Both the position numbers and the translations under genes were made by a program. The notes below the pieces were generated by a model that saw only the letters and a list, made by a program, of their open reading frames with translations, was not told the origin of the DNA and searched no databases. Below are positions 1-64,000 of a stretch of 64,000 nucleotides of DNA, piece after piece. Each line of letters opens with the position of its first letter. Within the stretch, counting starts at the first letter, position 1. Source of the DNA: Sclerodactyla briareus (lineage: Eukaryota; Echinodermata; Holothuroidea; Dendrochirotida; Sclerodactylidae). Where the stretch lies: NCBI GenBank assembly GCA_026419785.1, contig JAODTK010004532.1:617501-681500 (forward strand), read 5' to 3'.

Positions 1-340
1 TTCAGCCACAGTCGCCTATTCACAGCCTATCCCACGTAGCAGCCGATTACCGCCTAAGGGAGAAAGCAGCAGAGGTGAGATCTTTGCCTCCTTGTCATGC
101 ACTCTAACCACTTCTTTCCTCAGGTGCTTTTCACTCCGCCTTTCTTCTCCGTAACGTTCTGGCTGCCATGAACGGACTGACGGGGTTGCCGGCACCAAGC
201 TACAAAATAGCCAATCCCTGCGCTAGTAGGTGGGTGTAATGCAAACGTTAGTGGTAACAGGTAAGTATCATTTGCGCAATACAATGACTTCTTCTGACCC
301 CAGCTGTACCTTTAAAATGATCAGGATCGAAGTGGACCAC
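1..340. other. Unassigned sequence
   Basis: No conserved coding motif, RNA gene or repeat was recognised here. The short open frames have no family-like pattern. Confidence 0.4.
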
Positions 341-640
341 CTCCTACCAGTTTGGTGGAATCCAACAAACTTTCAAAATTGCATGAATTATGCAAATTAG
401 ACACATTGAATAACCTCCAGTGACCCCGACACTTTTAAATTTCTCTGGAACCATGGTAGACCACAACAAGTTGCGTGAAAATCCAACAACTTGAGAAACT
501 GCAAACGTTAGTGGTAAAATGTAGCATTGCTTCATAATTTGTCCGCTGGATAACAGAGGTTCTGGACATTATGTGTGCCTAATTTGCATAATTTATTCTC
601 AATTTCCAACTTGGTAAGAATTTCACCAAACTCAGTAGGT
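341..640. repeat. Dispersed ATGCAAATTAG / TGACC-type repeat fragment
   Basis: The stretch holds two related sub-units: 'gtttggtggaatccaacaaa' near 349 and 'gcgtgaaaatccaacaactt' near 473, each near the words gcatgaattatgcaaattag or cctaatttgcataattta. The same vocabulary recurs at 53.5-54.0 kb and 59.35-60.1 kb, so this is a member of an interspersed repeat family rather than unique sequence. No coding potential is visible. Confidence 0.5.
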
Positions 641-2040
641 ATGGTCTGTTACATTATGGGGGGGGCGGGGTTTTCGGATCTGATCGTTTTTGATGTTCAT
701 GATTTGATTGAATTCCATCATATAATAGCTTTGTTAGAATAAAGCACTGAGGGACGAGTTAACCATAGCTCTTGTGACGATTGTGCTGTTATAAGCTGCC
801 CACAAGCAAACCCTCTCTTACCCAACAAATTTGTTTAGGTTGATTGGACATTCAAAAAGATTGAAACATTTTTCTTCCCTCTCTTCTTGCCTGGGGACAA
901 TTCTGGAGGTTTCCTAAAGATTATTTTTGAACATCCTTGACTGCTGCGTGTGGATGGTTTGTTGGTGTGTGGGGGAGGCGGGGGAGGGTGTTTGGGGGGG
1001 GGGGAAGGCATGTCCTGGCTGCTTGGAAAATAAAGGGCAATGTCTAATGAAGGAATGATTTTAAAAGGCAAAGAAGCCAGCTGCTAAGGGGATTTAGAAC
1101 ATTTCAGTTGGAATTTTGGGTCAAAGAAGTGAATTGACTGAGCAATAAACTATTAAAATTTGGGTTTCTATGGAGAGGAGAGTAGGGGGGGGGGCATGAA
1201 GAAGAAAAAAGCAATTAAGGGACTTTGTAATAAGAGTCAAACAATATTGGTCGGATTTTGGGAATTGTTAGGCATTTTTATGTGTAATATGTGAAAATAT
1301 GTGATGTTTTTGACATGAGCCGATTGTCGCATGAACTAGTTGGTTGTGTATAATGTGTAGTGTAGTGAATAACAGAAACCACACGGTCGCGCACCATGCG
1401 TTACCTTTTTTGGCGATCGCCTTGTATTTTATTATATTGAGTCCGTTGGTCACTAGGTTGGTAAAATACATGTTCTTGATTGACTTTGTATTACACAGGG
1501 TCCTCTGTTACTCTTGTGACGTCACAGGGCACATTGTGCAAAATAGCACAATTGTCTCCATGTCACACTCGAATCGCATCACTGAAATTCATTTCTGAGG
1601 TTTTGGGTTTCCTAAATATACCGAATTAAGACAACCAAATCGCAGAAGTTTTTGTTTACAACAATGGCTCCAAGACAGGCATGTTCATCAGAGCGTTGAT
1701 TCATGGCCGTACTAGTACTCGGGTGAATTAGTACACATCTGTCAGAGCAGTGCACCAACAAACGATTCAGAGCAGAAATGCTACTACCTCAACCATATGA
1801 AAGAAACATTTTACGGAATCGGGGCAAGAACTTCTGGTCCTTCCATTGTTAAAGACGAACAAAATTAGAACAGAATTTAGTTTCAGACTTTTTTTCAGTC
1901 CGATTCCACTGTGCCTTTTGCCTGTCTATTGGAGGACAAAAATAACATGAGAATGTCAGTGCTTCTAAATCATAGCACTACCGCTAATACTTAGCGCTGC
2001 TTAGTACCCAGCTTACTTCCGTTCTCCACTTCCACATTTT
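641..2040. other. Unassigned sequence upstream of the kinase-like gene
   Basis: There are G runs (around 658, 995 and 1187) and nothing that can be named. A promoter for the kinase-like gene could lie here or further upstream, but no convincing TATA or initiator element was identified. Confidence 0.35.
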
Positions 2041-2045
2041 GTGCC

Positions 2046-2241
2046 TAGCTGTATACATTGCTGAACACACGTCTCTCATGAAAGTTTTCCGCACTCTGAC
2101 GACTGCACTTCTCTCAAATAATACCGATTTTTTTGCTCCATCAGCAATGAAGAAGTCAAGAGTCGTTCGCAAGAAACTCGAACTTAATGAAGATCTCTTC
2201 GGGCAGTATAACACGGGTGTTGGGGATGTGCGACAAGCCAA
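2046..2241 (+). CDS. Putative exon 1: glycine-rich loop region
   Basis: This open block follows a pyrimidine-rich tract ending in TAG (around 2045) and ends just before a GTAGGT donor. The last residues, LFGQYNTGVGDVRQAK, resemble the beta1-glycine loop-beta2 strand of a kinase, preceded by a basic KKSRVVRKK stretch. The similarity is short, and the loop keeps only part of the GxGxxG pattern. This exon is therefore the least certain of the six. It would have to join an unseen exon with the beta3 lysine. Confidence 0.35.
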
Positions 2242-2851
2242 GTAGGTATCAATAGATTGTATGACCGGAGGGGGCTGGGCAGAAGGGGTGGAGGGGGGAG
2301 TTGGGGGGATCGCTGATAGGACAATGACGCCTCCACCATGTGAAAGAATAAATTGATATATTCTTATCAGTGTGTGTTCGGAAATTTGTGTATGGGAGTT
2401 TCTGCTTTGCTCTTTCTCTTGAATTGTTGTTGCAGCAACGGGACGGTAGAAGGAATGGAACGCCCAACCTGGGATGTAGAGGTTGAGGCTGTAGCATAAC
2501 TTGTGGAGGGGTGGGACGTAGGGGTAATGCTCCCCAGGAAGGAAATGGCAGGTTGGCTGCTGACTGTTAGCCCCCAATATAGATTAGAGGACACGAGTGG
2601 ATGTAGTAAATATGCATCTGCCCGCTTGTGAAAGGTATAACAGCACCCCACCTCGCCCTTCATGTCGCGCTACTGTGACAAGAGTTAACTGAAAGAAAGG
2701 TGAATTGGAGGAATTTTGGAAATAAGGGCGAGACTTGGGCATCTCTGAATCGGGAAAAATTGCAATCATGACAACAGACGAGATGAAGTTCTCAGTATCT
2801 TTACGAAAATCGTTTTCCCTTCGGAACTTCGTAGTTTCTGTCTTCTTTCAG
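2242..2851. other. Intron 1 region of the pseudokinase
   Basis: G-rich and pyrimidine-rich sequence. The missing beta3 exon would be expected here. The acceptor-like sequence at about 2437 is followed by no recognisable kinase motif. Confidence 0.35.
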
Positions 2852-2967
2852 GACCACTTCCCAGCGAACCTGATTTATGTGAACTGGCCATGCTTACATC
2901 CTGCCCGTTGTAACCTATTTGCTGCTTCTATAGTGTCAATTCTGGAAATGGAGTGCACATGTTCATT
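2852..2967 (+). CDS. Putative exon 2: alphaC helix to beta5
   Basis: An acceptor TTCTTTCAG lies just upstream, and a GTAGTT donor-like sequence follows. In the frame that starts at 2854 the block reads SEPDLCELAMLTSC, which fits an alphaC helix with its Glu, and ends SGNGVHMFIV, which fits beta4-beta5. The next exon continues with EYLERG, as expected at the hinge. One in-frame TAA (2911-2913) sits between the two halves, where a His-Pro-Asn type turn is normal in TKL kinases. It is either a real nonsense change or an indel artefact. Confidence 0.5.
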
Positions 2968-3306
2968 GTAGTTGCCTGCAGGGCGAGGGGGGGAGAAATT
3001 GCCTGATTGCATGGGGAAGAAACAAAGTTCACTCTATATCATTGTTCCCAGCCTTTTTCATCCCATTTCCCCTTTGCCCTAGGCCTACTAGCTTTATCCT
3101 CTCACTGTTCGTATACTGATACCATCACAGAAAAATCATACGGGGAGGGTCCATGATTGCGAAAAATATGATAGTACAATCTGCCGCTCCCCCCACCCCC
3201 TCCCCCCCATTTCCCGCTTGTTGGTCAAAAAGAACCACTGATCTATATGGTCATGAATTGCATTTTACTAACCTTTTCATATCCACTGTTTCTTTGCTTA
3301 TACCAG

Positions 3307-3505
3307 GTGAGGAGTTCCTGGAACGGAGTACCTGGAGAGGGGGAGTCTCAGCGATGTTCTGTTACAGTGGCGGGGAGCTGTCCTTCAGAGAGAGAGTCAC
3401 TCTCGCATCCTCAGCTGCCATGTCTTCTACCGCTTCCACACCACGATGGTGCATCGGTCGCTGAGGACAGAGAAGTTTCTGGTCGACAAGGACTACACCT
3501 GCAAG
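3307..3505 (+). CDS. Exon 3: hinge, alphaD/E, catalytic loop and beta7-8
   Basis: A strong acceptor (pyrimidines then TTATACCAG at 3306) and a GTAATT donor at 3506 bound the block. In the frame with codons at 3326 it reads EYLERGSLSDVLLQ, the hinge and alphaD, then after an alphaE-like stretch MVHRSLRTEKFLVDKDYTCK. The His-Arg of HRD is kept, but the catalytic Asp is Ser. The Asn that would bind metal (N of ENF) is Lys. These are clean substitutions, not indels. The first about 18 bases are out of frame with the rest. They look like an imperfect duplicate of the next 16 bases (GGAGTTCCTGGA and GGAGTACCTGGA). Confidence 0.75.
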
Positions 3506-4215
3506 GTAATTTGGTAACATCTAACACAGAGTGAATTGTAGCGGTAGCTTGGGCAAGTACCTTATTAGGACCTGACGGGAGTTATAGGACAAGAAGTCCT
3601 GGGGGAACATTTTGGCCACTCAATATTTAGAATCTACCGAATCCCTTACAATACCTCAACATCTCCCCGACTTAGAAGAGACGTCATCACTGTTGATTTA
3701 GTCGATTTGAAATCTACGGGTTCAGGAACCTATTGGGCTCATCAAGAACCCGGACATATTGATTGTGGCTGAGCATCGGCGTAACTCGCCTTCTTTCTCG
3801 ACAAGTGCTCAGATGATATCGAGGCAGGGGTTAACCAATCTCCACCTGCTCCCGGGATCGCCATTTTACATCACCAAGGGCCATCAGTGAGCTCCAGGAC
3901 CCGACCGCTTTCTTGGAACCTGGAAGTGCGGAAGTTCACTTCCATCGGGACTGCACACAGCCGACAAACGAGACTTATTGCATTACAGCGGAACCATGAA
4001 GTGAAGAAAATAATCAAACTCGCCATCTAAGTAGCATAGTACAATTTCAGAGATAATCCTCGATCTGGAACCATCCACACTATACCAAATTTCCCGATAG
4101 CATCAATGGTTTTCAAGAAAAAAACTGAATGTGACAAAAATTGACGGATGGTAACACTGCCTCTCGAGCCTCTCACCCCTCAGCTGGAGAACTGGCCTCA
4201 TTTTTCTCCTTTCAG
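3506..4215. other. Intron between exons 3 and 4
   Basis: No named feature was found. The sequence is of mixed composition and has no coding pattern consistent with a kinase insert. Confidence 0.5.
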
Positions 4216-4358
4216 CTCTCTGGGATGTGCCACGCCATGACCTTCTCCTCCTGTAAGCGTTATGCTCGTACATCGCCACCACACGTGGACGTTGACCTGT
4301 ATCGCGCCCCGGAGCGCTTCATGCCCGAAGAACCAACCAAGGAGGCAGACATATATGC
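4216..4358 (+). CDS. Exon 4: activation segment to alphaF start
   Basis: The acceptor CTCCTTTCAG ends at 4215, and a GTAGGT donor starts at 4359. The exon is fully open and starts in phase with exon 3, giving K|LSGMCHAMTFSS, where a kinase has K-x-S-DFG. The DFG Asp is therefore missing. The activation segment is followed by a clear P+1 region, YRAPERFMPEEP, and by TKEADIYA, which holds the conserved alphaF Asp of the DxYSFG motif. The exon ends after two bases of a codon, which exon 5 completes to Ala. Confidence 0.75.
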
Positions 4359-6158
4359 GTAGGTTTTTAATCCCACATGGATTAGCAGTTCACTCCTGAT
4401 GTACACTCATCGAGCTGACTCAAGTAAATTGGGGCGGACTTTATATTGATGGCAATCCATTTTGTTTTTGCAGAGTGGACATGATGGTGATTCAATCAAA
4501 TGAGACACTGCCCCCACCTAGTCTACCGTGACTGTCACTTCCGATGATTACCATAGAAAATCCTCTACTTCGTCATGACCCCAGGTTTTTCCTCTGCCTA
4601 CAAGGCCATGTAATGAAACTTTTGGAAATAAACACAAGAGGCTCAAGGAAAAGGACTGAGATATATCTGAAGTCAACCAAAAATTGGTAGCTGATTCACT
4701 GAGTTTGTGCGGTTTCTGTTTTCTATTGTTTAGCATGATTGAGAATTTCAATAATTATAGAAAGTAGAGAGTCTTATTCAATCAGCTTAAAACACTTGAA
4801 TAAATATGTGACCCACGCCAACTTTCCATCTGTGTCTCTTATTAACTCGGCTGATCTCCTTGCACCACAAGTAATGCTGTTGTGGTGATCCTGTTACCTG
4901 GTGTCCCGACTGTCAGAAACAAATGTTCCGAACAGTCCACAATAAGAACAAATCTTTATTTCTCGGACACTAAAATCCTCTCTGGATAGACATGGATAAT
5001 TTCAAACTCGGTTGAGTCCACCTGTCCCGGTTAACAGTACACTGAAACTGGGGGGGGGGGACAATCACGCTGCCAACCAGTCCCCTTTTGTTCCCCTTCC
5101 CATCTTGCCCACCCCCCCCCCCCCCCAATAATCCAGTATTGAAAAAGGTCAGGTTATCATTCGACCCCCCCCCCAGGTACTGGTGAATTGTGATCTTGAC
5201 AACAATAAATTTATCACGTAGTTGTCGAGGGGAAAAAAGAATCTGACCAGCAGTCCTTAAAAAAATGATATTGACAGAGGCCCAATGAGCTGAGGAAGGT
5301 CCTTCCTAGAAAATGGTGAAATTGTCTCTAAGAATTTCCCTGTTAGTCTAGATTTAGAAGCAGCAGACAATCAGTAGGAGGTTTCATTTGCATCATCATC
5401 GGCATATTAGGCCTTGCTGTCACAGCTGGGGAATCCTCATAAATTTTTGCCTTCATGAGACTGTTGTAATGATCCATCATAATTGCAAGTATCTGGGACC
5501 TTCCCCCTTGTGTGTTGTGAATAGATCGGTATGTCCAGGCACATGACGCTTGGTCCCAAGTTAAAGCAGCAAACCGTATTCAAGATACACGTCAATCATG
5601 ACAATGACAGTTTTCTGTAATGTAGGGGAAAGGCACACAGTGGTATGTTGAGATATGCGATTTTGAAACTTGGTGTGTAAGAGCGCCCTCACTGGGTGCC
5701 TGCTGCCTGATAAGTGTTATTAGTGACAGGGGAGCTAGATACAAAACCTTAGGATGAGGACCCTCTGTGCAATGCTGATAGTGCAGGGCTGACGTTTTAC
5801 AAAAAATTTATTTGTTTATGAGGAAAGCGGCCCCTTCAAGATGAAATCAACGGAACCATTCCTATTTAAATAGCTATTTATACTCATATTAAACATGTGT
5901 TTGGTGGGGGTAACATTTCCTATACAAATGAATAATTATAACCAGCAGAGAAAGTCCAAAGTAGTTTAAAGTTTGTGCATGTATAATGCAACAATAAGGT
6001 TTGGACAGCATAGAAATGGTTTTACATCCCTTGTATCCAATTCGCAGTGGTCCTTTAAAGCTGATTGTGATCTCAATTAGCCCTGCCTGTTCAGGTCTCA
6101 GAACCGTGAACCGTCTTATAGCGAGAAGTTGATACTCTGTTCTCTCTATCATATACAG
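4359..6158. other. Long intron between exons 4 and 5
   Basis: The intron is 1.8 kb, with G and C homopolymer runs near 5050, 5110 and 5165. Nothing coding or mobile was recognised. Confidence 0.45.
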
Positions 6159-6212
6159 GTTTGGCATTGTTCTGTGGGAGATCTTCACGCAGAAGAGGCC
6201 TTCTTGACCCGG
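6159..6212 (+). CDS. Exon 5: alphaF helix
   Basis: This 54-base block lies between an acceptor (CATATACAG, ending at 6158) and a GTGAGC donor at 6213. Joined to exon 4 it gives DIYA|FGIVLWEIFTQKRPS, an excellent match to the alphaF of TKL kinases, including RIPK and MLKL. The next codon is TGA (6205-6207). The phase at the far end still fits exon 6, which argues for a codon substitution rather than a length change here, unless the read is wrong. Confidence 0.7.
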
Positions 6213-6473
6213 GTGAGCGAGTTTGAAACAATCTCCAGAAACGGACTTCATGTTTGCTAATTTGTGGGGATGGGATTTTGTGATTGGGGCGGGGGGGGAG
6301 AGAAGTAAGGAGAGTTAGAATGTTTGCCATGGTATTCCTCGTCTTTGAGGTACGAAGGTGAGACATGGATCTCGCACGATGCTCCATAGCGGCCTGCATG
6401 TTTTGTAATCACAGTTACCTGCTTTCCTGGATTTCACGTTCCCTACTCAGAGCAGCTAGGACTCGACTGCAGG

Positions 6474-6649
6474 CATGGGCGTCAATCTGGACGGGGGGGG
6501 GGGGGGGACGGAGGGGTCGGTCCCCCCCACATTTTGAGGATTCTCCCATTGACTTTATTTTCACACAGTAATTTTTTTGGCGTGGGAGGTCATGTCCCCC
6601 CCACATTGGTCATGTCCCCCCCACTTCTGAAGATGGATTGATGCCTATG
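6474..6649. mobile_element. Short inverted-repeat element (CATGGGCGTC family), intronic
   Basis: The left end reads CATGGGCGTCAATC and the right end reads GATTGATGCCTATG, an imperfect terminal inverted repeat of 14 bases with two mismatches. Inside are a G run, a C run and two copies of 'catgtcccccccac'. The same ends and G/C core recur in five other places in the window, some about 1 kb long, so this is a short non-autonomous member of the family. It lies in the last intron of the pseudokinase. Confidence 0.7.
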
Positions 6650-7230
6650 ACTGGCAGGATCAATGAATAGTGATATTAATAAGAGCTAAGGGGAAAAAAT
6701 GATGTTGTGTAGTCTGAATTCTCAACTTTTTATTGCATAGGGTATGCCGAAAGATGAAAGAGGGGAGTATTTTATGATCAGTATTGTTTTGGGGTCAGGT
6801 AAAAGGTCACCTGGAGTCAAGAGAGGTCAAACCTAGTATAGCCTGCCCCTAAACAACAAAGCTTTGGTACTTCCCAGGATTGTTAGGAAATGTACCAGGT
6901 ATTGATAACAGCAGTAATATCTGTAAAGTGCTTTGAGCATATCAGAGGCAAGAGAGAGTGCTGTATAGTATATCATTACAGATGTCATTGATTTCAGTTT
7001 CCTACAATGTAGGGGTGTCATTAGATGTCATATTTCGAGTTTATGATTGCTATGAGTTCTCCAACTCTTTTTTTCATGACAGCATAATATAGCGTACTGT
7101 GGAATGCTCTCAACTTGCCAAGACCTGTGTCCAGAGAAGCGTTATCATAGTGGCTGTCATGCTGGTTCTTCTCACTTGCAATGCTGTATTCTATAATTTT
7201 GTGTTTATTTGTGTCTTTTTTTTTCCTTAG

Positions 7231-7387
7231 CGGAAAACCAACTACTGCTGACCTGAAGAAGTTCCTCTTGGAAGAAAAGAAATGTGGAGTATGAGTTTGG
7301 GGACCAGAGCCACCCCACAATCAGAGAGCTGAACATTTGATCCGCAGGTGCCGATCTATCAGCCCAAAGACCGGCCAACGCATCAGG
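7231..7387 (+). CDS. Exon 6: alphaG to alphaI of the kinase C-lobe, frame broken
   Basis: The acceptor TTTTTCCTTAG ends at 7230, and a GTACCA donor-like sequence starts at 7388. In the phase set by exon 5 it begins GGKPTTADLKKFLLEEKK. It then continues in other frames as NVEYEFGDQSHPTIREL, EHLIRRCR and PKDRPTHQ. The last two are the conserved C-lobe pattern (L-I-x-x-C ... P-x-x-R-P) that ends a kinase domain and keeps the conserved Arg. Three one-base shifts in 157 bases separate pieces that are otherwise well preserved. Confidence 0.6.
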
Positions 7388-9104
7388 GTACCAATTTGGA
7401 CTTCTGGGAGGCTGTGTTTTTGATCCCTTGTGGAAAGCGATATTTTTTTTTCTCATCCCATAAATTTTGGCACATTCTTTCCTGGACTGGGAATACAGAA
7501 GTTAGTTCACAGGCAATCCACCACGTCATATAAGGAGAGAGTAAGAGAGGGTCAATATTTTGATTTTTTGTGTGTATATCATTTTTCGGTTGAGGACAAT
7601 AACGTTTCAACAAAAGGCCAAGTGTTGGACTCAAGGTGGAGACTTAGACCGCTTGTGATATTTGAGCAGATGGAAACACACTTGATTAGTGAGAGGTTGT
7701 TATTCAAGATGCGATTTGAATGTGAGACGATTCATATTCTGAGTTGTTGTGTCACGTTCGCATGAGCTAGCCGGGGCCTGTGACAATCAGACAAAAATAT
7801 TGGATGAGTTTGAAAGTAGCACCACCATGAGGGCGGCCATCTTGAATTTTGGACAGGAACTTTTTCATATAGGATTTGCGGTGTAGGACTGGCGATCATT
7901 TTGGGACCCCCAACTATCGTTTTCAGCCCTCATCGGAACCCCACACATCATGATCTCTGGCATTATCAAATGAGATTGACATTGTCTCTCCCACTGATGC
8001 TCTAATGTAGGGTTTAACCTGTTGGCGTTTTCCAGCCAGGCGATGACTAGTTCAGGAGGTTTTCGACATATTCGAAAACGTGATATGAAAAGATTTCCAA
8101 CAATTTTGCCACATCTAATCTTTGATCTAATCTCTTTTTGAGAGCAAAAAATAAACACCACTCCCTGGCCTTAGACTCCTCTTCCAGAATGATGTCACCC
8201 GGTCACTGATAGGTTTCCAGGATATTTTTGGGGTTGCACTCACATCCCTAATAAGGATGGGGGTTACACATATGTTTCCAATGGTAAGTTCAAATCATAA
8301 GAAGGCGAACCTCAAACAGGTTTGTCAGCAGTGGATTTGTAAGTACATATCATGTTTAAAAAAGGTATGCGAGTTTTTGGCATAAGGTCGAGTCGTGAGA
8401 GGTCATATTGAAGAGGACGGAGATCTGAACCCATTGGTCCAATCTTCATACAAACATTCTGTTGTTACAAGTAATGGTCCTTTAAAAACTGAAATCTAAA
8501 AATGGAAATCTTACAAGGTGGCAGTGCTGGTGGTACTGTTTAACATTTGTGTGTAAATACATGTATGAACTGCATGCAGCAAAAGCGCGCATATGGTACT
8601 GTCGGCTGTCACGCACTGAAAATCCTGGCTAAGGACACATGGACAGCGTGGTTACAATTTCTCAGAACCAATCTTCTAGTGGCAAAGCACTCCTGCTATT
8701 CTTTCTCATTTGACTATAAGGACATGCCAGGAACTCAAGGTGCAACAAAACACAAATCTGCATGCCCTTAAAAAGATATGATACTAAAGACTTATAGTTA
8801 AAGTGTCCTGAAAGCTTTGGGTATTTTTGTAATTGCGGCATTCCTTAGGAAAAGCAGGAAATTTTGCTTCCGTGGCCATTGCTCCCCGTTCAGAAATCTT
8901 AAATGTTGCCTGATTTTCTTGCAGTAAACTTATGACCAGTAGTTCAAGCTTCCCATGAAGAAGGTTAATGATTTTGTGTTATACAAAGTCTGTGCAACAG
9001 TCTTCAAAAAAAAAAAAGTCAGAATACACCTCACAAAAATATTGGTCATTCTTTATGTGAATACTGCCTTCTTTCTGTTATCAAGTACAAATTAGCAGCA
9101 TTCA
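7388..9104. other. Unassigned sequence downstream of the pseudokinase
   Basis: No gene was recognised. A 98-codon open frame on the - strand (7865-8161) has no family resemblance. No further exons could be attached to the kinase. Confidence 0.4.
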
Positions 9105-10985
9105 TTAATGGGGGACTAGATCATCCCTCCTGCAGCGTCGGAAAAACAGGGGTGCGGAGTGCGATTCCACACCCGAAAGGTCCAAAAACAGCACCCGAAA
9201 TCGAATCGAGGGGTGCGAAAATTCAGTTACATATTGAGCAAAATCGCCCCCGTAAATATCGCGCACCAGCATCCATAAAATCGACACTGCCAAAGAGCCC
9301 AAAATTCGGGAAATAAATCATTTGCCGCTGTTTGGTCCAATTGGGCTGTTCCTCCTTCTTCCGTATCGAATCATTTTCATCGAAAACCATATGCGACACA
9401 ATCTACGTACGTGATCAAGCCTCGGGACTCCGCGCAGGGGATTTTGCCGCTGGGATACGTACCACGTTCAGCTATGTTGCGTGATTAACCCGTATAAAGA
9501 GCACAGAACACATGCAAAAAGTCTGGCAATTTCCCCAAGCGTGGAAACTCACCCCCTCCGAAACCCGCCCTACCCGATACATAAAAATCACAAAACGATC
9601 GTTCTTTCAGCCGTAAATATCTAGGTTATTATGCTGTGCATCGCGCTATACAATGCAGTGTAGACATGAGCACACTCAGAAAAATAGCATGTGCTACCAC
9701 AGAACCATTGCCTCGATTTGGCCATGGTTGACGAAGAATGAAAGTTCAGGAGTTTGATTGTGAATGTGCTAAATCATTGCCGAAAACTAATAATTATCAT
9801 CGTTGTACCCAGAGAGAATTGGTTGAATTAAACCAGTCATTCATGGCATTGAGTAGCGTAGGTCTACGCGAGTCACAGGCCACAGCAACATTTGAGTGGA
9901 TCGGCGACCGCTACCGCCGAGTGTTTCGGTCTAACGCAGGGCAATGGGAAAACCCCATGAAGTAAGGTATGGGAGATAAGAGATGACGAACGTGATGTTA
10001 ACGCACTGACAATTGTGTACACAATTTACCAACCACTGTTGTTTGTGTACAGGTTGCACGGAAATATTTCCAGGCTCTCGTTGCAGGATGGCCGCGCGTA
10101 CGACTTTATGCTATTCCACAAGCTGGAGATTCCAAATACATTTCGAAAGCTGGCGTATATTATTTTGTTACCTTCACTGGGAACCGAAACATAGGGCTGC
10201 AATGGAAAAGTGGAATCTGATAAGTAATGACTTGAAAACTAAAGCTGAATTATGACCACCCCTGTAGGTTTATTGATGATGGGATTAACTCAGGGAAGTT
10301 GCCGTACGTATGTAAGACATGTGAATGTGTAATGTGATGACTTGAATAATCGGTATCGGTAGGAAAAGAGACCGATTTAAGGAAAAAATAATCGGTAAGC
10401 CGGTTTACACCGGATATTGGCATAATCGTTGAACACTATTCAGAGGTAGCATTCCGCTGATTACGGTTCTATCAATTCGCGGAGAATCGGAGCAGTGTAC
10501 AAAAATCCACAAATGCTTAACACTTGACAGCAAAGAAATACAAAATGGAAAAGACTGGATAAACAAGCCGAGAAATGGGAGGGGGCAATCATTTCTATCT
10601 GGCAAGTCGTTTGGGCGCAGTAAACTGCAAGGTTGGCTACCCGAATTACTATTGCACGGCCATGTGATGAGTATAGGACCTCTCCAACCAATTATAACTG
10701 CCTGCAGCCAAAAGGGATCGTTTTGTGGTGAAAAAATCCATACTGCCGCAAGTATATGTGGAAAAGATGTTTGCAGCATGGTGAACACAAAACAGTGTTT
10801 GTGCGTTTATTGATAGTAAACGACCGCTGGCTTAGCAAGGCATTGGTACCACTTTTCGATGATTAGGCAATCAGCACCCGAAAATCCCAAGTAAGTAGAA
10901 CCCGAAATGGGATGAGGGGTGCGATTTTGTTTTTCTTCAAAATAACTCCAAAAATGAAAAAAATGTGTCCCCCCCCCCTACCCAT
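9105..10985. repeat. Possible repeat unit bounded by GCACCCGAAA...GGGGTGCGA words
   Basis: Near 9191-9220 the sequence reads cagcacccgaaatcgaatcg followed by aggggtgcga. Near 10873-10924 a related block reads agcacccgaaaatccc ... cccgaaatgggatgaggggtgcga. The two are in the same orientation, about 1.7 kb apart, and each is partly self-complementary. What lies between (including a 75-codon open frame at 9738-9965) was not recognised. This could be an element with direct terminal repeats or simply two dispersed repeat fragments. Confidence 0.3.
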
Positions 10986-11500
10986 GACATCCTGTGATTG
11001 ACATCATAACCAGAGTGGAATAGTCTCAACATTATTCGTCATTTGTGCCTCTATTCCAACTGTCCAGAAATCCATGGGATAGCTGCTGTACTATGCCAAA
11101 TACATTGTTGATTATGGAAACTGGGAACTAGGGAAAAAAAATCTAGTGGTGGTTGTTGTCTTGTTCCATTTTTCATTATTACTTTGGCTTTTATTTATTA
11201 TATTTTGTTCTGCAGAATAGAAAAAAATCCTAAGCAAAAGGGATGATTGGATTGAGTGAGATGACCAATGTAATTGAGGCCTCGAGTGGGAAGTGGGCGA
11301 GATTCATCGAGGGAAAAGGAGTAGCCTCTTTGTTTCGTGTTTTTATCAATTTTACAACTGTGGAAATACCACATGCTTGTGAAATCTAGAGCCCCATCCA
11401 CCGACTATCATTTGTATTGGGAAATTGTCATGGAGCTTGGCCCATCTGTTCTGCTGCAACTACCACATATCTAGGGTGTTAGGTTCAAGGATTGATGTCT
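10986..11500. other. Unassigned sequence
   Basis: AT-rich, with no recognisable feature. Confidence 0.35.
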
Positions 11501-11504
11501 TGAT

Positions 11505-13760
11505 ATTCCACAGGAGATAACCCTGAACTTAGGCTATAAGCTTCCCAAGATTTCCTTGCAGGCACCAGTTGGGTCTATTCACTGTGGGCGTCTCAAGATT
11601 CTGGGCTTTTTTCGAGCCTAATTTGACTATACTACTGCACTCGGATATGATATTAACTCCTAATCTGACTATATTTGTTTTCTTTTAATGATAGGTTAGT
11701 CTTTCTATTTAGTAATATAACTAGAATTTGGGTTTTCAATTTCATGTTGTACAGGCAAGTATGTCCTTTTGAAAAAATTATTGAAACCTTTAAAGTTTGA
11801 ATTGCCCCTTGCATGTGAGATCCCATGACCCATATAGCAATGCATCCATCAAAACTGGACAGGTTTGTGATGAGTCCGTGAATTACAGACCCCATATGAG
11901 CCATGCATGATGTGTGTTGTGATTGGTCTTGATTTATCCATGGCAATAAATGACGGAACCCATTGCAGGAGCAAAGCGATCTTCAGAATCAAGCTACCAG
12001 ATATGCAAAAAAAACCCTCAGAAAAGAAGTGGTTAGCACAAAACATCTATACATATTTATATGGATTGATTTTGCCAGAAATGTAGCCTTACCTGAAACG
12101 TGGTTCTAACAGGTGTTCTGACAAGGGGACTAAATTTTAGTGATTCCAATGATTTGATATGTATAAATGTTGATTGCCAACTATCAGTTACAGCTGAGAC
12201 AAGAGAACTCTAGTGTTTGTTTGACACACGTACTTGGGTAGCATTTACAATATAAAGGATCCACAGAATTGCAGTGTTCCTGAGAAACGAGTGCAAGCGG
12301 ACGTCTTGGTAGCTGCGGCCAGCAAAATTCCTGTGGCGAATACACTGAATGTTTGTCGCCATTTCACGTTTTATTGTCTGTTCATATTTAACTTGCCCCC
12401 GTCTATGACATCTGTCATACCGGGAATGATTGGAAACATTGTCTACAAATGCCTGATATTGCTTCAGTGCCCAGCAACAAGTAAGCGCACAACTCATTCC
12501 TAAGCCTGTGGAAGTGAACAGTGGAAACACACTTCCCACAGAAATGATATCGAAATTGTTGACATATCGATTATGTTGGACATCCAGGGAATATATACAA
12601 ACAAAGGCAACAGTTATATTAAACAGCATTTAGGTGGGGGGTGGCAAGCCCCCATTTGGCTAATGAAAGCTCACTGTGCTCACCATTTCTAGGTCACAAT
12701 GAGAAATTGGACCGAAGATATGTGTCAAAAGATTAATGACTTCTGGAATGGTCTTGTCGTTGTTGTGTTTCCAGAAATAAGGAGTAATGTAAAACAAATC
12801 CTGCAGAGGCAGGGACTAAATGTAACAAACCTCTCTACAGCTCAAAGGGTCGTTGAGGAAGAATTATTGGGTGAATTAATGGATTTGATTAAAATTTACG
12901 CACACTATGCAAACAAAAAATGTAAATTCAGCCTAGAGCCCCCCCCCCCAGTGGCATGCTTCATCCACCCACCAAGTTTCAACATGGTTGACATGTACGG
13001 TTCAGGAAGTTACGAAATGGAAGACTATTGGGGTGATTAATTGGATTATAATTAAAAATTTCATCACATTATGCAAACAAAAATGTTACTCAGCGCCTAG
13101 CCAGTGGCATGCCTTCATCCACTCACCCAAGTTTCAACCTGATCACATGTACGGTCCAGTATGTTACGACCATGAAAGTGACGGACAGAGATGAACGAAC
13201 GAATAGTACGGAGACACATATGAACTTGTAGAGCTGATAACCGCAGCTAAAAAATATAGAGATTATATGTTTAGGAATTTTCATTCAAATTGAATGATTC
13301 AAATGCTTTCAGTACATTGCTTACGTAGCAGGTGCTAGTTATTTTGTTTTTTTTCTTAGTCCTGATGAGATTCAGAGAAATTTATGCTGTCGCAACAGTG
13401 GGGCGTGTGAGTCTAGCTCCGATAACGATAACTCAACCCCACCGGATAACGATAACTCAACCCACCGGGCGATACATCAGAGCTTATACGATGAGTACAT
13501 GATCCCTATTGCTCTGGGGTCAACAGGGGTCATCAGAAACTTGTGATTACAAAAGTCCTGAATGCTTGGTCAGATGAAGCTAACATTTGGTATGCAGGCG
13601 CTTTTGTATGGGGAGTAGAGGAACAAGAAACCCTATTCATTTAGGTTGGGGTTTGAGGGTCATTTTTGTGGAAAATTGACATTTTTTTGGCCAATTTTTG
13701 CATGTGAAAAATGTGATAACTCACCTTGGGGATCAAGCTCACACACAAGTGTGGGGTCCT
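11505..13760. repeat. Segmental duplication, copy A (interrupted)
   Basis: The stretch 11505-12284 matches 13965-14745, and 13246-13760 matches 14746-15250, in the same order and orientation. Shared words include 'aggctataagcttcc' (11530; 13979), 'tgtttgacacac' (12218; 14683) and 'gataacgataactcaaccc'/'gataacgtaactcaaccc' (13419; 14940). Copy A carries about 960 extra bases (12285-13245) that copy B lacks. Small indels are frequent between the copies. Confidence 0.7.
12285..13245. repeat. About 960 bp present in copy A only, containing a two-unit tandem repeat
   Basis: Copy B joins 'ccacagaattgcagtg' almost directly to 'aaaaatttatagagattta', while copy A has this block at the same point. Inside it, about 12863-13020 and 13029-13185 are two diverged tandem units of roughly 160 bases, both containing 'atgcaaacaaaaa' and 'cagtggcatgc'. 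Either an insertion in A or a deletion in B explains it. No terminal inverted repeat was found. Confidence 0.5.
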
Positions 13761-13964
13761 CATTAATGCTATATGTAGGAAACATTTTGGAATGACAGCG
13801 AATTGTCGCAATTTTGAAATAAGTCATGGGGAAAGTGGAGTTTCATCGGATAATTCACAAGTCACCATTAAAGTCACCACTTGTGTACCGAAAGAAGAAC
13901 GCATTTTATCTCTTATTACCAGTTTCAAAGAACGCACCATATGTCCCTGATAGTCCACGGATAT

Positions 13965-15250
13965 CACCCTGAACTTCAGGCTATAAGCTTCCAAGATTTA
14001 CCTGCAGCAACAGTTGGTCTATCACTGCTGGTGTCTCAAGTTAGGGGCTGTTAGCCTTCATGTGACTATACTACTGCACTTTCATGACTATACAACTCAT
14101 TAACCGGTCTATTAATGTTTCGTTGTAATTGTAATAGTCTTCCAATTTTCGTCACATCACTAAAATTGTGGTCTTTTAATTTACGTGTTACAGACAAGTA
14201 TGTTCCTTGTGAAGTATTGAAACCTTTGAAATCTTTGATTTGCCCCTTGCATGTAAGATCCCATGACCCAAATAGCAATGCATCCATCAAAACGGGACAG
14301 GTTGGTGGTCTGTGACTTCTGACAACCCATAATTGAGCCATCTCATGATGTTGATTGTTGGGTGATATTCATGGTCAATAACTTGATGATCCCATTGCTG
14401 GCATCCAAAGGGTGATTCAATTAGCTACATATATGCGGAAAAACCCTTCAGAAAAGAAGGGTAAGCATATAGACTTGTGAGAAACTTTGGTAAACATCTA
14501 TACTTGTTTCTTGATTGGATGATTTTGCCAAAAATGTAGCATTACCTTGAAAGTGGTTCTTACAGTGTTCTTGCCAAGGACTATATTTTAGTGATTTCCA
14601 ATGATTTTTATATGTATAAGTTTTGATTGCAACTATCACTAGCCCACCTAACCAGTACAAGGAGCAAGGGAATTTAGTGTTTGTTTGACACACATACTTG
14701 GGTATGCATTACAATATAAAGGAACCACAGAATTGCAGTGGTCTGAAAAATTTATAGAGATTTATTTGTAGAAAAGAAAAAATTTCAATTGAATTTGAAT
14801 GATGCAAAGGTCAGTACATTACTTACGGTAGCAGGGTGCTAGTATATTTTGTTATTTGTATTCCTTGATGAGATTCAGAGAAAAATATATGCTGTCACAA
14901 CAGGTTTTGGTGGGTGCGTCGGGTGTGAAAGTATGGCTCCGATAACGTAACTCAACCCACCGGGATAGTCAGAGCTATGACTGGATTGAGTGGTCATGAT
15001 CCTATGCTCTGGGGTCAAAGAGGTCAGTCAGAAAGAAAACCTGGTGATTAAAATTAAATCCAGAATGCTGGTCAGATTCAAGTGAAGTTGGTACGCAGTT
15101 TGTAGGGGAGTACGAACCCCTCATTTAGGTTGTGGTTTGAGGGTCATTTGTCGGAAAATTGACCATTTTGACCCCCAAGTTTTGCCTTGTGACACGCAAC
15201 CCCACCTGGATTGATCAAGCTCACACCTAGTGTGTGGGTCCCCATTGAAT
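13965..15250. repeat. Segmental duplication, copy B (uninterrupted)
   Basis: This is the partner of copy A, beginning at 'atcaccctgaacttcaggct'. It keeps the same landmark words in the same order without the 960 bp block, so it shows the pre-insertion or deleted state. No coding function was recognised in either copy. Confidence 0.7.
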
Positions 15251-16050
15251 GAGTACATAACCCTGTTGGTTTTAAACAGGATGCTTGATCAGATCAGTGT
15301 GTGCAGTTTCTTTATGTTAGTTGCAAACACCTGTTTTTTTCTTCTTTTTTTGTAGGGTGGGGGGATTGGGTTAATTTTTCAGAGAAATTGGGAAATAATT
15401 CCTAAGAATGGGAATTTTGGCCAGTCTCGGCTTGTCAACTAGCCCAAACCGGAGGATCAAGTCTACACAGTTGTGGTTTTTCTCTTTTGGCGTACAGAAT
15501 TCTTGTTCTGGGGTCTGGTCAAAAGGGCATATGAGGTCAAGCAGAGGGGCAAAAGCTGAGAGACTTGGATGCACTTGAGAAAGCCAGAAGCATGGTCAGA
15601 AGCAAGCTTGAAAATTGGTTGGCAGCTTTGGTACAGGGGGACCAGTTTGTTGCATTGCATTGGTGGTATTTGCTAAGAATTTATGTTCTCGATGGAAGAA
15701 ATTGATGATTTGTCTTGCCAATTGCAATAACTGACGGATCAAGTCCATACTTGGTTATGTGGGTTCCCCATAATGATTACATCAACATCGATTTGGGTCA
15801 GGTGACAGGTCAGCATAGGTCAACCAAAGCTGGACAATTGAGAAATAAAATTTCAGTCCTTCGTGCTGAAATTTTGTCTGCTTTTCCATGGGTAGTACTA
15901 GAAACCTCAGTGTTTGGCTGGGATATGGAGAGTTTTGGCTTTTAATTATGGTCATTGATTACCTGGAGTGGATGAAGCTTTGTACGCGGTATGTGAGTTC
16001 CCTCATAATGAGTAAATGAACTGTTTGTTTGGGGGATCAGGTCAAAGCGT
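15190..16050. repeat. Diverged tandem repeat with 'gatcaagctcacac' units
   Basis: Related phrases recur about every 250-290 bases: gatcaagctcacacctagtg (15216), gatcaagtctacacagttg (15454), gatcaagtccatacttgg (15737) and gatgaagctttgtacgcgg (15972). Most are followed by a 'gtgggt(t)ccccat' phrase and a 'ggtcaaaggtca' phrase. The end of copy B and copy A (13733) also carry a unit, so the segmental duplication lies within a larger tandem array. Confidence 0.6.
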
Positions 16051-16600
16051 CATTTGAGGTCAAAACTATGTCAGCCTAAGCAGGTCAGTGCAGTCAAGGA
16101 ATCACTATGGATGCCTTTTATACTTCACTGGTTCATCATGAAAAAAAAAAAACATTATAGGCCAAACATGTTCAGTAAAAGCAAAACCAAGTAGTCAAGT
16201 AAGCGATGGGGTCTATACCCACCATTATGAAGAGGATCTAAAGCGGGCCTTCTCAACTAGTTTCGTTTGAAAGTGCCAACTACGATGTTACTATCCAGGC
16301 AGAGCGGATTTGCCGTGGATCGTACTTACAAGGGGAAATTTTTTGTTTGCAAACTCAAGAATGAGGAAAAACGGGCATTCCCACGTCTTAAGGCAGTAGG
16401 CAATATCCCGAAAAGACCTAATTCCGAATTTCATGCAGAAACGTCCTTGAAGACCTGTCAATGGTATATTCTTTTCGGTCTATCGATGAACACACCCCCC
16501 AGTTGGCAAATTGCATCAACAATGTTCTTATTCAACAGCATTAAGCATGACTAGTTTGGTGTGTATATATTTACGGAATTTACCGGACACAGCCACATTG
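16051..16600. other. Unassigned sequence
   Basis: An open frame of 95 codons on the + strand (16267-16554) has no recognisable family. Nothing else was seen. Confidence 0.35.
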
Positions 16601-17330
16601 CATAACATGCTGTTGTTTTTTTTTTTTTAGGGATAAGAGACTTCCGTCGTGATGAGCCCGTCTTGTCAATAATGTTCTTGAAGGTAGTATGTTGGTGCTG
16701 TGACTGCTCCTTCCGACAGTCATCCAGTTTTTCCAGGTTCTCTCGAAAAATGTATTTCTTATGACGTCTAGTTGGTAATCGTGGCTTTATTTTCTTAGAA
16801 TTGTCTCTCGTACGATTCCGGTTTCCACAATCAATATTGCCAGGGTTCCTATCAATTTTTTTGCTGAACATATTGTATACAGTTATGAGATCTTGTCTGG
16901 CATGTCTCTCCTGCGATGTAGTTAAATGCAATTTTTTTCAGTATCTGATCGTTAAGCTAAGGCTTCTGAGGTTGTTTCATCTTGGTTCAGCTTTTTGCAC
17001 TCCTTCATTAAGCTCCATGTCTTTTTTCATGTACGGCTTCCACACTTGGGAACACCATAATCAACGATCGTCTTACCAACGTCTTATATAACTGGATGAT
17101 GATTTTTCGGTCCATTGTTCTTGACGTTCCTGCGGATAATAAATCCCATCTTTCTATTTGCCTTCTTCAACCAACCTCTGCACACTGTTTGGTCGGCTTC
17201 ATTGATGTACTGATATAAACACCCAGGTCCATTTTCCTCTTCTTTACTTTTATTGCTGTTCCATTCATTTCGTACAAGCCGTGTGGTTATTGTAACCAAA
17301 ATGCAGTTCACAACACTTATCAATATCAAA
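16600..17330 (-). mobile_element. 3' end of a CR1-like non-LTR retrotransposon
   Basis: Read on the - strand, the C-terminal part of a reverse transcriptase polyprotein appears in pieces. The fragment KKANRKMGFIIRRNVKN (around 17110-17160) is the 'connection' region after the RT core in CR1/L2-type elements. RQDLITVYNMFSKK and later NIDCG (16800-16900) are the C-terminal tail typical of these elements. An A tract on that strand (T run at 16615-16630 as given) could be the tail. The endonuclease and RT core are absent, so this is a strongly 5'-truncated insertion with frame breaks. Confidence 0.7.
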
Positions 17331-17579
17331 ATTCATTTGCCATTTCTGTGTCCAGACATCAACAAGTAGTTGCATGCGCCACATGTGTGTAAAGGGGCAC
17401 AATTACCGCGAGTTTCGCATATTTTACCAACTGATTTTGTTTAGTCTGTCATTTTGCGAAGTAAATATTATCACCGTTGACAGGTTTTCTGTATTTCATC
17501 TTTTTTCCTAAGTTTTCATTGCCAGTCCGTCGCACACCATTTGGAAATGCCTCAAAGTGCCACAAAATGCGCTGCGCTG
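17331..17579. other. Spacer between two LINE remnants
   Basis: Unassigned. It separates the 5' break of the first LINE fragment from the poly(A) end of the next. Confidence 0.4.
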
Positions 17580-20380
17580 CAGTTTTTTTTTTGTTTTTTT
17601 TTTTTTTTTTAAACAAAGTGACCTGAGGAAGGGGCGGAACCATAATTGCCTCTCTAAACAAAAAGGCACACCCCCAAGCACCAAGAAACTAAAAAGAGCG
17701 AAAGAGGAGCGATCCAACTTGTTAATTCTACTCTTGAACGCTGGAGGTCAAAATCAGGAGGAAATATATCCCGAGGAAGCCTATTACAGGGCACGCGAAG
17801 TGCAGAGGAAAAAAGGAGACGGCATAGGTTTCGGTGCGATGGAGTGGAGGTGATGGGGCCCACCCCGCAACGGGTGGCTGGAAGAAGAAAGCGAGTATGG
17901 CGAGTTAACCTCGGAGTAAGTAAAGGAGGAACAGCATCCCCAAGCTCAGAAGAACATGACCATAAAAGTAACGTTAAAGGAGGCAGGGAGAGATGATACA
18001 GATCTGCGATGGGATAGAGAGTCAAGTGAGGAGGTAAGATGATTATCGTTGATGAAACGGAAATGGACTTTCTATGGATACGATCAAGACCTGGAGAGGA
18101 TGGCGAAGCCCCACCCCAAATATGGCAACCATTATTCCATTAGGGAGCGAATTGGGGCTTGTAAAGCAGAGAAGTAGCTGTGGTGGGTGAAGTATTCCTT
18201 GTCGGAATAAGAACGCCCAGCTTTCTAGAAGCATTAGTAGAGATAGACTTGATATGGAGTTCCAGGACAGGTTGTTGCTGATTCCATACCAAGGATATTT
18301 AAGAGAGGTAGACTGAGGGAGGATCGGTCAGCCATGAAAATAGCTGGTGAATCAGAAACACGCCGACCAGAACTCCGCAGTCCTGAGTTTTAGATGGATG
18401 AGGTAACCAGATTAGCAGAGTTCAAAATAGAATGAAGTTCATTGTTAAGCTGATGGCCAACTAGACGTGGGAGACAAAATCGTTCAGTTCCGGGGGCGTG
18501 AGGAACGAGGAAAAGACAAGAGTGGTGAAGGGTAGGATCATCAGCAAATGAGTGAATACTACAGGAGGTAGAGCTAAGGAGATCATGATAAACATGAGAA
18601 ACAGTGTAGGAGAAACGACAAACGGAGAACACCAGCATTGATACGGAAGGTCTCGGAGAGGGCACCATCAACCCTAACAGAGATATGCGCGACCGGTAAG
18701 AAAAACTGGCAGTCCAAGGAGGTTAGAATGGGGCTGAAACAAATGAAGTTAATTTGGCAAAGAGTCCGGGTCGTCCCAAACACGGTCAAAGGCCTCTAGA
18801 GTATCAAGGCAATCGCCCTACTTTCACGAAAAACTCATGGCTTGGGCCCACTGATGGGTGACAAAAGATAGTAGGTCCCAGTGATCGGCCATGCCGGAAA
18901 ACCATACTGGTGGTTCACTGCTGAGAGAGTGAAACTCAAGCAAAGTTCAAAACATGATTGTTTACTATAGTTCCATAACTTTGGAGAGGACCGAGTGATG
19001 GACAATCGGCCTGTAATTGGAGGGGTTGGATTTGTCACCCTTTTAGGGACTGGGCAGACATTAGCATGTTTCCACACAGAAAGGGTAGATCCCATAGAAT
19101 AACAAAGGCGGTAAGCTTGCTAAGGAGGCGCAAGTTCGGGCGCACACTTCAGGAGGACTATAGGGGAATGCTCAGGACCAGATGCGTTATTAAGGTCTAA
19201 ACTATTGAGTGTTTGGTCGGACCAGGCGAACAGTAGTGAAAACAACATCAAGATCGTTTCACAAAAAGCTGGCAAAAGATGGGGGAGATGAGCATCTGTG
19301 TTCATAGTGGATTAGAAGAGAATAGCTCAGCAAAAGTATACAAAAGTATTAGCTTTAGAGGTGGCATCACTAGCCAAAGAGGCCATCCGTTTGACAAGCG
19401 GAGGGAATTTGGAAATTCAGAAATTCTGGGGGGACACAGGAATTTGGCCAGCGACCAAAGCAACGACTACCAGAAGGGGCAGGATGAAAGTTTATTAGCC
19501 CATACGTGAAATGAAATAATTTTTTGCCTCATCGATAGTCTCGAGCACCACATTACGAGCAGTAAATGTAGTAACATAGGCTTGACGGGAATCAGGTGAA
19601 GGAGAAGGTAGCGAAGCTCGATAAAGTCGGTTATTCTCCTGGACGGCAGAAGTACATTGATGGTTGAACCATGAAGGTGAGATGATGAAGAGAGCCTGAG
19701 CTCAAAGTGTAGGGACTAAAAGTGTCATCCTAAAAGATAATTCCAAATAGCAGAAGAGAGGTGAGGGGTCATCTGAGAAGGTAGTTCATCCAGGGAAGAC
19801 TGAAAAAAATCCCCGAGACCAAACCAGTCAGCCTTGGAGTAGTTCCAGAGTTTCTGCCTTTGGTGGGGGCTTGCATATAGGAGTTAGATTGATGAGACAG
19901 GTAATGAGGCAATGGTCAAAGGAGCCAATAGGGGCAGAGACTGTTGCTGGACTGTAAATACGGGGATGATGAGTAGTGAGAAAGAGATCCAACAACGTAA
20001 GCAGGTCCGAGGCCGATCTGGGATACGGGTGGAGAATTGAGGAGGCTGGGGAGACAATTGGAATACGCAAAGACTCAGCTTCGAACCAGCTCTTCAGAGC
20101 GTAGAGTGTATGAGCCAGTCTGCGTTATGCACATTGAAATACCCGTATATAGAATTTCACAGTCGTTGAATCGTTGAATTAGTAATTAAACAGCAGAGGT
20201 GAGATGCGAGAATAGGAGCCTCGGATTATTACAATTGGGGGGCGAACGGTAAACACAACCGAACACCTTAGTAAAACGAGGAAGAGAGACTCTGAGCCAG
20301 AGAGTTGAGAAGGCCTGCTCTAAAGTTCTGTGCATGGAATGATATTCCAGGAACATTTGTTTACTGAACATGATAATACA
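17580..20380 (-). mobile_element. Jockey/CR1-group LINE, 5'-truncated and degenerate
   Basis: On the - strand the domains run from high to low coordinates. An endonuclease part is at about 20370-19830, with FGCVYRSPPNCNNPRLLF, LLDLFLTTHHPRIYSPATVS and a following S-x-D-H-C motif whose Ser-Asp is read as SFDHC. A linker follows, then reverse transcriptase at about 19200-18400: a fragment like NASGPEHSPIVLLKCAPELA, then CPVPKR, RVDGALSETFRINAGV and the catalytic SFADDPTLHH near 18537-18560. A C-terminal tail at about 18000-17680 contains LPRDIFPPDFDLQR. The T runs at about 17582-17612 as given are its poly(A) tail. The N-terminal half of the endonuclease is missing, and many stops and shifts interrupt the rest, so it is dead. 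Confidence 0.85.
18400..19200 (-). pseudogene. LINE reverse transcriptase core
   Basis: These are the fingers and palm of the LINE above. The conserved blocks are the lysine-rich entry around CPVPKR (RT block 2), the HQYGF block (near 18900), a V-D-G-A-x-S block leading to a damaged PQGS (INAGV then a shift), and FADD with both catalytic Asp residues intact at about 18537-18556. At least three frame changes occur between blocks. It copied its own RNA at the target site when active. It cannot make a whole protein now. Confidence 0.8.
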
Positions 20381-20985
20381 AATACTAGGGGATCACTGTG
20401 CTCAGAGATGGTTCTTGTAGAATCCCAAATCACTTTAGCAGCAACCTATAAAAACCATTGAACAGGCCTGTGTCAAGATGCAATCTCTTCGTTCAATCTT
20501 CTGATTCTTAAGCCTTCTAAAAAGGTCATGAATTTGGAATTAGCAATGTGGCAACCCTGTTTAATCGATGTGTATCCTGATGTTACTGAAAGTATTATTA
20601 AACAAGTCTTCTGTATGTTTATGTAATCATATCCTATGAATGATATTGCATTAGAACTGACCACTTGAATTGGATTTTCTTGCAAATCATACCTGTTGGA
20701 CATTTTGATAATTTTCCACTAATTATTGGCAGAAATTGTTATACGAACCCACAACAAACTCCCAGTTTTTTAGCCAAAGTTCTATATGCCAATCACTAAA
20801 GATAGTTTTTTAAACATGCATTCATAACAGTCATTGTAGAATTGTTCAAATAAAAAAATTTTCTAGAACAAATTACGAAAGTTGGTTCAATAGATAGCAT
20901 TAAATTTGATGTCTTTGTCGTATAGTTCAAATATTTTTTTTGTATTACATCCACTAAAGTATTGTATTATCCTGGTATTAAGATT
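20381..20985. other. AT-rich unassigned sequence
   Basis: Nothing was recognised. It is the 5' flank of the truncated LINE. Confidence 0.4.
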
Positions 20986-21590
20986 ATGGTTAGTACTATA
21001 TTCGTTTTGCATCAGTTGAATAACAAATTCAGAATTTGATGATATGATGCTTTTCTCAGGTAATAGACCTTACGGATATTTGAAGTGCAACCTTTATTTT
21101 CTCATGATTTTGCTGGATTTCATGGAAACTGGTTTAGATATGGCTCACCTTTACTCCAACATTTTTAACATAGACTGGATGTCACAGGAGGTCATTCAGT
21201 TGTCTATTTTTGCCTGGTTCATTTCCAAAATTTCAACGTTTGTTCGATTTCATGAAGCTTGATGGGTATGGTCTTACTCTAGTCTTAGTCCCCTAAATGT
21301 GAACATTGCCTCGCCTCACTGGGGGTTATGCAGTTTGTATGAATTGCTTGATTCATGCAATGTTCCAAGTTTGTTGGAGTTCTGCAATGAAATGTATTAA
21401 GTGTGGTTCCCCATAATGTCCTGAAAAATGGGTCAATGGAAAGTTGAATAATGTGGTCTAATTGCATAATTAGTCCCATTTTTAATAGTCACATTACCAC
21501 AAAACTTATAACTCCTTTAAGTAGACATGGTTCAATGATCATCCGTGCAAATTTTCTGTTATGCTATATCAAACTTGAATCAAACACTGG
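20986..21590. repeat. Dispersed repeat related to 33.6-34.3 kb
   Basis: 'ttcatgcaatgttccaagtt' (21353) corresponds to 'ttcatgtaatgttcaagttgg' near 34104. 'caatggaaagttgaata' (21433) corresponds to 'caatgaaagttgaatatg' near 34198, each followed by a 'gtctaattgcat'-like phrase and, about 70 bases later, 'gtagacatggtcaa'. The two copies are diverged and in the same orientation, on either side of the DIRS element. Confidence 0.55.
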
Positions 21591-22019
21591 AATGACAGAC
21601 ATTCCAAGTCACACACGCATTTGCGTGTGACTCACGCATTTTCCAGGTTTTCATTCACTACGCTCCACGCCATCGGAACTTTATCACAACCAATCACGAA
21701 AACACCTCCCAGAGTTTGGTTTATATTCTGCGAGGCTAGGCCTAACCTAAATCAGGTTAGCTTGCCCGATTAACATAGTTTGGTTTCATCTCATCCAACA
21801 TCCACTGGTAAATGATGATTACTGACCAGTTCCATACCTAGGCTAGCAATGCTAATATTAAGTGTGATTTCTTTCCCGCCGGCCACGCGGTCAGCTCGAC
21901 ACCAATAGAGTTAAACTAAACTTCAGTTGCAGTGAACTGGTAGCCACATGCCGACGTACGTATGACAGCAGACAAGTGCATTGATTTGTTGATGGATTGC
22001 CATGGGTCCTACACCTGGG
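21591..22019. other. Unassigned sequence
   Basis: Contains short palindromic words such as 'acacacgcatttgcgtgtgactcacgc', but no gene was recognised. Confidence 0.35.
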
Positions 22020-22505
22020 TGCGTTCTTTCGAACTGGTATATACCGTACATACGAGATAAAACGCGTTCTTTCGTACAAAGTGGTGACTTTAAAGTGGTG
22101 ACTTTGGGAATTCTCTGATGAACCTCCTTCCCGATTTTATATCAACATGTGCGACGCATTCGAACTCCTCAATTCAGAAATCGCGAGTCATTCCGAAATG
22201 TTCCATTTATGAATAGGTAATTCATGTGAATATAACTTTATAATGAGAAGTTAGGACGGACCTGAATTCTGCAATGAATGATAAATATCATACGTAGGAG
22301 CGATTTCAGTCAATTATGCAGCGTCGCACGTCGGAAAGCGAGGACTTTTCGCGTAACCACACTACTCTGTGCATTGCAATGAGACGGTGGAGTTTCGTCA
22401 TGGCGCTGAACAACAGCCAGCTGTAATGGAAAAGTGTTGGGGTCGAAAGCATTTTACCAGTTGGGAACTCGTATGTTTCGGTATATACGAGTTCGAAAGG
22501 ACGCA
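22020..22505. mobile_element. Inverted-repeat element with TGCGTTCTTTCGAACT ends
   Basis: The first 27 bases (TGCGTTCTTTCGAACTGGTA... to 22046) match the reverse complement of the last 26 or so (22480-22505, ...GAGTTCGAAAGGACGCA) with about three mismatches. The interior holds no transposase, so this is a MITE-like non-autonomous element. A shorter relative lies at 23399-23547. Confidence 0.7.
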
Positions 22506-23398
22506 GCAACAGTTGCAAGATTTGTTCCATTCATCAAATACTCAACTAAACTCTATTTGGGTCCCCTCTGTTTACGTGTTTTATTCAATGTTTTTTTTTT
22601 ATGTTTTTTTTTAGTCAAACCAGCATGACTGGTTGTGAGCTTTGTGATCCACCATTCATTCTATTACTAATTCCTGTGTGTCCACAATGGACTTTTGGGT
22701 TCCCCACGATTGCCTTTTAGGCTGCCAATTGATCATCTTGATTGATTTGGAACAAAATTTGAACAATGATTTATCATTGACCACTAGGACATTTCTGACC
22801 TTGTGAAGTTAAGGTCAAAGTCATTGAAGCATTCACAATTGGCCATTTGTTCACCCCTACAAATGTATCTTCTCCTACAAAAGCATTAGATGCTTGAAAC
22901 GCAGTCAAATGTTCATTGGGTGGGTAGCGATCTTTCAGATTGTACACCAGATTTTAGATGGAAGGTAATAGCATGCCATGGAGTTAAAACAGTAAACATC
23001 TGGTGGAAAGAAAATATCATGGGCCTCTAAACAGTAATGCTTGATGAATGTGGACCGAACTTGGAAACAAAGTCATGAAAAAAAAAACCCCCCCATGGGA
23101 ATAACTTGACCTTGTGAAGGTCAAGGTTCAAAAGTTATTAAAGAGGAATAAGGGGCTATTTTGTTTAAATCTACAAAATGCATTTTTGATATGAAGAGGA
23201 TGGGGACTGTTCTCAATTCTTTCTAATGTTTTCTCAAAAAAGTGCTTCTTAATGACATGTTCACAAAATTACATGTCCATGTTATCTGAGGTAGTTTAAG
23301 GTGGATTCCATGGAAAAGTTGACATAGTACCATGATCCTTTTACATTTCTCCCTAACAATCGGAGACTGACCTCGCAATCTAGCCTGTTACTGTATGC
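22506..23398. repeat. Tandem repeat with 'gaccttgtgaag(t/g)' units
   Basis: Two diverged units about 310 bases apart carry 'ctgaccttgtgaagttaagg' (22797) and 'cttgaccttgtgaaggtcaa' (23106), followed by 'gtcattgaag' or 'gttattaaag' and by a 'tacaaatg(t/c)a' phrase. Unit ends were not defined. No coding sequence was seen. Confidence 0.5.
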
Positions 23399-23547
23399 TG
23401 CGTTCTTTCAGACCTCGTATATCCGGATATACAGGTAGGCGGACCAAAAAACAGAGGAGGATTGTTAGTGCTCACTAACCTTGGAAGCACTTACGGTTTG
23501 TATTCACTCTCTGGTAATTACCAAAGTTACAACTTCGAGAGAACGCA
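23399..23547. mobile_element. Short inverted-repeat element, relative of 22020-22505
   Basis: It starts TGCGTTCTTTCAGACCTCGTA and ends with TTCGAGAGAACGCA, the inverse of the start over about 14 bases with mismatches. At 149 bases it is a deletion derivative of the same family. A TACG microsatellite follows at once. Confidence 0.55.
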
Positions 23548-23567
23548 CCATACTTGTCATGCAATAC

Positions 23568-23592
23568 CGACGTACGTACGTACGTACGTAAA
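23568..23592. repeat. ACGT microsatellite
   Basis: About five tandem ACGT units (cgacgtacgtacgtacgtac). A single 'cgacgtacgtatg' also occurs at 21952 near the left end of the larger related element. Confidence 0.85.
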
Positions 23593-24921
23593 CGGCCGGT
23601 GTGCGAGCGATTTTCGCGCAGCCAGTAGTCACTCGAATGACCCTTGATATTTCCGTTCCACGCAATAATCATGGATGAATACTCCTTCGAAATAGTGTGA
23701 TGTGTAGTACAGAGATGAATAAATAAAAGATAATTATATTAATATTAATAATTTCATGGAAAGATCGGAGCAAGTAGAGAGCAAGAGATTCTTGAAACCA
23801 AGGATTTTGGAGCACAATTTGTAGCGAAGTTTTGAGGCAGAGGGTTTCGTACTTCGTAGCATTGAAGGTGTAAGCCTATTATAAGTTAAGTACTAGGCCT
23901 AAGTATTACGTTACACAGCAAGTCAAAGTAGCCTACGATAACGTTAGAATCTGCGAGCTGAAAACATTCGAAAATCATCAAGTAATGAAACAGGCATGTA
24001 GATGGGTTGATCAAACACATTTCACAAAAAGATAGAATTCATGTTATTTGCAAGGTGTATTCAGCTATTTCACTTTTTGATCTAGGCCAGGGTGGTCCCT
24101 GTACAAAATCCATAGCAAGTAAGTAGCTGAGGCCTTCTGCTCGCTACCTTGTGTAAGTTGTGGAATTAATAGAGCCATTGGAAAATTACCAGTTTTATTT
24201 TCTCATTAATTCACTCAAAATACAAATTTGCCTGGAAAGACATTCACTATGGCCCGAATAATGTTGCCGTTGAGGGATTCGCCCTTTCGGCGGAACAGTG
24301 TCACGTAGGATGGGATGGAAGCCGAACAGTTATGGCATGGAAGTAGCATTGCCCCGTGGGCATGTACCCACGGTTTCAGTGTACTGTGTTCGAAAGTCGT
24401 GTTTGCCAATGACTCCATTGAGGTCAGGGAGCAAACTGGGCTAAGAAGGAGGCTTTTGAGATTGGATTAAGGGTGGGGTCAGGGATTAGGAGTGGAGTGT
24501 GAAGGGTACGGTAGTTTAGATGTTAGAACACAGATGTGTGATGACATCTGCCAATTGGAATCTGACTCTACTCCCTATGGCTCTATCCCTGACAACTGTG
24601 GGAACACAATTTAATACATCCAAGTACACATGAGGACACATTACAGTATGCAAATCATGCCCGTTTTTGTTTCCGCCTGAACTGCAAACTTGTTAGCAGG
24701 ATTTCTCTGAAAAGGTGTGATGCCAATTCTGACGGAATTTTGTATGTAGTATCAGGGTTGGTGGAACACAACTGACTAGGCTGTGGGCGCAAAACGCACT
24801 ATAAAGGAGGGTATATTGGCCTATTCATCATATTCATTTTCTTAAGCTCGTTAGCAAGATTACAGATGAACTGTAACTGCTATGGAGACTGGTTTGGCAC
24901 ATAGGTGAAGTGAGGTCGATG
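23593..24921. other. Unassigned sequence left of the DIRS element
   Basis: Nothing recognisable was found. It forms the left flank of the GC-rich element, and base composition rises sharply after about 24970. Confidence 0.4.
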
Positions 24922-24930
24922 AACTTACTT

Positions 24931-25120
24931 CAGGGCACTTACCTTCTGGACCACACAAATTGCAATTTTCGCCAAACGGCCGCTTCGCGTCAAACCACAC
25001 CCCTATACAACTAAAAAGTTGTTAAGCACGCGACGGGACGAACGCAGCCGTAACGAGAGGGTGTGCGGCAAGGCAAACGGTGCTGTACTATCAGTTTTTC
25101 GGTGGTGTGCCACCAACAGC
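24931..25120 (+). repeat. Left inverted terminal repeat of the DIRS element
   Basis: Landmarks 'gggcacttaccttctgg', 'ccaaacggccgcttc', 'gttaagcac', 'cgcagccgtaac' and 'gctgtactatca' appear here in this order. Their reverse complements appear in the opposite order at 33357-33526. Identity is interrupted by small indels. Confidence 0.85.
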
Positions 25121-26352
25121 AACACACGGCTACTGTTTTCTCATCGCTGCTTCCATTGGGGCTTCTCACGCCACTTTCTGCCACTTTTCCAAACCATTAT
25201 TCAGGAATATAATTCCTTTTGGGGTTGTGGGTGTATTTTCTGTTTTTAATTCACTCATTCCTGCCATTATTGGGATCGTAACGTTCGTTTTAGCGCGGCC
25301 AGTGCGGTCTTGTGTGTTTGCACATGGTCTTGGTGTGGGCCCGACCGCTTCTTCCGTGGGACTGGGGTTTTTTCTGCCCTCCCTCCCCGCCAGGGCTAGG
25401 TGCGTTTTTCTCCCGCTATCTTGTTACGGGCGTTTGACCATTTGGGCTCTGTCCCCCATATGGGCTCCGGGAGGGGGTATTTTTTCCCACAGTTAGTAGC
25501 GGGGGTTTTCACCCTCCTTCGCCTATCGATAGCTTTGCACTAGGACTTTTTCACATGTGGGCTATGGGGTTTTCGTCCGTTGGACTTGTGTTGTGTTTTT
25601 TCCCGTTAGTCGGTGTGGATAGGCCCACAGGCGCGCAGAGCGCTTGGCTCTCAGGCCGTTGCCTAATTGCATATCAATAGGGACATCCTCACGTTCCTTT
25701 TTTCGCATTCGCTACGGATTGCCTGGGTGGTGCCATTATTATGTTGTGGTCTGTTAGTCAATGTTATCATGTCACGTTCACAGCATATGTCGCCCGCTTA
25801 TGCTGGATATAGATGGGATAGGGGCAAAAATTTTCTTTTCACGTCATGACCTGTAGCCATTTTGTACGCTGCAGATGAGCCATCTTTTCGAGCGGTGTTG
25901 ACGTCACCGCCAAGTAGCTTTGGCGGCCATTCTTTAGTTTTCACCCGTCGGGGGCTGTCCCCCCCCATGGTGCTGCGCGTAGACCCAGGGGTTTGGGTGA
26001 TTTGGGGTCCCCCCTTAAGGGGCCCCTCTGACCGGTTCTTGCTTTCAACCCACCATCCCTCGGTAAGGGGGGGGGTGGGCCTTACCGTTTCGTTGCAAAT
26101 TTTCACGTTTGCCTTATATCTCGTAAACAGTAAACCCTAGGGGGTCCAAAGTTGCAACTTTAACTTTTAGAGTAGGGCTGCCGGCAGAGGGTCATTGTTG
26201 GACCCCTCGGGCGGGCTCTCCGGGTCCTTGACCTATTCGAGTATTACATTGTCTATGTAGAGTAACTTAGTTTGGAGTACATTACCTGATTTACTAAATC
26301 TGCGTTTCGTTTGCTTTTTTAAAGATCTGTAAGACGAAGAGCATTACTTACA
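25121..26352 (+). other. DIRS leader before the gag-like region
   Basis: About 1.2 kb between the left repeat and the first likely start codon. A 138-codon open frame (25080-25496) overlaps the repeat, but no other reading supports it as a gene. The leader probably carries the element's promoter, though no specific signal was identified. Confidence 0.45.
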
Positions 26353-28690
26353 ATGTCCTCGAGCCAGCGCACTCCCGCAAGCATCAGAGGTCCTCCCGTT
26401 TTTTACTGCGGCGTCGGCGCTCCTTGCGCTCAAAACCCACGCTTGGGGGGATCCCTCCGGCGTCCCCCCGTTGCTACGCGCGTCGGGCCATTGCGCAGTC
26501 CTTCTTCTCCTCCCGCTGGATCCCTTGTTGGGTCCGCAGTAAGGGGGGAATGAGGCCCTGCGTGGGGCCGAGTCTTCGGTGGGACGGGTCTCTCGTTGGA
26601 GGGCCACGGGCTTAATACCTCGTCACCACCGGGTACTTTCAGGGACCATTGCGATCCCTCTGGGCACCTCGGTGTCTAGTCCCCCCTCCCTTCTCCCTCC
26701 ACCTCAGGCGACAGGATGCGTCGGACGGGTTGGGGGAATGAGGTCCCTGTGGAGACCGCTTGTTTTAGAGACGACTATGTCGGCGATTTGGCGTCCCACT
26801 TTCCGTCGTCCATGTCCCTAACCGGGTTAGGGCAGGCCTTCCGCGTGTCGGGTTCCGGCCCAGCACCCCCCCCCCACAGGACCAGTTGGCTATGCCTGGG
26901 GGTGGCACGACCCCTGCGCGGGGGGCGCAGGGGGGGGCAAAAGGAACGTTCCCCAGTGGGGGACGGGTTCCTTGGGAGCTCCCACAGCCATATGTTTAGG
27001 GCGTTTCTCCCGAATCGTTCGGGTCCGTCAGGCCCTGCGTAACGTGTTCAGGGGACGGCCGTCCCCAGGGGCATGTCGGTGACGTTGTCACTGTTCGTGC
27101 GCCCCCACCAGTTGGGATCCACGTCGGGTCCGTCTGTAGGCACCGTCATGGGCGCACGCCGGGAGTTTTTGGGGGCGCTGCCCCGTGGGCTGCAGCCCAA
27201 ACAAACCTCGCGAAGGTTCTCCGCTTGGGTCTATTCGGGGGAAGGCCCATCCCCCTCTGGCGATGCTGAGAACCTCGGTCAGAGACCTCGGGGACGGGTC
27301 GGCGTTTGTTGTCCTCCGATCCCGCCCCAGACGGCAAGGCCCGTCTGTGCGACGGGGAGGGGAAAACGGGGTCCCCCACTTGCAGTAGTCCCGGATTGCT
27401 TCAGGCGGGCAATTAGCTTCCACGTTGGAGGCTCTTCAGTCCCTGCTGGGGGGGGGAAACGGCGGGTGTTGGCTCAAGGGTTGGCACGCCCGGAGTTGAC
27501 GAGCCTCTCCGCCCGGGGACCGGGGGTTCGATGTCCACATCCCCTCCTCCGACAAACACCGGACACTCTCAGCGAGCCGGGATGGTTTTCCAGTGTCGTT
27601 GTTCCTCACCGTAAAAGTCATACGCCTGGATGTTGATCAGGCGACGGAGGCCGCCGAGGGAGACAGACGTCGATCTCCCCCGCGGTCCTTCGAACCGAGA
27701 GAAGGACGTGCACGCATGCGACCGTTGGTCAGGGTCCGACGGCTCCGTCCTCGCCGCGAATCTTCATGCCCCCTACGTTTGAGGGGGGCCTTCGGGCCAG
27801 GAGTTCCTTCAGCGAAGGAAGACGAGCCACCGTTACGAGCCGCGTTGAGGAAGACTACGCTGCGGCGGTGACGGAAATGCGACGGGCTTTCTCCCTGGAC
27901 TTGTTCGAAGACCCAGAAGCGGCGACGGAGGGGATCCGACAGGCTGGGCACGTTTGGACCAGCGCCGGGCTACGCCTCCGCCCGCTCCCACCCTCCCTAT
28001 GCGGCGGACGGGTGGTTCAAGATTTCCCAGGATAGGGCCAGGACGTCCCCGTCGAGCGTCCCACAGCCGGAGGACCGCCTCATTCGAGTTCCACAGGCAC
28101 AGTACGATGCCATTCTCCGTTCCACTCCCCTGCCGCCGGAGGCGTGGGGACAGGCGGTCATGTCGGGGAGGGCGTCGGATTCTCCCGGCCCAAGAGGGGG
28201 GGAAGGCCCTCACCTCCGTCTGAAGGATCGACCCCAGGCGGAACGAGACGCCGATCTCCGGTTTTTTTTTTTTTTTTTGACCCGTTGGCAGCGAGATTCG
28301 GTACAAGTATCGGCTCTACAGCTTTCTTAGCGGAAGAGTGGTTCGCCAAGGTGGCGCCGTCGGCGGACCCTCACTGCGGAGGTGATGGCGAGAGTCCGGT
28401 CGGCGGTTACTAGACTGGCCTGAGATCAGTTTGCAGCATTGCGTCAAGGAAACGTCTGTGCGGCGGAGATGTGTCCTGCGGACTTGAACCTCTCTAGCTT
28501 GCCGAGGGGTGCGAACTCCAGAGCGCCCTTATTTGGGCCCCGACCTCCTCGGAGCCTGTTTTCCCCGAGTCCTGGAACAGGACCCGCTTCCCGGGTGGAG
28601 AAGTACCAGAAGACGGAGGAACGTGTCGTCGGGCGGGGGGTGCCCCCACTCCCCCGTAGCAGAAGGGGGAAACCCGGCTAAGCGTCCCGG
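26353..28690 (+). pseudogene. Gag-like ORF1 region of the DIRS element
   Basis: This is the region between the leader and the reverse transcriptase, where DIRS elements code for Gag. An ATG at 26353 opens MSSSQRTPASIRG. Later pieces are Arg/Pro/Ser-rich and then acidic with a charged helix-like stretch (EEDYAAAVTEMRRAFSLDLF near 27850-27905). No zinc knuckle was seen, which is normal for DIRS Gag. The piece boundaries and frames shift repeatedly, so neither its start nor its product can be fixed. The call rests mainly on position. Confidence 0.45.
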
Positions 28691-28959
28691 CAAGCCCAGG
28701 CGGGGGGGAGTTAATTCTCCCGCGTGGCAGAGGGAGGCGTGGTTGTGTTTTGCCTCCCGGCCCGCCCGGGGGGTAGGTTGATAACGGCACCCTGTCCCGG
28801 GAACCACCCAGGCGGACCCCCACCTGGGGGGGGTCGTCTCCGACTTCGCGGGGGCGTGGCCCTCTCTCACCTCGAGACAGGGGGGTGTGGATCCTGGCCA
28901 CGCTCTCACAGGGGTATGCCTGGAGTTCACGGCGCCTCCCCCGAGCTCCGGGGCGATTG

Positions 28960-29740
28960 CGGGTACACCGGTCCTGCGGGACCGCTCCCAGGCGTCGTTG
29001 TTGGAGAGGGAGATCGAAACCCGTTGGCCAAGGGGGCCAGTTACTCCCTCCCCCGCGGGGAGGCCACGGTTTGTGGCTGTCCTTTTGTCATGACGCCCAA
29101 GAGGGACGGCTCGTGGCGGTCGATATTGAATCTGCATCCTCTCAACTGTTTCGTCCGCCCACCCCCCTTCGCACATGGAAACCACTGCAGTTGATTTTCA
29201 AACACTGCGGAGGGGTCTCTGGGCCGACGTCGCGTGGACCTACTAGCACGATGACATACTTGCATATCCCCGTCAGCGGGGGGAATTCTTCTTCCTATGC
29301 TTCCGTTACCGACGCTTCCTCCACACGATTACCAGTCTCCCTGTTTTGGGTTGTCGAGGCGACCCCGTGTGTTTACACGGGTCAAGAGGGCCATGGTGGC
29401 CATTTGCGTCCGTCAGGGGGTCCAGATAGTCACTTATCTGGACGACTCGGCTTAGTCCTGGGGGACTAAGCGGCGGAGGTTCAGAGGAGCATCCGCACGG
29501 TTCTGGACTTGGCTCGGACAAGCGTGGGATGGCTCGTCAACTTTGACAGTCAGACCTGCGCCCGTCCACCTCAATACCAGCGGATGGTATCTGGGTGCGC
29601 AGATCGATCTAGCGGTAGGGGTGGCCACCCCCAACCCTGGAGACTGGAGGCCATGAAAGACAGGTTGTCGGATGATTCAGGCAGAAACTCTCCTTGCCGC
29701 GGGGCAGTTGGCTGGTGATCCTCAGCTTTAATGGCGAGAC
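28960..29740 (+). pseudogene. DIRS reverse transcriptase
   Basis: Blocks follow in order across frames. LLEREIE is at about 28999, MTPKRDGSW and ILNLHPLNCFVRPPP at 29090-29165 (fingers), and YLHIPVSGG at about 29260, which is the block that holds the first catalytic Asp in the related frame upstream. A piece reading HTITSLP is at 29325. VTYLDDS at 29429-29449 is the YxDD catalytic motif. GWYLGAQIDLAVGVATPNPG comes from about 29583 on and matches the DIRS thumb pattern. The order and wording match DIRS rather than LTR elements. At least four frame changes and stops prevent a full protein. Confidence 0.8.
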
Positions 29741-29929
29741 TAGCTGGACCGGTACCTATTGGCCGGATGTACATTCGCCCACGGCCAGATCACCTATTTG
29801 GCCGTTTTTTCGTCAGTCGTCTAGGGAGCTGTCGCGCCAGTGCCTTCGTGGCAGCCACACCGGGACCCGATATCCGGTGGTGGGGCTTGAACAGGGACAA
29901 CGTCATGCAGGGGTTAGGTCCCGCCTCCG

Positions 29930-30270
29930 TCCAAGCTTTTTGATTTTTCATCTTATTCCCAATGTCGGGAAGCCTAGCTGGAGGCGCTCCTGGGGGGCTC
30001 CCGCCTACTCAGGAGCGCGTTGGTTCACGTGTCTCTCCGGGCTCGAGTCGGGCGATCCCCAACATAAAAATGTGCTCGAGTTGTGGCGCGTGTTCTCGCG
30101 CTTCCTCCCGGAAAACTTACTGCAACCGCCGAGTGGCGGGCCGCCTTAGTAATGGTCCGTGCGGACAGTACACGCGCGGCTTTTTGTCGTATAAAACCGG
30201 CAGGGCGGGACGCGTTCGCGGAGGTCTGGTCCGTGCACCTGGACCTGTTTTCAGTGGTGCCGCGCGCACG
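29930..30270 (+). pseudogene. DIRS RNase H domain
   Basis: The frame with KNVLELWRVFSRFLPEN (about 30065-30120) fits the RNase H helix that follows its first strands. VRADSTRAAFCRIKPAGRD (from about 30149) with an overlapping-frame RQGGTRSRR fits the D-N/S-T-x-A-A ... N-H-Q-G-G-T-R-S segment characteristic of DIRS RNase H. A one-base shift lies within this segment. The domain removes RNA from the RNA-DNA hybrid during replication of intact elements. Confidence 0.7.
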
Positions 30271-30580
30271 GAGTGAGTGCCCCGCCTTAGGCGGGTCACC
30301 TTCCGGGTCCGAGAAATCTCGCCAGGAGACGCGGTCTCGCGCATCACTCAGGCCCCGACGGAGTGGTCTCTCCATGTCGGAGTTGTGCGGAGGCGTTGTT
30401 CTGAGGCGTTTCAAATTCGTCCGGAGGTGGACCTGTCGCATCGGCCTTCAACGCAAAGCTGCCCTCTTCTGCACACGAGTCACTACGTAGAGGGGGCCTG
30501 GGCGGTCGCTGCTATGGCCCTGGATTGGCATTTATCGCAGGCGGAAGACTTCCCGACGTGTCGCATTCTCGTATAGTCGA
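30271..30580 (+). pseudogene. DIRS methyltransferase-like region after RNase H
   Basis: The pattern PEVDL...STQSCPLL followed by GAWAVAAMALDWHLSQAEDF matches the segment that follows RNase H in DIRS elements and is often described as Dam methyltransferase-like. Whether it has enzymatic activity even in intact elements is not established from sequence alone. Several shifts are present here too. Confidence 0.5.
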
Positions 30581-31059
30581 CAGGGGGTCGAGAGGGTTTG
30601 GCAGGGAGCCCGTGTCGGGCCTCAGTAGCGCGTTTTGGCACAAAGCGTGGTGCCGGCCCAAGAATGGTTTGCTGGGGGGGGCCGACGGATTCGACATTGA
30701 ATAACGGAAATACTGGTGCTTACGGGTTGGGAAGCGCAACCGCACCCAGGGATTGCGCCTGGTTGAGTGACCATGGTAAGGGGTTCCATGAGAGTAGGGC
30801 ATTTCGGAGGAGGATTGAGGATGGAGGGGGGTGGAGAGTTACCTAGCATGTGGATTGGATCGGATTGTCGGGGGGATGGGGGTGAGTTTTGGAGGTTGTG
30901 GGGCGGTGGGATTTCCTTTATTGTTGTTAGGGGGCCGTGCCCGTGGGGTCCGTCGGGTGGGTCTTCGGGCTGGGGGCTCCGGGTTTGGCCGATGCTCTTT
31001 GTGCTGTTTGGTGTTTGCCGTTCGTTGTTTTGGTTTTTTGTGGTCTCGCGAGCACTTAC

Positions 31060-32160
31060 TACGCCCGCTTTGTCTCCCTCCCTCCCGTCCTTGGATTTTT
31101 CCTCCGCTTTTTCCTCTTTCCTGTCTCCCTCTTTCTTTGCGTCCTTTCTTCTTGCTTTCTTCCTCTGTCCCACTGTTTACGCTACCCATTCCCGACCGAC
31201 CTTTAGCCCTGTTCCTTTCTCCTCGCTTTCTTCTCTTTCGACACCTCGCTACTGTCCCTTTTGTTTTTAACTTTCTCTTCTTTTTTTCGCTTTCTTTTTG
31301 CTGCTCTCCCCGTTCCTTGTGCCACCGTTCTGGGTCCCCCTTTCTTTCTCTTCCCTCACACCTCCCTCACCACCCCTATTTTTTCGCGCACCCTGACACG
31401 CTTCTCCCCTTCTTGGCCGAGACCCCGCCGCTTTTCGCCATCTTTCACCCCCTCCGCCGCGACGCCGCGCACGCCGTTACCCTACTTTGGACCCTCTCGT
31501 TCCTCACTCGGCTCCGGGCCACCCCGCCCCCCCCTCCCTCCTCTCCCCTCCGACCCCGCCAGGCCCACCGCGACGACCACCCACCACCCGTACGAGAGTT
31601 ACACCAGCGCACCGCCTCCCCCGCCCCCTACCGACTCGAGCAACCCACCTCACCCCTCCCCCCACTGTAGACCTTCGTGTCCACTTTACACCATACCACC
31701 ACTCAAACACTTCCCCCTCTACACAGCGCTCCAAAGACCGCCACTCCCATCTTCGCGGGCACGTAGTGGCTATGTCGGGGCGCCACCGGGGGCGGCGTTG
31801 GCCCAACCCCCTCGCACCCCCCCCCCCTCTCTCACGCCTGACTTCCACAGCCTCACCCCCCCCCGTGGGGGCTAGTCCCGGCCGTTTCCTTCACCACCAC
31901 CCCCTCTTCGATCCCTTTCCTCAACAGCCGCTCTTTACCTGTGTGCAAGAGCGGGACCAAACTCACAACCTAGCACTTTCCGCCCCCCCTTTCGTCACCC
32001 CCCACACACTACGTCACGAATAGCCCCACTTCCCGAACCAACCGATTAGCATTCCCACGATAATACACTCATCTACATTTCAGCGGAACTACACCCCTCA
32101 ATTACACAAAACAATCTCACGACTCTCTCCACCCCCCCCCCCCCAATTGCTCAACGTCAC
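31060..32160 (+). repeat. About 1.1 kb pyrimidine-rich tract inside the DIRS element
   Basis: The + strand is overwhelmingly C and T through this stretch: T/C mixtures at 31080-31400, then C-dominated to 32160. This gives long open frames of Pro, Ser, Leu and Phe in more than one frame (one spans 30831-31670). The composition, not coding selection, explains those frames. It sits where DIRS elements usually go from the methyltransferase-like region to the recombinase, and it is longer than needed. Confidence 0.7.
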
Positions 32161-32389
32161 GAAACCACTGAATTACTTTGGGACACCAAACCACCCAATA
32201 AACCATGATAACACCAACTTTTGAAGACACCGACCAAGCATAAGCAAAGAAAAAGTAACATATAGAACATTTAGGATAGAAACAATGCAGACCAAAAAAC
32301 ACGAACCCATTTTATATTATATTCAAAACGCCCTACCGTACCTCAACTGCAGCAGTTGTCAGTTAGACGGCGTCCTTCTTTGCGGCGGC

Positions 32390-32906
32390 ATCGGATCGGC
32401 GCCGTCCAGTCGTAGTAGTGCCTTGAATGCTTTGTCTACCCTCCCGGCCCATATGCGTTTTGAGCCTCACGCGGGGGTCCGCCCTGGTCCGGACCCGCGT
32501 TGCTCCTAAAAGCGTCGGTCCAACTTTTTTACTCCCGGCTCCGATTTCATATCGCTGCTATTGGGGAGTTATCGGGAGTGGAGGGGGATGAGTGTGGTTG
32601 CCGGTTCGGGCCCTTCGGGTTTACCTGGATCGGACCCGTCCCCTCAGTGGTCCGTGTAGTCGCTGTTTGTTATGCGCCAGCGCCTCTTACACGCGCATCC
32701 AAGGATACATCTCTCGCTGGATCGTACATGTGCGATCCGGGCGGACCCGGGGGGTGGTCCGTCTCGACCGCGAGCTCACGATGTGCGGGGGTCGCCTCCT
32801 CCCTTGTGCTCTATAAAGGTGTGCCTTTGAGGAGATTTTCCAGGCTGCGGGATGGAATCGAGAATACCTTTATCGCTTCATACGTTCGGGACCCCCTGCG
32901 GAGCTA
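32390..32906 (+). pseudogene. DIRS tyrosine recombinase (C-terminal half)
   Basis: Pieces such as GYISRWIV (about 32707-32730) precede the catalytic part. AHDVRG at 32774-32791 is the H-x-x-R box. The next frame continues VASSLVLYKGVP, another gives EEIFQAAGWN, and ENTFIASYVRD at 32860-32891 contains the nucleophilic Tyr. H, R and Y of the R-H-R-Y tetrad are therefore visible; the first Arg was not located with confidence. Three one-base shifts in about 110 bases separate these blocks, the first in a G run. In intact elements this enzyme inserts the circular DNA copy. Confidence 0.75.
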
Positions 32907-33228
32907 ATCCCGCATGGCCACCGCCTTCCCTCCCGCGCGGGGGGTTGCGGTTCGGGTTCGTTCCGCGTATGGCGGTTGGCCCTCTTAGGTAAGAGTCGGC
33001 TTTGCGCCCCTCCCCCTTCCCCACCCGCCGGCCCGCTCGGTGGGGGGTTGTGTTGGGCTGTGGCTGGGTCGGGGACATCCTGCCTGTGACGGGAGGGTGC
33101 CCCGCTTGGATGTCTGAGTCTGGTGACTACGGAGAAGGCGGGTACTCAGACGTCTTTTTCGGTGAGTGGTTCTGATTATAGTTGGATTAATTCGCCTCCC
33201 GGCTTCCACATCTTGCGTGGGAGTATGC

Positions 33229-33324
33229 AATTTGTAGTTAAGTCCAGAAGGCAAGTGCCCTGAAGTAAGTTAACACCCCTTCGTTAAGGGGGGCTAAATA
33301 CGAGGGGAAACTTACCTTCTGGAC
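33229..33324 (+). repeat. Internal complementary region of the DIRS element
   Basis: The left part (33229-33271, with 'gcaagtgccctgaagtaagtt') is the reverse complement of the element's left edge (24922-24960). The right part (33272-33324, 'ccccttcgttaagggg...cttaccttctgg') is the reverse complement of the right edge (33510-33562). The join at 33270-33273 (gttaac) marks where the two ends meet. In DIRS biology this region is thought to serve as template to complete the ends and form a circle. Confidence 0.85.
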
Positions 33325-33356
33325 ACCCGGCCGTCCTCCCCACTAAGCGGGAACCG

Positions 33357-33526
33357 TGGGTGCTAGTTGGAATGATAGTACAGCAACCCGTTGCACGCAC
33401 CCAGCTTAGTTACGGCTGCGTCCGGCTTACGGCGCTGTGCTTAACTATTTTTAGTGGTAGAGGGTGTGTTGAAGCGGCCGTTTGGCCCGGAAAATGCCAT
33501 TGTAGTAAGTCAGAAGGTAAGTGCCC
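33357..33526 (+). repeat. Right inverted terminal repeat of the DIRS element
   Basis: Its reverse complement aligns with 24931-25120, with shared words 'gatagtacagc', 'gttacggctgcg', 'gtgcttaac', 'gaagcggccgtttgg' and 'cagaaggtaagtgccc'. Confidence 0.85.
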
Positions 33527-33562
33527 CTCGTAAGAAAGCCCCCTTAACGAAGGGGGGGGTTT

Positions 33563-34371
33563 GTTAAACGGATAGATACAGCGCTACAAAATGCTAGATA
33601 AAGCTGTCTAATGTGCATAATTATGTGAAAATTTCAAGGTTTGTAAGATTTACCTCAAACTTGACAGTGAATATCGTCTAAATCCAGTCCCGAAAATTTT
33701 TAACAGAGATTTTCAGGGTCAATGGATCATTCAATGTGTCTATTTTGCGACATTGATGCCAAATCATTGAAGTTGGTGGATTTTATTTTATGAAACCTGG
33801 TGGGTAGCTTTACATCAGTTCAAATTTTCATTCATGGCTCTGGGTCACTGGAAACGGTAATTCAAAGTACGTTCTAATTTGCATAATTTTATGCGTAATG
33901 CTAAAAGTTTGCCGACGATTCCCATTGAAACTTTGTAGATATGACTTATCCTTACCTTCCAAAATATTTGGATGAGACTGGAAGTTGTTCAGTTAGGCTA
34001 ATGTTGAATAGTCAAAGCTTGAGCGTTATGATCTACCTTCAGTTCCAATTTTTGTTTTACATTGACTCGGTAGTGGGGTTTTCATGTGTGTATAGTGTGC
34101 TTCATTCATGTAATGTTCAAGTTGGTAAGAATACCAGGAAATGTGTAGGAGTGTGGTCTACATTGGTCCTGACATATATTTTTAAATGAGAAAAGGGCAA
34201 TGAAAGTTGAATATGCGTCTAATTTGCATGAGTCAGACAATTTCCGTTATTATTTCCAAAAACGGTGTACTCCTTGACGTAGACATGGTCAACCAGTTCA
34301 GTGAATTTGAAATTGTTTCCAACTGGTTATAAGCTTGGTCCTATAAAATGCTTAATACAAAAATTGGAGCA
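33563..34371. repeat. Dispersed repeat related to 20986-21590
   Basis: See the partner at 20986-21590. It includes words such as 'ctaatttgcataattttatg', shared with other TGACC/ATGCAAATTAG-type repeats. No coding function was seen. Confidence 0.55.
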
Positions 34372-34485
34372 AGACAGGGATGCCTTGTATTGTTTGCAGG
34401 GTGTGGACTGATAGAAAAAACCATTGATCGTGCAACCAGGTGGGACACTGGGGGTGAATCGCCTTGTACCCCTTTAAACATCTTC
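34372..34485. repeat. Short direct repeat, unit 1
   Basis: 'gggatgccttgtattgtttgc' and 'aaaccattgatcgtgcaacc', then 'gacactgggggtgaatcgcctt', are repeated with changes at 35816-35921. No third unit was found. Confidence 0.65.
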
Positions 34486-35815
34486 GGAACAAGTGCAAAA
34501 TTTACAAAATAATACAGAAGTCTAAATTTTCCGTAATAGCGGGAGGGACGATCATATGTTCATTTATTTTTACTTTGCAAGTTAAGCCTGCCTGGAGCTA
34601 GAAGTTGGGCAAATGAGAAACTGGTAAGTTAAACAACAGTTGGGTCAGAACAGTTTAAGCCAATAGACTGGGTTCAGTGGGTTACACACACGTCCACATA
34701 ACAGACATTGTTAACATTGGGAGTATTCAGTCTTTGATGAGGGAATAGAAAGTAGGGTCAGGCCAAGGCATATGGCCCAAACTATCTCTTTGGGCTGGTA
34801 TTGCCTTGAGTTCAACTACTGATTTCTACCAAGTTTTAGCCAACAAACCGTTTAAGCCTAGTACCCCTTCAGCTAACCTGTATCCATGGATGTGTTCGGC
34901 AACCACGGCTGGATGTTTGGCCGCCAGCCTTAAAATAACCAACATACTCCTATAGTCATTCCATGATACGCGCTGATGACAATACTGGTGACCTGTTAGT
35001 TATAACCATAGAACCGCTCGAATGATTCTCGATACAACGCCAACTAATAAAAGGCAAAGCAGGTCTTTGAGCCCAAAAAATTGTCACAGGCTTTTAAAAG
35101 ACTTCTTCATAACATTTTTTTCTATAAACTCAGGTGTTTATGAGTTGGGTGCTGAAATAACAACCGTTGACCACATCGAGGATAGTCAAAAGAACTAAAG
35201 AACAAACAGCATTCACATGAAAGTTCCCGTTAGTCATAATGCTCCTTGATGATGATCTGAAGTGAAATATTATGAGACATTTCTTTGAGTTTTGAGGATA
35301 CAGCCCCATTGGTTTTTTTTTTATTTACTCTTGTTTCTAATTTTTATTGAGAAGTGTCGTCGAGCAAACGGTCCAGTGTCTAAAATTACTAAGCCCAGTA
35401 GCTCGGGGGCTACTCAAAGTGCAGTTCTGGCTGCAACTGGCGGATGCCTGTCGAGAAAGTTGATGTATGAAGTTTTTTTTTTTGGGGAATTCGGGGGGGG
35501 GCGGGGAGTATTGAGGAAGTAACCGTCATGGATCAGTTACCCAACCTAAGATTCCTGTTCCATATGGATTATATCGTATATGATTACTACTGTATAAAAC
35601 TTTTTCACTGCAAGCATATGCCTTTAGTGAGTTTAATAATATAAATGACTATGCAAATTCAAAATAAAATACCGAAAAACTGAAAACAATGCACCATTTT
35701 GCATCTAGACACTCCAAAAAACAAAAAACTTTCCAAAGGGGAGGGGGACACCCCTCCCTTGACCCCTCCTACACTGCAATGATAAAACTCATAAAATTTC
35801 TTCAATGTTGGATAA
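34486..35815. other. Unassigned sequence between the two short direct repeats
   Basis: Nothing recognised as coding. T and G runs occur near 35310 and 35475. The 1.3 kb between the two repeats could be an insertion. Confidence 0.35.
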
Positions 35816-35921
35816 GTCGGGACTGCCTTGTAATTCTTTGCATGGTGATACAGAAGAAACCACTGATCGAGCAACCAAGTGAAACACTGGGGGCGATTGC
35901 CTTTTTATCCTAATAAGACAC
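35816..35921. repeat. Short direct repeat, unit 2
   Basis: The partner of 34372-34485: 'gggactgccttgtaattctttgc', 'aaaccactgatcgagcaacc' and 'acactgggggcgattgcctt'. Confidence 0.65.
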
Positions 35922-37066
35922 ACAGTAAAACTCTTAATACTCCTCTCTCAAAATTTTGGTTGGCATCACAACAACATAGTTGAGCTTGATACAATCAATG
36001 TAGGTTTCCTTATATGTTTCGGCATAGATTCATTTCTGCTCCGTTCATTTTTTCCGGTACAATGTACTATAAGCAAACACTCTGGTAGGAATACAGTGCC
36101 TACTGCCGTGTTCGCCATTTCTAATGAATGTATAAGGTAGTTCGCTCTGTAAAGATTACATGTGGACATCCTTATGGCCCTGCCTGCCCTGACGGATAAC
36201 CAATAGGGAGATATCATTTTTAAAATACAAGGACGCTACTAGCAGCAGTTTGGTAAACATTACTGGCCTAGTTAAAACGAAAGCAAGGAAAGAACTCGGT
36301 CATGTATACGATCAGGAAATATCAGTATGAGTGTGTTTATGCACAGAACATGGATAAGTTCATGTGAAAGTTATACAGAGACACCAATGCAACCAAGCCA
36401 CGCAAATTGTGAATAACACACCATGGTAACCAAGGCGAAAACATTTTGTTGACTCCTTGCTACAAAGGCTGCAGGGTCAGTGGAAAGGCTGTGTAAGTTT
36501 TCATTGGCAACTCTTCTGCAAGATTGTGTCTCATTTTTAGCTTTTCCGAACCCAACAATATAGATATTTGAATTGGCTTGAAATACTTTTATTATCATTT
36601 GCAAGTACTTTTCCAGATTTTATCCCAGTATTAGGCATTTTTTCAAAATCTGATATTGTGAGAATGGATAACTTTGTATTTTTAACCATTTTTGGGAGGG
36701 CATTTTCTTTACGATAATCTTTATACATTCTCGCATTAACTTGTTTCATGGTCCTTCCCTTAGAAATTATATCGGTCTTCTGTAGTATGTTTGACTTCAG
36801 AATAAATTGCTAAACAACTCATGCACGTTGAGTGAGCCAGAGGGACAAGAGGGGAATTGTAAGAGATCGGGGTTTAGAGAGTCCCTATGCCTCCATTCTA
36901 CCTAAAAAATTCCGGCCTGGTCGGCAGCCCATAAGAGTGACCTGTTAAGGGGGGGTCTAGTGGTTTCACCACTATTTTTGGGTGGGCATGCATGGGGAAG
37001 TGCACGGGAACCACTGACTAGACGTGCGGTCGAAGTTAAACACGCTCCGACTGAACAGCACAAACC
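35922..37066. other. Unassigned sequence
   Basis: No recognisable gene or repeat. The short open frames lack family patterns. Confidence 0.35.
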
Positions 37067-38101
37067 CATGGGCGTCAAAGGTGGGGACGGGGGGGGGGAC
37101 ATGTCCCCACCCCAATTTCAAAAGGGGGGGGGGGGGATAGAATACGTTGGTTCCACACCCCCAATTGTCCGGACCGTAATAAAAAATAATAGGCACATGC
37201 CCGATTTTTGTGTATCACTGCTAAACGGTCTAACCAAAAAATAATCGCGTTGGAAATTGCCTGAAGTCCATTTTTTTTTTAAATTTTTTTTTCCCCCAGG
37301 ATGCGGAACCCAGGTCGAGATCTGGACCCGATAGGCCGAAGTGGAAGATACCCGGTTTAATTACCGAGTTATCGAATTTTTTTAATCGAATAGCCAAAAG
37401 TGCATAATTTTTCAAAGGTTTCGCGCGCAATGGCGTTTTTCTTCCAGGCGTTGTAGGATAAATATGCGATGAATGCTTCGAATCATTGTTCAACTCGATT
37501 AATTTTCAGAAGCCTTGGGCAGACTGCCTCCCATTTTTTCTTTCTGAGATGAGGAGTCGGGCGAAAATAGTGGAAAATTTGGGAAGGAAAAGGGAAAAAA
37601 AGCAAGTGAAAAAATGCCTGGAATTTTTTGCAGACCTTTTCCGATAAATGCCGGGAACATGCAATTTTTTCGCGCGCTCCGTGTGCGCCGGTAGTTTCAA
37701 ATGAGGTGCTTGTGAAATTCCGGTACAAATTTTCTGCTCCCAAATTGAGTGGTCTCGGACGCCTATGGCTTTTCCCTTCGATCCACCAGAGAACGTTTGG
37801 TAGACCACTGGATCCCAGAAAAAAAGCCCAGAGTAAAAAAGGGTAATTAAAAAATATCAGGGTGATAATCGGGAAATCATCTCAGTATGCACAATGACAA
37901 CTCTTTTGGCTGTCTTTTACTAAAATCACACATGTACAGATGGGTTCTATTGAGCCGGCAAGTGCGTTTCCGCGATCGGAGGGTATTATGAAATTTGAAA
38001 ATTTCTTTGTACGTTACGCGCCAACCAGTGATGGTGCTCCGCTTAGATGGTCATTGCGTTCGGAGGTGTCTCTTCACTTTTCGAAACGCTCCACGCCCCT
38101 G
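37067..38101 (+). mobile_element. CATGGGCGTC inverted-repeat element, long copy 1
   Basis: Starts CATGGGCGTCAAAGGTGGGG with a G/C core, runs through 'aataatcgcgttggaaattg', 'gatctggaccc', 'cagaagccttggg', 'catgcaattttttcgcgcgc', 'cttcgatccaccagag' and 'cgctccgcttagatggtcatt' phrases, and ends 'cgaaacgctccacgcccctg', the degraded inverse of the start. The same phrases in the same order occur at 39996-40988 and 47390-48231, and reversed at 49930-50519. No transposase open frame was found in any copy, so it is non-autonomous. The superfamily is not identified. Confidence 0.75.
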
Positions 38102-38380
38102 CAAAACCAAGTGGGCTGTCGCAGTCCCCTACTCTCGAGGGGAGGGGGGGGGGGGACCAATTCTAATCTGTTCCTTCGAACTTTAAAATTAAATATAGAA
38201 AGGTATGTTATTTCCAGGTATTTAAGACCCCCTCTATCCATGCAATTCCCCCTTGATGCCCCCCTCTTCAATGTTTTTGACTCAATTGCAGGAGTCCACG
38301 GGGAAATAGAGAACCAATGGTTCAAAGCTCAAACCGGACAAATTGTCAATATGTAGTGAACTGTTATAATGTGTTATTGG
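38102..38380. other. Unassigned sequence
   Basis: Flank of the element above, with nothing recognised. Confidence 0.4.
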
Positions 38381-39895
38381 AGTTATGCTTTGATTTCAGT
38401 TATATTGACCTTTGATGGCAGTGCTGAAATGAGCATCTGAAGATAAACTCATTTGTGAGAGGAGATACATAAGTTTTTCACACGTTGGCCATTAGGCTCC
38501 CTCAATGAAAACTTTGACCTGACCTTTGAGTGGCCAATGGTTACCCAGCAGCCAATGGAATATTATGTACAAGTATTGTCAATGTTAATCAGAGAATTAT
38601 CATTTGAGGGCCAAAAACATTGCGAATTACATATTATTCCACCAATTTGAACAAAATTGCCTAGTCCTCTTTTCCAATGGCTTTACACCTACAATTCCTG
38701 TGGGACCCATAAGTCTACTAGTCAATTATTATACTGTCCAAATATCATGGCAATATGACCTCCTAATCTGCAAAAGTACTGTTTTGCAGTTTTCACATCA
38801 TGCCCATTGGGCCTTTTAATTGCCATTTAACCTTGACCTTTAGGTGGTCAATGGTGACCCATTGAGTCAATAAACATTTCTGACCAAGTGTGTCAAGACC
38901 CATCAAAGCATGAGTTTTAAGGGCCAAAAAAATGCAATTTGCAGATTATTCCACCAAATTGAACAATTGCCTACTACCCCCACATGGTGGGCACCAGGGC
39001 CCACATTGGGCCATGGGTCCTAAATCACTGACACTCTGAAGTTATGGCCATCAGGCTAGCATAGTAGGACTGAACAGCAGCCTGTGCAACAGAATTTGTT
39101 GGAGGATACAAGATTGGCGTATTTAATATCATGGGCCCTAGAGCCCAAAGTGGGCCCTAGGCCCAACATTCCCAAAACACCCCCAATGGCCCTCTACCCA
39201 AGGACCATAACATAAACTTTGAAAAAAATAATTGAAGCTTGTGGAAAAGAGATGATTTCAAGGACAATGTGTGAAATTTAATACCCAAGTGGACCTGAAC
39301 CAAAAAATCCTGAACAACCCATGGTACAGCTTTCAAACCATCAGACCGAGTGTCAGCTCTAGCACAAAATCTATAGGAAGATAAAGATTCTGCGGGTATC
39401 TCATATAATGGGCCCTAGAGCCAGAGTGGGCCCCAGGCCCCAATTTTTCCTGAACACCCCCAATGGCCCTCTATCCAAGGACTATCACATGTAACTTGAA
39501 GAGAAAATCGATGAAGTACCATCAAGTTCCAGTGCGTTGAAATTTTCATGACATCGAGGGCCCAAGTGAGACCTGGGAATTAAAAGTTAAAAACAACCTT
39601 GAATGAAACGGCGTTCTCTCTTGTTAGACCATCAATATGACGAACATCAGCATTGTGCACCAAAATTTGTAGAGAAGTAGGATTTGCAGTTTCCCACTTA
39701 TTTTCCCATTGTCCCCTTTAATGTATTTGACCTTGACCTTCAGGGGCCAACAATGACCAATCAGTCAATGAACATTGTGACCAAGTCTGGTTGAGAGTCA
39801 TAGGGCATTGAAGAATTTGCGGCCAAAATCCAAAAAGTTTAAGACTGGTGATACAGAGAAGGATAGACAGAATGACATGGCCCATCACCATAGCC
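38381..39895. repeat. Tandem repeat array with 'ttgacctttgag' and 'gggccctagagccc' units
   Basis: Related phrases recur: 'gacctgacctttgagtggccaatgg' (38517), 'aaccttgacctttaggtggtcaatgg' (38829) and 'ttgaccttgaccttcaggggccaac' (39727). 'gggccctagag...' followed by 'cacccccaatggccctct' occurs at about 39134 and again about 277 bases later at 39411. The units are diverged and of unequal length. The array ends next to an inverted-repeat element at 39996. Confidence 0.65.
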
Positions 39896-39995
39896 TCAAC
39901 CAAGTATTAGATATAATTAGGAGGATAAACGTTTTGGGTTCTTCCGCTAAATGCCGAAAATTTACTCCTACATGACCTTTTTTGCGATCACGTCC

Positions 39996-40988
39996 CATGG
40001 GCGTCAACAGGTGGGGGACGGGGGGGGGGGAACATGTCCCCCCCCCTTTCAAAAGGGGGGGGGATATAATTCGTTGTGTCCCACCCCCCCACGTTTCCGG
40101 AACGTAATGAAAAAAATAGGCACAGCCGATTTTGTTATCCACTCTAAACGGATTCAATTTTGTTAACCAAAACAATAATCGCGTTGGAAAGTGTCCTTAA
40201 GTCCACTAATTCCAGGTGCGGACCCCAGGGGTGAAGATCTGGACCGACTCTAGGGCCCCAAAGTGGAAGGATTACCAGTGTTCATAAGAGTTTGAAGTTT
40301 AAATCCAATAGCCAAAAGGCATGATCTTCAAGGGGTTTTTTTCGCGTTTGTTCCAGGGTTGTAGGCTAAATATGCGATTGTAATGCTACGAATAATTCAT
40401 CACTCGCATTAATTCAGGAAGCCTTGGGGGGCAGAAGGCCCCCCCCCCCCCCAAGTTTTTCCGAGATGAACACTTCGTGGACAAATCCGGGAAGGAAAAA
40501 AAAGGCAAAAAGTGAAAAAAATGCCTGATTTTTGCAGACTTTTTCGATAAACTGCCCGGGAAACATGCAATTTTTTTCGCGCGCCTTCGCGGCGCGCCGG
40601 TAGTTTCCAACGACTGACTTCGGGTAAATTTCGGGCTCCGGCCGTACGCCTATGGCCTTTCACTTCGATCCCACCAGAGGACCTTCGGTGGTAAACCCCT
40701 AGATCTCACGCAACAAAGCAAGCAGAGTAGAAAAGGTATAAAAATCCAGTGTGAAACTCGGTTAAATCATATTAGATGCACAATGACAACTTTGTCTGTC
40801 TTTTACTCAAACACATGTAGATGGGGGCTTTGAGACCGTAAGTGCCGGTTTCCTGATCTGGACGAGTGTAGAAAAAATTGGACTTTTTCGTGGTGCGCTC
40901 CTCGCCAACGATGGTGGCGCTCCGCTCTAGATGGTCATTTGCATTCGATGTGTCCCTCCCAATTTTCGAAACGCTACGAACGCCATTG
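39996..40988 (+). mobile_element. CATGGGCGTC inverted-repeat element, long copy 2
   Basis: Starts CATGGGCGTCAACAGGTGGG and ends 'cgaaacgctacgaacgccattg'. It carries the same ordered phrases as copy 1, including 'aataatcgcgttggaaagtg', 'cagactttttcgataaactgcc' and 'gatcccaccagagg'. The two copies differ mostly by small indels. Confidence 0.75.
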
Positions 40989-41261
40989 TCTTCCAAATGC
41001 TCGTCAATTGATTGATAATCATGTGTGGGAAAGTTTCATCATGATTCTTGAAGGAGTATATAAGAGGAGCAGCAATTTGGGATCAATTGTGAACCAGACG
41101 TGCATGAAGGCAGGAGGGAAGGCAGGACAGACAGAGGATTTAACTAGTTATGTGGTGCAGGAACTCGCGCACCCCCCCTCCCCCCCCCCCCCCACCCACC
41201 AAAGGGACGGACCTGTCTGAGTTGAGATTAACGTTACATGATTAATGATATTATGATGTGA
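40989..41261. other. Downstream flank of the P450 block
   Basis: A C run lies near 41170-41192. A polyadenylation signal for the P450 would be expected here on the - strand, but none was clearly identified. Confidence 0.35.
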
Positions 41262-42760
41262 TTACTGTCGCTTTGTCACACGTGTCTTGTATGGGGTTGT
41301 GGCATTGTCAGTATTGCTGTAGTACATCTTGTCGAGATGGTTCATTGACCTTTCACCTTCCCCAAGTAACATGGTGTAGCAGCGCGTAAAGAACGGAACA
41401 TCTAACGGGCCGACACCGGAAACCAATACAACGCCGGCGGCCGAGCCCGAAAATGCCATCATCGAGTCTACCTTATCGACGTCAAGTTTTGTCCCGTCCT
41501 TTGAGAGGAATCTTTCTGGTTTGAAGTCTTCCGGATCTTCGAACTGATCAGGGTCAGAGATACACGGATACAGATTTAACGAGAAACTATCGTGTCGTGG
41601 GGTCTGAAGCAGTCGTATCCTACCGCAGAACCGTTGTCCTTAGTAGTGCTATGCGGCGGGGCTCAGAACAATACATGCATGTCGAGCTACCTCGACAAGA
41701 ACGACTCTACTAATGGGGCTTCCCTCTGTCCATGAAGACGGCAGCCGATCTCGCCCGACGACCTCATCGATTTCTTCTCGTATAGTGTCTGCCCTAGGGA
41801 TGTGCTATCGCGTAGAGGAACACCCACTCAAGGATCCCAGAGAGGACGGTTTCGATTCCCGAAGGAGAACAGGTCGGCGGTCCTACGGTCGAATGGTACC
41901 TTAGATGATCCGTGTTTCTCCCTCTCTTTGTTTGAATCGAGGTTCATCAATGAGCGTAATGAGCGGTAATAGACGATATCACTGTCGGAACCTACTGTAG
42001 TTATTTGCAGTCATGAAGATGGACCGCCGCCAAATATATTCCGGAGTCTCCCGTGGATATCTTACTTAACGCTTGCAGCTACCGGAAGGAGTAGTGAGAG
42101 CCCTAACTTCCCAGCCACGGCCAGAAGGTCAATCATACGACCCCGTGATGGCTTCGAGAATTTCTCTCGCTCCTCGACGACAGCTTCGAGGTTCTTGTAG
42201 TCCAGATCATGTGAATCAGAAACAGAAGAAAGAGTAGGTTCGCCATAACATTGCTAACCGCCGCCTTGAGCAGCTTGGCCGGGTAATCGACTAAGGGCGC
42301 AGGTCGTCTTCTCGACAGTATAACCTGATCAACTCCGGACACCTCGAAATCTCACCATTCGTTCCGCCCGACACCCATGACTCCCAGAGTGAATAACGCA
42401 AAGCCATAGATCAGCTTACGCTCTAGCTTCCAACTTTCGCTGTAAACTGCTGAATGCGACGGACCCCGAAGACTGGAACTGTAGTAACCGAGGGGGATTC
42501 CAACACTGGTCGACCTGCAAAGTTCACGGATTGCTTGAACAGAGCTTGCTGAAATGGCGCCCTCCGTTCAAGACGACGACCCTTGCGATGCCGTCCTCAT
42601 TTGGGGGAAAAACGTCTGCCGATTTCTTCGCCAGTCCAACAAACGATTGGAAGGGATTCCCACCAAGCTCGAGCTGACTACCGATTATAGGAAGTCCGAA
42701 GGACGGTACAGGGCGGGGTACCGGGGACGCCACTCGATAAAATATGAACAGGGCTGTGGT
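41262..42760 (-). pseudogene. Cytochrome P450, single block, frame broken
   Basis: Read from high to low coordinates on the - strand, ordered P450 motifs appear. They are the proline-rich N-terminal hinge and GLPIIGSQLELGGNPFQSF (about 42690-42630), then VVVLNGG, then FAGRP (near 42500), and SESWKLERKLIYGF with the C-helix W-x-x-x-R (near 42440). REEIDEVVGRDRLP (about 41780) precedes the ExxR motif EVAR (about 41680-41695). The PERF motif in DFKPERFLS is near 41515, and FGLGRRRCIG with the haem-ligating Cys is near 41420-41450, in a different frame from PERF. The C-terminus PYKTRVTKRQ ends at a stop at 41262. The fold is a microsomal CYP, closest in wording to the CYP2 clan (CYP1/CYP2/CYP17-like), a monooxygenase needing a reductase. 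No intron is needed. Several one-base shifts break the frame. The membrane anchor and start were not fixed. Confidence 0.8.
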
Positions 42761-43440
42761 TGTGTAAGGAAGTCACCGCCACTCTTACAGACAAGGAAAG
42801 AAAGCAGAAACCACTAGCACTACAGTAGGGGTGGAGGGAAAAGTTCTGCCCCAATAACGATGTCGAGAAATAACAATTTCTCTGAAAATATCCTCCATAA
42901 TAAGAAGGAATCAAATCAATTTGGCCTATTTCACGCCGCTTATTCTTTTTAAAATGTTCACTAGTTGCCGATCCAAAGGAAATATTAGCGCGCGCAGTGG
43001 AAGAGGCAGATCGTACCAAACATGATACCTGGTAGGCCCGTTTATAGCAATTAAGCATGTAGTGTGATCGCAGTATATTCAGCAGAGTGAATCGGGAAAA
43101 CTGAGGGTGCCTATTTGTTGTTATTGTTTATTTATGCGGGTGCAAACAATATTTGCAAACAGTTTTGATCGATGCAGCCGCCGGAGCTATTCAATCTATA
43201 GTGACCTGGTTTTCGGCGGTGAACGATTTCTTTTGCAATTAAAACTATTAACTACAGAGGGGGTCGCACGACGTAACTCCGCAGAACTTAGGCATGCAGA
43301 CGCTGATAGACATTTGGGAAGAACAACGGGAATATTTCCTTGACGAAGCCAAAAGGGAATGATGCAGTCTGGGGCTTGTGCGTATGTGGTGGGACTGTGT
43401 CTGTGTATGAGTTTGTGTGACACCCCTTGTCGCCGATATC
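42761..43440. other. Upstream region of the P450
   Basis: The missing N-terminal membrane anchor should be encoded in the first bases of this stretch on the - strand, but no clear hydrophobic run was found. The rest is unassigned. Confidence 0.35.
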
Positions 43441-44430
43441 TAACGAACGCAGAGGGTATAATATAAAGTTCAAATTAGGCACGTGGGCTTGGCGCATGTG
43501 ATGAGAATGAACCCTATTATTTTTAGTGCTAGTTCAGGTCACGACAGGGCAAAGTGCAAAAAACGTTGTCAGCACGATATCTAATGACGGAAAGTATCTA
43601 TCACGTTCATATTAGGTAAGGGGGTGGCACTATGGTGAGAATGAACCCTATTGTTTTTGGTGTAGGGTCAAGGTCAAGGGCAATTCTATACATTGCCAAC
43701 GAAACATTTCAGAGCAATGTGTAATGCAAAGTCATGTTCGCTAGGTGAACTACATCCGGTGAACTATATCCAGCTACTATTATCACACGCATGTCCAGTT
43801 ATGTCCTCTGTAAAAAGTTAAACAGCCTCTAAAACACTGGACAAATTCCAAATCTTTATATATCTTCGCAACGAAAAATTTTAGGGGGTTGGCGTATCGT
43901 AATGGAAAATTGGTTCGTCGGTTTGCAAACTAATCTGGTGACCTACTCGATTCTTTTGGACCTCATTCGACCTAATGACCTGGTGACCTTCTGGGTCATT
44001 CTTCGTAAAGACCAGACTCGTCGTCTTGCACAAAACCAATAGGTCAATTACACTGACGTACTTAAACACTCCTATCACACGATCTACAGTTATGTCCCCT
44101 GTAAAAAGGTGAATGAAAAACTGATTAAAACCACTGAAAATTCCATGGTTCGACATTGACTTCCTCAGCACTGAAACATCTCAGAGGAAAGCGGTTTCGG
44201 TCGTTAAAGAGAGAAAGTTTGTTCGTCTGTGTGGTACCATGACCCAAAGTCCATGTACCCACTCAATATTGTGGCGGTTGGACTTTGTCTCCATATTGTT
44301 TTCAACATGGAGTGAACCAAGCTTTCGAATATAATTATGACATCCAACAGTGTATGGTGATGCTCATCAAGGCATAAGCCGATAGGAACCCCTACCATTT
44401 CGGGAAAGTGGGATAAGAAGAACAAGGTAT
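43441..44430. repeat. Diverged tandem repeats
   Basis: A unit of about 137 bases is seen twice ('tgatgagaatgaaccctatta' at 43498 and 'ggtgagaatgaaccctattg' at 43633). A longer one follows, with 'cagttatgtcctctgtaaaaag' at 43797 and 'cagttatgtcccctgtaaaaag' at 44087. The 'gaaccctattgtttttgg' phrase is also found in the 13-16 kb repeats, so the families are related. Confidence 0.6.
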
Positions 44431-44582
44431 TATTTGTATGTAGCTAATGACCAAAGGAAGGGACGTGATATTGGAACTCGACAGCACAATCCGGACGTGT
44501 GTGTGTGGTAAGTTTATTATTCTGTTACTTACCTGCTTAGAATTAAATTCAGATTTAGGTGATCTGAAAGCCTACTGTCGTT

Positions 44583-44720
44583 CATGGGCGTCGATCTGGG
44601 GGAGGGGGGTGACAAATGGGCGTCGAGCCTGGGGGGGGGGGGGGGACAGGGGGCACCTCCCCCCCACTTTCGACAGTGGGGGGACATAATATCAAAATAT
44701 CCCCCCCCCCACACACTTTT
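44583..44720. mobile_element. CATGGGCGTC family fragment with two starts
   Basis: 'catgggcgtcgatctggggg' at 44583 and a second 'atgggcgtcgagcctggggg' 32 bases later, then long G and C runs with 'cgacagtggggggac' between. Only one end of the element is recognisable. The doubled start may be replication slippage or one insertion into another. Confidence 0.55.
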
Positions 44721-47389
44721 TGATCCTCGATGGAAAGAACGAAAGACGAAAGTAACATGTTCCTTTACACACGTATCAGTTTAAGTGTTGTGTGGGAGAA
44801 AAAATATATTGAGAAAGCAGCCCAACAACGGACCACATTGGCCTTTTATTCCTAACCCGATTGTCCCGAATTTCGCGCGCTGCGCGTGCAGACGGACATG
44901 TGAATGTTGATTCTATAGTGTCGTGAGCGATGCATTTTGAAGGCATTTTTTGGCGATATCAGCTTTATGCAAGTTTTATTCACTCAGAAACATAAGTGAG
45001 ACTATTCTATTGTTGTTCTTAAAGGTAGATTCACAATAAAAATGTCCATTGATTATAACACGAAACGGCATTGGCATACGAGGCGGATTGATGAGTCAAG
45101 ACTGCTCCAACCACATTTGTGAAGTTAAAAGCAAGTGTTGCAGATCGAGGAGGAACAAACCGCTTGGGGCAAGAATAGGCACAATCAGGCATACAAACTG
45201 CAAAGTGGAATCATGGCCCAACAATGTCAGCGATTGGGGCCGATTTCTCTGGTGCGAAAGCCCCGATGATTGAGCAAAAATGTCACCTTGTCAAGCTGCG
45301 ACGTTTGTGATTTAGCGATGTCCAGAAATATATGCAAAAAACTCGTCCGTTTCGGTATCCTGGTGGTTGTTTCGCTGTCAGTAACTGTAGACCACGTGCA
45401 CGATAGCTCTGAGATTCCGTTAGTAAAAAATATTTGAGTGCAAATTTTGTAATTCAGGGCCATTTTTACAAAATTGCCTTCCTAGCTAGACTCGCATTTT
45501 AGCCAGCTGAAGGCAGCGATAGACGATGCACTCCAAGTTGAACAATATATATCTTGCACTTCAATTCAACAAAAAACAGGCCGTGGCCCAGGATCCGAAA
45601 CGAGACAGCCAACATGTGGAGCGCGTCGAGAGTATCCCTACATTTTAATGCGCTATATAGGAAATGAATATGTATGTTAACAAAAACCCGGCAAGAAAAT
45701 GTATAATTCTAGCAAAGAGAGAAGCATTTTTTTTTTTTAAATTATAGACTATACCAGGAAACGGTGCAAAACTAGCACCTTTCGACTATTGCAACAAAAT
45801 TGAACAACTTGTGATATGCAGTCAAAATTTCCGTCGAAAGAACAACGGGTACGAGACTACCGAGGCACAAAAAAAAATTGTAACCTGGGCTTTATAGATG
45901 GGCTAACCGGTCTGACTTCCCAGGGCCTTTTCCCCTAGACCCCAACTAAAGGTGGGTCCCTGGAAGGTAGGATTCAGGTCAAAACCAAAAGAAGAGACTC
46001 CGGCTCTTGGTGGACAGCACATTTTCGCGCAAAAAAATCACATTGTAGAGCAGAATTTGAACCTAAAGCCAAAAATTTCCAAAGGGGACGGGAAACCCTG
46101 ACTGACTGAGACCCCTATCACACAGGGCCCTAATTAATGTTAGCCCCTCGCCTAGTCAGAAATGTTCTACGTCACTGCTGCCGACAGAGGAAAACATAAA
46201 TCTAGACCTCAGTGGACGGATCTAGTTTCCTTCCTTTCTGCAACATTGAAAATCACTGGCACTTATGATTTTCGCAGGGCGGAAAATACTCACCCAATAA
46301 ATCAATTTGGGCTACGCCCAGTCTGGACAGGTAAACTAGGCTACATTTAGTTGTTCCACAAGTCATTAAAGTAATCCAAACGGCTTTGATTTCTGCTCAG
46401 ACTTAAGAAGTTGCGATACCTTTGAAGAGCGCAAAAGTTATTATGAGATGAACAAATCGGGCAAAAAATGACAATAATTGGGGAAAATGCAAAATCGGAA
46501 AAGAAAAAGGCAACATTGAAGGAAATGCCTTGAAAATTTTCATGTCAAACGACGAAAAAGCATGCAAAAATTGTTCGCACAAAAAAAAACAAATCGCGGG
46601 CTGCTTTTCTGTTCGTTTAGGCAAAACATGTTCATGCAAAAAAATCAGAAGGTCCCGTACGCCTAGGCCAGCCTCAGTCAGCACCGTTTTTTATCCTTAC
46701 GAATGCATGTGAGGACCAAAGTGTCACTGATTATGCTCAAACAAGATGGCATGGCATCACATTTGCGCTTTGTGATAGTCAGGGGGCAATTCTCCTGATT
46801 GAAAGGTGAGGGTCCGGTGGTCAAAGAGTGAAGACATATTACGGGGACTTCCAAAAAGTTGGGGGTCACGACCCCACAAAGACTGCGCCGTGGATGGGAA
46901 ATAGTCCTAGCAGATACACCGTATATTTCTATTGGCAAACATTTTTTATTTTCATTCCATTTTCAACCCAAGTTAGGTGATATGTAAATCTATGCCCCAA
47001 TATAGTAAGATGGTAAAGTATATCACGGATGCCTACAGAACCAACTTAGGGCAAATGAGTCATAATATCAGAGACTGGTCGGGCCGGGTGCAGGATATTT
47101 GAGAGTTAAGACCGAATGAAATACCCAAATTCGAGAATAATGAAGAAAAATTTGGGCAAAGTAAATTAAAAGGTTTTTTAATTATGGATTGGTGCCGCAT
47201 TTTCGCGGGCGCATATTCTGATCCATTTTGCATCTAACCTGTAATGAAATCCACTAACTTTTTTAGTCTGGGTACGTTGTTCTGCCCACTTTACTGAACC
47301 TTAACGTACCGGCCACCTTGTCATTTTTTTATAGTGGGTGCTGCGTGGTTCCCAGTGATAATCATAATTTGTGACGTCTCAACTGATTC
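44721..47389. other. Unassigned sequence
   Basis: 2.7 kb without a recognised gene. Parts near 46500-46660 (gaaaaagcatgcaaaaatt...) have the A-rich style of the CATGGGCGTC element interior but could not be aligned to it. No conserved coding pattern was found. Confidence 0.35.
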
Positions 47390-48231
47390 AATTATTGCCT
47401 ACCCGAACAATAATCGCGTTGGTAAATTGTCTTTACTTCCAGGTGGGCCCCCAGATGAACTTCTGGCCCCCACGAGGGATTTATGACTGGAAGTCGAAGG
47501 ATTACCTATGTTTCACAACCGGTGCTTGAATTTCGAATCGAATGGCCAACGTGCATACATTATCAATGGCGTTTTTCTACCCGTCGTTGTGAATATGCCG
47601 ATGTAATGCTTCGAATAAATTTTTGTTCACCGAATAATTTCAGAAGCCTTGGGGGCAGACTCCCCCCCCCCCCCCAATTTGTCTGAGATTAAAAATTCGG
47701 GCGGAATTCGTGGGGAATTTGAAAAGGAGAAAGGCGAAGTTAAAAAATGCCTGAATGTTTTGCATATTTTTTCGATAAAATGCTCGTAAAACATGCAAAA
47801 TTCCCGCTCGCTACGCGCGCGCTGGGACTTTCCGATGACGAACTTGAAGTTCGGCAAATATTTACTGCTCCCAAATTGAAGTAGTCCCCTTACTCCTATT
47901 GCTTCTCCCTTCGATCCCACCAGAGACCGTTGGGCAGACCCCTGGCTCCCAAGCAAACGAAGCCAGATTAGCAAGGTGATAAACATACCATGTGTGACCG
48001 GCGTAAATCATTTTAGTATGACAATACAATTTTTGTCGTTCTCTTATTCAAATCACACATGTAGATGGTTGCTATCGAGTCTGGCAAGTGCCGTTTCGGC
48101 GATCTGGGGGTTTAAAAACTAAAATTTTCGTTGGACCTTCGCGCCAACCATGGTGGCGCTCCGCTTAGATTATCATTTCCATTCGATGTGCCCCCCCCAC
48201 CCACACTGTTTCGAAATGGACGACGCCCATG
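47390..48231 (+). mobile_element. CATGGGCGTC inverted-repeat element, copy 3 (5' truncated)
   Basis: Begins within the element at 'acaataatcgcgttgg' and ends with the best preserved right end of the family, 'tcgaaatggacgacgcccatg' (ending 48231), the inverse of the CATGGGCGTC start. The same internal phrases occur as in copies 1 and 2, including 'agaagccttggggg' and 'cttcgatcccaccagag'. Confidence 0.75.
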
Positions 48232-49929
48232 CACTCGTTACAGAAAATGGATATTTGGCTAATCACTCATCTACGCCTAGTTGCATTCTTGCCTGTCTGT
48301 AAATTGGCCATTGAATTCGAGCAGTTGCGGTGATAGCCTGATATCATGAGTTTGGCGCCTTGCTATGAGATATTTTCGTATTCGTATAATTCTCAGTTGC
48401 GTCATATCGTAGGCTCCTAGCATGTGGCTAGAGCTGCATCGTGGTGTAGCTGAGGTGACATCCAGAGTGGCGATAAGGACATTAAGTGGTAATTTAAACC
48501 CTCGCAATAGTGTAAGGATGTGATTTGTGTCTTCCACAAAGGCCTGTTTCTTCCTTCGCTACTATTGGATGGAGGAAATTTCAATCTCACTGACGGACCG
48601 TCACTAATTGACAGTCGTAATGAGCGTCTCTTGAATTACTCACCAAGTCACTTCAATCCAACTTCAAAAAGTTTCCGCATTCCAAGTGGTCAAATTGTAA
48701 CTTATATGCCTCGTGTTATCTTTCCCCCGAAGGTGCTTCGCTGACTAGGAACTCCTTAGTCCGGAATGTAGAGGCTCCAGTTTTGGGTGTGAAGGACACC
48801 GGCGAATCTCTTTTCGAAGAGTGCCCTGAGCACGGACGGGTGAGAATTCCTGCTCCCAGATCGCCATTTACACCCTTCCGACAGATGAGAGTGTGCGTTC
48901 ACTCGTGCAGCCACTATTCTCTGCACGAGAAGGAGCGTGTTGACAGTGGTAAAATTGTTTCATCGGCATGCTTACATATATATATTTTCTTTTAACGATA
49001 CACTTGAGTAGTTCAGCGACAGTAACGTACGGGGGGGGGGGGGAGTACCGCCCAATTTCCCGAATGATCATAAAGTTTACACAAAAACGAGTTTTTGCAG
49101 TAGAATTTTGCAACTGCTATTTAGCAGATACTGGCTGCAGCATGGGTTTTAGGGCCCATAAATTGTACTTATTTTCCTAATAGGAAGGGTGGGGCCATTT
49201 TTGGGGCGCACTTCCCTTGGCTTCCGACCTCCCCGACCATTCTAAAGAATGATGGGATTCCGATTGGGATCGATATTTTATTCTTTTTGGTAAAACCGAC
49301 GATTGTAACGCATCCACTTAATTCTTCTTTGCATGCTAAGTTTCATTGTCAGTTGTCAAGTATCATGAATAATGTTCTTCCTGATTCACATAGTTTTCAA
49401 TCGCTTTGGTTTTCTTTTGGCAATGGATGAGTATTAAGAGAAAGGGAATGTTACTAGGGCAAATTCAAAATACAATTATGTATGCATGTTTTAACCCAGA
49501 AAGTGTTTATTCACTGTAGTCATAATTATGTTACCACTAGGTGATATTTGAATAAACGAATGTAAAAAAAAAATCACCTCGTCATCATCGTCATCCAGTC
49601 ATCCATCAAGAAATAACAAATCTTGTTAGCGCCGAATCCACCAAATAGGTTGTTCCAAGCGATTCATTGGAGATAAAAACAACAAAGCGACGAAGTTGAT
49701 AGCACGTGAAAAATATATGTTTTAAGATTACTCCTCTTGACTTGTTCGATTGTGTCCAACGTCGCGGATGACTGGAGTCCGTTCCTGAGTCGCATTGCGC
49801 TTGCAGAAATTTCGGACTCCGAAAGATCTCGACCTGGAGGCAGGAACCTGGAGCTGGTGTGATGTGATGATTATATATCGTTGGTCGATTCTTCACAGGT
49901 TCTGTGCCCGAATTTGACAAGTTAGTCAT
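48232..49929. other. Unassigned sequence
   Basis: No gene was recognised. There is a G run at 49030-49043 and a 'tcgtcatcatcgtcatccag' simple-sequence patch near 49579. Confidence 0.35.
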
Positions 49930-50519
49930 GGGAACTACAGAAAAAAAATGCATGTTTTGCGGGCATTTTATTGAAAAAGTCTGCAAAAATTCAGGCTTTT
50001 CTTTTTTCACTTTGCCTATTTCCACGAAATTTCGCCCCGAATTTTTTCGTCTCAGAAAAATGGGGGGGGGGGCAGGCTGCCCCAGGCTTCTGAAATTAAT
50101 GGAGTGAACAAAATGATTCGAAGCATTACATCATATATTTAGCCTACAACGCCTGAAGAAAAACGCCATTGCGCGCGACACTTGAAAAATTATACACTTT
50201 TAGCTATTCGATTCAAAATTCGATAACTCGGTATGCCACATGGGTTATCCCTCGACTTCGGCTCTAGTCGAGTCCAGATCCTCACCTGGTGTCCGCACCT
50301 TGAATTGGTGGACTTGAGACAATTTCCACGCGATTATTGTTTGGTTAGAAAAACAATGAATCAGTTTAGAGTGATACAAAATCGGGCATGTGCCTATTAT
50401 TTTTTATTACGGTCCGGAAAAGTGTGGGGAGGGGGACAAAACGATATGTTACCCCCCCCCACTTTTGAAAGTGGAGGGGACATGTCCCCCCCCCCCCGTC
50501 CCCCCTTTTTGACGCCCTG
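49930..50519 (-). mobile_element. CATGGGCGTC inverted-repeat element, copy 4, reversed and truncated
   Basis: Family phrases appear reverse-complemented and in reverse order: 'caggcttctgaaattaat', 'tacaacgcctgaagaaaaacg', 'gagtccagatcctcacct', 'tttccacgcgattattg', then the C/G core, ending in 'gacgccctg' at 50519. The far half of the element (the 3' end of the family) is missing. Confidence 0.7.
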
Positions 50520-51957
50520 TCGGACGAAATTCTTAACCTAGCTTTTAACTCGTCCTGGATATTGATGTACTGGATTAAATACGTGACTGTAACACCGTAC
50601 CAGTCACGTGTCTACATACGGTGTCAATTAGCTTCTGGAGAAATGCTGCGGGTGGTATACCTGACTCGACTAGGCCCTTAGCCAGAGCACGTAAGCATGA
50701 CGGGGCAGAACTTTCTCAAGGGGGGCTGACATTTTGGGAGCCTACAGTAAGTAATCGGACTTAAATATCTGTGGCGGGGGGGGTGCAATATTCAGGGGCG
50801 CCCTCTCTAGCCCCCCGCCCCAGGTTTGGCCGGTTTTTAACCGGGTGGTTCTCGCCGCCCGGTAAATACCAGGTATTTACAGGTTTTTACCAGGAGGGGG
50901 GGTTTTTCCACCCGTGAGTGGGGAAAAACTGGGAAAAACCTCAAATGTATACAATACTTGAAAGATCATCGGAAACTTGAGGGATAGTGTAAAAACTGCG
51001 AGAAAAATGTCTTGTTAGGATAGGGGGTGGGGTGTTCAGCCAAGCTTCATAACTATGTGGACTTAATAGCCTACTGATTCCGACATGAATTGAATGCTCT
51101 CATCAAGACACTAGAATCTAACGCAATTCAACAATTATATGAAAACTTGTTGGTTCCATTGTAGGCTAATCTTAACGTCAACATTTGGCTACATTTGTCA
51201 ACCACAGTATATACAAGCAGGTGTAAAAGGAAAGAAAAGTGAGTCTACTACTTACAACAATTCTCGTTGTTAAAAAACGATCTTTAAGTGAGCCCGAGCT
51301 TCGCTGTCCCAAAAGAGCGCCCCCCCCCCTCCAACCCCGCTTCTCTCTCTTCCCCCCCCCCCCCCCCTTGCATTTCAATTGCATATAGGGGGTAAGTTTA
51401 ATTTCACAGCTAAAACACATTTTTTCTCAAACCCCAAAGGCTCACCCTTCAGCTTTTCAAATTGAAGATTTATCCTTGAAAACTAATGTACCGTTCCTTA
51501 TTGACTCCACCCTGACCCTAGCTTAGGTGAGGTAGGCATACAATTTGCGCCTAAAATGCCTACTGCATAAAAATAGGTGCAATTGATCTGCGAATACCTT
51601 TTGCCCACAAAATGTAGGAATTGTGTTGAAATAGATTGAAATGTGACTTCATATTATATTCTTACCATGACCGGTATGCCTAAGCTCAGTTATGGATGAC
51701 CCTATTTGTAACAGCCTAGCAGGTATGTCTATCACGAGTTGTTAATGTGGAAGTGGTAAATACCGGTTTACCAGTTTTTCCCGTGTTTCACACGTTTTTA
51801 CCGATTAATGGAAAAACAGGTTTTTCTCGGAATATACTAACCCTGCCCCTCCCCCCTCCTTATACGGCCTGGATTCGAAACCCAAACCAGTCAGAAGTAC
51901 TGGTTTTTTTTGACTTCTTCTCTCACGTATAGTAATATATCGGCGCTCGAACAACTG
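50520..51957. other. Unassigned, with two 'gtaaataccggt' patches
   Basis: A patch at 50860-50940 ('cggtaaataccaggtattta', 'gggaaaaactgggaaaaacc') and one at 51754-51830 ('gtaaataccggtttaccagt', 'ggaaaaacaggtttttctc') use the same vocabulary. They may be two ends of a 0.9-1.0 kb element, but a clean terminal repeat could not be aligned. Confidence 0.3.
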
Positions 51958-53236
51958 TTAGGCGCTGTTCACAACCAGCCCACTGTCCTTGTGCGATCCG
52001 ATACGCGATTAATTTATGGGATGGAGTGTTCACACTTGATAAAAATGGCGTACGATTAATTTTATCGGAAGTCTAGGCGCATAACATACGGAGAAAGTGG
52101 TGGGATTTAATTGAGAAAAGCACACAAGTTTTATAATGTCGATATAATCCCAAGTTAATGCTGTCTTGTAGGTCAGTGAGAACAGTAGACGGTTCGCCAG
52201 GTGGAGGGAGCCGTAGGCATTATTTTTACATCTTGATGTTGGAGCAGAGTGACCAGCTCCAATTTTCAGCTCAATTGACTCATTAACTGAATGCTTATTT
52301 GGCTACCTCACTTCGCCGTATCTTAAATACCGAGCTAATTTAAGATGGGTGTGTCCAACGGAAAGTTGCCCGTTCGTGATCGTTCATTGCGCTTCTTCAG
52401 GCATACGGCAGCGCCTCTCCCGGTGGACGATCCCGTCTACCGTGTTCTGTCCCACGAGACTCTTGGGGTCCAGGCCGTCCACGGCGGCCAAGTAGCTCAT
52501 TTTTTTCGGGGTACTCAAGAGATTGGGGGGGGGGGAAGGGACAGGCTCAGCGCTGCGTACTGGACAGAGGATGTCGGGATTGAAGCGGCGGGTGGAGCAG
52601 GCTAAGTGCTTCCCAGGCAAGCGCTCCATGATTGATGTGTTTTGGGCAGAATGAAGCGTGAGGGATATCTGTATGGAATGAAGTTCAGTAATGTCCAGAA
52701 AACGGTTAATCATGCCCCTATTTGCGCGTGATGTCTCGCGACTAGAACAAAAAGACGGTACTGTTGTTTTCTTTAAAATGGTTCGTTAAACACAAATTCA
52801 CGCCTCCTACAATTACTTCGAAGACACAAGCTCCGAATGCTTTGAAATACAATTCTTGGTATACAAAAAATCGCCGACCAGGCTATTCCACCGCCTGGTG
52901 CGACAAAAGGGGAAAACTTGGGTTTTCTCAACTAATAAAATGCGTCACCAATTTCCTCCGTTATGTTGGCGCCGAGACGTCGATAAAATTATCGTACGAC
53001 ATTTTTATCGCACCAAGTGTGAACAATCCATCAGATACCGTCATCGTATCGTATCGCACAAGTGTGAACAGCGCTTAAAGGTTAAAATATTTTCAATTGA
53101 AGTCCATAAATTTATGGTGTCGTTCGCACAGGTGTGAACACTCCTATAGGAAAATAACATTTTAACTCGATCGTTCGATGTCTAAAATTATCGTATAGTA
53201 GCTATCGCATATCGACAGTGTGAAAAGCCCTTAAGT
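51958..53236. mobile_element. Element with TTCACAC subterminal inverted repeats
   Basis: Left: 'ttaggcgctgttcacaacc' at 51958 and 'ggagtgttcacacttgataaaa' at 52026. Right: 'caagtgtgaacaatcc' (about 53012), 'agtgtgaacagcgcttaa' (to 53078), 'aggtgtgaacactcc' (53112) and 'gtgtgaaaagcccttaa' (to 53236), which are inverses of the left motifs. Repeated subterminal motifs of this kind are typical transposase-binding arrays of DNA transposons. The interior (52100-52960) has open frames of up to 109 codons without a recognisable transposase. The true right end (53078 or 53236) is unsettled. Confidence 0.6.
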
Positions 53237-53309
53237 GCCTTGCGTTCTTGTTTCTATTTCCTCTCAACTGAATATCAGGAACACCGCCGCGTGCACTGCT
53301 TGTACTGCG

Positions 53310-53352
53310 ACGGACCACACACACACACCACACGCACACACACACACACACC
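53310..53352. repeat. CA microsatellite
   Basis: About 20 mostly uninterrupted CA units (acacacacacaccacacgcaca and on). Confidence 0.85.
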
Positions 53353-53549
53353 ATTACCGTGGGGTCATGACATTGCTAACTAGACGTGTGAAAGAGGGTG
53401 GAAATGTAGCCTATCACCGCAGAAAATGCCTTTTTGGACCTCGTTTAGAGAAAGCACTTAAACTTATGTCAATTTGTCCTCCTGTGACCTACCTGTGGTT
53501 CAGGACCAGATGTAATCCACATTTAATTCCATTTAAAAAGATTATAAAG

Positions 53550-54010
53550 TAGAATAATGCATGAATTATGCAAATTGGACCTCATGTGACCTGAAATGAC
53601 TTTCTGTTCTTTAGGAATAACAACAGTTCACATCCACCGAATTTCGTTCAAATTCCGGAAAAGTGAGAAAACATTGCAATTAAGAACCCAAATTTGGACA
53701 CTCTTGTGACCTTTTAAATCACCGTTCATGGTTGCGGGACCAACTTTTGTCCCCACACACAACGTTTCGTGTAAACCGGGTAAGTCAGAGGGCAGCAGAC
53801 ATGCAGCGATACCCACAACTTTCGAACTCATCCATATTGTACTGGCGCGGTCATGGTACCAATTTCAAAAATCGATCGGACTAAAGCGTTTGAAGGGTTA
53901 TTGCCTCACGCCTAATGTTCCAGCGGTGGCGGCGGAGAACGGCAAAGGCGGTACCCCCTCAAAAAACCACAAAACAACAACAACAACATTAAATATACCC
54001 GAACTTTTCG
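53550..54010. repeat. Dispersed ATGCAAATT / TGACCT repeat copy
   Basis: 'gcatgaattatgcaaattgg', 'tcatgtgacctgaaatgac', 'caacgtttcgtgtaaaccgg' and a terminal 'ggtggcggcggagaacgg' are shared with 59.35-60.4 kb ('cacgtttcgtgtaatcgcac', 'ggcggcggcg'). This is a non-coding member of the family at 341-640. Confidence 0.6.
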
Positions 54011-54808
54011 TTCGGGGATAAATCAGCTGGGGGGTCTGGTCATCTGTGACCAACAAACTTCAAGTCAGTCAAGGAGTCCCAGCAGGTTTGAGCTCTCTAG
54101 TCAAAAGTAAGCATTACTCCGAGACCCACCGAACATATAAGAATCAGGGAAAAGAGACAGCAGACGAAGGTCAGAATTTGAATTTCAGTATGATGTATCG
54201 GTTTCATCTTTACTATTCATTAATTGTTTCTTGATATTTTTTCCAAATATGTTTAGATTGAAAACCGTAGCGCCAATTTCCACTAAGGAAATTTTTGAAA
54301 GTATGTTTCTAATATATTTCAAAAATAATTAGGCTATCGCATGCCGCGGAATATAGAAGAAACTCCTAAAGCGGCCATGAATTATAATAGTTCGGATTCA
54401 TTTTTCAGTGTTTGCTATGATTCGTCCTGTGAATAAATTTCAGGACCTCATAGGCGTACGGAATACGGAGAGTACTTGTGCATATTTTTCATGATCGTGG
54501 AGAAGTCAAACCGGCAGTTTGGTCGACGATGATCAGTCAAGAGATCATGGAATGCGGGACTTTGTCACACGGCGGCGCGGGTTGATATCTAAACGGAGCG
54601 CCACTATGGGTTGTCGCGGAGCAGACGAAGAAATTTTGGGGTTTCCACCCCTCTCAGCTCGCCCGGAAATTACCCATCCGGGCCCCGAGTGCCGCGACGG
54701 ACCGCGTATACCACACTATCGGTTGGTGGTGTGTGTGATTGGAGGGTGAAAACGAAGTGCCAGCTCGTCGTAGAATGTCACTCAAGAACAATAATAATGA
54801 TGCACTCT
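54011..54808. other. Unassigned sequence
   Basis: Nothing recognised. Confidence 0.35.
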
Positions 54809-55399
54809 AAAGCTGTGTTTCCATGCACGCGGGCGGGACGGCGGGACGACGTGGTGCACTCGTGGGTAGCCGTTTCCACGAACGCGGACGCGGGAAGGGT
54901 TGCCGACGTCTAACAACAGTATGCATCCTCCCACATTTGATTGACCATCGGACGCATACTGGTGTTCAGAACCTAAACACCGGTGTTTAATTTCCAATAA
55001 GAACCATGTCTGAATGTGAACGATAGCGCCTAAAAAACAATGATGCTTCAAAATTAACAGGTTTTGGAGATTTAATCAGCATAAACTTGACACGTCAATA
55101 GTGAAACAGGCAATATTTTCAAATAGGTGCCCGGACATGGTTATTGTTTTTTTTTCTCTTAAAGATTCCATTACGAGTGTTGAAACAGTTACGCGTGTTG
55201 TTTGGAACGAGTTGAACGAGATTGTTCTCTACCCTGAATATCGCAGCTTGAGCCAATTAAGATTACAGAGAAATCCCCGGGGGAAATGATTGACGAAATA
55301 CCATGCGGGCAAGCGGGCGGGTGGCAGTAAATCGCTACATGACCGATTCGAAAAGAAAAAAAAGCGCCCGCCCACCCGCCTGCCTGGAAACGCAGCTTT
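54809..55399. mobile_element. Inverted-repeat element with AAAGCTGTGTTTCC ends
   Basis: Left end AAAGCTGTGTTTCCATGCAC then GC-rich cgggcggg. The right end, reverse-complemented, is AAAGCTGCGTTTCCAGGCAG then gcgggtgg. About 25 of the first 30 positions agree. Both sides are preceded by T, so TA lies at each edge, which fits a TA target-site duplication. A second GC-rich patch, 'gcgggcaagcgggcgggtgg' at 55303, is a further inverted partner of the right end. At 591 bases with no transposase, it is a MITE. Confidence 0.7.
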
Positions 55400-56790
55400 A
55401 CAATTTGTTGGATCTGAATGTGAGGGTTGGGTGTTCGTTCTCCACATACATCCTCACACATACAAAAGCCTAACGCTTTCGTGGGCAGAATTGATTCCTT
55501 GCTCGTCAGCCCAGACCGTGTATCGGACACTAAGCACTATCATTCATGGACAATGATATGATTAGCAGTGGGATTCTTTCGTGAACGATCCTCTCCCTCC
55601 TGCGGCATTCATTGTGCAGAAAGTTTGGAGAGTACTATAGTTACCTCCCCCACCTCCCCTCACTCTCTCCACATGGGCACCTGAAATGCACGACAGGGAC
55701 GTGGATTACTTTCGAAAACTTGGAGGCGAAGGTGGACTGCAATTGACTATCCAAGCGGGGCCACCACTGGTGGACGCGTAGCTTAGCGCCAGACATTTTT
55801 GTTTTTTATACCTCCTGGATTGCGGGAAATGGCACTTGACGGGCGTTGATTGGAACTTATTTTTCGTTTCATGGCCGATGTTGATCAATATAGGGTAGGA
55901 GTATTTGATTTCATTAGAGAATGTTTTTGACATCGGGGTGTAATTTTTATGTCACCGAAAGTTCACAAAAGGGATGATAAGATACTTCAATTCGCAGTTC
56001 CGCTTAAATTTTTTCATGTGCCACTGATCTCTATGGATGAAAAGACCAATCATTATGGGATATGATTTTTTTTCCTTAGCGGCTGAGAAGAGATGTTATG
56101 TACCAAATTGATGTCTCCGAGCCAACAATGGGGTTGGTCTGCTACATCAGTTCATGTAATACATTAAAGAAGATCAGCTTTCTCACTTGACTGTTTGATG
56201 TTAGTGTTTGTCAGAATATTCCGAGACCCAGGAAGCTATTATATACTGGAGAGGGGACATCAGAGCGGTATTGTGTGCACTTTTCATTTCTGTTCAAAGA
56301 CCACAAACTCGAGTGAGGAGGTGCCCTATTGTTTGTAACATTGTAAAAGACATTCAGTTGGTTTACTCTCTATTTGCGAATTTCCTCGACCATAGATCCC
56401 CGAAAATACTTGTTGCTCCATAGTAAGTATTAGTGGTATAAATATGTGCCCATATTATGCAACATCTTCAGTGACCGTACCCGTTTCAAAAAACGACGGG
56501 AAAATCAAGCGATCTATTACGGAAGCACAGAAACAACATAACTTACTCGGGACTATACGAATCAATTGCGTCTGGCCGAAACACCCATCTAGGCGTAGGT
56601 ATGAAACACGGAGGGAAACTAGCGTTAATAAGTGACGCTCGAATTATAGGAGGCTGTTAAACGGAACTTATTCTAATCTTACGACGACTTGCGAATCTTG
56701 TCGCCTGAAGCATGTCACTATAACTCCACTGTCAAGTGAGGGCGCTGTTTGCCATAGCAACGAGGTTCTTCCACACGGATTTGTGTGGTA
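55400..56790. other. Unassigned sequence
   Basis: No named feature. Short open frames without motif support. Confidence 0.35.
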
Positions 56791-56799
56791 TAGGAGCGT

Positions 56800-57765
56800 A
56801 CTACAGCATGTCCGGGGCTGTCCGGACCTCACCGAGCGGAATCGATCGACTGTCGGCCATGACGGGGGACAAACACTGTGGAGCTGGCTGGACGAAATAA
56901 GAGCAAAGCATCAACAAAGAACATACGGGAGTTACACATGGGCGAGTGCCACCTCCGCCCATGAGTATGAGCGGAACTACATACACTGGGGCTGGACAGT
57001 CCTTTGTGGCGACGCCATCAAAAATGACGAAAAACAGACGAAGACGATTACAACAGCAACACTACAGGTCACATTACATACGCCAGACATGTGTTTAGTT
57101 ACATAGCCGATTGTTTGGAAAGTCATGTCAAATAACAGTGCTGGAACGAACAGTCAAGCGAATGTAACTAGGTAAAAAAAATAATACAACCTTCTTGCAT
57201 TAGGACAATTCGGAGTCAAGAACGAACGTAATCTCCGTCCAACTTGAATAACTTGCAAATTCACATGCTTCGACATTCTAAATAATTTCAAAGCCCTTAT
57301 ACGTGAGATTATTGACGGAACAAATATGTCTCATTTAATAATCGAGTGCATGCGTTGCACCCTCGTGCGTCTCTGGGTTACCGTATCTGATTGCCCTTGT
57401 GTTTGTCGATCTCATCTCTCTGACATGGTTCCATCAAATGGGAATATTCTGCTTCACTCACCTCCCTTCTCTTCTCTGTCAACAGTTTTTGTATTTTCGT
57501 ACCTCGAGTTGGCCGCCGGAATGATACCTTGTGTGAAATTCGGTAGATCCGCAACCCAATCATAACATGAATAGAGCCCCAAGGGGCTGTACTGATATTT
57601 GAATACTGTTATCCCCCCCCCCCACCTATGCCAACCAAGGCAACCAAAGTCTCCCAGCTTACCTAACGAACAAGACACTTTCTCAAACTTGAACATTAAT
57701 CCAATTACCAAACGCACACAGTGAGCTCTGTTCCAAAATTTTAGTTAATAATGAGATTTGATGTA
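56800..57765. repeat. 1 kb direct duplication, first unit
   Basis: Landmarks 'cggaatcgatcgactg' (56837), 'ggaaagtcatgtcaaataac' (57117), 'ccgtccaacttgaataac' (57236) and 'gacatggttccatcaaatgg' (57422) recur in the same order in the next kilobase with small changes. 'cataacatgaatagagcccc' (57562) also recurs. Distances between landmarks differ because of indels. Confidence 0.7.
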
Positions 57766-57829
57766 TTTAACCAACTATGTTTTTCTTCCCTAATCAGACT
57801 GTGACTGTCCTCATGCCGCTGAGATGGTA

Positions 57830-58197
57830 GGTACCAAACTGTGGACTGATGGTTAGTTTTTTGCAGAAATTCCACCCCTCACTAGCTTGAATCGATCAAC
57901 TGACTGCCTCGACGGAGCTACAACGTTGAGCTGGACTACCAACGCAGCAAGCAGCAAAGATGCATGAATGGATCCATTAGAATGGATGAACAGACAGACT
58001 ATTACATCGCGCCACTATGTCACGTTTTACTCGCCGTGTTTTATTTACATAGGCTGTTGGTTTTTGGAAGTCATGTCAAATAGCATTGCTGGAACGCATA
58101 GCCAAAGCTGAATCTAATCAGGTAAAAACTGCATTAGGCAATCCGATCCAGACCCTAACGTAAGCTCCGTCCCACTTGAATAACGCAACATTTGATT

Positions 58198-58235
<38 letters not shown>

Positions 58236-58680
58236 CCGACAGTATTTCATACTCAGTGTAGGCATTGCACCTCCGTCGGTGCCTCTCTGGGTAACCATTC
58301 TGGACCTTTGGTGTTTGTCGCTCCATCTCTTTAACATGTTCCATCAAATGAACATTTTTGTTTCAACTAACTTTTCTTCTCTTCTCTGTCAACATTGTAT
58401 TTTCGTACCTCGGGTTGGCCGGCCGGAATGTTACCTTGTGAGAATTGCACGGAGTATCCCCAAACCTGATCATAACATGAATAGATCCCCAGGGGGCTGT
58501 AATATTCAATACTTTTATGTCCCACCCCCACCTTTTCTAAAGGCAACCAAATTCCAAACAAACCGGCTGTCTCCGATTTTCTTTGCAAAGGTTATCGAAT
58601 ATATATATTAGAATTATTAGCGCATATACCTTTACCCAACTGTGTTCTCTTCACTAATTCTGTACTGTCCTTCTGCGGCA
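57830..58680. repeat. 1 kb direct duplication, second unit
   Basis: It holds 'ttgaatcgatcaactg', 'ggaagtcatgtcaaatagc', 'ccgtcccacttgaataac', 'acatgttccatcaaatg' and 'cataacatgaatagatcccc' in the same order as the first unit. A T run of over 30 bases (58199-58236) is present only in this unit. Confidence 0.7.
58199..58236. repeat. Poly(T) run
   Basis: More than 30 consecutive T residues. It produces spurious poly-Lys and poly-Phe open frames. It is absent from the matching place in the first duplicate unit. Confidence 0.9.
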
Positions 58681-58888
58681 AATTGGTACATACCGACGTA
58701 TTGTTTCCGGCCAACATAGCGTGTTGGGTTGTTACAGCAGTTTAGAAATAACACATTAAACGAAGCTCGGCTTTTCACAGAATTTTCCACCACACACCGC
58801 AGATCAATTAAAATGACTGCAGGACATCTCAAAATACGTAGGTTTAGCAGGGCAAAATTTCCCTTGCCAATGTGGCATAGATAACAAT

Positions 58889-58946
58889 TATCATGATAAT
58901 GACAGTCAGTATTCATGATACTGAGTCCAGTATCATGATACTGAGC
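58889..58946. repeat. Tandem palindromes around TCATGATA
   Basis: 'attatcatgataat' is followed by 'tcagtattcatgatactgag' and by 'cagtatcatgatactgag'. The last two are near-perfect palindromes lying 3 bases apart. Confidence 0.75.
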
Positions 58947-59044
58947 TAGTTCGCTTTCCTTGTGTGGTGTCTTGGCATAGGTATTGGACTTGACACTTCC
59001 AACATAGAAACAACCAGGCCCCTGTAAAACTGCAGTGCTCGATC

Positions 59045-59102
59045 CCCTCCCCCCCCCCCCCCTCCCCTCCCTCCCCCTCCCCCCTCCCCCCCCCCCCCCC
59101 AG
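59045..59102. repeat. C-rich low-complexity run
   Basis: C runs broken by single T residues. It yields a poly-Gly open frame on the other strand that is not a gene. Confidence 0.9.
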
Positions 59103-59349
59103 CATTCCCCTGCCGATGTTACTGCTGGCATATGAGGGCGAGAAGTCCTCTATTAATAAATTCAGTGATCTTGTCTATAATAGCAACTACACCTAGAAAA
59201 TTCGGGCGGGTAAACGCCAGACGTATATATCCCCGCCATCTCTTATTCCGACAGGTTTTTGGTGACAGGTCAACCACAGCAGGTCCCCAATTTATTCACA
59301 ATGGTGAACTTTCCAGCCTTCGCAGATATTCATTCCTCCGCTTATAGCA

Positions 59350-60345
59350 AAAACAGTTTTTGACCCCCAGGTGACCTCGAATGACCTTTAATGCTATGAC
59401 CTTTTTTCATGAAATTGTTTACTCTCCATGTGATACATACACCTCCTCGGAGCATTTTGCATTCTGATTAACACACCCATTGCTATGCCCGGAAAGTACT
59501 AAATCAGTTTTTTGACCCCTAAGTGACCTTTAATGACCTTCAATACAATGGCTTTCATGAAAATTGTTACACTCCATGTGAGCATCCACTCCTAGGAGCA
59601 TATTGCATCCCAATTAACATGTCTATGTTATTGCGAAAAAATAATTAAACTCCATTTGACTGACAGATACTAATATGCAATTAGTCCCACAAATTTACCC
59701 TCAGTGATCTTGATGCTATTGAAAATTCATCCAGGACTTGTTAAGTAGGTCCTATTCACAAAGTTGGGTCAAATCCCTAAAAGGTTGAATAAAATAATTG
59801 CTCTAACTATGCTAACTAATATGTAAATTAACCACACATAATGACCTTCGTGATTTCAACGCAATTTGAATGTAATTTATCGGGGCTGTTAGAAGGTCCT
59901 ACTCCCAAGTTTCCGTGAGAATCCAACACAGTTTATACATTTGCCTAATTGCTAATTGGGGCAACTATTATGCAAATTAGTCATGCACGATGACCGCCAG
60001 TGACCTGCGGCCAATAGAACTTCATCGGCCCTGATAGTGTTGGCCCATTCACCAAGTTTCATGAATCACAATGAAGTTTGAAATATCACAGAACTTATGC
60101 AAATTACTACTGCTAAGAAATGCAAACTTGACCTCGGCTGACCTTGAAATTTTCGCCAGTTTTTTGGTCCAACAACTACCCCCAACCACCACGTTTCGTG
60201 TAATCGCACGACTTGAAAATTTTGCGGAAAACCTGCAAAATAAGGCAGCAAATATACGATATCTCCCATTTTCGATTATCGAGATTTTACTATACGGACA
60301 TTGTACAAGTTTTGTGTCAATCGGATAAGTGTTAAAGAATGAGAG
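59350..60345. repeat. Tandem and dispersed repeat with TGACC...ATGACCTT units
   Basis: Two units of about 155 bases begin 'ttttgacccccaggtgacct' (59357) and 'ttttgacccctaagtgacct' (59511). Later, less regular units contain 'atgcaaattagtc' and 'aagtttcatgaatcac'. The array ends with 'accacgtttcgtgtaatcg', also found at 53.7 kb. No coding sequence was recognised. Confidence 0.65.
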
Positions 60346-60363
60346 CGCTAACGCCTACAGTTT

Positions 60364-60416
60364 CCGGCGGCGGCGGCGAGACGGCGGCGGCAGCGTCGGC
60401 GGAGACGGCGTGGACA
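60364..60416. repeat. GGC/GAC trinucleotide-rich patch
   Basis: 'ccggcggcggcggcgagacg' followed by further GGCGG and GTCGGCGGAGAC units. It lies at the end of the preceding repeat, as a similar shorter patch does at 53.93 kb. Confidence 0.8.
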
Positions 60417-60430
60417 CGGTCAAAACCCTA

Positions 60431-61009
60431 ATATTCCCTCACATTTATCAGTGTTGCGGGGATATAATTATGGAAGGTAGTTCTCGTCTAGAATGTATGC
60501 AAACTACTTCCTTGCCCAAATTGTTTTTGTCATGCAGATTATTCACCTCGTTGTCAGAAGACACCTCGATGGACGGCAGTACCTGACAAGACGTTTACGG
60601 CACACCACCAATCTGACACTGCCCTAGCAATTACGCTAGCAATCCTTCACTTTTACTTTTTTAATTTTGTTACTGTGTACAGCCGCTAGCTAGCTAATTT
60701 CGGCATTGCACTAACATTAAGCTAATACAGTGTGTGTTAGAATGCACATGCCTCGGGAAAATTAAGCTATACAATAGAAGTTAAGGTTATTGTGCCGTGG
60801 AGCCAATTCATATGAATATTAATTAATTATCATTACAAACATTTTCGTTCGTATATATTGGCAAATAGATTGATTTTTGGACATGTTGTTTTAAGTCTGG
60901 TTTTTAAGAGATGCCTGATCGCCTTGTCTCGGTGTATCTATAGACAGAGAAAACGAAAACAGGCTAATGTAATCATGGTGCACTCAGGCTGACACCTATC
61001 CCAGCAAGA
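60431..61009. other. Unassigned sequence
   Basis: Nothing recognised. Confidence 0.35.
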
Positions 61010-61400
61010 CGAAACGTTGCTAAACATGTTCCTTATATGTTTTTTGAAAAGTTTTATGTTGAGTACAGGAATGTTACGGAAACGTTTCCATACAATCCCA
61101 AAAAGTTTGGGGAAACATTCTAGAAACATTCAATATTACTTCAAATTTTTTAGAGTTACAGCAACCGGGAAACAAAAACGATTTTAATAATATACTCGGA
61201 CAACACTACATAACGTAATCCGTTTTGGCGCAAATCTTATGCCACCAAAACCTTTTGGAAATTTCAGAATTTTGGAAATGTTGCCAAAACGTTGCTTCAA
61301 AAACGTTTGGAAACGTTCTGAAACATTTCCCATTAACTTCGTTTACTCAATAAAAAACCGTTTTCGAACAATCCAGCGAAAAACATGTTAAAAATGTTTT
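61010..61400. repeat. AACGTT / AAACGTTT-rich degenerate repeat
   Basis: Words such as 'aaacgttgc', 'gaaacgtttcc', 'aacgttgcttc' and 'aaaaacgtttggaaacgttc' are unusually dense over 400 bases, interspersed with A/T-rich sequence. They are palindromic and not at a fixed period. No coding pattern was seen. Confidence 0.5.
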
Positions 61401-61990
61401 TGAAATGCACAACCAGTGGTTATGGCCATCATGTTTGATGCCTAGTCGGCGCACCTGTGCATTGCTTGCATTAACCCCTGGTCGAGCATTATCCTGCAGA
61501 TAAACCATTCTCGACTGTTGATATAAACCCTGACTAAAAAACTTTGGGTTGTGTGAAATTGATAAGTTTTTCTCGGTTGAACTGTAGGTTCATACGTCCA
61601 CAATTAATTCAAATGCTACCCCAATCTTTTCAATTTATGACAAATAACTTTGGGCACAATAGGCCTGATCCCTGGGAGTGGTTGCTAAGGGATGAGGTAA
61701 TGGGCAACCATGGGTTATCAATTTCGGCGACACATGGGAGTTGTCAGGCTTACAAGTGATATCAATGTGCTTCTCATCAAGTGTTATAATACTAACAGCA
61801 GCCCCACCAATTAGGATGGCCAGTTCAAGCATCCACTGCGAAAATACTGAAACAACTTTATATTCATTTCACACTTTACTAATTGTAATGATGGTTGAAT
61901 TAGTTTAGTTTAGTGAATAGGAGTCAGGAAAGGACCAAAATTCCTCATAAACGACCCAGAGCCACAACATCCAGGAAAGAAACGGAACCA
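61401..61990. other. Unassigned sequence
   Basis: Nothing recognised. It is the 3' flank of the last LINE on the - strand. Confidence 0.35.
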
Positions 61991-61999
61991 AACCACTAA

Positions 62000-64000
62000 A
62001 TCATTCGCCCGTTGATTCCTGAAAAATAATCAAGGAATGTCTTGAACGCATTACACTCTTGAGAGAACAACATTTTTAGGAAGATAATTCATATCAGGAT
62101 ATCTTGCGAGAAGAAATATTTACGAATGTCCAATTGCAGCCTTGCCATGAAGCTGAGGAATGGCCTCTATTGCAGTAACACTTGAAAATTCAAGAAGTGT
62201 GGAAGGACAGGGCCATCGAGGTCATGAGACATTTGAAAACATGAATCAAGCACCCCGAATTCGCCTCAGCTCCATGGTAGTTAGACCGAGACGCCTAATC
62301 TTTCTCGTAGGATAATTTTGTCAGACAGTCAATCATGCTAGGTGCACTACGCTGACGGTTTCAATAACCTGTTGTCTTTGCAAAGGTCGGGATTCAAACT
62401 GGACCGAATATTAAGGTGGCGTTCTTACCAGTTGCTTAAACAGCCGTACAACAATATCATTATCAAGGAAACTGAAGGGAGCGCTCGTCTAATTCCAAGC
62501 AAGAATCCATTACTCTTCTCGCAGCTCGGCACATGTTTGGAAGGTTTCAAAGAAGACGGAAAACAAACCCCAAGATCTTTTCGGAAATCACCTCCTGAAT
62601 ATTTGGCCATTTAACATGAAGGAAGCGTTGCGATTATGAAAACCAACGTGCATAACTTGGAATTTCGACATTGAAAAACATTTGCCAGTCGGAAGATCAT
62701 TTGAGAAATTATATACAGATCCCTTTGAAGAATTTCAGCATCATCATTCGAAACCGACTCCGATACAACTTGGTATAGTCTGCGAACTTCTTAACCTGGA
62801 ATGAACAGAAAGAACTTCAGATCGTCAATAGACGCCAGAAAGAGTACCGGCCCGAGAACCGATCCCTGGGGAACACACTGGGACCGTTTGCCAAGAAGAC
62901 GAACGTCCTATTTAATGACAACTCGTGGTTCCCTATTATGAAGCCACGCACGAAATCATCGTAGGACATTCCCTCAATGCCAAAGCTCTCCAACTTAGCA
63001 AGAGACGCTCATGGAACATTGTCAAAGCTTTATGAAAAGTCAGGAAAAATATATCAAACAGCATTGCGTTGTCAAAAGAACATGTAACATCTTCCCTAAA
63101 TTCCACGAGATACAAAACACGAACGTTTTCTAAACCCTGGTGCATGAATCCCTATCAGACTAGCTCATTGAAATACGCAACCAATATGATCCCGAATGAT
63201 TGATGCCATTACCTTGCAGACAAACAAGTAAGACGACTGGCGTGTCATTACAAGGAAGAGACCGTTTACCTCGGAAACTAGGAGAAAACATTTGCTCTCC
63301 TCAATATCCGGAACAATCCCTTCTTGCAGAGGTCTATTGAAAATAATAGCTAATGGAACAGGCACTCGCCGGCAAAGGATTTTAGTAGAGAGGATATAGA
63401 TTAAAACTCGTCAGGACAGGAGCTTTATCACTTTTGAGCTTCTGCCGTTCTCTTTACTAAACCAGGCGAGCACACCTTATTACCAACCAATTACTATGCG
63501 GAGAAGAAACCCCGACATCTAGGTCACCAAAATTATCCAAGTTCTCTATGAGTAAAACAGACGAGAAATAATCATTAGGAACCTTCGCATATCCTGCCTA
63601 TCGCTGATTGTAATACCCGAGTCGGAATCTATCAAAGGACAACTGCTGTCCTTGACTTTCTGCTTCTCCCTCACAAAAGAGAAAATTGCACGAGATTCTC
63701 CTTGTATTTGAGCCGCAATCGCCTCTCAAAATCAAGTTTAGCACCAGAAACTAAAGCTGAGACAGCTTTGCTGAACATTGGAATGCTCGAGATTCAGACC
63801 CACGGACCCAGAAAGAACGATAAAGTCGCCCTAAATGTCCTACGTTTGATGGCAGGCAAACTTACCCTATTCCTCAAGAGGCCTCTTGTTCTCATGCGAC
63901 GTTTCCTCCCAAGGAACGTTGCGTGAACTTTCCTACTCGTTACCTGTCAATCAAACCATTCCAAGAGTCAAAAGCTTTCGTACTTTCTACATTTACCCCC
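62000..64000 (-). mobile_element. CR1-like LINE, cut by the window end
   Basis: On the - strand, from 63,400 down, the reverse transcriptase domain of a CR1/L2-type element is visible. Pieces include LAIIFNRPLQEGIVPDIEES (63350), VCKVMASIIRDHIG, then FDNVP and LAKLESFGIEGMSYDDFVRG (63030-62950). The catalytic box reads KFADYTKLYR (62757-62790), with the second Asp changed to Tyr. LGVCFPSSLKPSKHV (about 62560) and later L-T-T-M-E-L-R-R (62280) mark the connection and C-terminal tail. Stops and shifts are frequent. The endonuclease would lie beyond position 64000. Confidence 0.8.

Follow-up and report, generated by a model that had tools for sequence, protein, structure and literature searches.

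Which mobile element, if any, occupies positions 24922-33565 of the 64 kb of Sclerodactyla briareus DNA analysed here (the window), and how much of it can be trusted when its frames are broken? The first-pass annotation had read this span as a DIRS retrotransposon. We conclude, at a probability of roughly 93%, that it is a plus-strand copy of a DIRS1-like retrotransposon of the GTT type. The assignment is to DIRS1-like elements and not to PAT or Ngaro, because inverted repeats and an internal complementary region (ICR) occur together with signals of a reverse transcriptase (RT) and a recombinase. Elements of this type are already known, if uncommon, and the present one is a new copy and not a new type. 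Its features are collected in Table 1.

Table 1. Features of the DIRS1-like element, in window coordinates.
Feature	Position	Strand	Basis
Left inverted terminal repeat (lITR)	24922-25095	+	Aligns locally with the reverse-complemented right end; blastn
Putative leader, untranslated-looking	25096-26352	+	Upstream of the earliest plausible start codon of gag (ATG, 26353)
Presumed gag, rich in G+C, with broken frames	26353-28980	+	Position; raw frames without a Pfam match
RT core (PKRDGSWR ... FGL ... YLDD)	29072-29508	+	Best match of the window to the 4ol8 RT; four frame changes needed
Remainder of RT, with RNase H (both presumed)	29509-30690	+	By eye: VGWLVN at ~29524, DLFAS-like place at ~30427
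Tract of drifting composition	~30780-32330	.	G/T-rich, then C/T, C, C/A and A
Tyrosine recombinase catalytic part	32390-32890	+	HDVR 32777, GW 32850, TFIASY 32866, in three different frames
Left half of ICR	33226-33271	+	Matches the left edge when reverse-complemented; core of 30 bases (33242-33271) at 97%
GTTAAC circular junction	33269-33274	+	AAC complementary to the terminal GTT; sequence and comparison with the AAC-junction elements in Table 3 of PMC3266345
Right half of ICR	33270-33321	+	Matches the right edge when reverse-complemented
Right inverted terminal repeat (rITR)	33371-33538	+	Local alignment; blastn
Right extension (rE), 27 bases, ends in GTT	33539-33565	+	Pairs with the right ICR half only; the ITR match stops at 33538

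Inverted repeats of more than 150 bases at each end had been claimed, and alignment confirms them directly, at ~170 bases each. When 24924-25138 was aligned with the reverse complement of 33345-33538, a local score of 160 was obtained (161 of 231 columns identical), against a maximum of 45 among 200 shuffles. The pair was also recovered by blastn, which matched 24933-25093 to 33526-33373 (72.5% over 167 columns, E 9e-14). Aligned in direct orientation, the termini scored 37, under the shuffle maximum of 51, and no direct repeat pair was detected by blastn within the element. The end-to-end comparison that the first-pass annotation had proposed thus returns inverted and not direct repeats. This bears on the reading that a PAT-like or Ngaro-like element has been mistaken for a DIRS1-like one. 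Both groups share RT and tyrosine recombinase with the present element and are placed in the same order (PMC3266345), but their repeats are split and direct. Here, the termini pair only when inverted, no direct arrangement is present in the copy and an ICR of the DIRS1 kind is found, which makes such a misreading very improbable.

The ICR of the DIRS1-like element sits just 5' of the right repeat, and its halves of ~46 and 52 bases meet at GTTAAC. The left edge aligned with the left ICR part (33226-33282) at a local score of 71, compared to a shuffle maximum of 43, and the right edge (33511-33567) aligned with the right half (33270-33321) at a score of 65, compared to a shuffle maximum of 35. 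Hence, the ICR mirrors both outer edges, as had been noticed earlier, and this pairing is directly observed. The right terminus is GTT (33563-33565). The left terminus carries no intact GTT; GAAC stands in place of the expected GTTAAC. Start and end trinucleotides are also unlike in several of the elements in Table 3 of PMC3266345.

Three elements of the same table, GaDIRS1, TnDIRS1a and SkoDIRS2, have the AAC circular junction and the 27-base right extension seen here, with inverted terminal repeats (ITRs) of 157-167 bases, and they have in common with the present copy YLDD and a 3'-terminal recombinase catalytic part (PMC3266345). The terminal GTT on the right is shared with GaDIRS1 and SkoDIRS2, whereas TnDIRS1a finishes in GAT (PMC3266345). 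In layout (GTT/AAC junction, right extension and ICR halves) the copy comes close to published DIRS1-like elements such as GaDIRS1, whose ICR halves are given as 46-56 bases (PMC3266345). At 8.64 kb the element is longer than these three, which measure 5.3-6.3 kb (PMC3266345). Unlike them, it has a non-intact left GTT, broken frames, a leader and a composition-biased tract.

Conserved-looking stretches switch between frames. An RT scan tolerant of frameshifts was carried out on both strands of the 64 kb, using as query 140 residues of PDB 4ol8, which we take to be the Ty3 RT. The best match of the whole window fell inside the element and spanned YLDD (29435-29446). Under four penalty sets it scored 133, 88, 70 and 99, while the next-best place in the window scored 99, 58, 52 and 62; the top score was reached by 0/30, 0/100, 1/100 and 0/100 shuffled elements, respectively. 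With the stiffest penalties, the alignment ended at 29380, short of YLDD, and one shuffle tied. In a PDB search, 4ol8 RT/RNase H was the top but weak match (E 0.36 for frames joined by eye, 1.1 for the raw frame), and the region searched in its remaining two frames gave nothing. A lipoprotein matched by one RT piece was discarded as chance.

For the recombinase, a catalytic pattern (HxxR ... Y) was defined after the sequence had been inspected. It occurs once on both strands of the 64 kb, at the expected place, and in 0/200 shuffled elements. The element has HDVR instead of the HSTR of DIRS1-like elements, a motif that is variable and retained in 13/28 elements according to PMC3266345. A PDB search with the recombinase region gave nothing useful, protein A repeats only.

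The profile searches for RT and recombinase that had been proposed gave no significant match in Pfam. Raw frames with X at stops (E up to 1) contained no domain of RT, RNase H or recombinase, and none appeared in stop-free pieces, shorter raw frames and two read-throughs (E up to 10). Such an outcome had been named in advance as speaking against the DIRS reading, yet the frameshift-tolerant comparison detects the RT, whose frames are broken by indels. What had been annotated holds for the DIRS-type class, the inverted repeats, the ICR, the RT (by the scan and YLDD) and the recombinase (by the post hoc pattern), the RT core and the catalytic pattern being directly supported, but RNase H, with no domain in Pfam, was recognised by eye only. 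We infer that RNase H, gag and a methyltransferase may complete the element. The names LGFLIN and DLFAS, with which motifs of the region were compared, come from PMC2685390. The methyltransferase had no Pfam match in raw frames, and its expected place overlaps the composition-biased tract. Ty3/Gypsy LTR retrotransposons have a related RT, 4ol8 being the best PDB match; in contrast to them, no direct terminal repeats were found here by local alignment or blastn, a tyrosine-recombinase pattern is present and Pfam gave no integrase match.

No other 1.5 kb of the window is as biased in composition as the tract, whose entropy is 1.734; the 525 sub-windows compared outside the element all lie at 1.893 or above. 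Described earlier as a 1.1 kb pyrimidine tract, it is indeed biased, but it begins G/T-rich and finishes A/C-rich. A search of 30780-32330 for tandem repeats found none. Block shuffling rejected memorylessness, AC and TT being in excess, and memoryless noise was dropped as an account of the tract. Some host stretches, e.g. 42001-43500 and 51001-52500, also looked structureless. The leader and the tract had been proposed to mark a subfamily. Read in this way, the locus would represent a distinct long DIRS1-like group with a genuine 1.2 kb leader, a recombinase of HDVR type and, between this recombinase and RNase H, a genuine spacer of 1.5 kb that is strand-asymmetric and rich in pyrimidines. 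The element is longer than all 28 annotated in Table 3 of PMC3266345 (3974-6283 bp), and the excess of AC and TT fits a spacer that is not memoryless noise. However, the proposal is built on one copy, and the tract that it needs is compositionally abnormal, having the lowest entropy of the window and no tandem repeats. A subfamily mark is thus unsupported, and we regard a distinct subfamily as improbable.

The frames of the DIRS1-like copy are broken by indels, as annotated, but decay as the cause is doubtful because repeat copies in the window, those of the host included, show an excess of indels. For the ITR pair, a maximum-likelihood pair-HMM gave an indel:substitution ratio of 2.03, and the log-likelihood fell by 10.6 when the ratio was fixed at 0.15; 30 natural-like simulations gave 0.02-0.27. 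The pair-HMM was applied to 21 host repeat pairs, of which 11501/13948 and 40143/47377 were excluded, their fits having collapsed to a meaningless optimum, and 37065/39994 was trimmed. In the 19 usable pairs the ratio was 0.00-2.14 (median 0.57), 17 lying above the top simulated value and four above 1. The two excluded long pairs had given 0.94 and 0.55, respectively, in an earlier fit. Errors confined to the element had been considered but find no support in this host control. Among 149 of the 160 host stop-free stretches of at least 75 residues, Pfam recognised four families at E up to 0.01, and only P450 (1e-7) was convincing, the others lying at 0.003 to 0.01.

CpG content was compared along the window. 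The element shows no sign of CpG ageing, because CpG o/e was 0.76-1.06 across the nine 1-kb bins of 25001-34000, whereas 18 of the 24 bins in 1-24000 had values of 0.30-0.68; bins 22001-24000, directly left of the element, are likewise undepleted (0.92). These values weigh on the reading of a naturally decayed DIRS1-like copy, in which the sequence is accurate and mutation after insertion broke the frames. The ITR difference counts vary with gap cost, from 13 mismatches and 21 gaps to 31 and 9 when gaps are dear, and the latter would be an ordinary-looking mix, while the indel-rich host repeats suggest that the host may itself mutate with an unusual indel spectrum. Against this stand the undepleted CpG of the element, the persistence of motifs in alternating frames and the ITR ratio with its loss of likelihood at 0.15, so that natural decay appears rather unlikely. 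Assembly indel errors, or such errors mixed with decay, probably account better than simple ageing for the dense frame changes, which may in part be sequencing error, as from noisy long reads.

An Rfam search returned nothing at gathering score. Relatives were scanned for in viral contigs, prokaryote genomes and phages, and none were found, as expected because the element is eukaryotic. DIRS elements had been called sparse in most animal genomes. This is only partly right: in PMC3266345, a screen of 274 genomes yielded over 4000 copies from 30 species, most of which carry few, and the elements are termed widely distributed.

Under the published model of the family, RT/RNase H of the element would reverse transcribe an RNA copy, and the product, its ends brought together on the ICR, would close into a single-junction circle. 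Recombination of that junction with a matching 3-base genomic site, catalysed by the tyrosine recombinase, would then insert the element and leave no target-site duplication. The locus also serves as a warning: where repeats along a contig are unusually rich in indel differences, broken frames are not to be taken for decay, or a tract of odd composition for the mark of a subfamily, until the reads have been checked. To the known elements, the locus adds one structurally whole DIRS1-like copy.

The 8.6 kb island is set apart from its flanks by base composition, with a G+C content of 0.52-0.65 in the 1-kb bins of 25001-33000 vs 0.37-0.50 in the bins outside 25001-34000, and it is a DIRS1-like retrotransposon. 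Alignment of 24924-25138 with the reverse complement of 33345-33538 gave a score of 160 for the inverted terminal repeats (ITRs; maximum of 200 shuffles, 45), whereas direct orientation of the element ends scored 37, not above shuffles (51). Self-blastn of the window revealed three pairs inside the element, all of them inverted. The two halves of the internal complementary region (ICR), of about 46 and 52 bases, meet at GTTAAC. At the right terminus the element ends on GTT, and the ITR match stops at 33538, leaving 27 bases up to 33565; the GTT of the left end is not intact.

In the cited part of PMC3266345, DIRS1-like elements are defined by ITRs, by two ICRs whose overlap is a 3-base circular junction, and by a right extension matching the right ICR only. 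GaDIRS1, as described there, ends on GTT and has an AAC junction, an ITR of 19+148, ICRs of 46-56 and a right extension of 27 bases, the last also found in SkoDIRS2 and TnDIRS1a. Our element resembles GaDIRS1 in its right GTT, the 27 bases beyond the ITR and the size of its ICR halves. However, at 8.64 kb it is longer than all 28 elements tabulated in that source (3974-6283 bp).

Features of the element and of the rest of the window (window positions)
Feature	Position	Orientation	Remark
DIRS1-like element	24922-33565	+	
Left edge + left ICR half	24922-24964 with 33271-33226	inverted	blastn
Left ITR + right ITR	24933-25093 with 33526-33373	inverted	blastn
Best RT match	29072-29508	+	frameshift-tolerant scan
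YLDD motif	29435-29446		
Composition-biased tract	30780-32330		between RT/RNase H part and recombinase
Recombinase pattern	32777-32883		
GTTAAC	33269-33274		
Right ICR half + right edge	33276-33321 with 33555-33511	inverted	blastn
Diverged duplicates, 0.15-0.8 kb	11501-15251	direct	73-75% identity
Host repeat family	37065-40975, 47377-48199, 49940-50517		~69-77% identity; numerous indels between copies
Cytochrome P450 exon (host)	41262-41636	minus	Pfam E 1e-7
37-T run	58199-58235		
57-base C-rich run	59044-59100		

Pfam returned no significant reverse transcriptase (RT), RNase H or recombinase match for any form of the element sequence tried, probably because conserved-looking stretches switch frames in its three-frame translations. 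Hence, DNA-to-protein alignment with frameshifts allowed was carried out on both strands of the whole window, using as query 140 RT residues of PDB 4ol8 (record name reverse transcriptase/ribonuclease H), which we take to be the Ty3 enzyme. The top match, with a score of 133, lay in the element; the runner-up anywhere scored 99, and 30 shuffled elements (50-base blocks, one strand) peaked at 113. The element also ranked first under three stiffer sets of penalties (88, 70 and 99 vs 58, 52 and 62 for the next best), its score being reached by 0, 1 and 0 of 100 shuffles, respectively; under the stiffest set the alignment stops at 29380, upstream of YLDD. When the raw frame was searched with stops as X, 4ol8 was the best among 177,635 PDB sequences (E 1.1), and the other two frames gave no PDB match. 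RNase H was recognised by eye only, as were the stretches resembling LGFLIN and DLFAS (motif names from the cited part of PMC2685390).

Tyrosine recombinases share a spacing of conserved residues, from which a pattern ignoring frames was built: H..R, 20-26 residues from R to the W/H of G[WH], and [TS]F..(.)Y 7-11 residues later. This pattern, chosen after the sequence had been seen, had a single match in the two strands of the 64 kb and none in 200 shuffled elements. The match reads HDVR in place of the usual HSTR, which is present in only 13 of 28 elements in the cited part of PMC3266345.

Along the composition-biased tract, base use shifts from G through G/T, C/T, C and C/A to A. Its mean 100-base entropy of 1.734 is the minimum of the window; none of 525 windows outside the element fell below 1.893. 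No tandem repeats were detected at the score limit used. Block shuffles rejected a memoryless tract, AC and TT being overrepresented; a narrower memory test looked flat. The tract may be an artefact or a low-complexity insert. The first-pass annotation had taken this "pyrimidine tract" and the long leader as possible marks of a subfamily, which a single copy does not support. Scans of viral contigs, prokaryote genomes and phages revealed no relatives.

Four frame changes occur within the 437 bases of the RT alignment, and the 107 bases of the recombinase pattern are spread over three frames. Pair-HMM fitting gave an indel:substitution ratio of 2.03 for the two ITRs. As control, 21 host repeat pairs outside the element were fitted, of which two were dropped after collapsed fits; the remaining 19 ranged from 0.00 to 2.14 (median 0.57). 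Seventeen exceeded 0.27, the top of 30 pairs simulated with assumed natural-like ratios (0.02-0.27). Thus, the indel excess is common to element and host repeats, with the element near the top; an unusual indel spectrum of the host is a possible explanation of the broken frames. The P450 exon, the only host exon convincingly recognised by Pfam, has a heme-motif-like stretch whose frame differs from that of the remainder, a pattern expected of a pseudogene or from base-level errors. Together with the type of element, this exon suggests that the host is an animal. For older Sanger- and Illumina-based assemblies, the cited part of PMC9516821 describes false indels where G+C is high, a related but not identical case. 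The broken frames are most plainly read as base-level errors in an assembly of noisy long reads.

Decay is another possible cause. However, the element shows no CpG depletion (observed/expected 0.76-1.06, bins 25001-34000), whereas the ratio is 0.30-0.68 in 18 of the 24 bins to its left (1-24000). As an argument against long ageing this is no more than moderate, since the last two full bins before the element (22001-24000) show no depletion either (0.92). In 20 of the 24 bins of 40001-64000 the ratio is 0.81-1.19, and such a contrast between left and right is what mosaic DNA methylation would give.
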